A DNA stretch of 59,985 nt from contig NZ_BOON01000057.1 of assembly GCF_016863255.1 (NCBI RefSeq), positions 1 through 59,985 on the forward strand, in the 5' to 3' direction. This document shows, one piece after another, positions 1 through 59,985 of this stretch. Both the position numbers and the translations under genes were made by a program. Below the pieces are notes generated by a model that had not been told where the DNA came from, ran no database searches, and saw only the letters and a program-made list of their open reading frames with translations. This stretch comes from Planosporangium mesophilum (GTDB lineage Bacteria > Actinomycetota > Actinomycetes > Mycobacteriales > Micromonosporaceae). Each line of letters begins with the position of its first letter. Position 1 is the first letter of the stretch.

Positions 1-1
1 G

Positions 2-847
2 TCGTTGACAGGTTCAAGGCTGGGAATCGGGGCGCCGACCGTTCACCTCTGTTGCGTACGGCCAGATCGTGGCGATTCGCGCGCGGCTCGCTCGACTTGG
101 CGCTCACCCGAAGTTGCTCGCAGTGTTGGACGATGCGTTCGGGCAGCGCGTCGGGGTCCGGTCGCACCACGTCCCCTTCTCGAATGCGGGGAGCGAAGAA
201 CGTTTTTCGCCAACCTCGAAGTCATTGCTGATCGCGCTGACCGGCGGGATCCAGCCCAGGTTCTCCTTCATCGCCAAGCGTGCTTCCTTGCGGGGATGGA
301 TCCGAATGGCGACACGGCAGGCTGGTTGCGGGGTCGGACTCGTGCGTCCGTTGTGCCCGCAGGTTTCCACACCTGGTCGTTGTTTTGGCCGGATGCTCGG
401 TCGGTGGCGACCTCGTTGGCCAAGCAGGGCGACCCTCGGCTACTTCGGGACTTCATCGCCCGCGGGCACCCTGACGACGCCTGTGAGCGTGCAGGGTTGA
501 ACTACTGGGCCTACTGAGTCGGCGAGCTACGCCAACGTCAACACGATGACACCTTCATGGTCGATGACGATTCGGCTTGGCGGGGCGCAGGTCTGCTCCG
601 CCACCTCACCGAGCGACTCCATGCGGGCCATACCTTCGTCGATCTGAACGTCCATACCATCTGGGCGCTGCTCGCCGCGCGCCGAGATCTCGTCCACGAC
701 GCTCCAGCGGTCGGGCGCGACCTGTTGCTCCGGGGCGAGCGGCTGCTGGACGAGGGTGGGATATCCGATCAGTCCCGGCGAGAGCTAACGTCGGTCCTCT
801 ACGGCCTGCGAATAGGCGGACTCACCGGCGACAGGGCGAGGCGATGA
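2..847 (+). pseudogene. Broken actinobacterial XRE-type regulator C-terminal region (in-frame stop)
   Basis: From about base 200 the frame encodes conserved-looking protein (RGRTRASVVPAGFHTWSLFW, then LLRDFIARGHPDDACERAGL) that I recall from the C-terminal part of actinobacterial helix-turn-helix regulators. The frame is cut by TGA at 515-517, directly after NYWAY. In remembered homologues this position is Trp, so a TGG to TGA change is likely. The same frame then continues uninterrupted for 110 codons (VGELRQRQ through LLRHLTERLHAGHTF and RRELTSVLYGLR) to its natural stop at 845-847. No DNA-binding domain is visible. The first 200 bases look more protein-like in another frame, so a frameshift may also be present. 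The last bases overlap the HD-domain gene start (ATGA at 844-847), a sign of a once functional operon. The family assignment is from memory; the in-frame stop is directly visible. Confidence 0.6.
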
Positions 848-1419
848 CTGACACCGAAGCAGCCGGCGCGATGAGCTTCATCTTCGAAGCCGGGATGCTG
901 AAGAGGGCCAAACGTACCGGCTGGTGGATAGCGGGCATCAGCGACCCCGAGTCGATCGCGGAGCACTCGTTCCGTACCGCGATCATCGGCATCGTGCTCG
1001 CGGGCATGGAAGGTGCCGATCCGGCCCGCGTGGCGCTCCTGTGCCTGCTGCACGACACCCAGGAGACGCGAGTCAGCGACATCCCGCACATTGGCCGCCG
1101 CTACCTGACGGCGGCCGACAACGAGACGGTGACCGCAGACCAGGTTTCGGCGTGCCCGCCGGAGGTCGCCGATCCCATCAGGGCGGCTGTCGCGGAGTAC
1201 GAGGCGGCGGAGACGCTCGAAGCCGTCGTGGCTCGCGACGCCGACAAGCTCGAGTGCCTGGTACAGGCGGTTGAGTACCGCCACCAGGGCACGGACACCG
1301 TTCAGCGCTGGATTGACAGTTCGCGTAGTGCGCTGAAGACTGCTGCGGCCCTACGTCTGGCCGACGCCGCGCTTGCTGGGAATCCGCTGAATTGGCTTAC
1401 CACCTTCCGTACCTCTTGA
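844..1419 (+). CDS. HD-domain phosphohydrolase (YfbR/5'-deoxynucleotidase-like)
   Basis: The 191-aa protein belongs to the HD-domain hydrolases related to YfbR and HDDC2, which remove phosphate from deoxynucleoside monophosphates in the cytoplasm. The metal-binding signature is complete: H41 in AEHSFR, H70-D71 in LLHDTQE, and a later Asp at 132-134 in RDADKLE. The length is normal for the family. The ATG at 844 was chosen because it forms an ATGA overlap with the end of the broken regulator gene upstream and directly precedes the conserved helix (MSFIFEAGMLKR). A longer in-frame extension upstream lacks family similarity. The substrate is not evident. A nucleotidase beside defence genes could alter nucleotide pools, but this family is also a common housekeeping enzyme. 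Confidence 0.88.
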   Translation: MTDTEAAGAMSFIFEAGMLKRAKRTGWWIAGISDPESIAEHSFRTAIIGIVLAGMEGADPARVALLCLLHDTQETRVSDIPHIGRRYLTAADNETVTADQVSACPPEVADPIRAAVAEYEAAETLEAVVARDADKLECLVQAVEYRHQGTDTVQRWIDSSRSALKTAAALRLADAALAGNPLNWLTTFRTS

Positions 1420-1441
1420 TTCCCTGACCGGATATCGCCTG

Positions 1442-2134
1442 TCATCGCCAACTGGTGCTGGCGATCTGTCTACTGATGGACCACGCGAGGATGTCGATGA
1501 TGCGTACGTCGCTGAGTTGGTCCGCCGCCTCTGCTACGACCGGGTGGTCATCATTGCGGGCAGCGTCACGTAACGCAGCGAGCCCGTCGCCCGCTCGGAT
1601 GACATCCTGCCGAAACGCTTCCCAGAAAGCACGTCGCGGTGGTGCGTACGGACTTCCCGCCTCGGAGAGGTCCCGTGCTGCTATCTGCGCTGAAGTGCGA
1701 TACAGCTTCAGAACTTGAGTGTCAAGGATCGGGAAGAACGCCGGCCGGGTGAGGTGCAGGGACTTGCTCACCTTGGCGTCCGCGATTCCATCTCCGGACT
1801 GGTGGAGGAAGTGGTTGTAGAGCGTTAAGGCTCTGCCGTAGAGACCGTCTCGGACGAGTGGATCGGCGTCATGGAGGCGAGCGTCAGGCGGGACGATGTC
1901 CCATGGCGCATTGACATTCAGGCTGAGCAGGCGGAGTTCCTGTTCCCGACTAATCCTGCTGAACAAGCTCCTGCTCGCCGAAACGACTTCCGGCGACAGC
2001 CTCAACCTGTCAACCTGCGCCCAGTCGTACCGGCGAAGTGTGTTCGGGTAGTCGATGCAGTAGTCGCGGAATACCTGGAAGGGATCGTCGATTACGTGGC
2101 ACGCGACCCGAATTGGCGGCGTCCGTGATGCCAT
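1442..2134 (-). CDS. DUF6308 family protein
   Basis: The 230-aa protein resembles the uncharacterised actinobacterial family DUF6308. The typical core is the AKVSKSLHLTRPAFFPILDT region in the middle, followed by a helical C-terminus ending with RIIDILAWSISRQ. No catalytic motif, signal peptide or membrane segment is visible. It lies 43 bases downstream of the large helicase gene on the same strand and could be a fourth gene of that operon. A short inverted repeat (ATCGCCA/TGGCGAT, 1444-1465) overlaps its 3' end and may act as a weak terminator against the convergent HD gene. Function is unknown; the family call is from memory of its conserved segment. Confidence 0.75.
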   Translation of the reverse strand: MASRTPPIRVACHVIDDPFQVFRDYCIDYPNTLRRYDWAQVDRLRLSPEVVSASRSLFSRISREQELRLLSLNVNAPWDIVPPDARLHDADPLVRDGLYGRALTLYNHFLHQSGDGIADAKVSKSLHLTRPAFFPILDTQVLKLYRTSAQIAARDLSEAGSPYAPPRRAFWEAFRQDVIRAGDGLAALRDAARNDDHPVVAEAADQLSDVRIIDILAWSISRQIASTSWR

Positions 2135-2177
2135 ACGATCCTGTTCCTCTCATGATGCGAAGCGATGGGGACCGGTG

Positions 2178-5100
2178 TCACACGCTCGGCGGCGTCAGGT
2201 CGATGCGCATGTCCTGTAGGTGGTCGCCGGCCTCTCCGTCGGCCCGCCGTCGCAGCAACTCGATCATGTCTTCCTGTCGCGGCTGGCCGAACGTCAGCCG
2301 GTACAGCGCGACATCCCGTTTGAGCCGCTCCAACCGCGCGATATCGCCACTCAGCGGATACGGGGCGATGTGCCGCTCGATCCGGGCCGGCCCCGGGTAG
2401 ATCCAATGCGGAGCGAAATCGCCGAGGTTGGCGGTCTCGTCCGTGGCCGCGGCGTACGCGGCGGCCCAGGGGTTCGGGTCCTCCGAGGTGAGGATGCTCT
2501 TGCGATGCCGGTGGGTGATGTTGCGGCGCACGGCATGTCCCGCGTACCGGTGAACTCGACCCTCGCGCTGCTCGAAGTCGACGGGGTTAGCAGGGGTGTT
2601 CCAGTGCGTCACGGCATGGCTCCACCAGTGGAAGTCGATGCCTTCCTGGCCGACGCTGGTCGTAGCGAGTACGAACGGCCAGAACGGTGAGTTGAAGGAC
2701 TGCCGAACCTCGGAGTGCCGCCCACCTTCGTCGGTCTGGCGCTTGTTGCCGAACCGGAGCGCGAATCGGCTGGTGAACGGGATCGGCCGGTCGGGGTTGA
2801 GCGGGTCGAAGGCCTCGTAGCGTGACGGGCGCAGGGAGATCGCGTTCCGGGCGCGGTCGGCGAGGTCGATGAGCTTTCCGTCATCGAGGCTGCCGGCTGT
2901 GCCGTCGAGTGCCAGGTGATGCAGGTACTCGTCGAGGGCGGCCTGCAGGTTGCCCCAGGCGCAGTAGCGCAGCACGGCCCGCCAGTACACCTCTTCGGGC
3001 AGCAGCTGGTCGAGCAGCAGCGTTGCCTCCAGACGGCTGAACAGGCTGCGCAGCCCGGACGCTAACACCGCCGCTGCGCGCCAGTGGCCTTCGGGGGTGA
3101 CGGCGGTTTGACTGTTCAGGAGTCGGCCGAGCGCCCGCCAGGCGATGTTGCCGGGGGAGTGGGCCCCGATGGCCGCGAGGGTGACGGCCAGATCGTTCGG
3201 ACGGGCCGGTAGGTCGAGAGCGTTGGCGCGAGCGCGCAAGGCGACGTCGACATGTGCCGCCAGACCGGTCGGATCGTCGCCACTGTCCTCGTCGGTCGCC
3301 GTTCCACCGAGTGCCGCGATGATGGTGTCCCGGTCAAGGCCCGCGGGTAGCGAGTCTGGCCAGCTGAGCTGGGAGGCCCAGTACCAGGCCTCGCCGCCAC
3401 CGCTCTGGGCGTCGTCGCCAGCCGGGAGATGTGCCGCGAGTTGCCCGGCGATCGCCTGCTCCAACTCGCTCGCGGTCAGCGTCCGGTCCGGTTCGCGGCG
3501 GGCCCAAGCGAGGGGATCTGCGGCGCGGGCCAGGCCGGGGGTGGGCCAGAACAGCGCCAGGCTGGTCATGGCTGCGGGACGCCCGCTGTCAAGCCGGTAC
3601 GAGAGCCGCGTGGCGATTCTGCGCCGAGCGGCCGGAGTGTTCTCGGCCAGCCGGCTGCCCTCCGCCAGGCGCCGCTCGACGTCGTAACTGAGCAGCGCGG
3701 CGACGGCCGTCGGCGTTGCCGCCCACGAGGAGAAGACCAGGCGCTTGGTGACTTGCTCGGCGAACGGCTCCGCGTACGGCCCCTCAAACGCCGTGTACGG
3801 CAGGGACGGCGGTACCCACAGCAGCCGCCACCAGCCCGGCGCGACCGTCTCGTCGGCGAGTTGCCGCAGCCGGGCGTTGCCCATGTCCACCGGGTCGAAG
3901 CGGCGCACCGCGGAAGGGTCGATGCGCTGGGTACGACGAAGCAGGGGCCCGAGAGTCAGCGCGCGGTCCGGGTCGTCCAGTGCCTTGCGTACCTTGTCCG
4001 CGAGTTGGTACCCGTCCATGAAGTTGATGAAGTAGGGCGCGGACTTCCAGTAGTCGAGGGCAAGCTGGCCGTCCACGGCGCGGGCGACCTCGCGGAGGGC
4101 GACATAGCCGAGCAGGTCCTTCTCCTCGACCGAGGCCGCGGTGGTGAGGTGTTCGACCAGCATCCCGTCGTTGCCCAACTGCGGCCGCTCCGTGCGGGAC
4201 ATCACCCGGAGAAGCTGTGCGCGTAGGCGGGCGGTCAGGTGCTCCAACGGAGCGCCGGTAACGGCGGCATGCCGGTAGGCGGCGAGGTTCTCTGCGACAT
4301 CGTCGGCTGACAACCCCGAGCGGCCGTTGGCGAGGAAGCGGAGAGTCTGGAGGAAGTCGCGGTGGTGGTCGTCGCCGGCGAGCGACTCCTCGACGTAGGT
4401 GAATGGCTTGTACGGTGTCGCAGACAACAGCAACACCCGAGCGTCGCCGTACTCGAATAGGTGGTGGGCCAGCTCGGCCGCTTCGCCTCCACTCTCGGGA
4501 TCGAGTAGGTGCCGGAAGCGCTGAAACTCGTCGAGGATCACCAGATCCGGTTCGAGCGTATGGACGCTGACCCTGGCCAGCTCTCCGCGCAGCCTCCCGA
4601 TCAAGGTACGGACGTCGTGCCGCAGCTCGTCGGGCACGCTGCGGCGTCGCCCCATCTCCTCGACGAGCGCTTCGAACTCGCGGCCGAGTCCGCGTCGCAC
4701 CGCCTTCCGGAACGCCTTCATGACAACGGGATCGACACCGCGGACCAGCTCTGCTTCCAGTCGCGCCACGGTACCGGCGAACCGATCGAGGCTGGTGACC
4801 CCGCCCTGCAGCAGTCGCAGTGCGGCGGTTCGTCGGTACCCATCCAGGTCGAGCATGTCGGCCAGCAACAGGAACAGCATTGCGCGCTCTTCGGACTTGC
4901 CGGTCTGCCAACCCATCTCAAAAGAGGTAGCGGGAGTGAACGACACCAGGTTGACCGGTTTGGTGAACCGGTGCCGGTCGGCATCCGCAAGCCGCGCGGA
5001 GTGCTTGGGGAGTAGCGTCAGTCGGCTCGCGAACGGCAGATGCGGGTCGCCGGTGACGTCCAGGCGCCGGATGTTCTGGTCGGCTATGTCGGCGTTGGAG

Positions 5101-5342
5101 CACACGTACACGATGTCGATGCGGTCGACGCTCGAGTCGTCCTGCAGGTGCTCGATCGCGCGGGCGATGACGCCCCGGGCTACCAGGCTCTTGCCGAGGC
5201 CGGTCTCGTCGGCGACCAGGAACCGCGTGGACGGCTCCGGGCCGTAGAAACGATCGGCGACGTGCGCGACAGTGGCTTGCTGGAACGCGGTCAGGCCCGC
5301 CAGGACGGGTGCTGCGGTGAACCGTTCCCTCGCCCTGCTCAT
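2178..5342 (-). CDS. Large superfamily 2 (SNF2-like) helicase of DUF6361-PLD-helicase operon
   Basis: The 1054-aa protein is an SF2 ATPase. Motif I is VADETGLGKS, with the Walker lysine at residue 51. Motif II has the unusual form LDEFQRF. Motif III is LLSATPYKPF. A long insert of several hundred residues precedes a C-terminal RecA-like lobe with TSVGQEGIDFHWW and FEQREGRVHRYAGH (motifs V and VI). It would use ATP to translocate on or remodel DNA; a nuclease activity is not visible in this subunit. The ATG at 5342 overlaps the stop of the upstream PLD gene (ATGA), which argues against a longer start 18 codons upstream. This is the effector-sized subunit of a three- or four-gene operon. Co-occurrence of such helicases with DUF6361 and PLD proteins suggests phage defence, which is inference. 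Confidence 0.85.
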   Translation of the reverse strand: MSRARERFTAAPVLAGLTAFQQATVAHVADRFYGPEPSTRFLVADETGLGKSLVARGVIARAIEHLQDDSSVDRIDIVYVCSNADIADQNIRRLDVTGDPHLPFASRLTLLPKHSARLADADRHRFTKPVNLVSFTPATSFEMGWQTGKSEERAMLFLLLADMLDLDGYRRTAALRLLQGGVTSLDRFAGTVARLEAELVRGVDPVVMKAFRKAVRRGLGREFEALVEEMGRRRSVPDELRHDVRTLIGRLRGELARVSVHTLEPDLVILDEFQRFRHLLDPESGGEAAELAHHLFEYGDARVLLLSATPYKPFTYVEESLAGDDHHRDFLQTLRFLANGRSGLSADDVAENLAAYRHAAVTGAPLEHLTARLRAQLLRVMSRTERPQLGNDGMLVEHLTTAASVEEKDLLGYVALREVARAVDGQLALDYWKSAPYFINFMDGYQLADKVRKALDDPDRALTLGPLLRRTQRIDPSAVRRFDPVDMGNARLRQLADETVAPGWWRLLWVPPSLPYTAFEGPYAEPFAEQVTKRLVFSSWAATPTAVAALLSYDVERRLAEGSRLAENTPAARRRIATRLSYRLDSGRPAAMTSLALFWPTPGLARAADPLAWARREPDRTLTASELEQAIAGQLAAHLPAGDDAQSGGGEAWYWASQLSWPDSLPAGLDRDTIIAALGGTATDEDSGDDPTGLAAHVDVALRARANALDLPARPNDLAVTLAAIGAHSPGNIAWRALGRLLNSQTAVTPEGHWRAAAVLASGLRSLFSRLEATLLLDQLLPEEVYWRAVLRYCAWGNLQAALDEYLHHLALDGTAGSLDDGKLIDLADRARNAISLRPSRYEAFDPLNPDRPIPFTSRFALRFGNKRQTDEGGRHSEVRQSFNSPFWPFVLATTSVGQEGIDFHWWSHAVTHWNTPANPVDFEQREGRVHRYAGHAVRRNITHRHRKSILTSEDPNPWAAAYAAATDETANLGDFAPHWIYPGPARIERHIAPYPLSGDIARLERLKRDVALYRLTFGQPRQEDMIELLRRRADGEAGDHLQDMRIDLTPPSV

Positions 5343-7117
5343 CGGTCCACCTTCGTCTTCGGAAGTCTGCGGTGTGCGGCGACAATGACATCCCACAGCT
5401 GCTCGAAGCCCTCGGGCAGCACATCTCGGCCCGCCTCGCTCGAGCGCAGCCGCGCGACCAGCCGATCCAGGTCTGCCAGGGCCTGCGGCTGGTCGGCCAA
5501 CGCGCGGACGACCATCTCGAAGATGCCGGAACCGGTACTGAAGCGGCCGTCACCGCCGGCGCCTTCGACTCCGGCCAACTCGAGCGGAACGGCCGCCTGG
5601 GACAGTCCGAGCAGCAGGGCCAGGAAGCGGAGGAACTTCTCGGTGCTGTCGACCTGCCGGGCCAGCACCTCATCGAGGCGGCCGGCGGGGTCACCGACCA
5701 GGACGGCCCGGATCACAGTGCCGCGGCGCAGGCCCTGCGGTGACTCGACGTGTAGCGCGACGAACGGCGTGATGTCCGCGGTGGTGATCGGCTCGAAAAC
5801 AGCTTGGGAATGGTTCATCGGCTCCTGGCGGCACGCCTGCCCCGGTCGGGTCAGCAACTCGAGACTGACCTGGTAACCATCGGGGAACGCCAGCGGTCGG
5901 TCGCTCGTGACGCTGAGCCGGTGGCCGCCATCGGCTGGTTCCACCGTTGCGGCGTATCCGATTTCGGCGAGGTCGCGGACGAGGTTCTCCAGCGCCCACA
6001 GCGCCTCGTCCTGCGGATCGGGCGGCTCGCCCCCGGCAACGGCATACTCTTCGAGCAGCTGGGCGAACGGTGCGTCCTCACCGAGGAACGTCTCCACGCC
6101 GAGCTTGGTCGCGCCGCCCACCAGTTCGACGAGTACCTCGACGTTGCCGCCGAACGCCGCGTCGGTGGCGTTGGCGGAGCCGAGGAAGACATGGGCCCGC
6201 CGGCTGCGCTCCACAACGTAGAGCTTCGCGTGCAAGCCGGACAGCACCGACAGTTCGCTCCCGTCAGCAGGGTCGGTGCTCTCTTCCAGCCCGGCCAGTG
6301 CGCTAACGACGTGGGCGTCGATGCGTGACGCGGTGGACGGGGCGAGTCGGTCGAGATCCTCCACTCTGGAAACCACGGTGACGTCATTCGAGGGGGCGAC
6401 CCGATCCAGGCCCTGATCGTTGCAGAAGGGCGCGACGACCAGGTGCCGGTAGCCGCTGAAGTCGGGATTGCTGCGGTTACCAGCCAATCCGAGCACATGG
6501 AAGGCGATTTCCCGGACGTCGTTCGGGCGTTCCCACTCGATCCGGCGGATGTCCTCGGCGAAGTCTGCCAGCCGCTGCCGGCGCTCAGCCGGCAGCGGCG
6601 ACCGTGCCATGGTGGGCAGCGCCCGGACCAGGTCCGCCAGCGGCCGGTTCAGCGCGGCCGGACGGTTGGTGCGCTCGCCGTCGAGGCGCAGTACCGCGTC
6701 CCAACTATGGTCATTGGTCAGGTTGCGGCTGAGGCACAGCAGCCGGTACGCCGTGTCGGTGTCGCTGACGTAGCGCAGCAGCCACAGCTTGGGGTGGAAG
6801 AGGTATCCCGGCCGGGGACGGCGTACCTCGTGGACCATCGGCTCGAGAAACGCCATCAGGTCCGAGGCGCGTTGCGGGACCGTGATCTGGCCGGCCTGGC
6901 AGAACACGTCGACTCGGTCGGTGCAGGACCGGACCGCCTCCATGACCGCGACCGGGTCCGGGGTGCTGCGTACCTCGAACGCGGCAAAGGCCAGCGGCGG
7001 TATGAGCGCGGCGGTGAGGTCCAGGGTGAACGTCGTGGCGACCGCCCGGTCGAGCCGGTACCCCAGTGGCGGGCGCAACTGCTCGAGCAGGACCGCGCGG
7101 GAGTCAGGCGCCAGCAT
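5339..7117 (-). CDS. Phospholipase D-like (HKD) nuclease protein
   Basis: The 592-aa protein has two PLD-type half-sites. The first is in the N-terminal third (FHPKLWLLRY, followed by LCLSRNLTND). The second is near the middle (LHAKLYVVE, followed by FLGSANATDAAFGGN). The H-x-K plus S/N pattern is that of the PLD superfamily, which includes nucleases such as Nuc, BfiI and DrmC. No transmembrane segment is seen, so a nucleic-acid substrate is more likely than a lipid. The C-terminal 200 residues carry no recognised motif. Its start overlaps the DUF6361 gene by 14 bases and its stop overlaps the helicase start, so the three genes are probably translationally coupled. It is likely the nuclease arm of a helicase-nuclease complex, by inference from context. 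Confidence 0.85.
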   Translation of the reverse strand: MLAPDSRAVLLEQLRPPLGYRLDRAVATTFTLDLTAALIPPLAFAAFEVRSTPDPVAVMEAVRSCTDRVDVFCQAGQITVPQRASDLMAFLEPMVHEVRRPRPGYLFHPKLWLLRYVSDTDTAYRLLCLSRNLTNDHSWDAVLRLDGERTNRPAALNRPLADLVRALPTMARSPLPAERRQRLADFAEDIRRIEWERPNDVREIAFHVLGLAGNRSNPDFSGYRHLVVAPFCNDQGLDRVAPSNDVTVVSRVEDLDRLAPSTASRIDAHVVSALAGLEESTDPADGSELSVLSGLHAKLYVVERSRRAHVFLGSANATDAAFGGNVEVLVELVGGATKLGVETFLGEDAPFAQLLEEYAVAGGEPPDPQDEALWALENLVRDLAEIGYAATVEPADGGHRLSVTSDRPLAFPDGYQVSLELLTRPGQACRQEPMNHSQAVFEPITTADITPFVALHVESPQGLRRGTVIRAVLVGDPAGRLDEVLARQVDSTEKFLRFLALLLGLSQAAVPLELAGVEGAGGDGRFSTGSGIFEMVVRALADQPQALADLDRLVARLRSSEAGRDVLPEGFEQLWDVIVAAHRRLPKTKVDR

Positions 7118-8324
7118 CGTGCCCCAATCCGGCGTGGATGTCGGTGAGGATGCGGCGTACCTGCGACCAGCGGTAGGTCAGCTGGGCACTTCCCGAAGCG
7201 CCCGACCACGTTCGCAACAGCCGCTCGTTGGATAACCGCGACTGCCCCTTCTTCTGCTGCCGTTCCCGCCGGGCAACGAGGTCACGCAGTACCTGATCGT
7301 CAGCGACCGCGGACGCTCGGCCAGAGCAGATCGCGTCCAGCCACGCGTTGACGAACAGGCGGGTGGCCAGGCTGATGCGGGGGTTGCTTCGCAGCACCAG
7401 CGACCAGAACTCGTCGCGATCCCACGCGGACAGGGCGGCGGCGAGGTCAGCACACTCTTTCGCCCACTCGTCGATACGGTCGCGGTAACTGTCAGCCGGC
7501 TCCGCGACGCGGGTGTGGCCGGCGCTCTCGTAGCGCTCGCCGAGGAGCAAGTTGTAAAGCAGAGCGGCTCCGTGGACGGCCAGCGAGAACAGCTCAGCGT
7601 GGCGCAATAGCGAACGGACGTCTGTGGGAGCGGCCAGGCAGGCGGTGTCCTCCCATGGCGCCCCGCTGTCCGGATCCGGGGGATCGGTATGACCGAGAAG
7701 GTGGGCAAGGAGGGTGCCCGGCGCCGCACTCATCATCTGTTCCCGTAACCAGGCCGCTTCATGACGCGGCATGGCGAACCCGCCCTCTACCGACTCCGGA
7801 AACTCTGCCGGCGGGGCAGGCAGAGTCGGTGCCCAGTCACCCTGCACGCGCGTCGCCAACTCGTCCGCGCCATCTGCCGGGCCAGCGGCGACAACCCGTT
7901 GCAACTGGTCCGGCGCTGCGTCACGGGTGAGGATGCCGTACCGGGTCAGCCCTGACCAGTAGATAGCCGAGGGCAAGATCTTGACGGCCGGGCCGGCTCG
8001 GCGGCCGATCAATCCTTCGCTCTCACCAGCCTGTCGCAGTGCCTCGATGAGGCGTCGTTCCCGCTGGTCGGTCCATGCCTTCAGCTTCGGTCCCGACAGT
8101 CGCCGCTGGGCGCCGTCCCGGAAAACCCAGGGAACGAAGAGGAAATAGCGTGCGCGGGTCTGGATCACGGACGTACCGGGGAAGAGCGCGTCGCTGAAGA
8201 CGTCCCGGATCTGGCCGATACCCAGCTCGTCCCGGCTCTCCGTCTGGGCGAACAGTGCGATGAGTTCACGCACGCGTCGTTGTTCATCCGCGGACGTATC
8301 TAGCCACGCGATGATGGAAGTCAT
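7104..8324 (-). CDS. DUF6361 family protein
   Basis: The 406-aa protein starts with the hallmark DUF6361 region: an Asp-rich helix (LDTSADEQRRVRELIALF), then RDELGIGQIRD and the LFPGTSVIQTRARYFLFVPW segment. No catalytic motif is evident and there is no signal peptide. It is the first gene of the minus-strand operon. The ATG at 8324 follows the only clear intergenic promoter space, and the downstream PLD gene begins inside its last codons. Proteins of this family are usually found next to PLD-like and helicase genes, so it may be a sensor or assembly subunit; that role is inference. The function is uncharacterised as far as I know. Confidence 0.85.
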   Translation of the reverse strand: MTSIIAWLDTSADEQRRVRELIALFAQTESRDELGIGQIRDVFSDALFPGTSVIQTRARYFLFVPWVFRDGAQRRLSGPKLKAWTDQRERRLIEALRQAGESEGLIGRRAGPAVKILPSAIYWSGLTRYGILTRDAAPDQLQRVVAAGPADGADELATRVQGDWAPTLPAPPAEFPESVEGGFAMPRHEAAWLREQMMSAAPGTLLAHLLGHTDPPDPDSGAPWEDTACLAAPTDVRSLLRHAELFSLAVHGAALLYNLLLGERYESAGHTRVAEPADSYRDRIDEWAKECADLAAALSAWDRDEFWSLVLRSNPRISLATRLFVNAWLDAICSGRASAVADDQVLRDLVARRERQQKKGQSRLSNERLLRTWSGASGSAQLTYRWSQVRRILTDIHAGLGHDAGA

Positions 8325-8390
8325 GGTCTCCGGATTCGTCGGTCCGATTCGGTGAGGTCCAGACGGCCCGAAGCCATCAGCGCGCCCTTG

Positions 8391-8404
8391 ACTGTCTGGA
8401 CAGT
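8391..8404. promoter_or_regulatory. Palindrome in divergent intergenic region, candidate operator
   Basis: ACTGTC-TG-GACAGT is a 6-2-6 near-perfect palindrome in the 268-base gap between the DUF6361 operon (minus) and the GIY-YIG nuclease gene (plus). A further half site GTCCAGAC lies upstream near 8357. A TTGACT hexamer overlaps the palindrome (8388-8393), but no convincing -10 box was found at 17-18 bases. No regulator gene lies beside it, so the binding protein is unknown. It is not the usual actinobacterial LexA box. Confidence 0.35.
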
Positions 8405-8592
8405 AACGATTTGATTGACGAACGGCTACGGTGCGGATGGCTGATCGTGAACAGTCCTTGCGGTGGATCTACGGGCGGGCCCTACCGCGTGCGAGAACGG
8501 ATCGCGGGGCCGGCCGGGAGGGCGTACCTGATGTTGTGGCGTGAGCGGACGACGGGATTGGTCGGCTGCATGGAACTAAGGGGGAGGTGCCC

Positions 8593-9369
8593 ATGGCCGG
8601 CAAGTACCACCCGCTGACCCGCCACCTGTCCGCTGCTGCGGCCCGAGGCCAGTGCAACATCGAGATGAGCTTCGACGAGATCGCCGAACTGGTCGGCGGG
8701 TTACCGCCGTCCGTGGCGCAGCGTCAATGGTGGGCCAATAGCGGCCACGTCCAGGCATCGTCCTGGTTGACGGCCGGATACCACGTCGAGCAGGTCTACC
8801 TCGATCGTCGCCGGGTGCGCTTCATCCGACCGGGCCAGGATGCGCCGACTGCCACTCAGGCGACCAGGCCGGCCCACTGCTCAGCCGAGGTCCCGCCGTC
8901 GAGTGGGCTCTCCAACGGAGGGCCGGCCCGCCAGCTGGTTGACGTCCGGGTCGCCTTGGCCTGGCAGCCAGCCGGCGCTGTCACCCTCGACGCCGGCGGC
9001 AAGCTGTTGTTCCCCAGCCTCGACAACGTGCCTGGTCTGTACCGGCTGACCCTGGCCTCCGCCATTCCCGGTGCCCGCCGCCGCATCTACATCGGTGAGA
9101 CTGAAAACCTGCGCCGTCGGTTGGCGGGAAACTATCGCAATCCCGGGCCCACCCAGCAGACCAGCCTGCGCATAAATGCGCTGCTCCATGAGGACCTAGC
9201 TCGTGGCGCTGCAATTGAGCTGGCAATCGCCACTGATGCGATGATTTACCTCGACGGCGAGCCTCGGCCGCTCGACCTGACCCGCAAGGCCGGCCGGCTG
9301 TTAGCGGAAAACGCGGCGCTTGTCCATGCACACGCCACTGACGACGCCGAGATTGTCAACCTCGGATGA
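8593..9369 (+). CDS. DUF7662 domain + GIY-YIG nuclease fusion
   Basis: This 258-aa protein has two domains. Residues 4-80 match the DUF7662 pattern: SFDEIAELVGGLPPS, then QWWAN, ASSWLTAGY and VRFIRPG. Residues 146-245 form a GIY-YIG nuclease domain: GLY at 148-150, YIG at 166-168, an Arg-rich helix at 173-176 and a late Glu at about 239 (LLAENAAL). All key positions of the metal-dependent nuclease core seem present. The ATG at 8593 was preferred over GTG at 8587 because the GGGGAGG Shine-Dalgarno occupies 8581-8587. The next gene overlaps by ATGA. DUF7662 may be a nucleic-acid binding or targeting module, since a second copy ends another nuclease-like protein at 27364-28557. DNA cleavage in defence is the likely role, by inference. 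Confidence 0.82.
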   Translation: MAGKYHPLTRHLSAAAARGQCNIEMSFDEIAELVGGLPPSVAQRQWWANSGHVQASSWLTAGYHVEQVYLDRRRVRFIRPGQDAPTATQATRPAHCSAEVPPSSGLSNGGPARQLVDVRVALAWQPAGAVTLDAGGKLLFPSLDNVPGLYRLTLASAIPGARRRIYIGETENLRRRLAGNYRNPGPTQQTSLRINALLHEDLARGAAIELAIATDAMIYLDGEPRPLDLTRKAGRLLAENAALVHAHATDDAEIVNLG

Positions 9370-9887
9370 GTACCGCATCGGCGAACTCCGCCCGAGTCGC
9401 GGAGCTCATGGCGGCGCTGGATGCCTACCGGCCTGCGCGGCAGGCGTTCCTGGCCACGCTCGGCCTGCCGGCGTCCAATCGCGATCCCTTCGCTGAGTTC
9501 AGCGAACAGCTTGTCGCTGCCCTCACTGGCGGAATCTTGGCTGCCAGTCGGGTCCAGGCCGGGCATGATCTCGTACTGGTAGACGGGATGAAGGTGCAGG
9601 TGCGTTACCTGGCCAACCCTGCCGGCACCTGGATCAACGAGCACCTCGTCCATCGGATCCCGGGCGTTGAGTGGTACACCCTCGTGCTGCTGGAGGCGTT
9701 TTCCGTCGTCGGAATACTCGCGTTCCCGACCGAGGGCCTCGCCCCGATCTGCCAGGCACTGGGAAAGCGGCATCCGAGACAGGAGGAAACCGTGCAGTTC
9801 ACCCGCCGCAACTGGTGGACGATTCGCGATGAACCACAGCGGTTTCGAGCCCTCGGCATGCACATATGGCTGCCACCGTTCGTCTGA
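9366..9887 (+). CDS. Small protein with possible degenerate PD-(D/E)XK fold
   Basis: The 173-aa protein is translationally coupled to the GIY-YIG gene (ATGA at 9366-9369). I do not recognise a named family. The middle resembles a restriction-endonuclease-like core: acidic helix residues E44/E47, D68 in AGHDLVLVDG, then the strand KVQVRY, where Q78-V-R80 stands in for the canonical E-x-K. This QxK-like variant occurs in some nuclease families, but here Lys is replaced by Arg, so catalysis is uncertain. Short aromatic strands follow (VEWYTLVLLEAFSVVGILAF). It may be a partner or regulator of the upstream nuclease. The CDS itself is secure; the fold is inferred by eye. Confidence 0.7.
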   Translation: MSTASANSARVAELMAALDAYRPARQAFLATLGLPASNRDPFAEFSEQLVAALTGGILAASRVQAGHDLVLVDGMKVQVRYLANPAGTWINEHLVHRIPGVEWYTLVLLEAFSVVGILAFPTEGLAPICQALGKRHPRQEETVQFTRRNWWTIRDEPQRFRALGMHIWLPPFV

Positions 9888-9947
9888 CTCCGACTGATCG
9901 TGGGCTTCGATCCTTCACGCCGACAAGACCCTGTTTCTCCCGCGGAT

Positions 9948-12239
9948 TCAGCTGCCGTCAGACGACTGTTCCGCTTCTGGTTCGGCGAGTAGTTCAGCTG
10001 CCCGGCGTACGACCTCCGCATAGATGGTTTCCTTTACCGTCTCCGCGGCCTTCTGCCGTAACTCATCGGCGAGCGCCTGAGCGATGGATTCAACGAGCGG
10101 CGTCGGTCGTGACCTGATAGGCCGGGTAGCGACAGGCACAGGGGCAGGAGTGGAAGTAGCGGCAGAGGCAAGCGCCTGATCTTTCGACACCTCCTGGAGG
10201 ACTTTCTCCCGTGGGCTCTCCACCGGCTCTGCGGGCAGGTTGAGGTGTCGTACCGCCGGGTCGGCATATATGACCTCGAGATACTTCGTGGTACGGGTGA
10301 GCGCGATGTAGAGCAGCCGCTCGCCACGCGGATCGGCCTGGACGATCTCGGCCGGCTCCACGACGATGACGCTGTCGAACTCGAGTCCCTTGGCGCCGTG
10401 CGGACTGACTACATTGATGGAACTGCCGAGTTCGCCCTGGTCTGCGTCCCGCCAGTCCACCTCCTGCTCGTTCAGTTCTCGCTCCACCTCCGCCCGGCAG
10501 GAGTCAGCACAGACGATGCCGACAAACCTGCCCTTCCCGGCGTGGGACTGTGCCATCCGTACGGCGGTCCTAGCGCGGTCTTCCCGCGTCACGTGGTGCA
10601 GGCCGGGATCGGCAGGCCCGATACGCACGACGGCCGGTTTTGCGACCTCAGGGGCGGCCGTCGTGAGGAGTGGCGCCGCGAACTCATATACCTGCCGCGG
10701 AACGCGGTAGCCGTACTTGAGCTCCTCCACCTTGTGCAGTTGCTTGCGGGGTAGGTTCGCGAGGACATCCTTCCAGCTGTCGCGCGCTGAGGCGCCCGTT
10801 GACTGGGCGATGTCTCCGACGAGCGTGATGGCTCCGCTGCTTGACCGCCGCGCAATAGATCGGAGCTGCATGGCGGACAAGTCCTGCGCCTCGTCGACGA
10901 CGATCAGACCGTACTTGTTCGGCTCGCCCTGGATGAGGTGGTCGGCCTCGTCCAGTAGGGCGAGGTCAGCCTGGCTCCATACCTCCTCGGTGACACTTGT
11001 CCGCGGCCGCCGGTGCAGCAGACTGAGCTCCTCGTCGCTGAAGTCGCCCTCGCCTGCCGAGGAAAGGCGTTCCCGGGTCGCGAAGAGCTCCCGCAGCAGA
11101 CCTGCGGCGGTGACGCGCGGCCACATCCGCTCGGTCAGCTCCTGGGCCGTCGTTTCCCGGACTGCGGCCGGCAGATCGCGGGCCTCATGATGGATCAGCG
11201 TTGAGAGCGTGTCAGCCAGGGAGCGGCGCCGGATGGCGTAGGGGCCACGTTGATCCAGTGCGGTCCGGAACGCCAGGTTCACGGCGTCCACGGTCAAGCG
11301 CAGGGGGCGAGCCCCGACCCGAAGCCCGTCGACCGTCGCCTCAGTCGGTGGTGACACCTTCAACGACAGCGCTCTCCGGATAAGTCTGCTCATCCGCGCT
11401 TCGCCCTTGAGGCGGATGGTCTCAAGCTTCTCTGCTCGCCCGACGGTGATCGACGGGGCCAGGTCAGCGACCGTGACGTGCCTGACGTCGTGGTCACCGA
11501 GACTCGGCAGTACACCCTTGATGTACCGGGTGAAGGTCCTGTTGGGTCCCACGACCAGCACGTTGTGCGGTGCCAGATTCTGGCGGAGGTTGTACAGGAG
11601 CCAGGACACCCGGTGCATCGCGATCGCGGTTTTGCCGGTGCCCGGGCCGCCCTGGATCACCAGTACCTGATCCATCGGTGCGGTGATGAGCTCATACTGG
11701 GCGGCTTGGATGGTGCGGACGATGTCACGCATCTCGCCTGAGCGCTTGTAGTCGAGCTCCTGGAGCAGCGACCCGTCTGGCCCTTGAAAGGGTTCCTTGA
11801 CCGTCGATTCCAAGGCCGCGACCTGGCGCGCTAGCGCCTTGAAGACGACTTCCTCGAAGTCGACAAGCTTGTGGCCTTCCATCTTGAAGGTCCGCTTGCT
11901 CCGTAGCCCCAGCGGATTCTGATGGTTGGCCTTGAAGTACGGCTCGGCTGCGGGCAGCTTCCAGTTGATCACGAGCATACGACCGTCGTCGGCTCTGACC
12001 GACGCATGTCCGATGTACAGGGACATATCGCTGTCGACCACCCGCCCGATGGCGACCGGGGCGTCGGGAGAGCCGAGGGAGTCGCTGAGTCGCGTGCCCT
12101 CGTTGGAGATCTTGCCGCGACGGTGCCCGTTGGCCTTAGCTCCGGTACCGTCCAGGCGCAGTTCCCGCTTCTGCTCGCGAATCTGCCGCGCATGGTTGAG
12201 GTAGGCCTGTTCCCGGGCCAGCTCATCCGCCTTGGGCAT
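9948..12239 (-). CDS. HelD-type superfamily 1 helicase/ATPase
   Basis: The 763-aa protein is a UvrD-like SF1 ATPase of the HelD group, which binds RNA polymerase and recycles stalled or rifamycin-bound enzyme in Gram-positive bacteria. An N-terminal coiled-coil helix (EQAYLNHARQIREQKREL) comes first. Walker A is QGGPGTGKTAIA at about residue 200. Motif II is VVDEAQDLSAMQ, followed by LVGDIAQSTG. Motifs V/VI are SPHGAKGLEFD and LLYIALTRTTKY. The ATG at 12239 has GGAGG eight bases upstream and was chosen over GTG starts 6 or 8 codons earlier. A TTGACG hexamer lies upstream at 12310-12315, but no good -10 box was found, and no rifamycin-associated inverted element is apparent. The C-terminal tail is Glu/Ala-rich. 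Whether it serves RNA polymerase or DNA repair cannot be told from sequence. Confidence 0.85.
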   Translation of the reverse strand: MPKADELAREQAYLNHARQIREQKRELRLDGTGAKANGHRRGKISNEGTRLSDSLGSPDAPVAIGRVVDSDMSLYIGHASVRADDGRMLVINWKLPAAEPYFKANHQNPLGLRSKRTFKMEGHKLVDFEEVVFKALARQVAALESTVKEPFQGPDGSLLQELDYKRSGEMRDIVRTIQAAQYELITAPMDQVLVIQGGPGTGKTAIAMHRVSWLLYNLRQNLAPHNVLVVGPNRTFTRYIKGVLPSLGDHDVRHVTVADLAPSITVGRAEKLETIRLKGEARMSRLIRRALSLKVSPPTEATVDGLRVGARPLRLTVDAVNLAFRTALDQRGPYAIRRRSLADTLSTLIHHEARDLPAAVRETTAQELTERMWPRVTAAGLLRELFATRERLSSAGEGDFSDEELSLLHRRPRTSVTEEVWSQADLALLDEADHLIQGEPNKYGLIVVDEAQDLSAMQLRSIARRSSSGAITLVGDIAQSTGASARDSWKDVLANLPRKQLHKVEELKYGYRVPRQVYEFAAPLLTTAAPEVAKPAVVRIGPADPGLHHVTREDRARTAVRMAQSHAGKGRFVGIVCADSCRAEVERELNEQEVDWRDADQGELGSSINVVSPHGAKGLEFDSVIVVEPAEIVQADPRGERLLYIALTRTTKYLEVIYADPAVRHLNLPAEPVESPREKVLQEVSKDQALASAATSTPAPVPVATRPIRSRPTPLVESIAQALADELRQKAAETVKETIYAEVVRRAAELLAEPEAEQSSDGS

Positions 12240-12435
12240 TCCTTGGACCTCCGCCACGTTCACCGAACGACGTCACTACAGTCGGTGCATGTACCTTAGG
12301 GGGTCGGGGCGTCAATTTCTTCAGCCCTACGGTCAATGTCAGGAACCTAGGTACAGCGCCCTAATCGTCCGGCTTGGTGTCGACGATCTTTGATCGTTGT
12401 CAAGGGTTAACCGATAGCCGACGGCCGTGACCGGT

Positions 12436-15400
12436 TCATCCCGCCGCGACCCGCGCAGCATGGAACACATCGGCAGGCAACGGCTTGTCCAACTTCCACA
12501 GGATCCGCATCGGCCGGTCCCCGCTGTGCTGCACGTACCGCATCCGTCCGGCGTACAGGAACGGCGGCACCCCAAGGTCGCCGTCGCTCTCCTTGCTCTC
12601 CCGCAGGAACAGGTGCACCGACGAACCCCGGGAAGCGTGGTTCACATACCGCTGGCCGGTCGGCGATGCCGTGGACGTGGTGCTCTGCGACTCCCACTGG
12701 AACAGCTCAGGTGTGATGGCCCGGTCCTCGTACATGGTGGTGGGGGAGTAGTGCTCCAGGGTCTTGTTCAGCGTGACGAAGAACAGGTCGGCCTGTTCGG
12801 CCTCGACCCACTTCACGCCTTCGCGCACCGGTGCGGTGACCCCGAAGGCGGCGCGCACCTCGTCGCGGCTGTAGCGCGCGTGCAGCGTCAACGGAATCCG
12901 GCCGGAGAGGTCGATGGGCCGGCCGACCCGGTGGATCCGCGACCGCAGCACCGAAGCCACCTGCCGCAGTTCATCGCAGCGCGAAGGAACGGCCCACAGC
13001 CGCTCCAACCCTTCCTCGGCCTCGCCTGACGAGCCCCACAGCAACGCGTGCAGCATGGCAGCCAAGCGCCCAGCGGGCGGCCGCGAGCCGCTAACCACCT
13101 CTGACAGAAGGTCCAGTCGCCGGACGTCGTCGAGGTGCAGCATCCGCCCGATCGCCGAACTCAGCCCGGCATCATGCGGTCCGGGCGGGGACACATCGAG
13201 CCCGGCGAGGCGCCGCAACCCGGCCCATCCGCCGCGAGCCTTGGAGCGGTACAGATCCTCCAGCTCAAGCCCGGTCTCGGCGAGGAAGGTCTCGAGGCTG
13301 ACGTCCCCGAGCCGGCGCAGTTCCGCGGTGACGTCCTGCCACCGCAGCCGCAGCGCCGCCTGCACATTGCGCAGCACGACCTGCTTCGCGACCGGGTCCA
13401 GCTGGATGTGGCAGCCGGCCGGCAGGGTGGGGAAGTCGTGTTCGACGTCGCGGGCCAGTTCACGCCGGCTGATGCCGGTGATCGCGCGGTACCGGAGGTC
13501 GAAGCGAAAGTCGGCGTGCTGGCCGCCGATGAAGTCCAGGACGGACAGGCACGGCTTTCCGTCGGCGAGCCGCAGACCGCGCCCGAGCTGCTGCAGGAAG
13601 ATGGTCGCGCTCTCGGTCGGACGCAGCATCAGGATCGTGTCCACCGCCGGCAGGTCGATGCCTTCGTTGAACAGGTCGACGGTGAAGAGTGCCTTCACCT
13701 CGCCCCGGGTCAGCCGCTTCACGGCCTCGTCGTGGCTGACCTCCCCGGGCCGGGAGGTGACGGCGAGCGCCGGTACACCGGCTCGCTGGAACCAGTCGGC
13801 CATGAACTCGGCGTGCTGGATGCTGACGCAGAACCCGAGGGCGCGCATCCGGTTGACGTCGACCTTGTCACGCACCGCCTGCAGGATGAGCCGGGCCCGG
13901 GCGTGGTGGCCGGTGTACAGGTGACTCAGCTGGCCCTGGTCGTACCCTTGCCCACGCTTCCACCGGATCGTGGACAGGTCGACGTCGTCGTGGATGCCGA
14001 AGTACTGGAACGGCGCCAGCAGTTGTCGTTCCAGCGCCTCCCATAGCCGTAGCTCGACCGAGGTGCGCCCATTGAACCAGCCTCGGATGTCCTGGCCGTC
14101 CGAGCGCTCGGGCGTCGCGGTCAGCCCCAGCAGGACGCGCGGTTTCAAATGGTTGAGCAGCCGGGCGTACGTCGGGGCCTGAGCGTGGTGGAACTCGTCG
14201 ACGATGACCATGTCGAACCGGGCCGGATCAAGCTCGTCGAGGTCGCGCCGGTGCAGCGACTGCACGGACGCGAACACGTGCCGCCACTCGTTCGGCCGTT
14301 CGCCGCCGACGAATGTCTCGCCGAAGCTCCCGTCGCGCAGCACGTGCCGGAACACCGACCGGCTCTGCTGCAGGATGCGCTCTTGATGCGCGACAAACAA
14401 AAGCGAGTTGACCGTACCGGCGTCGCGCAGCCGCTTGTAGTCCAGCGCGGCGACGACGGTCTTTCCGGTACCGGTCGCCATCACGACCAGGTTGCGCCAG
14501 TGGTCGTGCACCTCCCGCTCGGCGGCCAGCTCGTCGAGGATTTCCCGCTGGTAGCCGTACGGCCGCACGTCGAGGCTGGTGATGTCGATGGCCAGCCCTG
14601 GGGAGCCGGTGCCGGACTCGAGCTGCAGCGCCTGGCGGAGCCGGCCGCCGTCGCGCTGCGGGAGGTACTCCTCGAACGCCGGGTCGTCCCAGTACTCGTC
14701 GAAGGTTGCCTCGAACGTGTCGAGGATGTGCGGCTGTTCGAGCGCGGCGATCCGCACGTTCCATTCGAGGCCGTCGACCAGCGCAGACTTCGAGAGGTTG
14801 GACGAGCCGACGTACGCGGTACTCGCGCCAGTGTGGCGCCGGAACAGCCAGGCCTTGGCGTGCAGCCGGGTCGTCTTCGTCTCGTACGACACGCGGATCT
14901 CGGCGCCCAGTTGGACGAGCCGGTCCAGCGCCCGCTGATCCGTCGCCCCCATGTACGTCGTCGTGATGATCCTGAGCCTGCCGCCCCGCTCGATCAGTTG
15001 GCGGATGGGCTCCTCCAGCAGCCGAACGCCGTGCCACTTGATGAAGGCGCACAGCAGGTCCACCTCATCGGCCGAGGCCATCTCGGTGGCCACCTCGTGC
15101 CCAATGCGCGGCTGTCGACGCCCATTGACCAGCAGCGCCCCGGCCGACAGCGGAGTCTCGGGGCGGGGCGGAAACACGACCGAGGCGGGCGCCGCCGGCC
15201 GGTCCACGATGGCTCGCAGCAACAGGTCAGGCGGCGTGGCGACGAGGTCGGCCGGTTCGACGGCCGCAGGGGAGAGGTCGGCTATCGCCTCGGCGATCCG
15301 GTTGGCGATCTCCACCTGGCGGGCCAGCCGCTCCCGGTCGTCGCCGGAGACGGCCTTCAGCGCCCGATGGGTCAGCCCTGCGATGTGGCGGGACAGCACG

Positions 15401-15522
15401 ACGTCGGCGTCGGACGGGTCAAGCCGTTGCCGATCTACCAGGTCTCGGGCGACCGGCAGCATTTGCTCGTCGAGTCGACGGGTGATGAGGTGCTCGTATG
15501 CGCCGCGTGCAAGATCCGTCAC
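12436..15522 (-). CDS. PLD-like nuclease + DEAD/DEAH helicase + DUF3427 protein
   Basis: This 1028-aa protein combines three modules. The N-terminal third holds a PLD-like nuclease unit with one clear half-site (LHAKAWLFRR, then YVGSSNLSKSALVDG). The centre is an SF2 helicase with Walker A MATGTGKTVVAA, motif II IVDEFHHAQA, motif III LGLTATPERSDG and motif VI QLGRGLRLADGK. The C-terminus matches the DUF3427 region (VKWVEAEQADLFFVTLNK through SSVHLFLRESK). The start is GTG at 15522; no strong Shine-Dalgarno is visible. Related multi-domain helicases occur in bacterial defence islands and resemble type I or III restriction translocases without a methylase. It is transcribed divergently from a PD-(D/E)XK protein gene. 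Domain calls are firm; a role in defence is inference. Confidence 0.88.
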   Translation of the reverse strand: MTDLARGAYEHLITRRLDEQMLPVARDLVDRQRLDPSDADVVLSRHIAGLTHRALKAVSGDDRERLARQVEIANRIAEAIADLSPAAVEPADLVATPPDLLLRAIVDRPAAPASVVFPPRPETPLSAGALLVNGRRQPRIGHEVATEMASADEVDLLCAFIKWHGVRLLEEPIRQLIERGGRLRIITTTYMGATDQRALDRLVQLGAEIRVSYETKTTRLHAKAWLFRRHTGASTAYVGSSNLSKSALVDGLEWNVRIAALEQPHILDTFEATFDEYWDDPAFEEYLPQRDGGRLRQALQLESGTGSPGLAIDITSLDVRPYGYQREILDELAAEREVHDHWRNLVVMATGTGKTVVAALDYKRLRDAGTVNSLLFVAHQERILQQSRSVFRHVLRDGSFGETFVGGERPNEWRHVFASVQSLHRRDLDELDPARFDMVIVDEFHHAQAPTYARLLNHLKPRVLLGLTATPERSDGQDIRGWFNGRTSVELRLWEALERQLLAPFQYFGIHDDVDLSTIRWKRGQGYDQGQLSHLYTGHHARARLILQAVRDKVDVNRMRALGFCVSIQHAEFMADWFQRAGVPALAVTSRPGEVSHDEAVKRLTRGEVKALFTVDLFNEGIDLPAVDTILMLRPTESATIFLQQLGRGLRLADGKPCLSVLDFIGGQHADFRFDLRYRAITGISRRELARDVEHDFPTLPAGCHIQLDPVAKQVVLRNVQAALRLRWQDVTAELRRLGDVSLETFLAETGLELEDLYRSKARGGWAGLRRLAGLDVSPPGPHDAGLSSAIGRMLHLDDVRRLDLLSEVVSGSRPPAGRLAAMLHALLWGSSGEAEEGLERLWAVPSRCDELRQVASVLRSRIHRVGRPIDLSGRIPLTLHARYSRDEVRAAFGVTAPVREGVKWVEAEQADLFFVTLNKTLEHYSPTTMYEDRAITPELFQWESQSTTSTASPTGQRYVNHASRGSSVHLFLRESKESDGDLGVPPFLYAGRMRYVQHSGDRPMRILWKLDKPLPADVFHAARVAAG

Positions 15523-15719
15523 CGGGGCAACGTACGCCAGTTTCGATGATCGCGTCGATCACCCGACGTGCTACTACTCGGCGCCGGAGAATTCGGTTGC
15601 TGGCTAGTGGCGGGATTGGTCATGCGACGGTGCAACCGGTTAACCCTGCCCCGGCAAACCCATCCTGACTGTCACAGTGATTCCCGCAAAGCGGCACCGG
15701 CCGCTGCACATCAAGGCCG

Positions 15720-16916
15720 ATGGCGGGGGATGGCGTGGACGTCGACAAGCTGACAACGGAACTGGCGGCGTACGAATACGCGCGCCTCTGGGACGTGACG
15801 GACCCTCGCAGCGTCGCGGAGTGGGTCTTCAGCAGCCCCGATGATTTCGAGGACTTCGAAGCGCTCCCGGCCGCGGCCGCGGCCCTGGACCAGATGCGGG
15901 CCGCGTTCAGGAGCGAGTCGGATGACGACCGGTTCGAGGCGACCGCGCTGGCGTTTGCTGGAACGGCGATCCGCTTGACTGTGCCGGTGGCCGCCCGGAC
16001 CGGCGGTGAGCGCTGGGCGCTGACGGGCAACGACGGAACGGTCGACAAGTGGCTCCGGCTGACGGTGGGAGATACGGAAGCCCTCATCGTCGCCTGGGGG
16101 CCCGGCCGGTTCTTCCTCCAGCTGCGCCTGGCCTCCTCCCCAATGAAGGCGGCGCTGAAATCGGGCAGCCTCAGCGAGGATGACTTGGTGATCTTCAAAG
16201 GCACTGATTTGCTGCGGTCCTTCGCCCGCGATGCCGTTCGGTATTACATCGATGACGTCGAGAACGCCAAGTGGTTTGTCGATCAGCCGGCGGTCGTCCA
16301 GGCGGCGCGGCTGATGAACGCTCGGCTGGCGGCGGCTGCTGCGCGCTTACCGCGTACCTCCAGGCACGACCCGGAGCTTGCCGCCCGGGCCTGGGCGGCC
16401 GCCGAGGTGCTGTATTTCGATTCTGATGTCGAGCTTCCGACCCTCCCCGACGAGGACCTGCTCGACGCCGAGCCGACCGGCTTCGACCGGCCCTACCGCG
16501 GCAAGCCTGCCGAGGGCGACTACCCCGAGGTCCAGCCGACCAGCCCGGCCGCCCGCGAGCGGGCCAACGCCGAGCACGACGCGCTCTGCCGTCAACTGAT
16601 TGCTCACCTGTCAAAGCGGGGCATCGAGGCGGGAGAGCTGACGAGCCCGCCGGTCGACGTGGCCTGGCGCGGCGCGAACAACCGACAGGTCATCGCGGAG
16701 ATCAAGAGCTGCTTCGACGGCAACGACACCGACCAACTGCGGCTCGGGTTGGGGCAGCTCCTGGAGTACCGGCAACGGCTGGCCGGCGCGGGCGTGACGG
16801 CCGACGCCATTCTGCTCGTCACCCGGGTGAAAGACCCTTTCTGGTACGAGATCTGCCGCAGTGTCGACATAAGGCTCCTCGCAGGTGACGACGAAGCCAC
16901 CTGGGATCTCGGATAA
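15720..16916 (+). CDS. Uncharacterised protein with C-terminal PD-(D/E)XK nuclease core
   Basis: The 398-aa protein has an acidic N-terminal region of unknown fold and a C-terminal restriction-endonuclease-like core. That core has D313 (PPVDVAWRG), then E327-I-K329 (VIAEIKSCF), followed by a helix with QLLEYRQRL that is typical after the E-x-K strand. The order D-x(13)-ExK is the classical catalytic arrangement for Mg-dependent DNA cleavage. The ATG at 15720 starts just before a regular coding pattern. The gene lies 82 bases upstream of the AddB-like nuclease gene on the same strand, so it may form an operon with the AddAB-like pair. I do not recognise the N-terminal family. Confidence 0.78.
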   Translation: MAGDGVDVDKLTTELAAYEYARLWDVTDPRSVAEWVFSSPDDFEDFEALPAAAAALDQMRAAFRSESDDDRFEATALAFAGTAIRLTVPVAARTGGERWALTGNDGTVDKWLRLTVGDTEALIVAWGPGRFFLQLRLASSPMKAALKSGSLSEDDLVIFKGTDLLRSFARDAVRYYIDDVENAKWFVDQPAVVQAARLMNARLAAAAARLPRTSRHDPELAARAWAAAEVLYFDSDVELPTLPDEDLLDAEPTGFDRPYRGKPAEGDYPEVQPTSPAARERANAEHDALCRQLIAHLSKRGIEAGELTSPPVDVAWRGANNRQVIAEIKSCFDGNDTDQLRLGLGQLLEYRQRLAGAGVTADAILLVTRVKDPFWYEICRSVDIRLLAGDDEATWDLG

Positions 16917-16998
16917 GCCTCAACCGACATAACTCTCTGCCGATCTCCCTGCGTGCCGGGCGCACCCGCGCCTGCACCCCTGGGGAGGCGGTCGAGTC

Positions 16999-19900
16999 GT
17001 GTCGGTGGTGTGGACCCGCTACGGCGCCCCGTCCTACGCGGCCCTCCGCGCCGAGCTCGCCGACCTCAAGGCGGACAACCCCCTCACCCCGGTGACCGTA
17101 CTGGTACCGACCCACCTGTCCGGTGTCGTCACCCGGCGCACGCTGGCCGAAGGGCTGAACGGACGAACGGGCATCGCGGCGCTGTCGGTACTGACCCTCG
17201 ACCGGCTGGCCGAGCGCCTGGCCGTCCCGATCCTCGTCGCCGGTGGCCGGCGGCGCCCGGTGACGGACGCGGTCCTCGCCGCCGCTTGGCGGGACGTGCT
17301 GGCAGAGGATGCCGGCGTCTTCGCCCCGGTCAAGGACCATCCTGCGACGGTGCGGGCGCTTGTTGCCGCCCATCGTGAACTCCGTGAGGTGGACGAGAAC
17401 TCCCTCACCGCGGTCGAAAGGAGCGGCGAGGAGATCGCCGCCGACGTGGTACGCCACCACCGGAGAGTCGTCGCGCGGCTGGTCGAAGGCTGGTACGACG
17501 TCGCGGACCTGCGCCGGGCCGCGGTGCAGGCGTTACAGCACTGCCCTGCACTGGCGCGCGAGATCGGTACGGTAGTGCTGTTCCAGCCGCAGGAACTGTC
17601 CCTCGGAGCGTCGGCTCTCGTCACCGCGCTAGCAGACGCTGGCGACGTGCGGACGGTTGCGGCGCTGGCCGGCGACGAGCGCGCCGATGCCGGAATCGAG
17701 CGCTGCCTGCGTCAAAAGCACACGACGACATTGAAGGCGCCAACGGCCAGCCGGATTCTGCACGCCTCGGACGCCGACGACGAGGTGCGCTGCGTTATCC
17801 GGGAAGTCACAAAGGCACTCCAGACCAGACCGGCCCACCGCATCGCGGTGCTGTACGGATCGTCCCAGCCCTATGCCCGGCTGCTGGCCGAACACCTGGC
17901 TGCCGCGAAACTACCGTGGAACGGCAGCGGCGTACGCCCGACGATCGAGCGCACCCTTGCCCGCGTACTGCTCGATGTTCTCGACCTGCCGAAACTCAAC
18001 TGGCGCCGCGACGCGGTTCTCGCCGTGCTGTCCGCGGCACCGGTGCGCGACGGACACGGGAAAGACGGCGACGGGAAAGACGGCGACGGGAAAGACGGCC
18101 ACGGGCAACGGGTACCGGCGGCGCGCTGGGAGCGGATCTCGCGGACCGCCGGGGTCGTCGCCGGCACCGACTGGGACACCCGGCTCAAGGCGTACGCGGC
18201 GCTGGAGCGCGCCGCCGTGGATCGGCAGGAGGCCGGTAGCGAGCGCCGGGAGCGTAACGCCGAGTCCGCCGAGGCCCTCGGCCGGTTCGTCAGAGGGTTG
18301 CAGGAACGGCTGCGGGACGGCGAGAGCCTGCGCTCGTGGGCCGACCTGTCGGCCTGGGCGCTCGGGCTGTACGAGGCCCTGGTCGGCAACCTCGACGGCG
18401 AGGGCGGGCTGCCGGAGGACGAGCACCGCGCGGCGGAGAAGGTCACCCGGACCCTGACCGGCCTGGCCGGCCTCGACACGGTGGAGAACACCGCGAGCCT
18501 CGCCGCGCTGCGCCTCACGCTCGAACTGGAACTCGCCGGCGACCTGCCCCGGCACGGCAGATTCGGCAACGGCATCCTGGTCACCGGATTGTCCGGTGCG
18601 ATCGGGCTCGACGCCGACCTCGTCTTCGTCGTCGGGGTCGCGGAGGATCTGGTACCCGGACGGATGCGCCCCGACGCGCTGCTGCCCGAGCGGGTCCGCG
18701 CGCTGACCGGCGGCCAACTGGCGCCGCCGCGGGAGCGGCTCGACCGCCAGCGCCGCCACCTGCTGGCCGCGCTCGCCGCCGCGCCCGAGTGTGTCGTGTC
18801 GTTTCCCCGGGGCAACCTGCGCAAGAGCAGTACCCGGCTGCCGTCGCGGTGGCTGCTGCCATCGCTGCGCGCGCTGTCCGGAAGGGCACAGGTCGACGCC
18901 ACTCGCTGGCAGGAACTGCCGGGCCTGGACGGGTCGCCGTCGTACGCGGCCAGCCTGACCCACACCGATCAGCTTGCCAGCGAACACGAGTGGCGGGTGC
19001 GCGCCGCGGCCGCCGATCCCGAGGCGCTGACAACTGACCCGATCGTCAAGGCGGCCAACCAGATGCTGGAGGCGCGGCGAGGCGACGCGCTGACCCGCTT
19101 CGACGGCGACCTGTCCGGGCACGACCTGCCCGACCCGACCGGCGACCGTACCGTGTCGCCGACCGCGCTAGAAGCGTGGGTGCGGTGCCCGCACGCGTAC
19201 TTCCTCGGGCGGATCCTGCGCGTCGAGCCGGTGGAGTCACCCGAGGAGCTCGTCGAGATCACGCCGCTGGAGGTCGGCAACCTCATGCACGCCGCCCTCG
19301 ACCGGTTCTTCACGTCTCAGGAAGCCCGGGAAGCTCAGGAAGCGTCCGTAGGTACACGGTGGAGCGCCGGTCAGCGCGCCGAGCTGGCCCGGATCGCCAC
19401 CGAGGTCGGCGACGAGCTGACCGCCCGCGGCGCCACCGGCCACCCGCTGCTGTGGCGCCAGGAGCTGGCTCGCATCCTCGTCCACCTCGACGGGTTCCTC
19501 GACGACGACGAGGCGCTGCGCGCCGGTACCGGCAGGCGGCAGGTACGGTCGGAGCTCGCCTTCGGGATGCGCGGCGTGGACGCCGTCCCGGTCGCCCTGC
19601 CGGACGGCCGGGTGGTCCACTTCAAGGGGAGCGCCGACCGGGTGGACCTGGTCGGGGACAGCATCGTGATCGTCGACTACAAGACCGGGAGCGCGCGCGG
19701 TTTCCAGGGCATCTGCGAGGCCGATCCCACCCTGAAGGGGAGCAAGCTCCAGCTTCCGGTGTACGCGTATGCCGCCCGTGCCGCCCTGGGCGTACCGGAC
19801 GCGACGGTGTCGGCCGAGTACTGGTTCCTCCGCAAGGATGCCGGCAGGCGCAGGACCCTGGAGCTCACCCCGCAGGTGGAGCGGGCGTACGCGGAGGTGC

Positions 19901-20100
19901 TCGCTGTCATCGTGGACGGCATCGCCTCCGGGCTGTACCCGGGCCGCCCACCGGAGCAGGACGGCCACGGCATCCCGTGCCCCTTCTGCGATCCGGACGG
20001 ACTGGGTGCCGGCGAGCACCGCGACCGGTGGGCGCGTAAGAAGAACGACCCGCGGCTTGCCGCGTACCTCAATCTTGTCGAAGGCGGGGACGCGCCGTGA
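16999..20100 (+). CDS. AddB-like inactivated-helicase/PD-(D/E)XK nuclease
   Basis: The 1033-aa protein resembles AddB and related RecB-family nucleases that pair with a UvrD-like helicase to process DNA ends. The N-terminal region lacks a Walker A motif, as in AddB-like subunits with an inactive helicase domain. The C-terminal RecB nuclease domain has H near 760 (GNLMHAALDRFF), a central Asp (KGSADRVDLVGD) and D893-Y-K895 (VIVDYKTG). Cys730 (RCPHAYF), Cys994 and Cys997 (CPFC) match three of the four ligands of the AddB-type Fe-S cluster; the usual fourth Cys after CPFC is absent. A GGGGAGG ribosome site precedes the GTG start. An in-frame 15-bp tandem repeat (18049-18108) sits in the middle. 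The end overlaps the next gene (GTGA). Confidence 0.85.
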   Translation: MSVVWTRYGAPSYAALRAELADLKADNPLTPVTVLVPTHLSGVVTRRTLAEGLNGRTGIAALSVLTLDRLAERLAVPILVAGGRRRPVTDAVLAAAWRDVLAEDAGVFAPVKDHPATVRALVAAHRELREVDENSLTAVERSGEEIAADVVRHHRRVVARLVEGWYDVADLRRAAVQALQHCPALAREIGTVVLFQPQELSLGASALVTALADAGDVRTVAALAGDERADAGIERCLRQKHTTTLKAPTASRILHASDADDEVRCVIREVTKALQTRPAHRIAVLYGSSQPYARLLAEHLAAAKLPWNGSGVRPTIERTLARVLLDVLDLPKLNWRRDAVLAVLSAAPVRDGHGKDGDGKDGDGKDGHGQRVPAARWERISRTAGVVAGTDWDTRLKAYAALERAAVDRQEAGSERRERNAESAEALGRFVRGLQERLRDGESLRSWADLSAWALGLYEALVGNLDGEGGLPEDEHRAAEKVTRTLTGLAGLDTVENTASLAALRLTLELELAGDLPRHGRFGNGILVTGLSGAIGLDADLVFVVGVAEDLVPGRMRPDALLPERVRALTGGQLAPPRERLDRQRRHLLAALAAAPECVVSFPRGNLRKSSTRLPSRWLLPSLRALSGRAQVDATRWQELPGLDGSPSYAASLTHTDQLASEHEWRVRAAAADPEALTTDPIVKAANQMLEARRGDALTRFDGDLSGHDLPDPTGDRTVSPTALEAWVRCPHAYFLGRILRVEPVESPEELVEITPLEVGNLMHAALDRFFTSQEAREAQEASVGTRWSAGQRAELARIATEVGDELTARGATGHPLLWRQELARILVHLDGFLDDDEALRAGTGRRQVRSELAFGMRGVDAVPVALPDGRVVHFKGSADRVDLVGDSIVIVDYKTGSARGFQGICEADPTLKGSKLQLPVYAYAARAALGVPDATVSAEYWFLRKDAGRRRTLELTPQVERAYAEVLAVIVDGIASGLYPGRPPEQDGHGIPCPFCDPDGLGAGEHRDRWARKKNDPRLAAYLNLVEGGDAP
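18049..18108 (+). repeat. Four-copy 15-bp in-frame tandem repeat
   Basis: Four consecutive 15-base units of the form GACGGcGACGGGAAA encode DGHGK, DGDGK, DGDGK and DGHGQ inside the AddB-like protein (residues about 351-370). The two middle units are identical and the outer two differ by one to two bases. Units of 15 bases keep the frame, so copy number can vary by slippage without breaking the gene. The charged glycine-rich segment is probably a surface linker. Confidence 0.9.
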
Positions 20101-23100
20101 CCGTACCGGGTGACGAGCCAGCACGACAGGTGATCCGCGAGCGGCTCGACCAGACGCTGTTCGTGGAGGCCGGCGCGGGTTCGGGCAAGACGAAGTCGTT
20201 GGTCGACCGGGTCGTCGCCACCGTGCTGCATCCTGAGTCGCCGGTACCGCTGGCGAACATCGCGGCCATGACCTTCACCGAGAAGGCCGCCGCGGAGCTG
20301 CGCGACCGGCTGCGTGCGGCCTTCGAAAGCCACTCCGCCGCCGAGGCGCTCGACGACCTCGACACCGCCGCGATCGGCACGCTGCACTCGTTCGCCCAGC
20401 GCATCCTGACCGAGCATCCGATCAGGGCCGGCCTGCCCCCGCTGGTCGAGGTCTTCGACGAGGTGGCCTCCGGGGTGGCGTTCGACAACCGGTGGGCGGC
20501 GCTGCGTATCGAGATTCTCGACGACGCGGACCTGTCCGGCACGCTGCTGCTGGCCCTGGCCGGCGGTACGACGCTCGACCACCTGCGCTCGATAGCGTTG
20601 GCGTTCACCGACAACTGGGACCTGCTCGCGGAGCGGGTCGTCGCCGCGCCGATCGACCCGTTGCCGCCGCTGGACGTCACCCCGCTGATCGACGAGGCGC
20701 GGCGGCTGGTCGCCCAGGCCGAGCACTGTACCGGCGACGACGACCCCATGCTGTCCAGATTGGACGATCTGGGGGCGTGGGCCGGGCGGCTGGCCGCCGC
20801 GCCGGACGACCCGGCCCGGCTCACGGTCCTCGGGAGCGCGGTGACCAAGGGGTGGCGGGCCGGACGCAAGACCAACTGGCGTGCGCTGGACCTCGACGGC
20901 CTCCGCGACGAGTGCCGCCAGCTCGCCGCGGACGCGCTCGCGATCCGCGACGGGATCCTGGACGTCGCGCTGCGCCGGCTGGCCCGCCGGATCGCGACGG
21001 CCACGCTCCAGGCCGCCGAGGCCCGCCGGGTCGAGGGCAGGCTGGAGTTCCACGACCTGCTCGTCCTGGCCCGGGACCTGCTGCGCCACCCCGACCACGG
21101 CGCCACGGTACGGGAGAGCCTGCGCCAGCAGTACCGTCGCCTGCTCCTGGACGAGTTCCAGGACACCGACCCGATCCAGATCGAGTTGGCGGTCCGGATC
21201 GCCGGTGGGGTCGGCGCCTCCGGTCCGGAGTGGACAGACATCCCGGTACCGGACGGAGCCCTCTTCGTCGTCGGTGACCCCAAGCAGTCCATCTACCGGT
21301 TCCGCCGCGCCGACATCGCCACCTACCTTCGAGCCCAGCAGCAGCTCGGCGGGGACGTGGTGCTCGACACCAACTTCCGTACCTGCGCGCCGATCCTCGA
21401 CTGGATCAACCACGTCTTCGACCGGCTCATCACGCCCGTTCAGGACTCCCAGCCGGCCTACCGCCCGCTGCGCGCCGACCGCGGCGCCGCGCCCGGTGGC
21501 CCGGGGGTGGTCGTTCTCGGCGACGAGGCCCACCAGGACGACCCGAACGCCGGCGCGCTCCGCGACCGCGAAGCCGCCGACGTGGTCGCCGCCGTCCGTA
21601 CCGCCCTCGCCGAGCGGTGGCAGGTCCACGAGAACGAGCGCTGGCGGGACGTCGAGCTGCGCGACATCGCGGTGCTGGTGCCGTCCCGCACGAGCCTGCC
21701 GAACCTGGAAGAGGCCCTGGACGCCGCCGGGATCGCGTACCACGCCGAGGCCAGTTCGCTCGTCTACCACACCCGCGAGGTACGCGACCTGCTGATGGCC
21801 GCCCGCGCCGCGGACGACCCCAGTGACCCGCTCGCCCTGGTCAGCGCGCTGCGGTCACCGTTGTTCGGCTGCGGCGACGACGACCTGTGGACGTGGTACC
21901 AGGCCGGCGGGCGGTGGAACATCCTCGCACCGCAGCCTGAGGGCCTTCCGGACGACCACGCGGTCGCGCTCGCGGTCGGGTACCTGAAACGGTTGCACAA
22001 CCGTCGCACCTGGCTGGCCCCGAGTGAGGTGTTGGCTCAGATCGCCGCCGACCGCCGGGTGTTCGAGGTCGCCGCGACCAGCCCCCGTACCCGCGACGTG
22101 TGGCGGCGGCTGCGCTTCGTCATCGACCAGGCCCGCGCCTGGTCCGACGCGGAGCACGCCAGCCTGCGCGAGTACCTGGCGTGGGCGGCCCGGCAGGGCG
22201 GTGAGGGCTCCCGCGTGGCAGAGGCGGTCCTCCCCGAGACCGACACCGACTCGCTGCGGATCACCACTATCCACGCGGCCAAGGGGCTCGAGTACCCGGT
22301 CGTGATCGTCTCCGGGATGAGCGGCCGGCCCGGTGGCGGCAACCGCGGCGTCGACGTCATCTGGCCCCGCGACGGCGGCTTCCACGTCAAACTCGGCGCC
22401 GGCGTGCAGACCCGCGGGTTCGACGCGGCCAAGCCCATCGACGAGCAGATGGATCACTATGAGCGGCTCCGGCTGCTCTACGTCGCCTGTACCCGGGCCC
22501 GCGACCACCTGGTCGTGTCGCTGCACCGTAAGGCCCGGACGCCGGCGGACGAGAGCAGGAGCACCAACGCCGAACTGCTGGCCGAGGCGTCCGAGGGCGC
22601 TGCCGTAGTGCCCCTCACGCCTGCGGCGGGCAAGGCCGGGGCCCGGGCGAAAGTCGGTCCGATTGCCCCGCCGCCGGCCTTCCGGACCTGGCAGGAACAA
22701 ACTTCCACGGTACGGGCGAAGGCCGCCCGCTCGGCGGCGGTGAGCGCCTCGTACCTGGAGGGCACGCTCGACGCGCCCAGGATGGCCGCCACGAACGCGC
22801 TCGGCGAGCCTGACGACCCCGGCCTGGCCAAGGAGCCCCGCGACCTGGAACTGCCGCCGTGGAACAAGGGCCGCTACGGCACCGCCATCGGCCGTGCCGT
22901 CCACGGCGTACTGCAGAGCGTCGACCTTGCCACCGGCGACGGCCTGGACGCCGCGGTCGCGGCGCAGATCCTCGCCGAGGGGGTCGGCGAGCACGCCGAC
23001 CTCGTCGCGGCGCTGACCCGGGCGGCGCTGGGCTCGCCGGTCGTCCGGCGCGCCGCGGCGCGTCAACACTGGCGCGAGACGTACGTCGGCACCGTCGTCG

Positions 23101-23396
23101 GTGACCGGGTCCTGGAGGGCATCGTCGACCTGCTGTACCGCGACGACGACGGCCTGGTGATCGTCGACTACAAGACCGACGCCGCCCCGGCCGCCGCCCT
23201 CGGTACCCGGGTGGACTACTACCGCCCCCAGATGGCCGCGTACGCGACGGCGGTCGAGGCCGCCACCGGCGAACCCGTCAGCCGGTGCGTGCTGCTCTTC
23301 CTGACCCCGTACGGCGCCCACGAGCGCGTGGTGGGCGGGCTGCGGGACGCCTCGGCGCAGGTGGAGGAACTGGTACGGTCCGGCCGCGCCTTCTGA
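20097..23396 (+). CDS. AddA/RecB-like UvrD helicase with C-terminal nuclease
   Basis: The 1099-aa protein is an SF1A helicase-nuclease. Walker A is GAGSGKT at residues 26-32, motif II is DEFQD at 352-356, motif III is VVGDPKQSIYRFRRAD, motif V is TIHAAKGLEYPV and motif VI is RLLYVACTRARDHL. A RecB-type nuclease domain ends the protein, with its catalytic Asp and D1024-Y-K1026 (VIVDYKTD). It should unwind DNA from ends with 3'-5' polarity and cut it, acting as a heterodimer with the upstream AddB-like subunit; the GTGA overlap supports stoichiometric synthesis. Actinobacteria usually carry AdnAB or RecBCD for recombination, so this pair may be an extra system, perhaps for defence. The family assignment is firm; the physiological role is not. 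Confidence 0.9.
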   Translation: MTVPGDEPARQVIRERLDQTLFVEAGAGSGKTKSLVDRVVATVLHPESPVPLANIAAMTFTEKAAAELRDRLRAAFESHSAAEALDDLDTAAIGTLHSFAQRILTEHPIRAGLPPLVEVFDEVASGVAFDNRWAALRIEILDDADLSGTLLLALAGGTTLDHLRSIALAFTDNWDLLAERVVAAPIDPLPPLDVTPLIDEARRLVAQAEHCTGDDDPMLSRLDDLGAWAGRLAAAPDDPARLTVLGSAVTKGWRAGRKTNWRALDLDGLRDECRQLAADALAIRDGILDVALRRLARRIATATLQAAEARRVEGRLEFHDLLVLARDLLRHPDHGATVRESLRQQYRRLLLDEFQDTDPIQIELAVRIAGGVGASGPEWTDIPVPDGALFVVGDPKQSIYRFRRADIATYLRAQQQLGGDVVLDTNFRTCAPILDWINHVFDRLITPVQDSQPAYRPLRADRGAAPGGPGVVVLGDEAHQDDPNAGALRDREAADVVAAVRTALAERWQVHENERWRDVELRDIAVLVPSRTSLPNLEEALDAAGIAYHAEASSLVYHTREVRDLLMAARAADDPSDPLALVSALRSPLFGCGDDDLWTWYQAGGRWNILAPQPEGLPDDHAVALAVGYLKRLHNRRTWLAPSEVLAQIAADRRVFEVAATSPRTRDVWRRLRFVIDQARAWSDAEHASLREYLAWAARQGGEGSRVAEAVLPETDTDSLRITTIHAAKGLEYPVVIVSGMSGRPGGGNRGVDVIWPRDGGFHVKLGAGVQTRGFDAAKPIDEQMDHYERLRLLYVACTRARDHLVVSLHRKARTPADESRSTNAELLAEASEGAAVVPLTPAAGKAGARAKVGPIAPPPAFRTWQEQTSTVRAKAARSAAVSASYLEGTLDAPRMAATNALGEPDDPGLAKEPRDLELPPWNKGRYGTAIGRAVHGVLQSVDLATGDGLDAAVAAQILAEGVGEHADLVAALTRAALGSPVVRRAAARQHWRETYVGTVVGDRVLEGIVDLLYRDDDGLVIVDYKTDAAPAAALGTRVDYYRPQMAAYATAVEAATGEPVSRCVLLFLTPYGAHERVVGGLRDASAQVEELVRSGRAF

Positions 23397-23404
23397 CGCA
23401 GGAC

Positions 23405-23854
23405 CTACACCGACTCCACCCTCGGGAAGGGCGCGGCCATGATCACCGACCAGCCGAAGACGGTGAAGGACTCGAGTTCGCACCCGGCACCCAGGTCGGT
23501 GACGACACAGGACGCCGGCATCCCGTGGGTCGCCTCGCCCAGTTCGCGCAGCACGGGTGGCGCAGCCTCGACGTCGCGGTCGGCCCAGTCCTCACCGAGC
23601 AGTTCGGCGGCCAGATCCCGGGCCGTGTCCAGGTCCCCGGCCAGTGCGAAGCCGGCGGCGACCTCGTCGGCGAGGTCCCCGTTCGACCTGATCCGTACCG
23701 GCGGCACCCGCCGCGACGGGTCCCGGTCGAGGTTGTCGAACTGCCACAGCCCCGACCCGCCGACGTACAGGTGGCCGACGACGTGGGCGTACCTGGGGGA
23801 CCCGTTGTTGCGGTGGGCGGGGCCGAGCACCACGGCCATGGCGAGTTCGGACAT
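23405..23854 (-). CDS. Hypothetical protein, 149 aa
   Basis: I do not recognise a family. The protein is acidic and globular, with no signal peptide and no obvious membrane segment. A conserved-looking N-terminus (ELAMAVVLGPAHRNNGSP) is followed by strands (YAHVVGHLYVGGSGLWQF). The C-terminus resembles an alpha/beta fold (PASCVVTDLGAGCELESF). The ATG at 23854 is preceded by GGGAGACG, a good ribosome site. It is convergent with the AddA-like gene, with only eight bases between the stop codons, and divergent from the gamma-glutamylcyclotransferase gene. It may not belong to the island. Confidence 0.7.
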   Translation of the reverse strand: MSELAMAVVLGPAHRNNGSPRYAHVVGHLYVGGSGLWQFDNLDRDPSRRVPPVRIRSNGDLADEVAAGFALAGDLDTARDLAAELLGEDWADRDVEAAPPVLRELGEATHGMPASCVVTDLGAGCELESFTVFGWSVIMAAPFPRVESV

Positions 23855-24029
23855 CTGACGTCTCCCGGCAAGCGATCGAGGTGTGGACCGTAACCGAAAT
23901 CGGCCGGGAAGGAGGCGGAATGAGGATTCGTGTCCTCAACGCGGCGAGGCCGTGCCGAAGGGAGGGCGCGACCAGCGAGGTGGACAGGCTGGTTCGGCCG
24001 GCCGGTTCGTGGGGAGAGGTACAGGCACG

Positions 24030-24476
24030 ATGACCCAGTGTCTGCCGTTCTTCGTCTACGGAACCCTGCGCAGCGGCCAGCGCAACTACGCTCGGCTGCT
24101 CGCCGGGCGTACCGTCAGCGAACACCCGGCGACCCTGGCCGGCGGCACCATGTACGACAGCGGCGGCTTCCCGTACCTCATCCGCACCGACGGCCAGACC
24201 GACGGGCAGATCGTCGGGAACCTGATGGAGGTCGGTGAGGCCGACTTCGACGAGGTCCTGGCCACCCTCGACCGTCTGGAAGGCTACGACCCGGACAGCG
24301 CGCGCAACCACTACAACCGGATCGTCGTACCGGTGACCACTATGGACGCAGAAACCGTCGAGGCGTACACCTATGTCGCCGACCCGAGCATGTACGACGC
24401 GATCCGTACGCGCCTGCCGCTGATCGAGTCCGGCGACTGGGTGAAGGACGGTTCTAGCCGGCCTGCTTCTGGATAG
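24030..24476 (+). CDS. Gamma-glutamylcyclotransferase-fold protein
   Basis: The 148-aa protein has the AIG2/GGCT-like signature FFVYGTLRSGQRNY at its start, followed by the FPYLIRTDG and LDRLEGYDP segments typical of the fold, with E in the latter position acting in catalysis in family members. Proteins of this family release 5-oxoproline from gamma-glutamyl amines or related conjugates. The ATG at 24030 is preceded by GGGGAGAGG. A longer in-frame start at 23883 would add low-complexity sequence without similarity and is rejected. Its last 23 bases overlap the convergent ADP-ribosylglycohydrolase gene. Confidence 0.88.
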   Translation: MTQCLPFFVYGTLRSGQRNYARLLAGRTVSEHPATLAGGTMYDSGGFPYLIRTDGQTDGQIVGNLMEVGEADFDEVLATLDRLEGYDPDSARNHYNRIVVPVTTMDAETVEAYTYVADPSMYDAIRTRLPLIESGDWVKDGSSRPASG

Positions 24477-25440
24477 CCTGGCCGCCCTGCGCGGTAAGGA
24501 TCCCTAGTCGGGCCAGGTCGGCGGCGCGCAATCCCGGCCAGCCGTGCACGACCTGCCGCCAGTCCTGAGGTACCGCGGACTCGCCCCACCGGGCGCCGAG
24601 CAGCGCGCCGGCGATGGCGGCGACGGTGTCGGTGTCGTCACCCGCCCGTACGGCGGCGCTCAGCGCGTTCCGCAGATCGTGATCCGGCGTACCGGTGACG
24701 GCCGACCACGCGGCCTGGAGCGCGGGTACGACGAAACCGTTGGGGGAGAAGCGATTGGGGTCGTTCGTCTCGGCCTCGCTGAGCCAGCGCGCCCACTGGT
24801 CGCGGCGGTCGGACGGTAGCAGGTCAAGACCTTCGCGTACCCCCTCGAAGGTGCCGCTGAGGACGGCGCGGCGGATGCCGGCGCACCAGAGCACGCAGGC
24901 CTCGCCGGCGAGCGGGTCGTAGTGGGTCAGTTCGCTGACCGCGCGGGCGGCCTCGGCGAGCGCGTCGGGGTCGTGCAGGTAGGCGAGGGCGACGGGCGCG
25001 GTACGCATCAGCGACCCGTTGCCGGCCGAGCGTCCGGTACGCCGGTGCAGGTCGGCCGCGGCGTCGCGCATCTCCGCGCCGAGCCCAGCGCCTTCCCGGT
25101 GGCGTACGGCGTCGAGGACCGCGCGGGTCTGATTCCCGATGTCGCTCGCGCCGTCGCGCCGCCACCGCAGGAAGTTGGCCGCGATCTGGTCGAGGGCCGG
25201 CGCCGAGCGCAGGTCCGCTCCGGTGGCGGACACCTCGGCGATGCAGACCGCCATCTGCGTGTCGTCGCTGTACTCGCCGGGTGCGTACGGTCCCAGCCCG
25301 CCGCCGATCATCTCGGGCTGCTCGTCGGCGGTCAGCGGTTCCTTGAACTCGTACGGGACGCCGAGCGCGTCGCCGCACGCCGCGCCGAGCAGCACGCCGG
25401 CGGCCCGGTCGCGCTGGATCGGGTCGAGGTCCGGCGTCAT
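24454..25440 (-). CDS. ADP-ribosylglycohydrolase family protein
   Basis: The 328-aa protein belongs to the DraG/ARH family, which hydrolyses ADP-ribose from modified proteins or nucleic acids. Family motifs are clear: GVLLGAACGDALGVPYEF near the N-terminus, the metal-binding YSDDTQMA, and the second metal site AGDDTDTVAAIAGALLGARWG near the C-terminus. The two Asp-rich sites for two Mg ions are intact, so the enzyme should be active. The ATG at 25440 is preceded by AAGGGGAAG; an earlier in-frame start 13 codons upstream is less likely. Its target here is unknown; a role in reversing ADP-ribosylation during phage attack is possible but speculative. Confidence 0.92.
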   Translation of the reverse strand: MTPDLDPIQRDRAAGVLLGAACGDALGVPYEFKEPLTADEQPEMIGGGLGPYAPGEYSDDTQMAVCIAEVSATGADLRSAPALDQIAANFLRWRRDGASDIGNQTRAVLDAVRHREGAGLGAEMRDAAADLHRRTGRSAGNGSLMRTAPVALAYLHDPDALAEAARAVSELTHYDPLAGEACVLWCAGIRRAVLSGTFEGVREGLDLLPSDRRDQWARWLSEAETNDPNRFSPNGFVVPALQAAWSAVTGTPDHDLRNALSAAVRAGDDTDTVAAIAGALLGARWGESAVPQDWRQVVHGWPGLRAADLARLGILTAQGGQAIQKQAG

Positions 25441-25724
25441 GCTTCCCCTTACGCGATTACGGTATGGCGCACTGTACAACCGCCCTGTATTCGCGGGGCC
25501 GTGTCGGTGGGACGGCGGACGTGCGAGCGGAGCACCTTGACGGTCGGAAACCGGTCAACCTGTCACAGGGCGACAGAGAAGGGTAACGACCGCAAAGCTC
25601 CACGGCCTTCGGCCGACCGTACGATCACGGCGTTGCGTCGGATCGTGATATCACGATTGCCGATGGTTACGGCGTCGGGGCCGCTGTCGTGCGACGGTGC
25701 CTCGACCGACGTTCGGAGGGGCAT

Positions 25725-27332
25725 GTGGCGCGGCGTCGCGGTCTAATCGCGCAGATCCAGCGGGAGCACGCACGACAGGTGCGGGCCTCCCAGCAGGCGC
25801 AGGCGGCCTACTACCGCCAGCAGCAGGCGATGCGCCGGGCTGCCGAACAGGCAGCCAGAGCGGCCCAACGCGCGGCCGCCGTAGACGAGCGTGAGCGCAA
25901 ACGGCTGTATCTGGAAGCGCGAGCCGCGGAGGTCGCAGCCAACAACGCCGACCTGCAGGCGCACCTTCAGGAACTCGACAGCCTGCTGGCGGCGACCCTC
26001 GACGTCGACGACCACATCGACTTCACGAAGTTGAAGAGGCGGGCGCGTCATGCACCGTTCAGTCCAGGACAGCTCGGTATGCCCATCCCTCCGCCGGACT
26101 GGAGTCGATTCGAGCCGCCGGCCCCGACCGGCCTGAGCAAGCTGTTCGGCAAGTCCACCTACGACCGGCAACTGGCTCTCGCTCGCTGGCAGTTTTCCGA
26201 TGCTCAAGCACAGCACGGGGCAGCCGAACAGGACCGCCAAGGCCGGCTCGCAGCGGCTCAGGCGGAGTACCAGGAGCGGTGCCGGCGGGCTGAAGCCGAG
26301 ATCGCCGCGCACAACGCCGAGGTCGACACGTTCGCCGCCGCGTTCGCCGCTGCCGAGCCTGCTGCCGTCGTGGACTACTTCGGCATGGTGCTCGCCAATT
26401 CGGTCTACCCCGATGACTTCCCGCAGAACTACCGGCTCGCCTACGTCCCCGAGTCACGTCAGCTCGTCGTGGAGTACGAGCTGCCCGGTCTGGACGTCGT
26501 GCCTTCGGTCAAGGAGTACCGCTACGTCAAGGCGCGCGACGAGATCACATCGACGGCGCGGCCAGCCAAGGAGACCAAGGAGCGGTACGCCGGCGTCGTC
26601 ACGCAGGTGACGCTGCGGACGATGCACGAGCTGTTCGAATCGGACCGGGCACCCCTGGTCGACACGATCGTGTTTAACGGAGTCGTCGACACCGTCGACC
26701 CCGCAACCGGTCAGTCGATCCGGCCGTGCCTGGTCACGCTGCGGACCACGCGGGACGAGTTCACGAGCCTTAACCTCGGCAAGGTCGACCCCGCCACGTG
26801 CCTTCAGCACCTCAACGCGTCGGTGTCCAAACGCCCTGAAGCCCTCGCCCCGGTACGTCCGGTGCTCGAGTTCGACATGGTCGACAAGCGCTTCGTCGAC
26901 GAGGTGGACGTGCTAGCCGACCTCGATCACCGTCCCAACCTGCTCAAACTGACTCCGACCGAGTTCGAGAGCCTGATCCAGAACCTCTTCACCAAGATGG
27001 GGCTGGACACCAAGCAGACCAGGGCGTCGCGCGACGGTGGCGTCGACTGCGTGGCGTTCGACCAGCGTCCGATCTTCGGCGGCAAGGTGGTCATCCAGGC
27101 CAAGCGGTACCGCAACACGGTCGACGTGTCGTCGGTGCGGGACCTGTTCGGCACCGTGCAGAACGAGGGCGCGTCCAAGGGCATCCTGGTCACGACCAGC
27201 GGGTACGGCCCGGCTTCGTTCGCGTTTGCCTCCGGCAAGCCCCTGGAGCTGATCGACGGGTCGAACCTGCTGTACCTGCTCGCCGAGCACGCCGGTATCA
27301 CGGCTCGGATCGACCCGAGCGAGCTGGATTGA
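25725..27332 (+). CDS. Mrr-type restriction endonuclease with coiled-coil N-terminus
   Basis: The 535-aa protein starts with a long Gln/Ala/Arg-rich coiled coil (about residues 5-85) and ends with an Mrr_cat nuclease domain (about 410-525). The catalytic residues are visible: E in PTEFESLIQNLF, D441 in DGGVDCVAF and Q458-A-K460 in VVIQAKRY. QxK replacing ExK is usual for Mrr. A middle region of some 250 residues is of unknown fold. Mrr-type enzymes cut modified or foreign DNA, and no methyltransferase lies nearby, which fits a type IV-like activity. The GTG at 25725 has GGAGGGG four bases upstream; a GTG 12 codons earlier is possible. The next gene starts 31 bases downstream, suggesting an operon. 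Confidence 0.88.
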   Translation: MARRRGLIAQIQREHARQVRASQQAQAAYYRQQQAMRRAAEQAARAAQRAAAVDERERKRLYLEARAAEVAANNADLQAHLQELDSLLAATLDVDDHIDFTKLKRRARHAPFSPGQLGMPIPPPDWSRFEPPAPTGLSKLFGKSTYDRQLALARWQFSDAQAQHGAAEQDRQGRLAAAQAEYQERCRRAEAEIAAHNAEVDTFAAAFAAAEPAAVVDYFGMVLANSVYPDDFPQNYRLAYVPESRQLVVEYELPGLDVVPSVKEYRYVKARDEITSTARPAKETKERYAGVVTQVTLRTMHELFESDRAPLVDTIVFNGVVDTVDPATGQSIRPCLVTLRTTRDEFTSLNLGKVDPATCLQHLNASVSKRPEALAPVRPVLEFDMVDKRFVDEVDVLADLDHRPNLLKLTPTEFESLIQNLFTKMGLDTKQTRASRDGGVDCVAFDQRPIFGGKVVIQAKRYRNTVDVSSVRDLFGTVQNEGASKGILVTTSGYGPASFAFASGKPLELIDGSNLLYLLAEHAGITARIDPSELD

Positions 27333-27363
27333 CGGGGGAGAGGGCAGCGCGAGGAGTCCCGGC

Positions 27364-28557
27364 ATGAGCGAACAGCGAGCCAAGATCACCGTCGACGTGG
27401 CGGGCTGGCCGCCGATCAAGAACGAGGCGACCTCGCTGCTGGCTGCCGGCCACCGGCAGAGTGCCAGGGTGCATGCGCTGCTCGACGCGACCGGTACGGC
27501 CGCGCAGCGGGTGGGCTGGGTGCCGGTCACCGCCGATATCGCCTTGGACCTGGTCGTACGCGGTCCGGGACGGCCGCCGGGTGATGCGACGAACTTCCTC
27601 GGCGGTATCGGTGACGTCCTGCAGGACAAGACAGCCGGCCGGAACCTAGACCTGACGCACCTGGGGGACCTGAGTACGGTCGCGCTCTACCGCGACGACC
27701 GGCAGATCCGGCAGATCAGTTATCGCGAGGAACCGGCCGCCGAGCCGTCATACTCAGTTCGGATTACGGTGCTGGACGCCGCTGAGCCTGTTGCTACGAC
27801 GGTGGGACCGTGGCAGAAGGCGGAGGCCGAGGAGAGCGCCAACGCGCGCGGCCGACGTGTCATCGCGGCGCTGGCCGCGAAGGGCGTCCAACTCGGCTTT
27901 ACGGTCGCGCACGAGTACCCGGTGCAGGGTGGTCGGCTCGATCTCGTATGGCTGATGCCGACGTTGAGTGCACTGCCGGGTGCGCCGGGGGAGGTGCCGA
28001 TCGTCGGCTTCGAGATCGAGTCGTCCTGGCGGACCCGTAAGCACCTCAAGGGTGACTACCTCAATCTTCATGACCTGGGCGCGGCGCTCGGGGCACTGGT
28101 CCTCCTCGGTGACGGCGCGGACGTCGAGGCCACCCGCCGATTCGCAGAGACTCTGGTGGATCGCCCCGGGCCTCGTGTGCTGGTCTGGTCGGAGCAGGAC
28201 GTGGAGACCCTAGTCCGTGGCGGCCAGATAGCCGACCGAACGCCGACACTGTCGGTCACAGAACCGCGCCCCGAGCCGCCCGCCGGAAGGCACGTCGGAA
28301 AGTTCCAGGCGTTGTGGGACTGGCTACGCGACCAGGCGAGCGACCGCGTGGCGGTGACGTTCAGCGAAATCGAAGAAGTAATCGGCATGCCGCTGCCACC
28401 GTCCTGTCGTAAGCACCCCGCCCACTGGTCTTCGTACGACGGCAGCACCATCGCGCGGGCCATCCAGGACGCCGGCTGGGTTGCCACGAGGGTCAATCTG
28501 CGGGACCAGACTGCCGTATTCGAGCGACGGACCGCCGCCCGCGCTGCCCGCCGCTGA
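27364..28557 (+). CDS. RusA-like/nuclease-like protein with C-terminal DUF7662 domain
   Basis: The 397-aa protein appears to have three parts. Residues 45-145 resemble RusA Holliday-junction resolvases (GDATNFLGGIGDVL, then LYRDDRQI, a D..N / D / DD pattern). Residues 165-285 look like a PD-(D/E)XK variant, with D193 in GRLDLVW and E217-I-E219 in VGFEIESSW, followed by KGDYLNL; Glu replaces the usual Lys. Residues 325-390 form a second DUF7662 domain (TFSEIEEVIGMPLPPS, WSSYD, AIQDAGW, TAVFER). The first two folds are judged by eye and uncertain; the DUF7662 match to the protein at 8593-9369 is clear. The ATG at 27364 lies close after the Mrr-type gene, with a purine-rich ribosome site (GAGGAG) upstream. 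Probably a nuclease that acts with the Mrr protein. Confidence 0.72.
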   Translation: MSEQRAKITVDVAGWPPIKNEATSLLAAGHRQSARVHALLDATGTAAQRVGWVPVTADIALDLVVRGPGRPPGDATNFLGGIGDVLQDKTAGRNLDLTHLGDLSTVALYRDDRQIRQISYREEPAAEPSYSVRITVLDAAEPVATTVGPWQKAEAEESANARGRRVIAALAAKGVQLGFTVAHEYPVQGGRLDLVWLMPTLSALPGAPGEVPIVGFEIESSWRTRKHLKGDYLNLHDLGAALGALVLLGDGADVEATRRFAETLVDRPGPRVLVWSEQDVETLVRGGQIADRTPTLSVTEPRPEPPAGRHVGKFQALWDWLRDQASDRVAVTFSEIEEVIGMPLPPSCRKHPAHWSSYDGSTIARAIQDAGWVATRVNLRDQTAVFERRTAARAARR

Positions 28558-28747
28558 GGGCGAAGGTCCCCGCGGCGGACAGATATGACTCCTGCCGGAC
28601 CGGCAGGTGAGACGGTATGAGCGACCGCTTGTTTACGGTGATCATGCCAGTATGCTGCGTCGACGGCGCGACGTGGAGACTAGGCGGCGATTTACGACCG
28701 CGACCCTGGGTGTCCACTCGCGAAACGCATGGAAGGCGTCGACAGGC

Positions 28748-29239
28748 ATGATGGAAGACGAGCGGGTAGGGAACCAGCAGCGGACCCAGGTTCTGGAACT
28801 GCTCGGCGCAGCCTTGGAACAGGGCTACATCACGCTCGAGGAGTACGAGCAGCGGATGGCCGCGGTGAGCGCGGCGCCGACGATGTCCGTCCTGTACGGC
28901 CAGGTTGCAGATCTGCCACCGCAGTTCAGGTGGGATCCGGGCCCGAACGCCCAGCAGCCCGCTGTGCGGCCGGCTGTTCAGCCCCTCGCCGAGGCGAAGG
29001 CCCGGACCTTCGCGATCACCGCGCTGGTGTTCGGAATCGCGTCCGTACCTCTGTCGATCTGCTTTGTCGGTTGGCTACTCGGCATCGTCGCCATCATCTT
29101 CAGCGTCCCGGGTGCCAAGGGGACCGACAGTTGGACCAAGGCGTTCGTGGGCCGTGTCCTGGGCATCCTGGGCATCGTCATCGAGTTGGGCCTCGTCGCG
29201 ATCCTCATCTTCGGCAACACGGCCAAGCCCCCGGCATAG
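28748..29239 (+). CDS. DUF1707 + DUF4190 membrane protein
   Basis: The 163-aa protein has an N-terminal DUF1707-like (SHOCT-related) helix domain (RTQVLELLGAALEQGYITLE with EEYEQRM, residues 10-50), a Pro/Gln-rich linker, and a C-terminal DUF4190 region with two hydrophobic helices (ITALVFGIASVPLSICFVGW and ILGIVIELGLVAILIFG). It is a small inner-membrane protein of unknown function that is very common in actinobacteria. Two ATG codons (28748 and 28751) are possible. It probably does not belong functionally to the nuclease genes around it. Confidence 0.85.
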   Translation: MMEDERVGNQQRTQVLELLGAALEQGYITLEEYEQRMAAVSAAPTMSVLYGQVADLPPQFRWDPGPNAQQPAVRPAVQPLAEAKARTFAITALVFGIASVPLSICFVGWLLGIVAIIFSVPGAKGTDSWTKAFVGRVLGILGIVIELGLVAILIFGNTAKPPA

Positions 29240-29691
29240 GTCGCGTCGCGCCGTAGACCTCCGTACTGTCGGGGACCACGAGATCGGCTGTGGGTCGTCA
29301 TCGGCCAGCAGGATCGGGTGCTGACCGCGCCGGTCGTAGATAGTCGTCCGCAGTCCAGCCGCCTCGACCTTCGTCCTTGTGGGTTAACCCGGTCGGTCAG
29401 ACTCCGTTGGCTTAATAGTCCGCACCTTCCTGTCGGCTCTTGTGGGTGACTGCGTGACTCTGCTGAGCTACAGCACGCACGGCAAACGCCCGGTGCAGGT
29501 GCACGAACGCCCGGCGGGGCGGTCCGTTGCCGGCGTGACCGGCGGCGCCCTGTGACGCGGCTTCCCGCGACAACAGTTTCCGCTGGTCAGCGCCTTGTCA
29601 TGGCGTCGGCTGGGGTGCACGTGAAGTGAGTTTCGGACGGTGGCCGCCGTTCGACTCATCGCCAGGTGAAGAGAGGGTGAGGGGACGACCA
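29240..29691. other. Intergenic region upstream of DinG-RecQ operon
   Basis: This 452-base region holds no convincing gene. GGGTTAACCC (29381-29390) is a perfect 10-bp palindrome and the region around it is relatively AT-rich (TTAACCC through GCTTAATAGTCC), a plausible promoter/operator zone for the helicase operon. On the minus strand at about 29270-29365 a protein-like stretch occurs (GLRTTIYDRRGQHPILLADD) after a stop codon and without a start; it may be a remnant of an unknown gene. Confidence 0.4.
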
Positions 29692-32600
29692 ATGGGTCGG
29701 CTGCTGCCACCCAATCTCGAGCTTGCCCGCGAGCTGCTGTCCGCGCGCGGGTCGCTGTCGCCTGACGAGCTCGCCGCCGCGCTCCGCGACAGCGGTGTCG
29801 TATTGAGCGCGGCGCGACTGGCCAAGCTGCCGGACCGGTACCCGGACGCCTTCGCCCTCGACGAGCGCGGACACCTGGTGCTTCCCGACTCCCACCGGGA
29901 CGCCGAGAACGATCACGCGGACGAGTCAGCCGGTGCCGAGGACTCCGAGGGACCTGCCTGGCTGAGGGTCGAGCGACCGCCGGCGATCTCCATCGAGGAC
30001 CTGGTCTTCATCGCCACCCGCCAGCCCGCGGCTGACGTCGCCGCGCTGCGACTGCGCGACGGGCGTGCGGTGCTGATCCCCGGCGGCCCCGCCCAGGCCG
30101 CCAAGGTTCGGGAGTTCGCGGACGGGGCTGACGGCGTCGTCTGTTACGGGGCGGTACCCGACGGGTCCACCGTGCTGGCGGACCTGCCCGGCGCGCTGAT
30201 CGACCTGCGGCTGCTCGCGCTGCTCGACAAGCCCGACCGGCCGTGCCGGCGGCTGTCGGAGCTGTGCGCCGCCCTTGGCGTCGAGCTGCGCGACGGTCTC
30301 GTCGAGGCGGCGCGGGCCACCGCCGAGTGCCTTCGGATCCTGGTCGAAAAGTCCGACCTGTCGGACGTCTCGTGGCGGCTGGCCGCGGCCTGTCTCGTCG
30401 CCGGCGGCTCGGACCTGGTCCGGGTGCTGCCGGCCGTGCCGTTGCCGCGGGAGGCGACGGACGGCATCGAGTGCGCCGTGGACCCGCTGCTCGCCCTGCC
30501 CGAGACGGCCACGCACGCGCCGGGCACGGCGTACGAGGCGGTACGCGACGCGTTCGCCAGGCTGGGGGACTTCGGGTACGCGCCGCGCCGCTCGCAGCGG
30601 GAGATGGCCGACACGGTCGCCGGTGTTCTCGACTCCGGTGGCCTGCTCGCGGTCGAGGCACCCACCGGCACCGGGAAGTCCCTCGCCTACCTCGTGCCCG
30701 CGTCCGGCCGGGCGGCGCGCCCCCGCCGACCTGTGGTCGTCGCGACCGCGACCAAGGTGCTGCAGCAGCAGCTCCGGCGCGACGTCGCCAGGCTGCAGCA
30801 ACAGCAGCTGTTCCGGGTACCGTTCCGGCAGCTGTTCGGCGTCGCCAACTACATCTGCCCGCGGGAGCTGGCCAACGGCCTGCACTCGTCGCAGCCCGAC
30901 GCCGGGCCGGAGCACTGGCTGGCCCTCGCGGTGGCCGTCCGCGCGCTGGCCACCGGGGCCACCGGGGTGTGGGACGAGGTGGCCGACGCCGACGTGGCCC
31001 GCGACCGGCCGGGCTATGCGGCCACCCGGTCGATCCTGCGCACCGACTCCGACTCCTGCGAGCGCGCCGAGTGCGAATGGGCCGCGAAGTGCCCGCTGTT
31101 CACCCGTCTCGCCGGGATGGCCGAGCGTCCCGGGGTCGTCGCCGTCAACCATGCGCTGGTCGCGGCCTGGGCCAAGCTGGCACGGGAGGGCGTGCCGAGC
31201 CCTGGTGACGTCCTGGCGGCCGGGGTCACCGACCTGATCTTCGACGAGGCGCACGAACTCGAGGACTCACTGACCAGCGCCTGGACCGAGTCGGTGGGCC
31301 GCGTCGAGATGGTCGCGCTCGCCGCCCGCCTCGATGGGCGGACCGGGCTCGACCGGCAGTTGCGCAGGCTGGCCAAGCGCGGCGTCGACCTGCGCGGCGA
31401 GCACAGGCTTCCCCTCCTCGGCCGGCACCTGCTCGCGGGTACGAAGAAGCTCACCGACACGGTCGACGAGTACCTGCACGAGTACGGCGGGAGCGCCCGC
31501 TCGGCGGTCCTGCGTGCCGGGATCGTCCGGGGCCGACCGGAGTACCGGCAGGTCTGGGACGCCACGATCGATCTCGACCGGACCCTTCAGCAGGCGCTCC
31601 TGGCGCTGACCGCCGTCGCCGAGGCGGGCCGCGACGTGTTGGCGACGGCGCCACACCGGGTCCGCCGCCTACTGCGCAGCGTCGTCGTACGCGCCACCGG
31701 CGCCTCGCGGGTGGTTGAGAAGACCCGCGAGATACTCGGCCATCTCAGGAACCTAGGCGACGAGCACCTGTGGGTGTACCGGCTGTCGGAGGACCCGGAG
31801 AGCCGGGAGAAGCGGGAGAGTCGGAAAGACCCCGAAAATCCGGAGGGGCCGGTCGACTGGGCCTTCGAGTGCATTCCGATCGACGTCAGCACCGCGTTCG
31901 CCAACGGTATCGTCGCTCCCGCCCGCAGCGTCAGCCTGACCAGCGCCACGCTCACCACCGGCGGGACGTTCGACTTCCTCCAGTCCCGACTGGGTGTACG
32001 GGTCGAGGCCGGCAGCAGCGAACCCGGGGTCTTCCAGGGCAAGCTCCTGGAGAGCCCGTTCCACCACGACCGGCAGTCCGCCGTCGTCCTCACCAGCCAC
32101 CTCCCGGTACCGGTGCCGAGCCAGGAACAGGAGTTCGTCGAGGAGTTCGCCCGCGACCAGGTCGGGTTCCTGTCGCTGACCGGCGGGAAGGCGCTCACGC
32201 TCTTCGCCGCCCGCAAACGCATGGAGGCTGTCGCCGACCTCGTCCGCCAACGGGCCGCCGACCTGGAGCAGCGTGGCGTGCAGGTGCTACTGCAGGGCGA
32301 GGCGGGCCGCACGGAGATCTCCGAGCGGTTCCGGACCGAGCCGGGGACCGTGGTCTACGGGCTGCGCTCGTACTGGCAGGGCTTCGACGCTCCCGGGGAG
32401 ACGCTGAGCTACCTGGTCATCGAGAAGCCGCCCTACCCGCATCCGGACGACCCGGTGGTCGCCGCGCGGGTACGCGCCATCGCCGACCGTGGGGGAGACC
32501 CGTTCCTCGAGTATGTGGTACCCAAGACGGCGATTCTGTTCACCCAGGGCTTCGGCCGGCTCATCCGAACCGAGAACGACCGCGGCGTCGCCCTGGTCTG

Positions 32601-34896
32601 CGACCGGCGGATGCAGTCGCCCAGCACCGCCAACCGGCTGCTGCTGTCGACCCTGCCCGGCCCGGAGGTGCACTACGCGCTCGACCGGGACGACGCCTGG
32701 CGGTACGCGCTGCGCTTCGTCACCGGCGAGGATCCCGACCTGTCGGACGCCCTGGCGCTGGCCGGTAGCGAGGTCGACGCGATTCTCGACCGGTTGCGCC
32801 TGGTCGACGGTGAGGATCCCGAAGCCAAACTGCGCGAGGCGGCCCGCCTGCTGTTCGGCATAGAGCACCTGCGCGACGCCCAGCTCGAACTCATGATCGC
32901 CCACCTGCGCGGCGAGGACACCCTGGGTCTGCTGCCCACCGGCAGCGGGAAGTCGCTGTGCTTCCAACTGCCGGCACTGATTCGGCCCGACGACCGGGCG
33001 ACGGTCGTGGTCAGCCCGCTCGTCGCGCTTATCAAGGACCAGCTCGACGACCTGCGCGGTCGCCACGGCATCTCCCGCGTCCAGGGCATCACCGCGAATA
33101 CGTCCACCGCCCTGCGTACAGAGATCCTGCGGGACGTGGCGGCGGGAAAGGTGCGTTTGCTGTACGTGTCCCCGGAGCGGCTCGTCCGCGACCCGGTCCT
33201 GCGCCGTGCCCTGGAACGGCAGGAGCTGGCGGCGCTGGTGGTCGACGAGGCGCACTGCATCAGCGACTGGGGCCACGACTTCCGGCCGGAGTTCCGGCAG
33301 GTGGCTGCGGCGGTCGCGGATCTGGGACGGGCGCCGCGGATGGCTTTGACCGCCACCGCCACCCGGCCGGTGGCTGACGACATCAGCAGGACCCTCGAAC
33401 TCGACGCGCCGGTCCGGGTCGTCCAGCCGTCCGACCGCCCCAACCTCCGGTTCCGCGTCGTCCAGGTGTCCGGCGAACGGGAGCGCGCCCGGGAGCTCCT
33501 GCGCATCGCCACCGCGATGGGGGAGACGCCCGGGATCGTGTACGCGTCCCGACGCGCGGTCACCGAAGAGGTCGCGGCGCTGCTGCGGCGGGCGGGTCTC
33601 AAGTCCCGGCACTACCACGCCGGCATGGTCCCCGAGCAGCGCGAAGCCGTGCAGGACGACTTCTTCGCCGGTACCACCCAGGTCGTCGTGGCGACCAAGG
33701 CGTTCGGGATGGGCGTGAACAAGCCCGACATCGGCTGGGTGGTGCACTACGACCTGCCGGAGTCGCTCGACGCGTACGTCCAGGAGGCCGGGCGGGCGGC
33801 GCGCGCCGCGGATTTGCAGGGGGAGTGCGTCCTGCTCTACAGCGGCGCCGACGTGCGGCGCCGCCGGTCGCACCTGACCGACGACGCCGGAGGCAAGCGG
33901 CTGGCCCACGTCACCGCGCTGCTCGGCCAGCTCGCCGGCCAGCACAGCCGCGGCGCCGACGTCGTCTTCGACCCGGAAGAACTGGCCGACGCCATCGGGG
34001 TCGACGTTGACGAGTTGAACGTGCTCCTCGCCTGGCTGGAACGTACCGGCGCGCTGGAGCAGCAGCCCGACTGCTCGGCCCGGGGGACTGTCCACGTCGG
34101 ACTGCGTGAACCGGAGGACGCCGAGGAGCGGCGCCGGTTCCGCGAGCTGTCGGTACTGCTGAAGTTCCGGCCGCAGGTCGGCAGCCGCATCGACTTCGAG
34201 CGGCTGCGCGAGGAGCATGGGCTCGACCCCGACGCGCTCGAACGCGACCTGGTCGCCTGGTCGCTCGACCGGCTGGTCACCTTCTCCTCGTCGCAGCGGT
34301 ACCGCCGGGTCCGGCTGCTGTCGCAACGGGTCGATGAGGTGGCGCTGCACCGCGAGGTGAGCCGGTGGACCGCCTGGCAACGCCGGCAACTCGATGCAAT
34401 GGTCTCTTACGCCCGCGACGGTGGCTGCCGGCGCGCGGCGATCGTCAGCTACTTCGGGTTCCCGCCGCGGGACTGCGAGCCGGACGACGAGGCGTGCGAC
34501 GGCTGCGGCGGCCGCTCGCCCTGGCTCGACCTGCCGGCGTCGGCGGTACCCGACCCGGAGCTGCTGGTCAACGTCGACCTGGTCGTCCTCCAGGCGGTGG
34601 CGTGGGCCGGAACCCTGACCAAGGGACGGTACGGGGAGTTCGGCCTGAAGCAGGCGGTCCTCGGCGCCGAGACCATGCCCGGCGGCCGTCCCCTGGGCGC
34701 CGGCCTGCAGCGCTGCCCCCAGTTCGGTGCGCTGCGCTACGTGCGCGCCAACGACCGGCGCTGGGACGAGGCGGTCCGTGGCCTCATCAAGGCCGGCCGG
34801 ATCACCCGCGAGGACGTCCAGCGGCAGACCGGCCAGTACACGACCCTCACCCTCACCCCCGCCGGCAGGCAGATACTCGGAGGTCGACATGGCTGA
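29692..34896 (+). CDS. DinG/XPD-RecQ double helicase fusion
   Basis: This 1734-aa protein fuses two helicases. After a 290-residue N-terminal region of unknown fold comes a DinG/XPD-type Fe-S helicase. It has Walker A with K329 (APTGTGKS), cluster cysteines C389, C456, C461 and C467, and DEAH at 518-521. Then a RecQ helicase follows, with Walker A K1087 (PTGSGKS), DEAH at 1185-1188 plus the aromatic loop CISDWGHDF, and a zinc-binding unit at C1579, C1595, C1602 and C1605. No HRDC domain is visible. DinG enzymes move 5'-3' and RecQ 3'-5', so the fusion could translocate on both strands. Both ATPase sites look intact. The ATG at 29692 follows GAGGGTGAGGGGA. A charged Glu/Arg/Lys linker (about 703-720) separates sub-domains. 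The end overlaps the SNF2 gene by eight bases. Confidence 0.9.
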   Translation: MGRLLPPNLELARELLSARGSLSPDELAAALRDSGVVLSAARLAKLPDRYPDAFALDERGHLVLPDSHRDAENDHADESAGAEDSEGPAWLRVERPPAISIEDLVFIATRQPAADVAALRLRDGRAVLIPGGPAQAAKVREFADGADGVVCYGAVPDGSTVLADLPGALIDLRLLALLDKPDRPCRRLSELCAALGVELRDGLVEAARATAECLRILVEKSDLSDVSWRLAAACLVAGGSDLVRVLPAVPLPREATDGIECAVDPLLALPETATHAPGTAYEAVRDAFARLGDFGYAPRRSQREMADTVAGVLDSGGLLAVEAPTGTGKSLAYLVPASGRAARPRRPVVVATATKVLQQQLRRDVARLQQQQLFRVPFRQLFGVANYICPRELANGLHSSQPDAGPEHWLALAVAVRALATGATGVWDEVADADVARDRPGYAATRSILRTDSDSCERAECEWAAKCPLFTRLAGMAERPGVVAVNHALVAAWAKLAREGVPSPGDVLAAGVTDLIFDEAHELEDSLTSAWTESVGRVEMVALAARLDGRTGLDRQLRRLAKRGVDLRGEHRLPLLGRHLLAGTKKLTDTVDEYLHEYGGSARSAVLRAGIVRGRPEYRQVWDATIDLDRTLQQALLALTAVAEAGRDVLATAPHRVRRLLRSVVVRATGASRVVEKTREILGHLRNLGDEHLWVYRLSEDPESREKRESRKDPENPEGPVDWAFECIPIDVSTAFANGIVAPARSVSLTSATLTTGGTFDFLQSRLGVRVEAGSSEPGVFQGKLLESPFHHDRQSAVVLTSHLPVPVPSQEQEFVEEFARDQVGFLSLTGGKALTLFAARKRMEAVADLVRQRAADLEQRGVQVLLQGEAGRTEISERFRTEPGTVVYGLRSYWQGFDAPGETLSYLVIEKPPYPHPDDPVVAARVRAIADRGGDPFLEYVVPKTAILFTQGFGRLIRTENDRGVALVCDRRMQSPSTANRLLLSTLPGPEVHYALDRDDAWRYALRFVTGEDPDLSDALALAGSEVDAILDRLRLVDGEDPEAKLREAARLLFGIEHLRDAQLELMIAHLRGEDTLGLLPTGSGKSLCFQLPALIRPDDRATVVVSPLVALIKDQLDDLRGRHGISRVQGITANTSTALRTEILRDVAAGKVRLLYVSPERLVRDPVLRRALERQELAALVVDEAHCISDWGHDFRPEFRQVAAAVADLGRAPRMALTATATRPVADDISRTLELDAPVRVVQPSDRPNLRFRVVQVSGERERARELLRIATAMGETPGIVYASRRAVTEEVAALLRRAGLKSRHYHAGMVPEQREAVQDDFFAGTTQVVVATKAFGMGVNKPDIGWVVHYDLPESLDAYVQEAGRAARAADLQGECVLLYSGADVRRRRSHLTDDAGGKRLAHVTALLGQLAGQHSRGADVVFDPEELADAIGVDVDELNVLLAWLERTGALEQQPDCSARGTVHVGLREPEDAEERRRFRELSVLLKFRPQVGSRIDFERLREEHGLDPDALERDLVAWSLDRLVTFSSSQRYRRVRLLSQRVDEVALHREVSRWTAWQRRQLDAMVSYARDGGCRRAAIVSYFGFPPRDCEPDDEACDGCGGRSPWLDLPASAVPDPELLVNVDLVVLQAVAWAGTLTKGRYGEFGLKQAVLGAETMPGGRPLGAGLQRCPQFGALRYVRANDRRWDEAVRGLIKAGRITREDVQRQTGQYTTLTLTPAGRQILGGRHG

Positions 34897-37800
34897 GCGG
34901 ACCAGCGTCGAGCGCACCATCACCGAGGAGATGCTCGACAGCGGTGAGATCCAGCTCGGGCCGGTCGAACAGCAGAGACTCGGCATTCCCGACCGCTCGA
35001 CCGCGCTCACCCTGGTCGCGGACGGGGACGAGCTGTCCGTTTCCTGGGCGGGCGGCCGCCGCCGGTTGACCGGGGAGCCGCTGCTGGAGTACCTCCAGGA
35101 CACCGGCCGGATCGGCGGCCTCGTCCGGCTGGAACGGCGCGACGGCGGGCAGATCGAACTGGTGGTACTGGCCAACCGCGGCAGCACCCTGTCGACGGGA
35201 TTCCACTGGGCCGCCCCGCCGGCCGTCGCGCCACAGCGGGCGGCCGCGCCGGCCAGGCGCACCCGGCGCACCAATCGGAGCGAGCGGTACCGCCTGCGGC
35301 AGCGCGACGAGTACGGCTGGGAAGGCGGCATCGGTTTCCTCAAGGAGGCCCGGGCGCACCTGCTCGACGCGCTCAGGACCGGCGGCTGGGACCCGGCCGA
35401 GGCGGTGGAGGCACGCCTGGAAGGCGAGCGGCTGGCCACCCTCGACCAGTTCGACGAGCTGCTCGCCATCGACGTGGCGAACATCGAGCACATGCCGCAC
35501 CAGGAGGCCGCCGCCCGTACCGTGCTGACCCGGATGAACGGGCGCGGCATCCTCGCCGACGAGGTCGGTCTGGGCAAGACCGTCGAGGGTGGCCTGGTCC
35601 TCAAGGAACTGCTGCTGCGGGGGCTCGCCGAGCGGGTACTCATCATCTGCCCAGCGCCGCTGCGCGACCAGTGGCGTGACGAACTGCGCGACAAGTTCGG
35701 CGAGGACTTCCTGGTCATCATGTCGGGCCAGAGCCCGGACTTCACGCGGGACCGGCTGATCATGACGCACCAGCTGGCCCGTACCAACGCGGACCAGTTC
35801 AAAAAGCCGTTCGACCTGGTGATCATCGATGAGGCGCACCGGCTGTCCGGAGCGGGCGCCCACGTCACCCGGGAAAAGCTCGGCAAACTGGTGGCCGAGG
35901 CGTCCCGGGCGCTGTTCCTCACCGCCACGCCGGTGCAGAACAACCTGCTCGAGCTGTACCGCCTCGTCGAGCTGCTGCGTCCCGGCACGTTCCGGTCCGA
36001 GCGGGACTTCACCCGGCGCTTCATGGACGCGTCCGACCCGCGCCGCCCAGTCAACGCGCCCGAGTTGCGCAAGCTGGTCAGCAGCGTCGTCGTGCGTACC
36101 ACCCGGCAGCAGGCGGGCCTGGACAAGGTACGGCGGATGCCGCCGCTGGACCTCGCCATCGAGCTGAGCGCCCCTGAGCGGCAGCTGTACGACCTGCTCG
36201 TCGACGCGCTCCGGCACAAGATGACGCAGCCGGGCGACGCGATGCGCCGCCGCCAGCTCGCGCTGCGGTTGACCGCGTCCCCGCGCGCCGTCCTCAAGAG
36301 CGCGCTGCGGATCGCCGGCAAGCACCCGGATCCGGCGGTCCGGCAGGTCATGACCGAGATCGGGCACCTCGCCGGCGACATCCACCACACCGCCCGCGAG
36401 CAGGCCGCGCTGCAGGTACTGCACCAGTGGCTGGACGAGCACGGGCGGGTGCTGCTGTTCACCCAGCACACCGACACCCTCGACGGGCTGCTCCGGCTGC
36501 TGGCCGCCGAGGGCATCCCGGCCGTGCCGTTCCACGGCGGGATGGCGCATGCCGCCAAGGGCAAATCGGTGGCCGACTTCCGGGCCGGAGCGGCGAAGGT
36601 ACTGGTCTCCACCGACGCCGGCGCGGAGGGCGTGAACCTGCAGGTCGCCAACTGCGTGCTCAACTACGACCTGCCTTGGAATCCGATGCGGATCGAGCAG
36701 CGCATCGGACGTGTGCACCGGCTCACCCAGACCCGCGACGTCTACATCGCCAACCTGTTCGCCCGCGACACCGTCGACGAGTCCGTCTACCGCCTGCTGC
36801 ACGACAAGCTCGCCATGTTCGAGCTGCTCTTCGGGCAGGTGGTCACGGTGCTGGGGGAGCTGGAGGGCAAGCAGGACGCCAGCATGGAGAACCGGGTGCT
36901 GGAGGCGCTGTACGCCAAGAGCGACGCCACCATGCAGCGCCGTCTCGACGAGCTCGGCAGCCAGCTCGAACAGGCGCGCAGCCGGGCCATGCACATGATG
37001 CGGGCCGACAACGGCCTCAACGACTGGATCGCCCAGCGCAACCAGGAGCGCAGGGAACGGGCCGCGCAGGGCGAAGCCCGCGAGCTGCTGCCGGACCCCG
37101 CCAAACGGGCCCGCCGCCGGCAGCAGGACGTGGAGCGGTTCGTCCGCCGGTTTCTGAAGCTCGCTGGCGGTGAGGAGACCTACGCCGCAGACGGCTTCGT
37201 CACCGTCAAACTCCCAGCGGACCTCGCCACCGCGCTGGACGACCGCGAAGAGCTGCACCTGGCGTTCACGAACGCGGCGCTCGAACACCACCCCGAGGCG
37301 GAGCTGTGCGTGGTTGGCTCGGAGGTCTTTGACGAGCTGCTACGGGTACTGCGGGAGCGCGGCGACCTCACCGGCTCGGTACGTACCCTGCCGGCGGTCC
37401 ACGCCGACCCGGTCACGCCGCACGCGCCCACGGTGCGGCTGGCGGACCGGCGGGTCGGGCCGACCGGCGACTGGTCGGCCCGGGTCACGTACCGGGTACA
37501 GGACAGCTCGTCGAGCGGTACCCAGGAGCTCGTCACGGTCCAGGTCGGCCCACCGGTCACCAGCGGTCACGAGCGCGAGCCGCTCGTCGACGGCGCAGGC
37601 CTGCCGGCCGAGCTGACCGCTGCGGACGTGCTGCGCGAGGTCGATCGCCGAGCACTGGTCGACCTCGGCGTCAAGCTCGACCAGGCGCGAAGCGCCGAGC
37701 AGCAGCGCGAGGACGAGGCCCGGGAGCGGATGGTCGAGAACCTCCGCGCCCAGGCCGCGGAGATCGACGCGGCGCTGCCGTTCAGCTGGGGCAACGGCAC

Positions 37801-40800
37801 CCAGGAGCTGACCGAACGCCGCAACCAGCTGCGGCGGGCGATCGAGCAGGCGCGCAGGCCGGTCGCGATCGGCGGGAACATCGAGATTCGAGCCGAGCTC
37901 CTCGCCGTTGAGTTCCACGGTTCGGACGAGCTGCGGGTGGTCGAGCGCTGGGAGCACGTCAACGGCGCGGTCCGGGAGATCCGGTACCCGTGGACCGGAG
38001 ACCTTGCCGACCACTTTTTCACGTGCGAGGCCTCCGGCGTCACCGTCGGCACCTTCGCGCTGTGCGCTGACGCCCACGTCGTCGATGCGTCGGCGCTCGA
38101 CCGGTGCGAGATCTGTGACCTGGACCGGTGTGCCGCGTGTGGGCCGGCCAGGGGCGTGGCCGCCTGCCCCGGCTGCCAGCGGCGCGCGTGTGGCGGGTGC
38201 CGGCCGCACGGCATCCTGTGCACGCAGTGCCTGAAGCCGGAGCGGGCACCCGACCTCGACAGCGCCTGGGAGCGCGGCTGGCGGCTGGGCAGCGGTGCGC
38301 AGCTCCTCGTCGGAGCCTGCCACGCCGTCCTGGTCCGGGAGGACGGCGCCAAGGTCGACATCGTGCCCGACGACGACCTGACCGATCCGGTACGCGCCCG
38401 GCTCCGCGGCCTCGCCGGCCGGCTGAACCTGCCGGCCGGTACCGGCCTGGTAGCCTCCGCCGCCCGCCCGCCCGTTGCCGACCTGGTCGCCGGTTCGGCC
38501 TGGGCGGACGCGGAGGAGTCTGTCTGGTGGACCTGGACCCCCGACGCCGACGGCACCGTCAGCGCCGAGGTGGCGGACCTGCTGCCCGAGCTGTCCGGCC
38601 CGGACGCGGTGGGGGAGAGCAGCCTGGGCCTGGCTTCCCTGCTGGCGATGCTGCGCCGTAGCGGTGAGGTACCGGCACCGCCGGCCGTGGCGGCGATACC
38701 GTTCACCGTGGTCCGCCGGGTGGACTGGCAGGAGGGTCAGTTCGTCTACCGGGAGCTGTGGCACGACGGCGACCGGGAGCCGGTGGAGGCGGCACGGGAC
38801 AGTCAGGCGCTCACGGTGAGCGCCCACGACGTGCTGCCGTTCTGCCAGCCGGTGGCGGCGACCAGAATCGGCCCGGTCACGGTGGAGATCGACCGGCTCC
38901 ACCGTTCCTACGTGGTACTCCTCACGGACGGCTCGCACACCTCGACGAGGTTCGTCCCCGGAGGGGCGGGTGCCGCCCTCCACGTCGAGGAGCAGTTGGC
39001 CAGAATGCTCGCCGACGCCGAGCTGCCCGCGGACCGGGTCGTGGTCCGTCACCCGGGGACGGGTACGAGCGGCCCCCGGTACGTCAAGGCGGCTGCGGGA
39101 ACCACGGTCAGTCGTACGGTGGCGACCGCGTGGGCGCTGCTCACGACCGACGCCGGTGACCCGATGACCGATCCGGTCAGTGACGCTGCCCCGAGCGGAG
39201 AGTTCACCGGCGCCGAGCTGTGGACCAACGACAGCCTGGCCGGTGCCCTCTGCGAGCTCGCCGGACCGGTGGTCCCCGTGTCGGTGGCCCCCTGTGTCAC
39301 GGTCGACGAACGGTGGCGGTCCGACCATGGCGAAGCGACCCGGGCATACCTGGTGGCTCCGGCCGCACCGGTTGATGCCGCTCTGCTCGCCGGCCGCTCT
39401 CTCGTGCACCCCGAGGAGTCGGTCCTCGGCCGGCTCAACGACGGCGGCCCGGTCGAGAGCCTGGTCGGCATGGACGGTCACGGGCACCTGTACGCGCCGG
39501 AGCGGGCGGTCGAGTGCCCGGTATGCGCCGAGACCTACTGTCCCGCCTGCGGTGAGGAAGGCATGATCGCGGGCTGTCGCACCTGCGAGCGGCCGGCCTG
39601 CGGCCGGTGCCGGTCCTGCTTCGGGGGCGAACCGCAGCGGACTGCCGAGGACTGCGAGCGGTGCGGCGACACCTCCTGCCACGACTGCGGCCGGTACCTG
39701 TCGACCGTGGCGTGTGAGCTGTGCGCCCGCAGCGTCTGCGCCGCCTGCGTCGATGGCAGGCTGTGCCGTACCTGCTGGGCTCTCGCCCCGGCCACCGCTG
39801 GCGACCCCGCCGCCCTTCCTGCGGAACTGCTCGCTGACGGGCTCACGGTGGCCATCGGGCACGACGACGGCGGCTCCGTCGCACTGCTCGTCGGCGCGCA
39901 CCGCACCGAACTCGCCGTGTTCTCCGCGTCGGGGCTGCACCGCTGGGAGACCGTACGCGAAGAGCCCGCGGAGGTCGTCGAGGTACGGCTCGCGGCCGCG
40001 CGGCTGGCCGGCTCAGGCGACGTCGACCTGCGCACGCTGACGGTGCCGCCGGTGCGAACCGACCCGGACGTGCTCGTCCTGGAACGGCACACCGACGAGA
40101 AGCTGTTGTGGGCGGTGGAGTCCGACGGAGAGCGGCGTGCGGGAAGCGCCACTTCGCCGGCCGGCGTACGGGATCCGCAGAAGCCGTCGACCGACCTCGT
40201 CGCGCAGTTGGCCCGCACCCTGACCGGCGACAGTCCGCTCGATCGTGTTCCCGTCCCCGCTTCCGGTTCCCGGGTCATGAACATCCAGCGACGCGCCCGG
40301 GAGTTGTCCATCGCTGAAGGAACCGCCGCGGTCACCGCGTGCCTGGAACCGGTGGAGAAGTCGTTCGTCATCGACGAACGCGGTCTTGTCCGGCGTACCG
40401 TCACGGGCTCGGACCTGAGCGAAGAGGTCGCGAGCTGGGAGACGGCCGACATCGCACCGGAATGGGCCGTCGCCGGCTGGTTCCCCGCGCCCGAGCTTGT
40501 CGCCATGGCCGAACTCGACGAGTACACCGCGGTCATCGCCGCTGTCGGTGAGTACGGGCTGCTGGGGGTGCGGAAGGCCGACGAGTCACCCCGGTGGTCG
40601 ATGCTCGCCGACGACGGACGGTTGGATCTGGTCCGAGCCGCCCTGGGGCAGGTGCTCCTAGGCCGGCCGGCACTTCTCTCGATGGGTCGGAGCACCCGAC
40701 CCGGTCACGTGCGTGGACCGAGGATCATTGGAGCGGAGCTGCGGAACAGGCGTACCGCGCCGCAGCTCGTCGAGGGTACCGATTCGCGGGCTGCGGAAAC

Positions 40801-41467
40801 GGTGACCGCGATGCACCAAGCGCTCGCCGACCATTCCCCAGGCGACGAGCCGCGGGCGCCGTACGGCCAGGGGAGCCTGCCCGCTCCGCTGGCTGCCCGC
40901 CTGCGCGAGCGGGTCGCGGCCCGTCCGCTGGAGCGGCTGACGCGCGACCTCGGACTGCACGTCGAAGAGCAGTGGTGGCTGCCCGTGGATGAGATCGTCA
41001 CGGTCACCTACCGGCTGCTCCCCGGGCAGGTCGACGGCTATCTGACGGACGCGGTGACCGGAAAGCCGCTGCGGGTCGCTCGGCTCTGCCGGTCCCGTCA
41101 CGTGGTCGAGCGGCCGGACCGATGCGCGTCGTGCGATGAGCCGACGTGTGCGGTGTGCCCCGACCGGGTACAGCGATGCAGCCTGTGTGTCCGTACCGTC
41201 TGCGGGCGCTGCATCGCCGCGGCGGACGGCCGTTGCATCGCCTGTGTCGACTTCCGCAAGCTCGGCATGCTCGAGCGCAGGCGCGTCGGAAAGCCACTGT
41301 CCGCGTCCGTGTGGCAGGCGAAAGACACCCACACCACGATCACGGTCATCCGGGCGCGAGAGCAGTGGACGCTGGAGCGGTCGGGCCAACACGGCACTGT
41401 CGCGTTCCCGCTGAATGGCCCACGGCTCAGTCTGTTCCAGAGCTCGGTGGCCGGGACCGGTCGCTAG
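34889..41467 (+). CDS. Giant SNF2-family helicase with three Cys-rich (zinc-finger-like) clusters
   Basis: The 2192-aa protein has a full SNF2/SF2 ATPase in its first third: Walker A K230 (DEVGLGKTVEGG), DEAH at 314-317, FLTATPVQNN, and motif VI at 604-611 (QRIGRVHRL). Beyond residue 700 no enzyme domain is recognised. Instead, three dense cysteine clusters occur at about residues 1073-1114 (10 Cys), 1543-1629 (19 Cys) and 2067-2119 (11 Cys). Their CxxC pairs are mostly spaced like zinc ribbons or B-box/RING-type fingers. They are separated by beta-rich regions of 400-450 residues that may be repeats of one another. The ATG at 34889 (AGGTCGAC before it) overlaps the DinG-RecQ stop, so the two proteins are probably made together. 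A nucleic-acid sensor or scaffold role is inference. Confidence 0.88.
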   Translation: MAERTSVERTITEEMLDSGEIQLGPVEQQRLGIPDRSTALTLVADGDELSVSWAGGRRRLTGEPLLEYLQDTGRIGGLVRLERRDGGQIELVVLANRGSTLSTGFHWAAPPAVAPQRAAAPARRTRRTNRSERYRLRQRDEYGWEGGIGFLKEARAHLLDALRTGGWDPAEAVEARLEGERLATLDQFDELLAIDVANIEHMPHQEAAARTVLTRMNGRGILADEVGLGKTVEGGLVLKELLLRGLAERVLIICPAPLRDQWRDELRDKFGEDFLVIMSGQSPDFTRDRLIMTHQLARTNADQFKKPFDLVIIDEAHRLSGAGAHVTREKLGKLVAEASRALFLTATPVQNNLLELYRLVELLRPGTFRSERDFTRRFMDASDPRRPVNAPELRKLVSSVVVRTTRQQAGLDKVRRMPPLDLAIELSAPERQLYDLLVDALRHKMTQPGDAMRRRQLALRLTASPRAVLKSALRIAGKHPDPAVRQVMTEIGHLAGDIHHTAREQAALQVLHQWLDEHGRVLLFTQHTDTLDGLLRLLAAEGIPAVPFHGGMAHAAKGKSVADFRAGAAKVLVSTDAGAEGVNLQVANCVLNYDLPWNPMRIEQRIGRVHRLTQTRDVYIANLFARDTVDESVYRLLHDKLAMFELLFGQVVTVLGELEGKQDASMENRVLEALYAKSDATMQRRLDELGSQLEQARSRAMHMMRADNGLNDWIAQRNQERRERAAQGEARELLPDPAKRARRRQQDVERFVRRFLKLAGGEETYAADGFVTVKLPADLATALDDREELHLAFTNAALEHHPEAELCVVGSEVFDELLRVLRERGDLTGSVRTLPAVHADPVTPHAPTVRLADRRVGPTGDWSARVTYRVQDSSSSGTQELVTVQVGPPVTSGHEREPLVDGAGLPAELTAADVLREVDRRALVDLGVKLDQARSAEQQREDEARERMVENLRAQAAEIDAALPFSWGNGTQELTERRNQLRRAIEQARRPVAIGGNIEIRAELLAVEFHGSDELRVVERWEHVNGAVREIRYPWTGDLADHFFTCEASGVTVGTFALCADAHVVDASALDRCEICDLDRCAACGPARGVAACPGCQRRACGGCRPHGILCTQCLKPERAPDLDSAWERGWRLGSGAQLLVGACHAVLVREDGAKVDIVPDDDLTDPVRARLRGLAGRLNLPAGTGLVASAARPPVADLVAGSAWADAEESVWWTWTPDADGTVSAEVADLLPELSGPDAVGESSLGLASLLAMLRRSGEVPAPPAVAAIPFTVVRRVDWQEGQFVYRELWHDGDREPVEAARDSQALTVSAHDVLPFCQPVAATRIGPVTVEIDRLHRSYVVLLTDGSHTSTRFVPGGAGAALHVEEQLARMLADAELPADRVVVRHPGTGTSGPRYVKAAAGTTVSRTVATAWALLTTDAGDPMTDPVSDAAPSGEFTGAELWTNDSLAGALCELAGPVVPVSVAPCVTVDERWRSDHGEATRAYLVAPAAPVDAALLAGRSLVHPEESVLGRLNDGGPVESLVGMDGHGHLYAPERAVECPVCAETYCPACGEEGMIAGCRTCERPACGRCRSCFGGEPQRTAEDCERCGDTSCHDCGRYLSTVACELCARSVCAACVDGRLCRTCWALAPATAGDPAALPAELLADGLTVAIGHDDGGSVALLVGAHRTELAVFSASGLHRWETVREEPAEVVEVRLAAARLAGSGDVDLRTLTVPPVRTDPDVLVLERHTDEKLLWAVESDGERRAGSATSPAGVRDPQKPSTDLVAQLARTLTGDSPLDRVPVPASGSRVMNIQRRARELSIAEGTAAVTACLEPVEKSFVIDERGLVRRTVTGSDLSEEVASWETADIAPEWAVAGWFPAPELVAMAELDEYTAVIAAVGEYGLLGVRKADESPRWSMLADDGRLDLVRAALGQVLLGRPALLSMGRSTRPGHVRGPRIIGAELRNRRTAPQLVEGTDSRAAETVTAMHQALADHSPGDEPRAPYGQGSLPAPLAARLRERVAARPLERLTRDLGLHVEEQWWLPVDEIVTVTYRLLPGQVDGYLTDAVTGKPLRVARLCRSRHVVERPDRCASCDEPTCAVCPDRVQRCSLCVRTVCGRCIAAADGRCIACVDFRKLGMLERRRVGKPLSASVWQAKDTHTTITVIRAREQWTLERSGQHGTVAFPLNGPRLSLFQSSVAGTGR

Positions 41468-41534
41468 CGGGTGGGCCGGGGCCGAATCCTCAGCGGCGGG
41501 GAGGGCTCTCGCGGGTACCCCGGCTGCGGAACGG

Positions 41535-41630
41535 TCACTCCCTGCTGAGGCCGGCTTCGTACGCGAGAATCGCCGCCTGTACCCGGTTCTGCAATCCCAG
41601 CCGTGTGCGGCGCAGGAAGCGAACGACAGG
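41535..41630 (-). pseudogene. Fragment of LuxR-type HTH C-terminus
   Basis: The last codons of a minus-strand frame read LGLQNRVQAAILAYEAGLSR before a TGA at 41535-41537. This is the recognisable end of the LuxR/NarL response-regulator DNA-binding domain (LGLRNRVQAAILAYEAGL in typical members). Upstream the frame degenerates into sequence with no similarity. It is therefore a relic of a two-component regulator gene, left between the helicase operon and the toxin cassette. It may mark a recombination boundary of the island. Confidence 0.6.
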
Positions 41631-41834
41631 ACCGACCCCTGACCTTCGTCCTGGGCGCGCGAGCTTCCTGTCGAGGGTTCTCGGACCTGGACGCTGCTCG
41701 ATAGAGTGGCGCCGCGACACGCTCAGCGACCGGTACGTGACCACTGGCAGGCTCCACGCGGCTACGGGGGAGGGGCGCGGTGATACGGGGAGATTTGCGC
41801 GGCGTACGGAGTCACGGCGCGGGATCGGGTGCCC

Positions 41835-42155
41835 ATGTCGTCCGGTGACGGCATCGGCGTCACGCCGTCGGATCTGATCGCGCACGCCGGGCACGTGGAG
41901 GCGATCGGCGACCGGGTCGCCACCGCCAGGCAGGCCGGCGCCGCGGTGCGGCCGAGCATGACCGCGTACGGCAAGCTGTGCACGATCGTGCCGACGCTGC
42001 TCGCCGGCCTGCAGGACATGGTGGTCGACGGCATTGACGCCGCCGCGCATTCGCTGCACGACTCCGGCCAGCGGTTGCGCACCGCGGCCGATGGTTACCA
42101 GTCGGCCGATGACCACGCCCAGGCCCGCCACCAGCGGGTACGGGGCCCGCAGTGA
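41835..42155 (+). CDS. WXG100/ESX-like small secreted partner protein
   Basis: The 106-aa protein is helical and Ala/Asp-rich, with the pattern of type VII secretion substrates related to EspB/DUF2580 (SDLIAHAGHVEAIGDRV, then IDAAAHSLHDSG). There is no signal peptide, as expected for ESX substrates. It probably pairs with the toxin encoded next, whose start overlaps its stop (GTGA at 42152-42155). ATG at 41835 is preferred; GTG at 41829 is in frame. No strong ribosome site was seen. Confidence 0.75.
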   Translation: MSSGDGIGVTPSDLIAHAGHVEAIGDRVATARQAGAAVRPSMTAYGKLCTIVPTLLAGLQDMVVDGIDAAAHSLHDSGQRLRTAADGYQSADDHAQARHQRVRGPQ

Positions 42156-43384
42156 CGGTCAACCCGCTCGTCGCCGGCCGGCTGGACAGCCCGCCCGACG
42201 CCTGGTCGGGGGTGTGGATCGCCGAAGACATCGAGCTGATCGCCCAGGGCGTCAAGAACGGCAGCTGGATCGACACCAGTCTCGGCGTGGTCGGTGCCGG
42301 CCTGGACGCGCTCGCGATCGTGTCCGACCCCATCGGTGCGCTGCTGCAGTACGGCGTCGCCTGGATCATCGAACACGTCAAGCCGCTCAGCGAAGCGCTG
42401 GACTGGCTGGCCGGCGACCCCGGCCAGATCGCCGGGCACGCCCAGACCTGGCGCAACGTCGCCGCCTCGCTGCGTGATGACGCCGCCGACCTCGACCGGG
42501 CGGTGCGCTGGGACGTCACCGACTGGACGGGGACCGCCGGTAACGCCTACCGCACCTGGGCTGCCCAGCAGTCCCAGGCGATCGGTGGGCTGGCCAAGGC
42601 CGCCGACACCATGGCAGTACTTGCCGAAGGTGCCGGTGCGCTGATCGCTGCCGTCCGGATCCTGGTTCGCGACGCGATCGCCACCTGCGTGTCGCGGCTG
42701 GTCGTGTACGCCGCCGAGGTGGTCGGCTCGCTCGGCGTCGCCACCCCGCTGGTCGTCGAACAGGTCACCACCCTCGTCGCCTCCTGGGCGGCGAAGATCG
42801 CCCGCTGGCTCAAGGGGCTGCTGTCCAGCCTGCGGGAACTGGGATCACTTACCCGCCGCCTGGGCGAACTCATCGAAGAGCTGAAGAAGATCATCAACCG
42901 GCTTCGTGGCGGTGGCAGGTCAGCGGAGTCGCTCGCCGGCGAGGCGGACAGGCGCTTGTACTTTCACCATTCAGAGGCTGATCCGCTGGCGCGGTGGGGA
43001 TCGGCCCGTGAGACCCATCTGCAGGAGTGGGACAACGCCATCCGGGAGGCAGAGGACGCGGGAGTGGAAGTGATCTTCCGTCAGGGCGGCCTCGCCTACG
43101 GCCCGAGCCCTTCCCCCGGTCACCCCGGCGTGCTGATACTCGACCCGGACGCGTCCTATGGCGCGTTGCTACATGAGATGCAACACATGCGCGACGACCG
43201 AGCCGCTGGGTGGGCGGGCATGCGAGGCTGGTTCGAGGATCCGCACGTACGGTACGCCAACGAGGTGCGAGCGTACGAGCAGGAGATCCGGTACGCCGAG
43301 TCGATTGGAGACCATGAATCAGCTGCGAAGCTCACGGACCTGATACGCGAGGAGTACCGCAAGATTTTCGGAGAGACGCCATGA
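42152..43384 (+). CDS. WXG100-fold polymorphic toxin with C-terminal zincin-like domain
   Basis: The 410-aa protein has an N-terminal WXG100-like helical domain (about residues 20-165, with DWTGTAGNAYRTW), a hydrophobic or coiled central region (170-270) and a C-terminal domain (about 275-410). The last contains H341-E-M-Q-H345, the HExxH zinc-binding motif, within LLHEMQHMRDD. The architecture is that of type VII-exported polymorphic toxins, where the C-terminal domain is the toxic part and the adjacent gene gives immunity. The third zinc ligand is not obvious. A metallopeptidase activity is inferred from the motif. The stop overlaps the putative immunity gene (ATGA). Confidence 0.8.
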   Translation: MTVNPLVAGRLDSPPDAWSGVWIAEDIELIAQGVKNGSWIDTSLGVVGAGLDALAIVSDPIGALLQYGVAWIIEHVKPLSEALDWLAGDPGQIAGHAQTWRNVAASLRDDAADLDRAVRWDVTDWTGTAGNAYRTWAAQQSQAIGGLAKAADTMAVLAEGAGALIAAVRILVRDAIATCVSRLVVYAAEVVGSLGVATPLVVEQVTTLVASWAAKIARWLKGLLSSLRELGSLTRRLGELIEELKKIINRLRGGGRSAESLAGEADRRLYFHHSEADPLARWGSARETHLQEWDNAIREAEDAGVEVIFRQGGLAYGPSPSPGHPGVLILDPDASYGALLHEMQHMRDDRAAGWAGMRGWFEDPHVRYANEVRAYEQEIRYAESIGDHESAAKLTDLIREEYRKIFGETP

Positions 43385-43755
43385 CCATTCCCGTACCACC
43401 GCAACGTTCTGAACCGCCGGTCCGGGAGATGAGCAACACCGAGTTGGCGGAACTTGTCCGTGCAGGTGGCCCGTACCGCGGCAAGGCCGTCTTCGAGCTC
43501 GCCGACAGGGCCGCGACCGACGACAGGGCGGCAACCGTCCTCGGCGAGCTGACGATGCTGCCTGTGCTCCGCAACGACCGCCTTCACCTCGTGTCCTTGG
43601 CCTGGGCAGCGATTATCGCCCTGCTCGCGGCGAAGACGCCACACGCCCGGCAAGTGGCGTATCGGTCGTTCGCTGCGTTGGCCGAATCCGAGCAGCGGGA
43701 TCTGCTCGACTACCTCCGTTGCGACCGAATTGAGGACGCGCACCCCCAGGTGTAA
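43381..43755 (+). CDS. Putative immunity protein for the zincin toxin
   Basis: The 124-aa protein is coupled to the toxin gene by ATGA overlap (43381-43384). It is helical and soluble (NTELAELVRAGGPYRGKAVF, then FAALAESEQRDLLDYL), with the HEAT-like appearance of several immunity proteins. No family is recognised. The immunity role is inferred only from position, size and strand. Confidence 0.7.
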   Translation: MTIPVPPQRSEPPVREMSNTELAELVRAGGPYRGKAVFELADRAATDDRAATVLGELTMLPVLRNDRLHLVSLAWAAIIALLAAKTPHARQVAYRSFAALAESEQRDLLDYLRCDRIEDAHPQV

Positions 43756-43957
43756 GACGCGCGGGCGGACTGTTATCCGCCTGCTGAGCAGGAGCGCCGG
43801 ACAGCGGGCACAAGGCGGGTGCCATCCGACCTTCAGGAACTGGTCGGCCTGACCTACAACCTCAGGAACTAAGCTAAGAGCAAGACCTTCTCAGGTACGG
43901 GCGGACGAGACTCGGATCTGGCGCAGCCCACTCGTCGGTCAGAGCCCACTGGTTGAA
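43756..43957. other. Intergenic region after immunity gene, possible gene debris
   Basis: No complete gene is visible. A plus-strand frame right after the immunity stop reads through to VPSDLQELVGLTYNLRN before a stop near 43873, with no start of its own; it may be a frayed end of another immunity-like gene. No hairpin or promoter stands out. Confidence 0.3.
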
Positions 43958-44239
43958 GTGTTCGACCATCCGGCGGCTGTGCTCCGCCTCGTCGCACGGC
44001 CAGGTCCGCCTACAGAACCGGCAGCAACCTGTGCCGTCGAGTTCGTGCAGCGCGAGGACCCGTTCGTGGCACGCGACCTGGGCGGCGGCGTACTGGTCGA
44101 GCGTCTGATGGCCGCCCAGGGCTGGCAGGGAGCGTTCCCGCGCCGGGGCTGGCGCGGCGGCTCCACCCGCCAGGATCCCGGGCCACGCCGGCGCCGGACC
44201 TGGTCAACCGGGACTTCACCGCGGATGCTGGCAACCTGA
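43958..44239 (+). CDS. Short uncertain ORF in toxin-immunity region
   Basis: A 93-codon frame starts with GTG and has a protein-like first half (EFVQREDPFVARDLGGG, then LVERLMAAQGWQG) and an Arg-rich second half without similarity. The frame is open upstream to about 43862. There is no clear ribosome site. It may be a decayed immunity or toxin fragment instead of a working gene. Confidence 0.3.
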   Translation: MFDHPAAVLRLVARPGPPTEPAATCAVEFVQREDPFVARDLGGGVLVERLMAAQGWQGAFPRRGWRGGSTRQDPGPRRRRTWSTGTSPRMLAT

Positions 44240-44249
44240 CGGAAGGAGC

Positions 44250-44561
44250 ATGGTGAACTACTCGATCGGCATCTGGGCATACGCGCAGGTACCGCGCGGT
44301 GTGATTTACCGCTGGGAAGCCGGCGGCGGCGATTGCGGCACCGGCTTCGTTCTCCTGGAGACGGCTGCTCGGGCTGTTCGACCGTGTGCCGAAGACGGCG
44401 CGCTTCTCGGTGACCTCGTCCTGGATGTGGACAGTGGGAGCTTGACTGGCGATGCGGCCGGGGTCAGTCGGGCAGCCTTTACCAAAATCGCGGCCGCCAT
44501 CCTCAAGTCGATTCTCAAGAGTGGGCAAGCGCCGCAGACCGCGCACACGTACTTCGGTTAG
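44250..44561 (+). CDS. Small hypothetical protein, probable immunity-like
   Basis: The 103-aa protein starts at an ATG preceded by GGAAGGAG, a strong ribosome site. The N-terminus forms beta strands (YSIGIWAYAQVPRGVIYRW) and the C-terminus is a helix (AFTKIAAAILKSILKS). No family is recognised. Its location in a run of small genes downstream of a polymorphic toxin is typical of orphan immunity genes, which is inference. Confidence 0.6.
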   Translation: MVNYSIGIWAYAQVPRGVIYRWEAGGGDCGTGFVLLETAARAVRPCAEDGALLGDLVLDVDSGSLTGDAAGVSRAAFTKIAAAILKSILKSGQAPQTAHTYFG

Positions 44562-44632
44562 CCCGACACGGCGGCTCTCGATGAACGACGTCTCAGCTTC
44601 GCGTTTAACGTCGGTTCGCTTTTTGGTAGGGC

Positions 44633-44800
44633 TTGGCGCCGGTCATCGACAGCGGCCAAGTTGAGATCTTTGCGGTCCAGTGGCCTACTTTCGAGGTAGT
44701 CGAGGGTCCACTGTCTCCGCAGGTGATCGACGACCCAGGCGCGTGGAGCGAAGGAAAGTCTGGGCCGCTCATGGCGCTACTGCCGACGGGCAACGGGTGA
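44633..44800 (+). CDS. Possible 55-aa ORF or gene remnant (TTG start)
   Basis: An open frame between TAG (44627-44629) and TGA (44798-44800) reads GQVEIFAVQWPTFEVVEGPL and then GAWSEGKSGPLMALLPTGNG, which has a natural protein composition. The only usable start is TTG at 44633, with a weak GGTAGGG just upstream. It may be the 3' part of a truncated gene. Function unknown. Confidence 0.3.
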   Translation: MAPVIDSGQVEIFAVQWPTFEVVEGPLSPQVIDDPGAWSEGKSGPLMALLPTGNG

Positions 44801-44822
44801 TAGTCCATCAGTGGCAGTCGTG

Positions 44823-45178
44823 ATGTCGGGAACGATCGCCATCTCGCGTGAGGTCCGTTGGTCGGCCGCCGGATGGCTGTTCGACTGGGTAATCGAGTTT
44901 TTGGCGGACACTGTGACTCACCCTGAGGTTGCCGCCGATCTGCGTGAAATAGTCCCCGAGAACCTTGGTTGGCTGGGCTTCGACGACTATGGGCCACAGG
45001 TCGGCGCAGAGGTGTCCTTAACCGCAGCGACGCGGCCACCTCCAGATTCCCCGAGCCCCTGACCGAAGACGACTTCTACGCCGAGGGTGTGCTGTTAGCC
45101 AGGCGACTCGCCGTTGAACTGACCCGCCGTTACGTCGTCGAGTATTCGACGGCCGCGACGGTCGAACCCACCAGATAA
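44823..45178 (+). pseudogene. Frameshifted small immunity-like gene
   Basis: The first frame encodes a credible protein start (MSGTIAISREVRWSAAGWLF, then ADLREIVPENLGWLGFDDYG) but soon after 45010 becomes Pro/Ser-rich and stops at 45060-45062. A second frame, shifted by two, continues with protein-like sequence to 45178 (LTEDDFYAEGVLLARRLAVE). The two halves together would make a normal protein of about 118 residues. A frameshift near 45010-45040 is therefore likely. The family is not recognised. Confidence 0.45.
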
Positions 45179-45188
45179 GCTGAGACGC

Positions 45189-45417
45189 TTGCTCGATAAT
45201 GGCCACCTGCGACCGCATGACCTCGTCGAACTTGCCGTGGACCTTCCCGCTGAAAGTCTGACTGCCGGGTTCGGTGGGCACCGTGGTGCACGCTTTCCAC
45301 GAGCCAGATCTCGCCTGCAAGGTCGAGTTCGCCGATGATGAGGGCCGGACGATCGCGATGGTGCCGCTGACGCCAGGTCAGGGTCGCCCACGTCCGCAGG
45401 CGCTGATGGAGCCGTAG
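45189..45417 (+). pseudogene. DUF4926-like gene with a one-base frameshift
   Basis: The frame reading RPHDLVELAVDLPAESLTAG stops making sense at 45270. The sequence that fits the DUF4926 family (VGTVVHAFHEPDLACKVEFA, then GRTIAMVPL) resumes one base later and runs to TAG at 45415-45417. DUF4926 proteins have exactly this order, with V-G-T-V-V-H after the leucine/glycine turn, so a single extra base in GGGTTCGG around 45267-45272 explains the break. There is no ATG; TTG at 45189 is the nearest start. Family recognition is from memory of its conserved motif. Confidence 0.55.
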
Positions 45418-45428
45418 GGGGTCGGTTG

Positions 45429-45788
45429 ATGACAGGGGTGACCGAGCAGCAGCGGGTATGGGACGCCTGGCTGGACGCCTTCTCGCTCGTCCACGAGGCT
45501 GCTCCCGCTGATATCGATGTCGCCTGTCCGAGCTGCGGTAAGGGCAAGGTAAGGATCACCTATACCGGTGATCCGGAGCGCAGAGTCGGCTACGCCATTG
45601 CGTGGTGCGACCTCTGCCTGCGTGGTATCCATCTCTGCCGTGTCGCGATTCATCCGGATGTGGAGATGCTGACATTCGGATCGAGTGATGCCGAGCGCCG
45701 TGCGGTTGTTCCCAACGTCGAGCTGATCGCGCCTGATCCATGGCTGGGTGACGAGGCCATTGTCGTCACCGAAGAAGTGACCGAATGA
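45429..45788 (+). CDS. Small zinc-ribbon-like hypothetical protein
   Basis: The 119-aa protein has two CxxC pairs (CPSCGKGKVRI and WCDLCLRG) about 30 residues apart, suggesting one structural zinc ribbon. The rest has no recognised motif. ATG at 45429 follows a GGGGG-rich ribosome site; TTG at 45426 is also possible. It may be the last member of the immunity-like series. Function unknown. Confidence 0.65.
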   Translation: MTGVTEQQRVWDAWLDAFSLVHEAAPADIDVACPSCGKGKVRITYTGDPERRVGYAIAWCDLCLRGIHLCRVAIHPDVEMLTFGSSDAERRAVVPNVELIAPDPWLGDEAIVVTEEVTE

Positions 45789-45847
45789 TTTTGGGTAATG
45801 CGTGCCGGCACTGAGGGGTCCATCGATCACCCGATCCGCCGTCCGGC

Positions 45848-46531
45848 TCACCGGGTTTCGACCGGCTCCACCAGCGCAAACGGCGTACTCAGCACCCCGG
45901 CCTTCGTCTGCACCTGGTACCGGCTCCGGCCGCGCTTCGCGATCGTGCCGACCAGGCCGCCGTACTTGCCCCCGCCCGTGACCCGTACCCGATCACCGAC
46001 CCGCAGCGGCACAACAGCGGGAACCACCACCCGGCCCTGAATCCGGGCCAGCTCCGCTACGTACCGGGGGTCCATCGGCGCCGGCTGCCCTCGGTACGTC
46101 CATTCGAACAGCGCCGAGGTGTCGAACGCCGGTGAGCACTGGCGGCACGACCGGACCCGTACCGGCCGGCGGTGCACGGTGCTGCGGTGCCCCGCCGGGC
46201 ACATCCCGACCCAGGCCCCCTCGACCTTCGGCGATTCCTCCGGGACGCACCGCGTACCCGAGCAGCCGATCCGCAGCGCGGTCGCCCGCCATATCTTGTC
46301 GTGCCCGTGCCGGGTGCCGACCAGGGCGTGTGCGATCTCGTGCAGCACGGTGTCGGTCACCTCGGCCTGCGAGTACAGGCGGGTCAGTACGCGGGACAGG
46401 CCGATCTCCTTGCGGTCCGACCGGCACACCCCGGCGCGGGTCTTCGCGTTGTCGAACACCAGCCGCCAGCCGGTAAGGCCGTGCTGGGTCATCAGCCCGA
46501 GCGCGAGTACCCGTGCTTCCTCGAGATCCAC
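45848..46531 (-). CDS. SprT-like metalloprotein with C-terminal KOW-like domain
   Basis: The 227-aa protein has an HExxH motif, H64-E-I-A-H68, followed by H75/H77 (RHGHDKIW). This is the arrangement in SprT-like zinc proteases, which include eukaryotic Spartan that digests DNA-protein crosslinks. Downstream, Cys pairs (CPAGHRS and RSCRQC) form a likely zinc ribbon. The C-terminal 60 residues (VGDRVRVTGGGKYGGLVGTI) resemble a KOW/SH3-like domain. The GTG start at 46531 gives a normal length. It is convergent with the small zinc-ribbon gene. A role in DNA-protein crosslink removal is possible by family analogy. Confidence 0.82.
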   Translation of the reverse strand: MDLEEARVLALGLMTQHGLTGWRLVFDNAKTRAGVCRSDRKEIGLSRVLTRLYSQAEVTDTVLHEIAHALVGTRHGHDKIWRATALRIGCSGTRCVPEESPKVEGAWVGMCPAGHRSTVHRRPVRVRSCRQCSPAFDTSALFEWTYRGQPAPMDPRYVAELARIQGRVVVPAVVPLRVGDRVRVTGGGKYGGLVGTIAKRGRSRYQVQTKAGVLSTPFALVEPVETR

Positions 46532-46785
46532 CCCGCACCGCCCCTCAACCGTCCCAAGCAGGGAGAGAAGCTACCGCAGACAACCGACAAAAGGGCCGGA
46601 CGCCACGCGGCGGCGCGGTCAGGGCACCGGGGCGGCGCGGCGAAAAGGCGCCAACGAACCGGAGGCGCCGTTCGAGACGTAGAGATGTACTAAAGGCAGG
46701 GCGGCGGCACCCGCACGGCAACTCGACAGGTCAGCGGGCCGCAACCGTCCCGGCGTAGCGTTTGCTTGACCGGGGGTCGACGAAG

Positions 46786-48429
46786 ATGGATACAGCAATG
46801 GATGCGGCGTTACAAACGGTACCGGCAGACGATGCCACCACCCCCGCGATCTACGAGCTCACCAACCTGTCGACCCTGACACCGCACGCCGAAGCAAGGC
46901 TGGCGGCTGCGCTACAGGCGATGGAGACGGTCGCCATCACGGATTTCCGCAACGTCGTCGAACCGGCCCGGGCCGCGGAGCGGCTGGCGGCCGAACTGGG
47001 CCGCGACGACCTGCAGATGCGGGCCAGGCTGGTCCGCGCCGACGTGCTGCGCCGCCAGGGCGAGGCGATCGAGTCGGGCCGGATCGCCCAGCAGGTGAAC
47101 GCCTGGGCCACCGAGCGTCGCGACGCCTACCTGCTGGCGCGCAGCCATCTGCACCTGGCGGTCTTCTTCCGCCACGTCGGCGACCTGGCCGACGCGCTGA
47201 CCCACGCCGTTTCGGCCGTGGCGAACACCAGCGACGAGCTGCCGGCCCGCATCCGCGCCAGGCACCTGTCGGTACTGTCGATGGTGCTCTACGAGAACGG
47301 CTCGCCGGACGAGGCCCGCCGCCGGGCCCAGCAGGCGCTGGAGATCGCCGCCCCCGCCGGCGACGACGAGATGTCGCTGCAGATCCTCAACAACCTGGCG
47401 TACATGGCGTACAAGCTCGGCGAACCCGACCATGCGCGGCAGCTCATCGAGGACATCCGGGCCATCAGCGTCCGCAACGGCGCTCGGCTGGACTCCAGCG
47501 TCCTCGACACGGTGGCCCGGATCGAGATGATGCAGGGTCGCTACGCCGAGGCCGAGGCCGCCCTGCGCCCTGTCCTGGACGGTACGGCCGAACACCTGCT
47601 CACCGACGGAGACCTGATCGCCGAGTGTCTGCTGACCGTGGCCGAGGCGCAGCGGCTGCGCGGCGCCGTCGACGCCGCCCAGGCCACGCTCGACCGGACC
47701 GCCAGGGTGTGCGAGGAGCGGACGCTGGCATCGGCCCGGGCCCGGGTACGCGAGGAGCAGGCCCAGTTGTATGCCATGACCGGCCGCTTTCGGGAGGCGT
47801 ACGAGGAGCACCGGCGCTTCTACGCCGATATGCAGGCGCTTCAGTCGGCCCAGCGCGAGGCTCGGGCCCGGGCCCTGCAGGCGGTCTTCGAGACCGAGGA
47901 GGCGCGCCGGGAGAGTCTCCGGTTCCGCGAGCTGGCCCAGCGGGACGCGCTCACCGGCCTGCACAACCGCCGGTACGTGGACGAGCGGCTCGCCCTGCTG
48001 CTGCAGGAGGCGGCTGAGCGCCGTACCCCGTTGTCGGCGGCCCTGATCGACCTCGACCACTTCAAGCGGGTCAACGACACACTGTCGCACGCGACCGGCG
48101 ACGTCGTGCTTCAGCAGATCGCCGGGCTGCTCACGGAGGCCGCGACCGGGGCGGCCGTCGCCGCCCGGCTCGGCGGCGAGGAGTTCCTGCTCATCCTGCC
48201 CGACACCGGCGCCGACGAAGCGGTGCGCCGCTGCGAGCAGCTACGCCGGACGATCGCCGGCCACCCGTGGCGGCCCGTCACGGGTGGGATCCCGGTGACC
48301 GCCAGCCTCGGCGTCACCACCATTGTGGACGGTCGCAGTACGCCGTCCGCGCTGCTGGCGCAGGCCGACCGCAATCTGTACGCGGCCAAGCGCACCGGCC
48401 GGAACCGGGTCGTCGCCGACCCGGCCTGA
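46786..48429 (+). CDS. TPR-GGDEF diguanylate cyclase, copy 1
   Basis: The 547-aa cytoplasmic protein has TPR-like helical repeats over about residues 40-370, a coiled segment (REARARALQAVFETEEARRE), then a GGDEF domain (385-547) starting with QRDALTGLHNRRYVDERLAL. The signature is GGEEF at 463-467, so it should make cyclic di-GMP from two GTP. No RxxD inhibitory site is seen upstream of the motif. ATG at 46786 follows GGGGGTCGACGA. A close paralogue with the same architecture lies at 49344-51008, with an antisense caspase-like gene between them. The TPR part probably senses a partner protein or peptide. Confidence 0.9.
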   Translation: MDTAMDAALQTVPADDATTPAIYELTNLSTLTPHAEARLAAALQAMETVAITDFRNVVEPARAAERLAAELGRDDLQMRARLVRADVLRRQGEAIESGRIAQQVNAWATERRDAYLLARSHLHLAVFFRHVGDLADALTHAVSAVANTSDELPARIRARHLSVLSMVLYENGSPDEARRRAQQALEIAAPAGDDEMSLQILNNLAYMAYKLGEPDHARQLIEDIRAISVRNGARLDSSVLDTVARIEMMQGRYAEAEAALRPVLDGTAEHLLTDGDLIAECLLTVAEAQRLRGAVDAAQATLDRTARVCEERTLASARARVREEQAQLYAMTGRFREAYEEHRRFYADMQALQSAQREARARALQAVFETEEARRESLRFRELAQRDALTGLHNRRYVDERLALLLQEAAERRTPLSAALIDLDHFKRVNDTLSHATGDVVLQQIAGLLTEAATGAAVAARLGGEEFLLILPDTGADEAVRRCEQLRRTIAGHPWRPVTGGIPVTASLGVTTIVDGRSTPSALLAQADRNLYAAKRTGRNRVVADPA

Positions 48430-48453
48430 CCGCGGGCCGGTGTCCACTGGGGA

Positions 48454-49083
48454 CTACTGGAAAGCCTGCTTCGCCCACCGGCTGGGGCTCAAGGTCATGA
48501 CCTTGTACGGGCAGTTGCGGTCGGTCAGCAGCGTGTACGCCTCCTGCGCGCGCTTGGCCGCGTCCTGGGCCTGCCCGGCGGGGGTGAGGCCCTTGCCCTT
48601 GTTGCGCAGCAGCGCGCTGTAGAAGGCCGAGCAGAAGACCGTGCTCTCGTACCAGCCGACCTGCGCGGAGGTGCCGATGTAGGTCACGTCGCCGTGGAGG
48701 CAGTCGCGTACCGCCTTCTGCCAGGCTCCGGTACCGGTCTTGCAGCCGTCGGCCAGGATCGCGCCGGTCGAGATGCCCCGGCCACGGTCGGCGGCGGCCT
48801 CGCCGAGCTGTTCGAGCGAGACGTGGGTCTTCTCGTCGCTGCTGCTGAACGTCGGGGAGGCGGCAACGTAGTCACCATGGGCCATGACGTGCAGTACGTC
48901 ACAGGAGGCGGTGAAGGCGGTCAGTACGGTGTCCGGGTCGCGGGACCGCACGAAGTCGATGTCGACGACCGGTTCCCCGTAGTGGATGTTGATGTTGACC
49001 AGCGTCGACTGGATGAAGGACATGGCGGCGTCGAAGTTGGCGTCCAGCCCGATGTCGAGCAGGCTGATCCGTCGTCTTCGCAA
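48454..49083 (-). CDS. Caspase-like (CHAT-type) cysteine peptidase domain protein
   Basis: The 209-aa protein has the hallmarks of the caspase/CHAT fold: a strand followed by H69-G70 (LHVMAHGDY) and a second strand followed by C114 (ILADGCKTG), the catalytic His-Cys dyad. It consists of little more than the peptidase domain, with no sensor fused. TTG at 49083 is preceded by GGAGAGA and starts the conserved part (LLDIGLDANFDAAMSFIQ); a longer frame upstream is Arg/Gly-rich and unlikely. It is encoded opposite to and between two TPR-GGDEF genes. Such proteases act in programmed cell death or immunity in bacteria; whether that holds here is unknown. Confidence 0.72.
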   Translation of the reverse strand: MRRRRISLLDIGLDANFDAAMSFIQSTLVNINIHYGEPVVDIDFVRSRDPDTVLTAFTASCDVLHVMAHGDYVAASPTFSSSDEKTHVSLEQLGEAAADRGRGISTGAILADGCKTGTGAWQKAVRDCLHGDVTYIGTSAQVGWYESTVFCSAFYSALLRNKGKGLTPAGQAQDAAKRAQEAYTLLTDRNCPYKVMTLSPSRWAKQAFQ

Positions 49084-49343
49084 CTGTCTCTCCGTGGTGC
49101 CACGCGCGCCGCTGGCGGCCCGCTGTACCGGCCGCCGGTCCTTTCCGATCGCGCGCCGGAAGTTTACGACGGGCCTGTGACAACGCCGGCCGCCGCCTCC
49201 GGTCCCGGTCGCGACCGTGACGCAGGACACATCCGTCCGTGGCTGCGCGCACCCGCGCCGCAACCGGCCCGCACGCTGGCCCGCAACCCGCTCGGCATAA
49301 CCTGATCATTCGCACGGCGTGACGGACTCGGATACGAGGAGCC

Positions 49344-51008
49344 ATGGATACGGTGTCGGGAACGGTGGCGGAGGCTGGCGGCCTACCGGTACCGGGTGTC
49401 GACGACTCGGCTGCTCCGATCGGTTTCGCGGACGCCCTCGCGGCACTGTCCGCGTCGAACCCGGAGGCCGGCGCCCGGCTGGCCGCGGTACTCGACGCGA
49501 TGGAGATGGTTCCGGCCGCCGATTTCCGTACCGTCGTCCTGCCGGCCGACCGGGCCGAGCGGCTCGCCGTCGAGCTGGGCCGCCCCGACCTGCAGATGCG
49601 GGCGCGGCTGATCCGGGCCGACGTCCTCCTGCGGGAGGGCGACACCGCCGAGTCCGGCCGCATGGCCCAGCAGGTGAACGCCTGGGCCGACGAGCACGGC
49701 AACGCCTACCTGCTGGCCCGAAGCCATCACCTGCTCTCGGTCTTCTTCCACCACGTCGGCGACGTGGCGGACGCGCTGGCGCACGGCGTGCAGTGCGTGG
49801 CGAAGATTGGGGACGAGGTGCCTGCCCGGATCCGGGCAAGGCACCTGTCGACCCTGGCGATAGCGCTGCACCAGAACGACTCCTCGGACGAGGCCCGCCG
49901 GCGCTTCCAGGAGGCGCTCGACCTCGCCACCGCCGCCGGCGACCTCGAGTTGGCGCTCCAGGTCCTCAACAACATGGCGTACACGGCGTACCAGACCGAC
50001 AACGGTGAGGACGCCGAGACGCTCATCGACGAGATGCGGGCGTTCGAGACGCGGTACGGCGTCCCGCTCCGCGCCCACTACCTGGACACGATCGCCCGCA
50101 TCGAGATGATGCGGGGCCGGTACGCCGCCGCCGAGGAGACCCTGCGCCCCGTCCTGGACGGATCGGCGGCGCACCTCCTGACGGAGGGGAACGCGCTGGC
50201 CGAGTGCCTGCGTACGGTCGCGGAGGCCAAGCGCCTGCGCGGCGACCTCACCGGCGCCCAGGCCACCCTGGACCGCGCGGCACAGGTGTGCGAGGAGCGC
50301 GGCCTGGCGTCGTACCGGGCCCGGGTACGTGAGGAGCAGGCGCAACTGTTCGCGGTGTCGGGCCGTTACCGGGAGGCGTACGAGGAGCACCGGCGCTTCC
50401 ACGCCGAGACGCAGGCGCTGCAGTCGGCCCAGCGCGAGGCCCGCGCCCGGGCGCTGCAGGCCTTCTACGAGGCCGAGGAGGCCCGCCGGGAGAGCGTACG
50501 GTTCCGCGAGATGGCCCAGCGGGACGCGCTCACCGGCCTGCACAACCGTCGCTTCGTCGACGAGCGACTGGCCACGCTGATCGAGCGGGCGGCCGAGTAC
50601 GGAACCCCGCTGTCGGCGGCCCTGATCGACCTCGACCACTTCAAGCGCATCAACGACACCCTGTCGCACGCCACCGGCGATGTCGTGCTCCAGCAGGTCG
50701 CCGGGCTGATCGCCGAGGCCGCGACCGGCGCGGGCGTCGCCGCCCGGCTGGGCGGCGAGGAGTTCGTGCTCATCCTGCCCGACACCGGTGCCGACGAGGC
50801 GGCGCGCCGCTGCGAGCAGCTACGCCAGGCCATCAGCGGCCACGACTGGTGGCCGGTCACCGGCGGGATACCGGTGGCCACCAGCATCGGCGTCACCACC
50901 GTCACGGGCGGTCGCAGCACACCGTCGGCGCTGCTGGCTCACGCCGACCGCAACCTCTACGCGGCCAAGCGCGCCGGGCGCAACCGGGTCGTGGCCGACG
51001 CGGTGTGA
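49344..51008 (+). CDS. TPR-GGDEF diguanylate cyclase, copy 2
   Basis: The 554-aa protein is a paralogue of the one at 46786-48429, with nearly identical segments (LTGLHNRRFVDERLATL; LSHATGDVVLQQVAGLI) and GGEEF at 470-474. TPR repeats fill the first 370 residues. No RxxD I-site or membrane segment is visible, so feedback inhibition may be absent. Differences concentrate in the N-terminal 40 residues and in the TPR surface, which may bind different partners. An inverted-repeat terminator follows its stop (51016-51043). The start ATG 49344 is preceded by ACGAGGAGC. Confidence 0.9.
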   Translation: MDTVSGTVAEAGGLPVPGVDDSAAPIGFADALAALSASNPEAGARLAAVLDAMEMVPAADFRTVVLPADRAERLAVELGRPDLQMRARLIRADVLLREGDTAESGRMAQQVNAWADEHGNAYLLARSHHLLSVFFHHVGDVADALAHGVQCVAKIGDEVPARIRARHLSTLAIALHQNDSSDEARRRFQEALDLATAAGDLELALQVLNNMAYTAYQTDNGEDAETLIDEMRAFETRYGVPLRAHYLDTIARIEMMRGRYAAAEETLRPVLDGSAAHLLTEGNALAECLRTVAEAKRLRGDLTGAQATLDRAAQVCEERGLASYRARVREEQAQLFAVSGRYREAYEEHRRFHAETQALQSAQREARARALQAFYEAEEARRESVRFREMAQRDALTGLHNRRFVDERLATLIERAAEYGTPLSAALIDLDHFKRINDTLSHATGDVVLQQVAGLIAEAATGAGVAARLGGEEFVLILPDTGADEAARRCEQLRQAISGHDWWPVTGGIPVATSIGVTTVTGGRSTPSALLAHADRNLYAAKRAGRNRVVADAV

Positions 51009-51015
51009 CCGTGCC

Positions 51016-51043
51016 GCGAGCCGGCGTCAGTTCACCGGCTCGC
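51016..51043. terminator. Intrinsic terminator-like hairpin
   Basis: GCGAGCCGG (51016-51024) and CCGGCTCGC (51035-51043) form a perfect 9-bp stem with a 10-base loop, eight bases after the GGDEF stop codon. There is no U-tract, as is common in actinobacteria. It could serve both this gene and the convergent NlpC/P60 gene. Confidence 0.65.
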
Positions 51044-51119
51044 CGTCTTCGGTGTCCGTCCAGCCCGGCGCCCACTCGATCCGGAAACCGTGCCCGGCTG
51101 TGGGACATCCCACTGCGGG

Positions 51120-51722
51120 TCAGGACCGGACCCTGGTGTACGCGTTCACACTGCCGGCGGAGGGCAGCCCCGAGATGCGTACGACCGTGCCGGGACGGGC
51201 GGCCTCGATGATGTACCCGCCCCCGAGGTAGAGCTGGACATGGCCGAAGTCGTTGCTGAAGACCAGGTCGCCGGGCTCGAGCTGGTCACGGCCGATCCGG
51301 GTACCGACGCCGGCCATCTGGTAGGTGGTGCGCGGCAGGTAGACGCCGCCGGCCTGCCACGCCTTCATGACCAGGCCGGAGCAGTCGAAGCCGGGGTTGC
51401 CGGTGCCGCCCCACTGGTACGGCTTGCCGAGCTGCTGCTTCGCGAACGCGATGGCCGCCCACGGGTCGCCGGACGCGAGTCGCGGGCCCACGACCGGCCC
51501 GGCGGCGGGCTGTACGGTCGCCTGCGGCGGAGCCGCTCGGGACGCGGATTCAGCGGACAGCGGTCCCGACGCCAGCATGACGTCCGGCCCGGTACCCGGC
51601 ACCGTGGTGGTGCGTTGCGACGGCGACTGGGCCATCACGGCGCTCACCGCCGCGATGGCGGCGAGCAGCACAGATCTGATCAGCATCCGCTCGGGGGAGC
51701 GGGTGGTCAGGGGATTGGGCAT
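51120..51722 (-). CDS. Secreted NlpC/P60 cell-wall endopeptidase
   Basis: The 200-aa protein starts with a signal-like hydrophobic stretch (MLIRSVLLAAIAAVSAVM), then a Ser/Pro-rich linker. A NlpC/P60 domain at about 85-200 carries C114 (FDCSGLVMK) and H161 (FGHVQLYLG), the catalytic Cys and His. Such enzymes hydrolyse peptidoglycan stem peptides outside the cell. ATG at 51722 is preceded by GGTGAGGAGAC; a start 30 codons earlier adds Arg/Pro-rich sequence and is rejected. The family call is firm. Confidence 0.92.
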   Translation of the reverse strand: MPNPLTTRSPERMLIRSVLLAAIAAVSAVMAQSPSQRTTTVPGTGPDVMLASGPLSAESASRAAPPQATVQPAAGPVVGPRLASGDPWAAIAFAKQQLGKPYQWGGTGNPGFDCSGLVMKAWQAGGVYLPRTTYQMAGVGTRIGRDQLEPGDLVFSNDFGHVQLYLGGGYIIEAARPGTVVRISGLPSAGSVNAYTRVRS

Positions 51723-51920
51723 CGCGGTGGGTCTCCTCACCGTTGGTGTGGGGTGGCCCCGGCGTCCGGGGCACTTCCGGTCCGGCCGATCGGATACGGG
51801 TCGGCCGGTCACATCCGGTAGAGACGAACTCCGACAACGCGTCGCATCAGCGCGGCACCTGCCCGTACCGGGATCGCTGAAACTCCCGGCCGTAGTGGTA
51901 GCGGCGCTCCATAATGGACA

Positions 51921-52298
51921 TCACTCGGATGGTTCCGTGGCCGCATCCGCGGTTTCGGGCTCGTCGCCGGACGGAGTGGCCGACGGCGTCGGGGTCGGCG
52001 ACGAGAGCGGCGACAGGGACGGCGTCACCGGCGGCGGGGCGGGCGCCTTCGCGCCGGCGGCACCGGGTACGAGCAGGTTCGGGTTTCCGGCGGGGCTGGC
52101 GGAGACCATCATGGCGGGGCCGGTGCCGGTGCCGCCGACCGGGGAGACCGTAAGGGTACGGTTCGACCGCGGTGCCGGGGCCAGCGTGATGGTCGCCGCT
52201 GCGGCGGCGGCGAGCACGGCGACTCCGACCGACAGTACCGCCGGGCCGCGGATCGTTCGGGTGGCTGTCGGGCGTCGGCGGTCTGCGGGAACCGGCAT
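51921..52298 (-). CDS. Small membrane-anchored or secreted Pro/Thr/Ser-rich protein
   Basis: The 125-aa protein has an N-terminal basic stretch, one hydrophobic segment (AVLSVGVAVLAAAAAATITL) and a Pro/Ser/Thr-rich extracytoplasmic tail (PPPVTPSLSPLSSPTPTPSA). No enzyme motif is visible. ATG at 52298 has GAGGAG upstream. It probably lies in the cell envelope; function unknown. Confidence 0.7.
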   Translation of the reverse strand: MPVPADRRRPTATRTIRGPAVLSVGVAVLAAAAAATITLAPAPRSNRTLTVSPVGGTGTGPAMMVSASPAGNPNLLVPGAAGAKAPAPPPVTPSLSPLSSPTPTPSATPSGDEPETADAATEPSE

Positions 52299-52499
52299 GG
52301 CGGGTCACTCCTCGAAGACGCGCGGGTCTCCCCGGGCGTCCCCGGGGCAACACGATCCAGCCGGTCACGGGCGGTCGGCAGGGCACAGCCAGCAGGGACA
52401 ACTCACATCCGCACAGCACGAACCATCGGCACGGTCGACCGTCGCCGGTCAGCGGCGCCGGTACGCCCGCCCGGTCAGGACTTGCCGGTACGGAGAACG

Positions 52500-53186
52500 C
52501 TAAACACCGCGCGCCGGCCGCTGATCCGTCAGCAGGGCGCCGACGACGGCGGCCAGGGTCGCCCCGCTGACGTGCGGCACGTCGAACACCGCCGGCCAGT
52601 GCGCCGGCGTGCGCCGTACCCATCCCGTCCGCAGCCCGGCCGCGGCGGCGCCGGCGCAGTCCCACGGGTGCACCGCGACCAGCGCCAGCCGGTGGACGTC
52701 GACGCCGAGTTCGGCGGCGGCGTACCGGTACGGCTCGGCAGCGGGCTTCCAGCGGCGCACCGCGTCGACCGAGAGGTTGCGGGTCACGTACCCGGCCAGG
52801 CCGGCACGGCTCAGCAGGCCCTGCACGACGTCGGCGGTGCCGTTGCTCAGCGTCGCCGCCGGAATGCCTGCCTCCCGCAGGATGCGCAGGGCCGGCTCCA
52901 CGTCGGCGTACGCGTCCAGCGTGCGGAACGCCGCGAGCACGGCGGCCACGGCGGCATCGTCGACCCGCTCGTCGAGCGCGCGCAGCGCCTCGGCGGCCAC
53001 GGCGGGAAACGGCTGGAAGCGGCCGAGGGCGGTCAACGCGAACCCGTCACGCAGCACCGTGGCGAACCACAGCGGTATCAGCTCCGGGTCCAGGTCGAGG
53101 TCGGCGAACGTCGGGCACAGCCCGTCGAGGGCGAACATCGTCTCGTTGACGTCGAAGACGACGGCCTCGACGGGGCTGTCACCCAT
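52500..53186 (-). CDS. Haloacid dehalogenase type II-like hydrolase
   Basis: The 228-aa HAD protein has the nucleophile D12 in motif I (VFDVNET), motif II TLSNGT, the conserved Lys in the RRWKPAAEPY region, and motif IV with the acidic pair around VAVHPWDCAGA. FDVNET is typical of haloacid-dehalogenase type II and related phosphatases in actinobacteria. It would hydrolyse a small organic halide or phosphate in the cytoplasm; the true substrate is unknown. It is divergent from the IclR regulator and may be controlled by it. Confidence 0.88.
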   Translation of the reverse strand: MGDSPVEAVVFDVNETMFALDGLCPTFADLDLDPELIPLWFATVLRDGFALTALGRFQPFPAVAAEALRALDERVDDAAVAAVLAAFRTLDAYADVEPALRILREAGIPAATLSNGTADVVQGLLSRAGLAGYVTRNLSVDAVRRWKPAAEPYRYAAAELGVDVHRLALVAVHPWDCAGAAAAGLRTGWVRRTPAHWPAVFDVPHVSGATLAAVVGALLTDQRPARGV

Positions 53187-53251
53187 AGCTGCGATTATCT
53201 ACCGCGAGGCGGCACCGCTGCGTACCGTTTCCCCACGTAGGGAGGGTGACC

Positions 53252-54010
53252 GTGCGGCACGACCCGATGAAGGGCCGATCGGTGACCGGTCGCGTCCTCG
53301 CGGTGCTCGAGTCGTTTTCCGCGGACCGTACCCACCTGTCGCTGTCCGACATCAGCCGCCGCACCGGCCTGCCGCTGGCCACCGCCCACCGCCTGGTCGG
53401 CGAGCTGGCCGCCTGGGGCGCCCTGGAGCGCGACGACCAGGGGCGCTACCGGGTCGGCCTGCGGCTGTGGGAGGTCGCCGCGCTGGCCCCGCGCGGGCTG
53501 GGCCTGCGCGAGCTCGCCCTGCCGTTCCTGGAGGACCTGTACGAGGCCACGCACGAGAACGTCCAGCTCGCGGTGCTGGACGGCGCGGAGGTCGTCTACG
53601 TCGAACGGATCTCCGGACGCCACGCGGTCGGCGTGCTCAGCCGCGTCGGCGGCCGGTGGCCGGCGCACGCCACCGGAGTCGGCCTGGTGCTGCTGGCCCA
53701 CGCCCCGACCGAGGTGCAGGAGAGCTTCCTGACCTCGCCGCTGGCGGCGTTCACCCGCAAGACCATCGTCGACCCGGCGCGGCTGCGGCGGGTACTGGCG
53801 GAGGTCCGCCGTACCGGTGTCGCCGTCAGCGACGGGCAGGTGACGCTGGACGCCGTGTCGGTGGCCGCCCCGGTGCGGGGCCCGGCGGGGCAGGTGGTGG
53901 CCGCGCTGTCGATCGTGGTACGGGCCGGCACGATCGAGCCGCCGACCCTCGTACCGGCCGTGCTGACCGCCGCGCGCGGCATCTCCAGGGCGATCAAACA
54001 GGCGAGCTGA
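53252..54010 (+). CDS. IclR-family transcriptional regulator
   Basis: The 252-aa protein has an N-terminal winged helix-turn-helix (LSDISRRTGLPLATAHRLVG, residues about 28-60) and a C-terminal IclR effector domain (ALPFLEDLYEATHENVQL; VEVQESF-like segment; TGVAVSDGQV). IclR proteins bind an aromatic or carboxylic acid ligand and usually regulate adjacent catabolic genes. GTG at 53252 follows GGAGGG; GTG at 53246 is less well placed. It lies 127 bases upstream of the Rieske oxygenase gene, its likely target, and diverges from the HAD gene. Confidence 0.92.
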   Translation: MRHDPMKGRSVTGRVLAVLESFSADRTHLSLSDISRRTGLPLATAHRLVGELAAWGALERDDQGRYRVGLRLWEVAALAPRGLGLRELALPFLEDLYEATHENVQLAVLDGAEVVYVERISGRHAVGVLSRVGGRWPAHATGVGLVLLAHAPTEVQESFLTSPLAAFTRKTIVDPARLRRVLAEVRRTGVAVSDGQVTLDAVSVAAPVRGPAGQVVAALSIVVRAGTIEPPTLVPAVLTAARGISRAIKQAS

Positions 54011-54137
54011 CGGCGCGACCAGGGTCACCAGGCACGCTGGCTGACCTCGGATCCTTCCATTCAGCGGAAGGGCCGTAGCGCCGGGGAGACGCCGACCCCG
54101 ATCGTCGGTGGACACGGCTTCACGTAAGGAGCGTCAC

Positions 54138-55169
54138 ATGACTACGGCCTTCGCCCGCAACCAGTGGTACGTCGCCGCTTACTCGCAGGAGGTCGGCGAG
54201 GACCTGATGGCGCGCACCATCTGCGGTGAACCGATCGTCTTCTACCGGACCGGGGACGGCCAGGCCGTCGGGCTGGCCGACCGGTGCGTTCACCGCCGGT
54301 ACCCGCTCTCACTGAGCCACCGCGACGGTGACCGGATCGTCTGCGGCTACCACGGCTTCACCTACGAGCCCACCGGCGCCTGCGTGTACGTGCCCGGCCA
54401 GACCCGCGTACCTCGCACGGCCCGGGTGCCCAGCTACCCGATCGTGGAGCAGGACTCGCTGGTCTGGATCTGGATCGGCGACGCCGCCAAGGCCGACGCG
54501 ACCCGCATCCCGCGCGTACCGTACCTGGCCGCCGAGGGCTGGACCACGGTCCGCGGCATGGAGCCCCTCGCCGCCCGGTACAGCCTGCTGGTCGACAACC
54601 TGCTCGACCTGTCCCACGAGACCTACCTGCACGGCGGCTACATCGGCACGCCCGAGGTGGCCGAGACCCCGATCACCACCGAGGTCGACGAGGAAGCCGG
54701 GATCGTCCGGGTCAGCCGGCGCATGAAGGACGCCGAGTGCCCGCCGTTCTACGCGAAGTCGACCGGCATCACCGGCCGCATCGACCGCTGGCAGGACATC
54801 GAGTACTACCCGCCGTGCCTGTACACGCTGCACAGCCGGATCGCCCCGACCGGCGTGGAGCCGGGCCCGGACGGCGACGACAGCCGCGCCGCGCACGCCG
54901 AGATCGTGTACGCGATCACCCCGGAGACCGAGTCCAGCACGCACGACTTCTGGATGGTGGCCCGCGACTTCGCCGTCGACGACGAGGAGGTCTCCCGCTT
55001 CCTGGCCGAGAGCAACCGTACGGTGGTGCTCCAGGACGTGGTGGCCCTCAACGCCCTGGAGAAGGTCATCGCCACCGAGCCGGACGGCTACCAGGAGCTG
55101 AGCATCAACATCGACACCGGCGGGCTGGCCGCGCGCCGGATCCTGAAGCGGCTCGCCGAGGCGTCATGA
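54138..55169 (+). CDS. Rieske non-heme iron oxygenase (vanillate O-demethylase-like)
   Basis: The 343-aa protein has the Rieske [2Fe-2S] ligands C50-x-H52 and C69-x2-H72, and the mononuclear iron site with D153, D157, H160 and H165 (DLSHETYLH). The layout fits the oxygenase subunit of vanillate demethylase and related aromatic O-demethylases. Electrons must come from a reductase, but none is encoded nearby. ATG at 54138 follows AAGGAGCG. The stop overlaps a 54-codon gene (ATGA). Control by the upstream IclR regulator is likely. The exact aromatic substrate is unknown. Confidence 0.9.
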   Translation: MTTAFARNQWYVAAYSQEVGEDLMARTICGEPIVFYRTGDGQAVGLADRCVHRRYPLSLSHRDGDRIVCGYHGFTYEPTGACVYVPGQTRVPRTARVPSYPIVEQDSLVWIWIGDAAKADATRIPRVPYLAAEGWTTVRGMEPLAARYSLLVDNLLDLSHETYLHGGYIGTPEVAETPITTEVDEEAGIVRVSRRMKDAECPPFYAKSTGITGRIDRWQDIEYYPPCLYTLHSRIAPTGVEPGPDGDDSRAAHAEIVYAITPETESSTHDFWMVARDFAVDDEEVSRFLAESNRTVVLQDVVALNALEKVIATEPDGYQELSINIDTGGLAARRILKRLAEAS

Positions 55170-55330
55170 CGTCACCCGCCACCACCGACGCCACCGTCTA
55201 CCGGGTGGTCTGGCAGCCCGGCTCGGACACGCTCGTGGGCGTGTGCCACTGCGGCGCCGAGCGCGACGCCGACGACCCGATCGAGGTCTGGCAGTGGCTG
55301 CTGTCCCACCCCGACCACGACCAGCCGTGA
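55166..55330 (+). CDS. Tiny protein overlapping the oxygenase gene
   Basis: The 54-aa protein is coupled to the oxygenase gene by ATGA (55166-55169). It contains one CHC motif (VGVCHCGAERDADDP), a Trp-rich strand and a His-Pro-Asp-rich end (LLSHPDHDQP). It may bind a metal or help the oxygenase. No family is recognised. A strong hairpin follows 38 bases downstream. Confidence 0.65.
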   Translation: MTSPATTDATVYRVVWQPGSDTLVGVCHCGAERDADDPIEVWQWLLSHPDHDQP

Positions 55331-55368
55331 CCGAGGCCTTCGAGGCCGACCTGACGGTCGCCTGTCCC

Positions 55369-55420
55369 TGATCACCCGGGGGGTTCGGGGCGTGACAGTG
55401 CCCCGAACCCCGGGTGATCA
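55369..55420. terminator. Long bidirectional terminator between convergent operons
   Basis: TGATCACCCGGG-type arm (55369-55391) pairs with its complement (55400-55420) over 21 bp with two bulged G, leaving the loop GTGACAGT. The stem is very GC-rich and stable. It lies between the Rieske-operon end and the M50 protease stop codon (TGA on the minus strand at 55418-55420), which is itself inside the stem. It should stop transcription in both directions. Confidence 0.85.
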
Positions 55421-57781
55421 CGGAAGATTCGCGCTGGGTGACGCCGACGGTGGGTCGGGAGTTCCCGTCGGCTCCGCAGTTGCCGCCGGCCCCGCGGTCG
55501 GTTGCGTTGGCGGTCCCGCCGCTGGTCCCGCCGTTGGTTCGGTGGCCTGTCCCGGCACCGGGGAGGAGTCGGGCGAGGCCGTACCCGACGGGTTCGGCGA
55601 CCCAGGGGAGGCAGTGGCGGACGGGCCGGCGCTGCCCGAGGGGCTCAACCCGAGGTCCGCCGTGACGATCGCGAGAATGGCCGACTGGAACTTCTGGAGC
55701 TCGGCCTGGATCTGTGCGAGCGGTACGTTCTCGATGGTGTCGGCGAACGCCTGGATCTGCGCCCACAGCGCGTTCAGCCGGGCCATGGCGTCGGGGCTGA
55801 GCGCGTGCGGGATCGTCACCACCAACTGCTGGGCGAGCGCGAACGTCACGCACGAGATGCAGGAGTAGTTGACCGCCGCCGAGATGTTCTGCGGGACGAC
55901 CACATCCGCCTGGCCGACGACCAGGACCACCTGGAAGGCCACGGCCACCGTCGTGCAGTCCCGGCAGCTCGCCAGCGCGTACGCCTCGTTGCGGTTGAGC
56001 GCACTGCCGTCGGTGACCCAGACCATCGCGAACGCGACGTCGTAGAGGGTCGATCCGTCCGTGGTGTTGACCGCGAGGGCCTGGTTGTCACCCGCCCCGG
56101 GTGCCTTCGGCGGGTTGAAGGGGAAGACCCACGTCGGACCGGCGCCCTGCTCGCGCGGGGCCATCACCAGCGCCAGGCGCGGGTGGTCCTTTGTGGGCGG
56201 TGCGGAGGTGGCGGCCCAGACGCTGGTACCGGCCGTGCGGACCTGACCGTTGCGCAGGCCGAGCGGCGCGTGGTGGGTGGCGGGGAGCGCGTCGAACACC
56301 GTTCCCCGCTCGTCTCCGCGCAGCGGCGTGTACCTGCCCTCGCGGGGCCACCAGGCCCAGCCCAGCAGCGCCACGACGGCGACGGCGAGGGCGGTGGCGA
56401 GCGCCCGCCGCCCCGGCCGGCCCTCGGTGGCCCGCCATACCTTCCCGGTCATCCGCCGGACCAGCCGCGCGGCCATCAGGCACATGCCGAGCAGCGGCAG
56501 CACGATCGCGAGTACCGACAACAGACGCACCCCGATGGCGGCGACATCACCCTGGTCGACGTCGACCCCCAGGGTCCGCCACTGGCGACCCAGGCTCTCC
56601 CAGGCGGTGGCGGCGACCCGCGGCAGCGACAACGCCATCAGTACGGTGCTCAGCAGCAGCAGCGGCACGACGACGAGCACCCACAGCGTCACGACCAGCC
56701 GCGCCCACGGCTTGAGCACCGTGGACTCCGGCTTGCCCCAGCGGGTGGGCAGCAGACCGAGCAGGGTGGGCTTGATGCGGGAGTACAGGTCGGGCACGCC
56801 GGTGAGGTCGGCGAGGATGTGGTACCCGTCGAAGCGCACGAAGGGCGCCAGCTGTCGCAGCATCTGCAGTACCTGGGCGGCGACGACCAGGAGGATCGCG
56901 TCCCAACCGGTGACGGCCCAGACGGCGAAAATCCCGACGGCGAGGATCGCGTCGAAGTACAGGCCGCCCAGGTCGACGCGGACCCGTCCGGCGCGCCCCA
57001 GCCGGTAGCTGTCGCTGACGTCGGTGTAGAAGGCGGGCCAGACGAGGTAGAGGCCGGCGCCCATCGCGCCCGGCGTGGCACCGCCGTAGCGGCACGCGGC
57101 GGCGTGCCCGAACTCGTGGAAGCCGGCGGACAGGACCGTGAGGGCCAGCACGAGCAGCAGTAGGCCGGGATTGTCGAACGCCTGCCGGGTACCGGACGCC
57201 AGCCCCTTGTGGAACAGGACCCAGCCGCTGACGGCGAGGAACAAGGCGACGACCGGTACCAGGATCGGGGCGCGGAACAGCGTGGCGAACGGACCGGTGA
57301 CACGACGCGTCACCGCCGGATCGGACACCACGTACCGCAGCCGCAGCGCCAGCAGCGGATTCAGCGGCTTCACCGCCGGTTGCGTACCGTCCGCCGCGGC
57401 GAGCAGGCCCAGCGGGCGCAGCTTGGACTCGGCGAGCAGGCGTGCGTCGTCCGCGCTCACCAGGCGCCCGACCCTGGGACCGACCGCCGCCGCGAGCTGC
57501 GTGAAGTCCCGCCGCCCGTCGACCTCCTCCAGGATCAGGTACAGCAGCCGGGTCAGCTGGATGGTCTGCCCGTCGGCGCGCCGCACGAGCGCCGCAGGTT
57601 GCCGGTATCCCGAACCGGGCTGCTCACCCAGCAACTCGATGCCACGGGCCCGGACGGGCACGGTGTCCCCGTGCCCGTCCGGACGCGTGCCGGTTTCGTG
57701 GGCCGAGCCCGGGCGTTCCCGCGCCGGCGTGTCAGCGCCCGGGTCCGGCGCTGCCGGGGCGGACGAGGAGAGCACGCTCAT
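55418..57781 (-). CDS. M50-family membrane metalloprotease (peptide zinc protease type)
   Basis: The 787-aa protein is a polytopic membrane protease. An N-terminal cytoplasmic domain (residues 45-150) resembles the PqqD/YydH-type leader region. It is followed by transmembrane helices (LVPVVALFLAVSGWVLF, then LLVLALTVLSAGF) and H222-E-F-G-H226, the HExxH motif of the M50 site-2-protease family. Further helices follow, then an outside domain with Cys pairs and a Pro/Ser/Thr/Ala-rich tail of about 70 residues. It starts eight bases after the repeat-protein gene. Related proteases accompany modified-peptide (RiPP) export, but no canonical precursor is obvious. A role in processing the upstream repeat protein is inference. 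Confidence 0.85.
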   Translation of the reverse strand: MSVLSSSAPAAPDPGADTPARERPGSAHETGTRPDGHGDTVPVRARGIELLGEQPGSGYRQPAALVRRADGQTIQLTRLLYLILEEVDGRRDFTQLAAAVGPRVGRLVSADDARLLAESKLRPLGLLAAADGTQPAVKPLNPLLALRLRYVVSDPAVTRRVTGPFATLFRAPILVPVVALFLAVSGWVLFHKGLASGTRQAFDNPGLLLLVLALTVLSAGFHEFGHAAACRYGGATPGAMGAGLYLVWPAFYTDVSDSYRLGRAGRVRVDLGGLYFDAILAVGIFAVWAVTGWDAILLVVAAQVLQMLRQLAPFVRFDGYHILADLTGVPDLYSRIKPTLLGLLPTRWGKPESTVLKPWARLVVTLWVLVVVPLLLLSTVLMALSLPRVAATAWESLGRQWRTLGVDVDQGDVAAIGVRLLSVLAIVLPLLGMCLMAARLVRRMTGKVWRATEGRPGRRALATALAVAVVALLGWAWWPREGRYTPLRGDERGTVFDALPATHHAPLGLRNGQVRTAGTSVWAATSAPPTKDHPRLALVMAPREQGAGPTWVFPFNPPKAPGAGDNQALAVNTTDGSTLYDVAFAMVWVTDGSALNRNEAYALASCRDCTTVAVAFQVVLVVGQADVVVPQNISAAVNYSCISCVTFALAQQLVVTIPHALSPDAMARLNALWAQIQAFADTIENVPLAQIQAELQKFQSAILAIVTADLGLSPSGSAGPSATASPGSPNPSGTASPDSSPVPGQATEPTAGPAAGPPTQPTAGPAATAEPTGTPDPPSASPSANLP

Positions 57782-57789
57782 CGGACGCG

Positions 57790-58476
57790 CTACTGCTCGA
57801 TGCTCGACTTCTGGTCGGCCGTCGCGTCGGCAGTCACCCCGTCGAGGTGCTGGTCGATGATGGCCGTCTGGCTGGACACGGCGGTGGCTTCGGAGCCGAT
57901 CGACCCGACGTTGGCCGCGACGGACGCGTCGATCGGCGCCGCGACGTTGGCGTTCGCGGCGACCGCGCCGTTGATCGGGGCCGCCAGATCGGCGTCGAGG
58001 TCGGCGTTGACGTTGATGTTGAGCAGGTCGCCGTTGAGCATCTGCGCGGGGTCGGTCGGCACCGCGCCGACACCGGCGGTCGGCGGGGTGGCGGAGTCCG
58101 CAGGCGCGGTACCGGGGTCGGCGGGCGCCGTACCGGGGTCGGCCGCGGCGGGCTGGGCCTGGTCGATCGCGCTGTCCTGCGGTGCGTGCGCGATCGCGTC
58201 ACCGGAGATGCCCTGGTTGATGCTCACCGCCTGGTCGGACAGCGAGCCGACCTTGGAATCCACGGACAGGATGTTGGCACCCACGGCGGCGTTGATCGGC
58301 GCGGCGACGTTGGCGTTGGCGGCCACGGCGAGGTCGATCGGGGCGGCCGCGTGCAGCGCCAGGTCGAGGTCGGCGTTGAGGTCGAGCACGGACATGACCT
58401 CTTTCGGCGGCAGCGGGGTGGCCGCCTCCGCGGCGAGCTCGTCCGCGGTCAGGGGGGTCAGCTCGGGTTCACTCAT
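57790..58476 (-). CDS. Ala/Asn/Asp repeat protein (AAPI repeats) upstream of the M50 protease
   Basis: The 228-aa protein contains two similar blocks of about 55 residues (residues about 30-90 and 150-210). Both have the core VAANANVAAPI followed by an [N/D]AAV-like stretch and an alternating V-S-Q end. A Pro/Ala-rich linker lies between them. It has no signal peptide or enzyme motif. Homologues I remember from Micromonosporaceae occur next to M50 proteases and are often named peptidoglycan-binding, without clear basis. The ATG at 58476 has GGAGAGACCG upstream. It is likely the substrate, scaffold or secreted product of the protease system; that is inference. Confidence 0.75.
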   Translation of the reverse strand: MSEPELTPLTADELAAEAATPLPPKEVMSVLDLNADLDLALHAAAPIDLAVAANANVAAPINAAVGANILSVDSKVGSLSDQAVSINQGISGDAIAHAPQDSAIDQAQPAAADPGTAPADPGTAPADSATPPTAGVGAVPTDPAQMLNGDLLNINVNADLDADLAAPINGAVAANANVAAPIDASVAANVGSIGSEATAVSSQTAIIDQHLDGVTADATADQKSSIEQ

Positions 58477-58561
58477 CGGTCTCTCCGTTCCGGCACGGCG
58501 AAGGGTGTCAGTCATTCAGGAAGATGAGTCCCCGCGGCACCCCGCCTGAAACGGTGAAGCC

Positions 58562-59449
58562 TCACCCCAGGAGCCCGTGCGCGGCGTAGTACGCCGTCAG
58601 CGCGGCCTCGGCGCCGGAGCCGAACGCCGTCATGACGCGCTGGAAGCGGGCGCCGCGCAGGTCACCGGCGACGAGGATCCGGGAGTGCTGGATCTCCGGC
58701 GGGCAGTAGCCCGACCCGTCCGTGCGGAGGTCACCGGCGGGTACGACCGGGCGGCTGCCGAGGTTGAGGTACACGTCGCGACCGGTGTACCGGTGCCCGT
58801 CGGCCGCGTCGGCGTGCAGCACCCCGTACGGGTCGTGCCGCAGGTCGAGGTGCCCGGTCGGCAGCAGGACCACCCGCGGGTCGGCGCGGACCTCCTCGAC
58901 CTTGTACGCCTCGGCCGGCGAGTACCGCACGAGGAGACGCATCGCCAGGTCCGGACGGGTGCGCAGCAGCGTGCCCAGCGGCCGGTCGGCGCCGAGTACG
59001 AGCGCTTGCGCGCCGGCCAGCGCCGACGGGTCGGCCTCCCACAGCGCCGGGGCGTCGACCTCCCGGTCCTGGCTGATCCACTCGGTCTCGGCGGCCGTCT
59101 GCGGCCGGGCGCCGGTGGCGACCACGGCGTACGGCGCCTCCAGCGACGAGCCGTCGTCGAGGTCGACGCGGACGTGGTCGTCGCCGGCGCGTACCGCGGT
59201 GACGCCCCGGCCGAGCCGTACGTCGCAGCGGTCGGCCGCCGTGACGTCGGCGCTCACGCGGTCCGCCAGGTCGGGGCCGTCGGCGAAGCCGCCCAGCACG
59301 TTGACCATGGCGGAGATGTGGCGCGGCTTGTGGCACAGCCGACTCGGCTCGATCAGGACGCAGCGCAGGCCCAGGCTGGAGGCCATGACGGCGGCGGCGC
59401 ACCCGGCGGGGCCGCCGCCGACGACGATCAGATCGGTCTCCGGGGTCAC
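58562..59449 (-). CDS. FAD-dependent pyridine-nucleotide oxidoreductase (TrxR-like, no CxxC)
   Basis: The 295-aa protein has an N-terminal dinucleotide-binding motif (DLIVVGGGPAGCAAAVMASS, residues 6-25) and a C-terminal FAD motif (ILVAGDLRGARFQ), giving the thioredoxin-reductase-like layout. The redox-active CxxC pair of real TrxR is absent, and the central NAD(P)-binding motif is changed (LVLGADRPLG). It may therefore be an oxidase or another reductase type, like the TrxR-fold enzymes in some natural product clusters. GTG at 59449 was chosen; TTG at 59458 is also possible. It is followed after 85 bases by the AAPI-repeat protein gene, probably an operon. Confidence 0.82.
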   Translation of the reverse strand: MTPETDLIVVGGGPAGCAAAVMASSLGLRCVLIEPSRLCHKPRHISAMVNVLGGFADGPDLADRVSADVTAADRCDVRLGRGVTAVRAGDDHVRVDLDDGSSLEAPYAVVATGARPQTAAETEWISQDREVDAPALWEADPSALAGAQALVLGADRPLGTLLRTRPDLAMRLLVRYSPAEAYKVEEVRADPRVVLLPTGHLDLRHDPYGVLHADAADGHRYTGRDVYLNLGSRPVVPAGDLRTDGSGYCPPEIQHSRILVAGDLRGARFQRVMTAFGSGAEAALTAYYAAHGLLG

Positions 59450-59764
59450 GCGGTGCAATTGTTCCGCAGCGGGCCGGCGGTACCGCGAGGCAGGGTCAGG
59501 TCACGTCCACGGGAGCCAGCGACGGCGCAGCGCGGGTGTCGGAGAGGGCCGGGGGCGGCACCACCGGTGGTGACCGCGGGGCGCGCGGTCACCACCGGTC
59601 GGGGAAGTCGGCGCACGCCTGACGGGGCACGGTCGCCGAGGACTCCGCCGACCTCCCCCGTGGTCCGTGCCACCAGGTCGCCGGAGTCACCGTTACCCGC
59701 GCTGGCACTTCAGCGCCACGACAACGTACTGACGATGAGGGATGGCGCTACCAGACCGCTATCG
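59450..59764. other. Intergenic region upstream of the TnpB element
   Basis: No gene is recognised. The sequence has several inverted GGTG/CACC-rich stretches near 59559-59602 (CACCACCGGTGGTGACC), which may form a small hairpin or bind a regulator of the FAD oxidoreductase gene. The stretch probably ends at or near the left edge of an IS605-like element. Confidence 0.4.
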
Positions 59765-59838
59765 CCCCGCTACCGCGATCGTCCGCGGTGCTCCGGCCTT
59801 CAGGCCGGGGGTGAAGCGGACCCTCTCGCGTAGCGGGG
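59765..59838. repeat. Stacked three-stem hairpin upstream of tnpB
   Basis: Three stems are nested in 74 bases. The outer one pairs 59765-59778 (CCCCGCTACCGCGA) with 59826-59838 over 13 bp with one bulged C. The middle one pairs GTCCGC (59781-59786) with GCGGAC (59816-59821). The inner one pairs CCGGCC (59793-59798) with GGCCGG (59803-59808) around the loop TTCA. The structure lies 94 bases before the TnpB start. IS200/IS605 elements have subterminal hairpins recognised by TnpA, but this one is longer than usual. It could be an end structure of the element or a structured RNA. Confidence 0.75.
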
Positions 59839-59931
59839 TAGGGAAAGCCGATCCGCAGTCAAGGCGGATAGGCGTCGGGGCCCTACGGTGATGCGAGTGG
59901 TTTGTCGTACGCCTGTGGCACGGTCACCGGT

Positions 59932-59985
59932 GTGCAGCTGCGTTACAACTTCCGTGTCTACCCGACACCCGGCCAGTGTGATGCA
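59932..59985 (+). CDS. tnpB: IS605-family TnpB (partial, 5' end only)
   Basis: The last 54 bases encode VQLRYNFRVYPTPGQCDA, the typical N-terminus of OrfB/TnpB (RYNFRVYPTPGQ), the RNA-guided nuclease of IS200/IS605 and IS607 elements and ancestor of Cas12. The gene runs off the window edge, so the RuvC residues and the omega-RNA cannot be seen. The GTG at 59932 is the most likely start. No TnpA gene is visible upstream, so the element may be TnpB-only or a TnpA copy lies beyond the window. Confidence 0.85.
   Translation, partial: MQLRYNFRVYPTPGQCDA

Follow-up and report, generated by a model that had tools for sequence, protein, structure and literature searches.

Among the systems closest to the locus analysed here, Dpd combines the SNF2-like helicase DpdE with the RecQ-like DpdF. 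Helicases of the DinG family move 5'-3' and those of the RecQ family 3'-5', and RecBCD performs bipolar translocation with separate subunits. In Actinobacteria, a helicase pair of a size similar to ours, DruH-DruE of type III Druantia, provides defence, and neither protein contains a canonical nuclease domain according to the available excerpts of PMC13316683; those of PMC12458937, on the other hand, predict that type III Druantia has an active PLD-like nuclease domain and ARMADA a Vsr nuclease, so that the sources disagree on whether helicase systems without a nuclease have a precedent. As early as 2005, Thermus thermophilus HB27 was described as having a DnaQ-DinG-RecQ protein, in a paper whose accessible part calls this fusion unique and gives it no defence role (PMC1274311).

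The window, a stretch of 59,985 nucleotides from the soil actinobacterium Planosporangium mesophilum (Micromonosporaceae), carries a fusion gene of this kind followed by a gene for a giant SNF2 protein (table 1). Both reading frames exist as a sequence-only reading of this DNA had stated. GC contents by codon position of the longest frames over the fusion and SNF2 genes (0.77/0.49/0.91 and 0.75/0.52/0.89, respectively) indicate a coding composition typical of a high-GC genome, and the overlap of the two frames makes translational coupling likely. The fusion and SNF2 proteins are 81% and 74% identical to their counterparts in Planosporangium flavigriseum, and identities of 50% and 35% separate two other relatives, G356 and G962; given this conservation, the pair is far beyond chance. 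The two-gene unit is real, and its description as an operon of two large helicases, lying in a defence island and with three motor cores intact at the motif level, stands. We consider it to be a two-gene system of defence against phages (or mobile DNA), powered by three ATP-driven motors and lacking any recognised active nuclease (probability about 0.72).

Table 1. Positions in the window of the two genes and of their domains and motifs
Feature	Position	Strand	Evidence
Exo(degenerate)-DinG-RecQ fusion, 1734 aa	29692..34896	+	ORF; Pfam DinG C-terminal helicase domain (PF13307), DEAD (PF00270), Helicase_C (PF00271), RecQ_Zn_bind (PF16124); NCBIfam TIGR00614
Degenerate DnaQ/RNase_T-type (DEDDh) exonuclease domain, aa ~90-225	29959..30366	+	Alignment with Thermus, Deinococcus, G188 and G962 fusions; profile comparison via type B
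DinG/XPD-like helicase, aa ~295-990 (Walker A 323, DEAH 518, motif VI 952)	30574..32661	+	Pfam, match to DinG 6fwr, motifs, NCBIfam
Four Cys of predicted Fe-S cluster in DinG unit (C389, C456, C461, C467)	30856..31092	+	Motif search
RecQ helicase and zinc-binding site, aa ~1045-1610 (Zn Cys 1579, 1595, 1602, 1605)	32824..34521	+	Pfam, motifs, NCBIfam
8-bp overlap of fusion and SNF2 frames	34889..34896	+	ORF coordinates
Giant SNF2/RapA-like protein with three Cys-rich modules, 2192 aa	34889..41467	+	ORF; Pfam SNF2-rel_dom (PF00176) and Helicase_C (PF00271); homologues in 6/6 loci
SNF2 motor core, aa ~195-650 (DEVGLGKT, DEAH 314, QRIGRVHR 604)	35471..36838	+	Pfam, motifs, RapA as best PDB sequence match, NCBIfam
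Cys module 1, aa ~1040-1114	38006..38230	+	Alignment of homologues
Cys module 2, aa 1543-1629	39515..39775	+	Alignment of homologues
Cys module 3, aa 2067-2119	41087..41245	+	Alignment of homologues

The first gene had been taken for a DinG-RecQ fusion. Both helicases are there, but the protein is a triple fusion, whose degenerate N-terminal exonuclease domain had been overlooked. Direct hhalign comparison of the N-terminus of type A fusions (the type found in the window) gave probabilities of 1.8% with the Thermus and Deinococcus proteins alone and 14.9% with a three-row set including G188, whereas links through a type B intermediate reached 98% and 96%; these links, together with G962, identify the region as a DnaQ-type exonuclease domain. 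The DxE and HxxxxD motifs are missing at the aligned places in all five Micromonosporaceae type A fusions and present in those of G962, T. thermophilus HB27 and Deinococcus, G962 being the most distant type A relative and keeping the DEDDh residues. Five of six type B fusions also possess the exonuclease motifs, the sixth, G383, showing HxxxxD only, with a start set by a simple gene caller. The two ATPase sites of the fusion had been judged to look intact, and at the motif level they are: by motif search, each motor has its Walker A, DEAH and motif VI in the five Micromonosporaceae proteins and in G962, and the Fe-S cysteines of DinG and zinc cysteines of RecQ, four of each, are present in the same proteins. 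The RecQ part scores 344.7 bits with TIGR00614 (aa 1054-1410; curated subfamily cut-off 219.8). The full DinG helicase scores 279.2 and 269.3 bits with PRK11747 and PRK08074 (cut-offs 598 and 789), and by these scores the fusion carries a DinG-like domain rather than a DinG equivalog. Identity with the DinG of type IV CRISPR systems was rejected (Csf4, 55 bits against a cut-off of 400).

In the SNF2 protein, the best scores of the motor core come from defence helicase models, with 246.5 bits for BrxHI and 239.4 for DrmD in PADLOC. Because helicase models cross-hit, these PADLOC scores are weak evidence, and NCBIfam cut-offs argue against identity with DISARM DrmD (241.5 bits against 950 for DrmD_b, NF038318; 209.7 against 610 for NF038317), with Dpd proteins (DpdE, 218.4 against 500; for the RecQ core of the fusion, DpdF, 211.8 against 550) and with RapA (174.4 against 576). 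Similarity to the PADLOC BrxHII model reaches approximately residue 850, its best stretch spanning residues 490-853. The last 1500 residues had been described as unrecognised; in view of this BrxHII/DrmD-like similarity, the extent is nearer 1340 residues, the remainder being indeed unrecognised.

The 40 clustered cysteines that had been counted in this tail (12, 17 and 11 in modules 1 to 3) are all invariant among five SNF2 homologues, and 38 of them are so in six of six proteins. The homology of modules 1 and 3 extends past their cysteine positions, as judged by sequence comparison, and the Cys-rich modules probably bind zinc, although they gave only insignificant matches to solved zinc domains such as PHF5A, RING and FYVE. 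A Pfam search of five tails (E ≤ 10) retrieved three families, each in one of the five members (best, B-box-like, E = 0.0092). Two AlphaFold2 models of the tail, built from five sequences, are of low confidence (mean pLDDT 49.3 and 48.9). None of the 95 Foldseek matches of the first had E ≤ 0.001. The second, a low-confidence model as well, had 1 of 653 at this threshold, and the 50 of these 653 that were listed all come from sliding clamps, with a best E of 8e-4 and TM-scores between 0.07 and 0.17; we do not rely on this match because the tail is poorly modelled. Internal beta-alpha repeats found no support in a sequence test (probabilities ≤ 2%), in which, for the best 14 of 36 pairs, only one 7-column match beat its 30 shuffles.

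The fusion and SNF2 genes adjoin in the same order in all six loci, from two families, that have a type A fusion and readable surroundings, so the homologues do occur together. In the regions read around the pairs, which yielded 153 gene calls, no other gene is shared by all six loci. Their spread is patchy: type A fusions occur in 5 of 300 Micromonosporaceae genomes, and in genus g4 the SNF2 tail is intact in 3 of 160 genomes and decayed to remnants in 3 more. A scan of genome contigs with the whole SNF2 protein gave no match and one with the tail alignment found P. flavigriseum only; the tail matched no plasmid. G823 may be a further type A relative, but its 3.9-kb contig is too short to show a partner gene. 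The host encodes a separate RecQ (583-aa frame) and DinG (727-aa frame) elsewhere in its genome, and the fusion is thus not its only copy of either. These data bear on the possibility that the pair is a lineage-specific repair or recombination complex acting on host DNA (fork restart, removal of R-loops or G-quadruplexes). DinG, RecQ and SNF2/RapA are indeed families of repair or transcription recycling, and AdnAB/AddAB-like genes lie near the pair in the window (16999-23396). We nevertheless hold such a host function to be quite improbable, since the rarity of the pair, its remnants and its four different defence contexts misfit a housekeeping role, separate RecQ and DinG are available, and the 34 kb read in P. 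flavigriseum contain no relative of the AdnAB-like genes. Of the earlier alternative, "defence or unusual DNA repair", the first half is thereby favoured by patchy spread and varied defence neighbours, and the second less so.

Those neighbours, identified by scanning selected flank genes, comprise ZacABC, type IV restriction and Mrr in the window, DrmMI, DrmA, DrmB, PDC-S68 and a type I methyltransferase in G356, LeoBC/LeoA in G428, and DruE in G444; by BLAST only, a LeoBC/LeoA relative lies upstream of the pair in G962. Because the two genes stay together in several distantly related genomes beside different phage-defence systems, they are probably an undescribed phage-defence pair. The downstream WXG100/EspC genes (41829-43384) have relatives beside the P. 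flavigriseum pair and none in the stretches read in G356, G428, G444 and G962, and are thus not part of the system. The gene that follows the G356 pair is GajB-like and related to one beside DruE in G444 (35.7% identity), and these two loci also share genes of 522/395 aa and 80/100 aa; all three were rejected as a third component because they are absent from the other four loci.

The pair could also supply the effector functions of a system that depends on modification (DISARM-, Dpd- or ARMADA-like), with a marking enzyme that acts in trans or has been lost. Such a half-system would explain the preference of the SNF2 core for DrmD, BrxH and DpdE models and of the RecQ core for DpdF models, would recall the Dpd pairing, and fits DrmMI near the G356 pair and a DrmMI relative near a decayed remnant in G535. 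We think it unlikely, because the scores fall far short of the NCBIfam cut-offs, no further gene is common to the six loci, and none of the 37 window stretches scanned matched a methyltransferase Pfam model, which also bears out the original remark on a gene run without methyltransferase. Deazaguanine genes were likewise absent from the window's Pfam matches. It is still harder to see the genes as cargo serving the replication or transfer of a mobile element, such as the helicase functions of an integrative element: patchy spread, variable flanks and related fusions on Thermus and Deinococcus plasmids would suit such cargo, whereas no tRNA was found in the window, no integrase or relaxase appeared among the Pfam matches of the window stretches scanned, and the six loci share no backbone gene.

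By sequence comparison, DnaQ-DinG-RecQ proteins turn out to form a broader family, not confined to one Thermus strain, whose partners vary. The HB27 fusion (TT_RS10770, on pTT27) has the same three domains in the same order as the window fusion, with Fe-S and zinc cysteines and ~31% identity over 1137 aligned positions. It differs in its intact exonuclease motifs and in its next genes, which encode proteins of 279, 180 and 514 aa and no SNF2 protein; CRISPR-Cas genes lie on both sides within 16 kb. Another related fusion, in G383, is near pPIWI-RE genes. One fusion group is accompanied by the Cys-rich SNF2 protein and another by unrecognised proteins of ~800 and ~1900 aa. In a RecQ tree of 27 rows, types A, B and C each form one clade, G823 groups with type A (81/81) on a long branch, and the split between fusions and solo RecQs, which bears on a single origin of the fusion, has a support of only 58/71.

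Under the preferred reading of phage defence, the SNF2 protein would be a double-strand DNA translocase like RapA, BrxHII or DrmD that scans DNA, while its Cys-rich, probably zinc-binding, modules might recognise the target or hold the complex together. The DinG-RecQ protein would engage ends, gaps or forks of invading DNA and, the two motors being expected to have opposite polarities, a single polypeptide could move in one direction along both antiparallel strands, as RecBCD does. Unwinding or remodelling might then block replication or circularisation of phage DNA or, alternatively, leave it accessible to nucleases of the host or of neighbouring genes. The ancestral fusion may have carried its own exonuclease; as the window form has lost the catalytic residues, it would act without one, or with nucleases provided in trans or hidden in the SNF2 tail. 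A bolder version, which we regard as a long shot, is a RecBCD-like three-motor machine, formed by a former exonuclease-helicase that has lost its nuclease and an SNF2 translocase gripping DNA with its zinc-module tail (perhaps with clamp-like beta-alpha folds), that stops invaders by unwinding alone. If the defence reading is true, it adds a system of DNA motors without recognised active nuclease, and the "unique" Thermus fusion of 2005 belongs to a wider, partner-swapping family. The natural series from exonuclease residues kept (G962) to lost (Micromonosporaceae) further allows one to ask whether and how helicase systems stop phages without cutting DNA themselves.

The belief that no described system contains this pair agrees with NCBIfam scores far below the DrmD, DpdE, DpdF and RapA cut-offs and with the absence of a published pair among the literature matches listed; it needs amending in that the fusion itself had been noted in 2005. 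Dpd resembles the pair in uniting SNF2-like and RecQ-like helicases in one system; we know of no DinG or exonuclease part in DpdF. Term searches of the available text of PMC11078745, PMC9122126 and PMC10482375 returned nothing on the pair. Hachiman (HamAB) is also a helicase sensor with a partner, for which DNA-integrity sensing is a plausible model in the excerpts of PMC12278908, but HamA is a nuclease and no equivalent is recognised in the pair. DISARM (DrmD), ARMADA (ArmA) and BREX III (BrxHII) share a RapA-like SNF2 component with it, according to the portions available of PMC12458937 and PMC12839542; unlike them, the six loci have no common YprA-type helicase, PglX-like methyltransferase or PglZ, and no match to the three-module Cys tail was found in these systems. 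Type III Druantia is similar in its two overlapping genes, encoding a giant SF2 helicase and a giant partner in an actinobacterium (PMC13316683, in part), but DruE is a DUF1998 helicase, and identity with it was rejected because neither window protein has DUF1998 (Pfam, E ≤ 0.01); nor is DruE among the best 25 PADLOC families of 37 and 50. Although the pair would be counted a member of none of them, its mode of action would, as the best reading by analogy, be akin to that of DISARM, Druantia III or ARMADA.

The DinG-RecQ fusion (gene 1) and the giant SNF2 gene that follows it (gene 2), whose frames overlap by 8 bp in the window (the entire 59985-base contig C57 of a 6.62-Mb, 103-contig actinomycete genome), probably form a defence module, as judged by sequence comparison. 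Coding composition is strong in the longest ORFs covering both genes. No published description of such a pair was found in the open-licence literature, among the matches listed.

In gene 1, Pfam recognized the DinG C-terminal helicase domain, DEAD, Helicase_C, and RecQ zinc binding, and a PDB sequence search matched residues 1047–1401 to RecQ and the protein to the solved DinG 6fwr (best stretch 296–530). Motif searches of the five Micromonosporaceae fusions of the window's type (type A, with an SNF2 partner) found in every one a Walker A, a DEAH, and a motif VI for each of the two motors, the DinG Fe-S cysteines (389, 456, 461, and 467), and the cysteines of the RecQ Zn site (1579, 1595, 1602, and 1605); the identical set is present in the fusion of G962, the most distant pair-bearing relative. 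The first ~290 residues gave no Pfam match, yet they can be aligned, in register, with the N-terminal DnaQ/RNase_T exonuclease of the Thermus and Deinococcus fusions, which does match Pfam RNase_T (E = 9.8e-15 and 2.7e-18). Profile comparisons link type A N-termini to those of a longer fusion with other partners (type B; probability 98%, E = 1.8e-13), and the latter to Thermus/Deinococcus (96%, E = 4.7e-9); compared directly, type A and Thermus/Deinococcus gave a weak result (1.8%). The catalytic DxE and HxxxxD are absent at the aligned places from all five Micromonosporaceae proteins, while the sixth type A protein, that of G962, retains both (VLDIE, HRAVSD), so the loss of the exonuclease residues took place within type A.

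A profile of the DinG-RecQ junction gave 15 matches in 300 genomes of the family Micromonosporaceae (E ≤ 1e-60), six of them to the RecQ part only and nine to fusions, four of type B and five of type A (G000, the window's own genome, G002, which is Planosporangium flavigriseum, G356, G428, and G444). The giant SNF2 gene directly follows all five type A fusions in an overlapping frame. Among 160 genomes of the genus of G356, its tail, the part beyond helicase similarity, is intact in three, exactly those with a type A fusion, and fragmented in three more, where no fusion was found at E ≤ 1e-80. Two of these fragments (G440 and G521) adjoin relatives of genes flanking the G428 pair, a placement that points to decay in place; the third (G535) lies near a DrmMI relative. 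A tail profile run over 246 genomes of the class recovered the window's own genome and one from another family, G962. Both genes of the pair are present in G962, their frames overlap by 4 bp, and by BLAST their products are 50% and 35% identical to those of G356. Fusion and SNF2 gene thus occur together in 6/6 type A loci, and of 153 genes called in the sequence read at these loci the pair alone recurs in all six; extra flank genes are common to the window and P. flavigriseum, and three to G356 and G444. In 396 genomes of the phylum (E ≤ 1e-80), the junction profile found the window's own genome and three other fusions, two of which are type B by tree (G596 and G776); the third (G823) is nearest type A, and its 3.9-kb contig, too short to show neighbours, is outside the 6/6 count. 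The genome samples of these searches partly overlap, and the spread obtained is a lower bound.

The SNF2 core of gene 2 (~195–650) has RapA as its best match among solved structures. Among family libraries it matches defence helicases best (PADLOC BrxHI, 246.5 bits, and DrmD, 239.4 bits), and its NCBIfam scores are all far under cut-off (DrmD_b, 241.5 for a cut-off of 950; DpdE, 218.4 for 500; DrmD, 209.7 for 610; RapA, 174.4 for 576). Similarity of defence-helicase type extends to about residue 853 (BrxHII model). The tail beyond has three Cys-rich modules, in which 40 clustered cysteines are invariant in five proteins and 38 (11 + 17 + 10) in six, or 41 counting three outside the clusters. 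The alignment of modules 1 and 3 spans 98 columns (hhalign score 72.3; maximum 45.0 in 60 shuffles in which cysteines were fixed and other columns permuted); for modules 1 and 2 (50 columns, 96.7%) and for modules 2 and 3 (46 columns, 70.2%) it covers the Cys part, without shuffle control. These alignments indicate that a single module was copied to give at least two of the three, and probably all of them. Between the window and G962, identity is 60% in the core, 34, 40, and 26% in modules 1, 2, and 3, and 24% in each inter-module stretch. Structure models of the tail are of low confidence, and a clamp-like fold match was given no weight.

The fusion family is wider than type A. Thermus and Deinococcus plasmids carry fusions of 1649, 1644, and 1759 aa with other partners, and a three-domain DnaQ-DinG-RecQ fusion was named in a 2005 Thermus paper (PMC1274311). 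NCBIfam weakly matches the protein that follows the Deinococcus fusion to "anti-phage protein ProA" (E = 3e-4, far under cut-off). Type B fusions (~1900–2100 aa) are followed by proteins of ~800 and ~1740–2050 aa in G446, G383, G480, G294, G519, and G520. Downstream of the G188 fusion are a relative of 812 aa and a 356-aa fragment akin to the third protein; G776 has relatives of both partners in a different order. The two partner genes of G446 matched no Pfam or PADLOC family over cut-off. In G383 the type B operon is near pPIWI-RE genes. Conserved in several actinobacteria, this operon is possibly a second undescribed system.

Scanning of selected flank genes placed further defence genes beside the pairs: a relative of the window's type IV gene in G002; DrmMI, DrmA, DrmB, a type I methyltransferase, and PDC-S68 in G356; LeoBC/LeoA in G428; DruE in G444; and, by BLAST, a LeoBC/LeoA relative in G962. 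The window's defence island also holds an AddAB/AdnAB-like pair, with no relative among the 34 kb of P. flavigriseum sequence that were read, and a DUF7662 gene pair, another recurrent island pair of unassigned function, with relatives adjoining the G535 remnant. The type VII secretion-type genes have relatives in the same place in P. flavigriseum and none beside the other pairs.

Features of the window and of stretches (L) read in other genomes
Feature	Position	Strand	Remark
Gene 1, DinG-RecQ fusion	29692-34896		ORF, 1734 aa
Gene 2, SNF2 protein	34889-41467		ORF, 2192 aa
Cys module 1	gene 2 residues ~1040-1114		
Cys module 2	gene 2 residues 1543-1629		
Cys module 3	gene 2 residues 2067-2119		
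ZacABC system, three genes	2178-8324	-	near full-length PADLOC matches: ZacC 1141, ZacB 600.5, ZacA 454.6 bits
Small gene pair	8587-9887	+	first gene with DUF7662
PLD-ResIII-DUF3427 gene	12436-15522		type IV restriction
AddAB/AdnAB-like pair	16999-23396	+	PDDEXK_1 gene (1033 aa), UvrD+PDDEXK_1 gene (1099 aa)
Mrr-type gene	25689-27332		
Second DUF7662 gene	27364-28557		
EspC-like and WXG100-like genes	41829-43384	+	immediately downstream of the pair; type VII secretion type
Type B exo-DinG-RecQ operon	L042 8069-16501; L043 3824-12535		
Decayed SNF2 3' end, G440	L068 8557-9524		
Decayed SNF2 3' end, G521	L069 8514-9047		
Relatives of DUF7662 gene pair, G535	L070 11060-12174		
Protein after Deinococcus fusion	L014 18820-21480		

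Beyond the reading of the pair as a defence module, we infer how it might act. The DinG and RecQ families have established opposite polarities, which are expected by analogy of the two gene 1 motors. RecB and RecD, opposite-polarity motors on antiparallel strands, give RecBCD one direction of travel, and the gene 1 motors could travel likewise. Because the exonuclease residues are gone in the window's lineage, the likely act there would be unwinding or blocking of foreign DNA, which the SNF2 translocase and Cys-rich modules may help gene 1 to perform. As in the window, DruH-DruE is a helicase pair of an actinobacterium; it blocks phage DNA circularisation and replication, and its authors find no canonical nuclease domain (PMC13316683). 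Another paper, however, predicts a PLD-like nuclease domain in type III Druantia, to which DruH-DruE belongs, and reports a non-abortive mechanism for ARMADA, which combines several helicases with a predicted Vsr nuclease (PMC12458937); given the nucleases predicted in these two systems, the unrecognised SNF2 tail may hold a hidden one.
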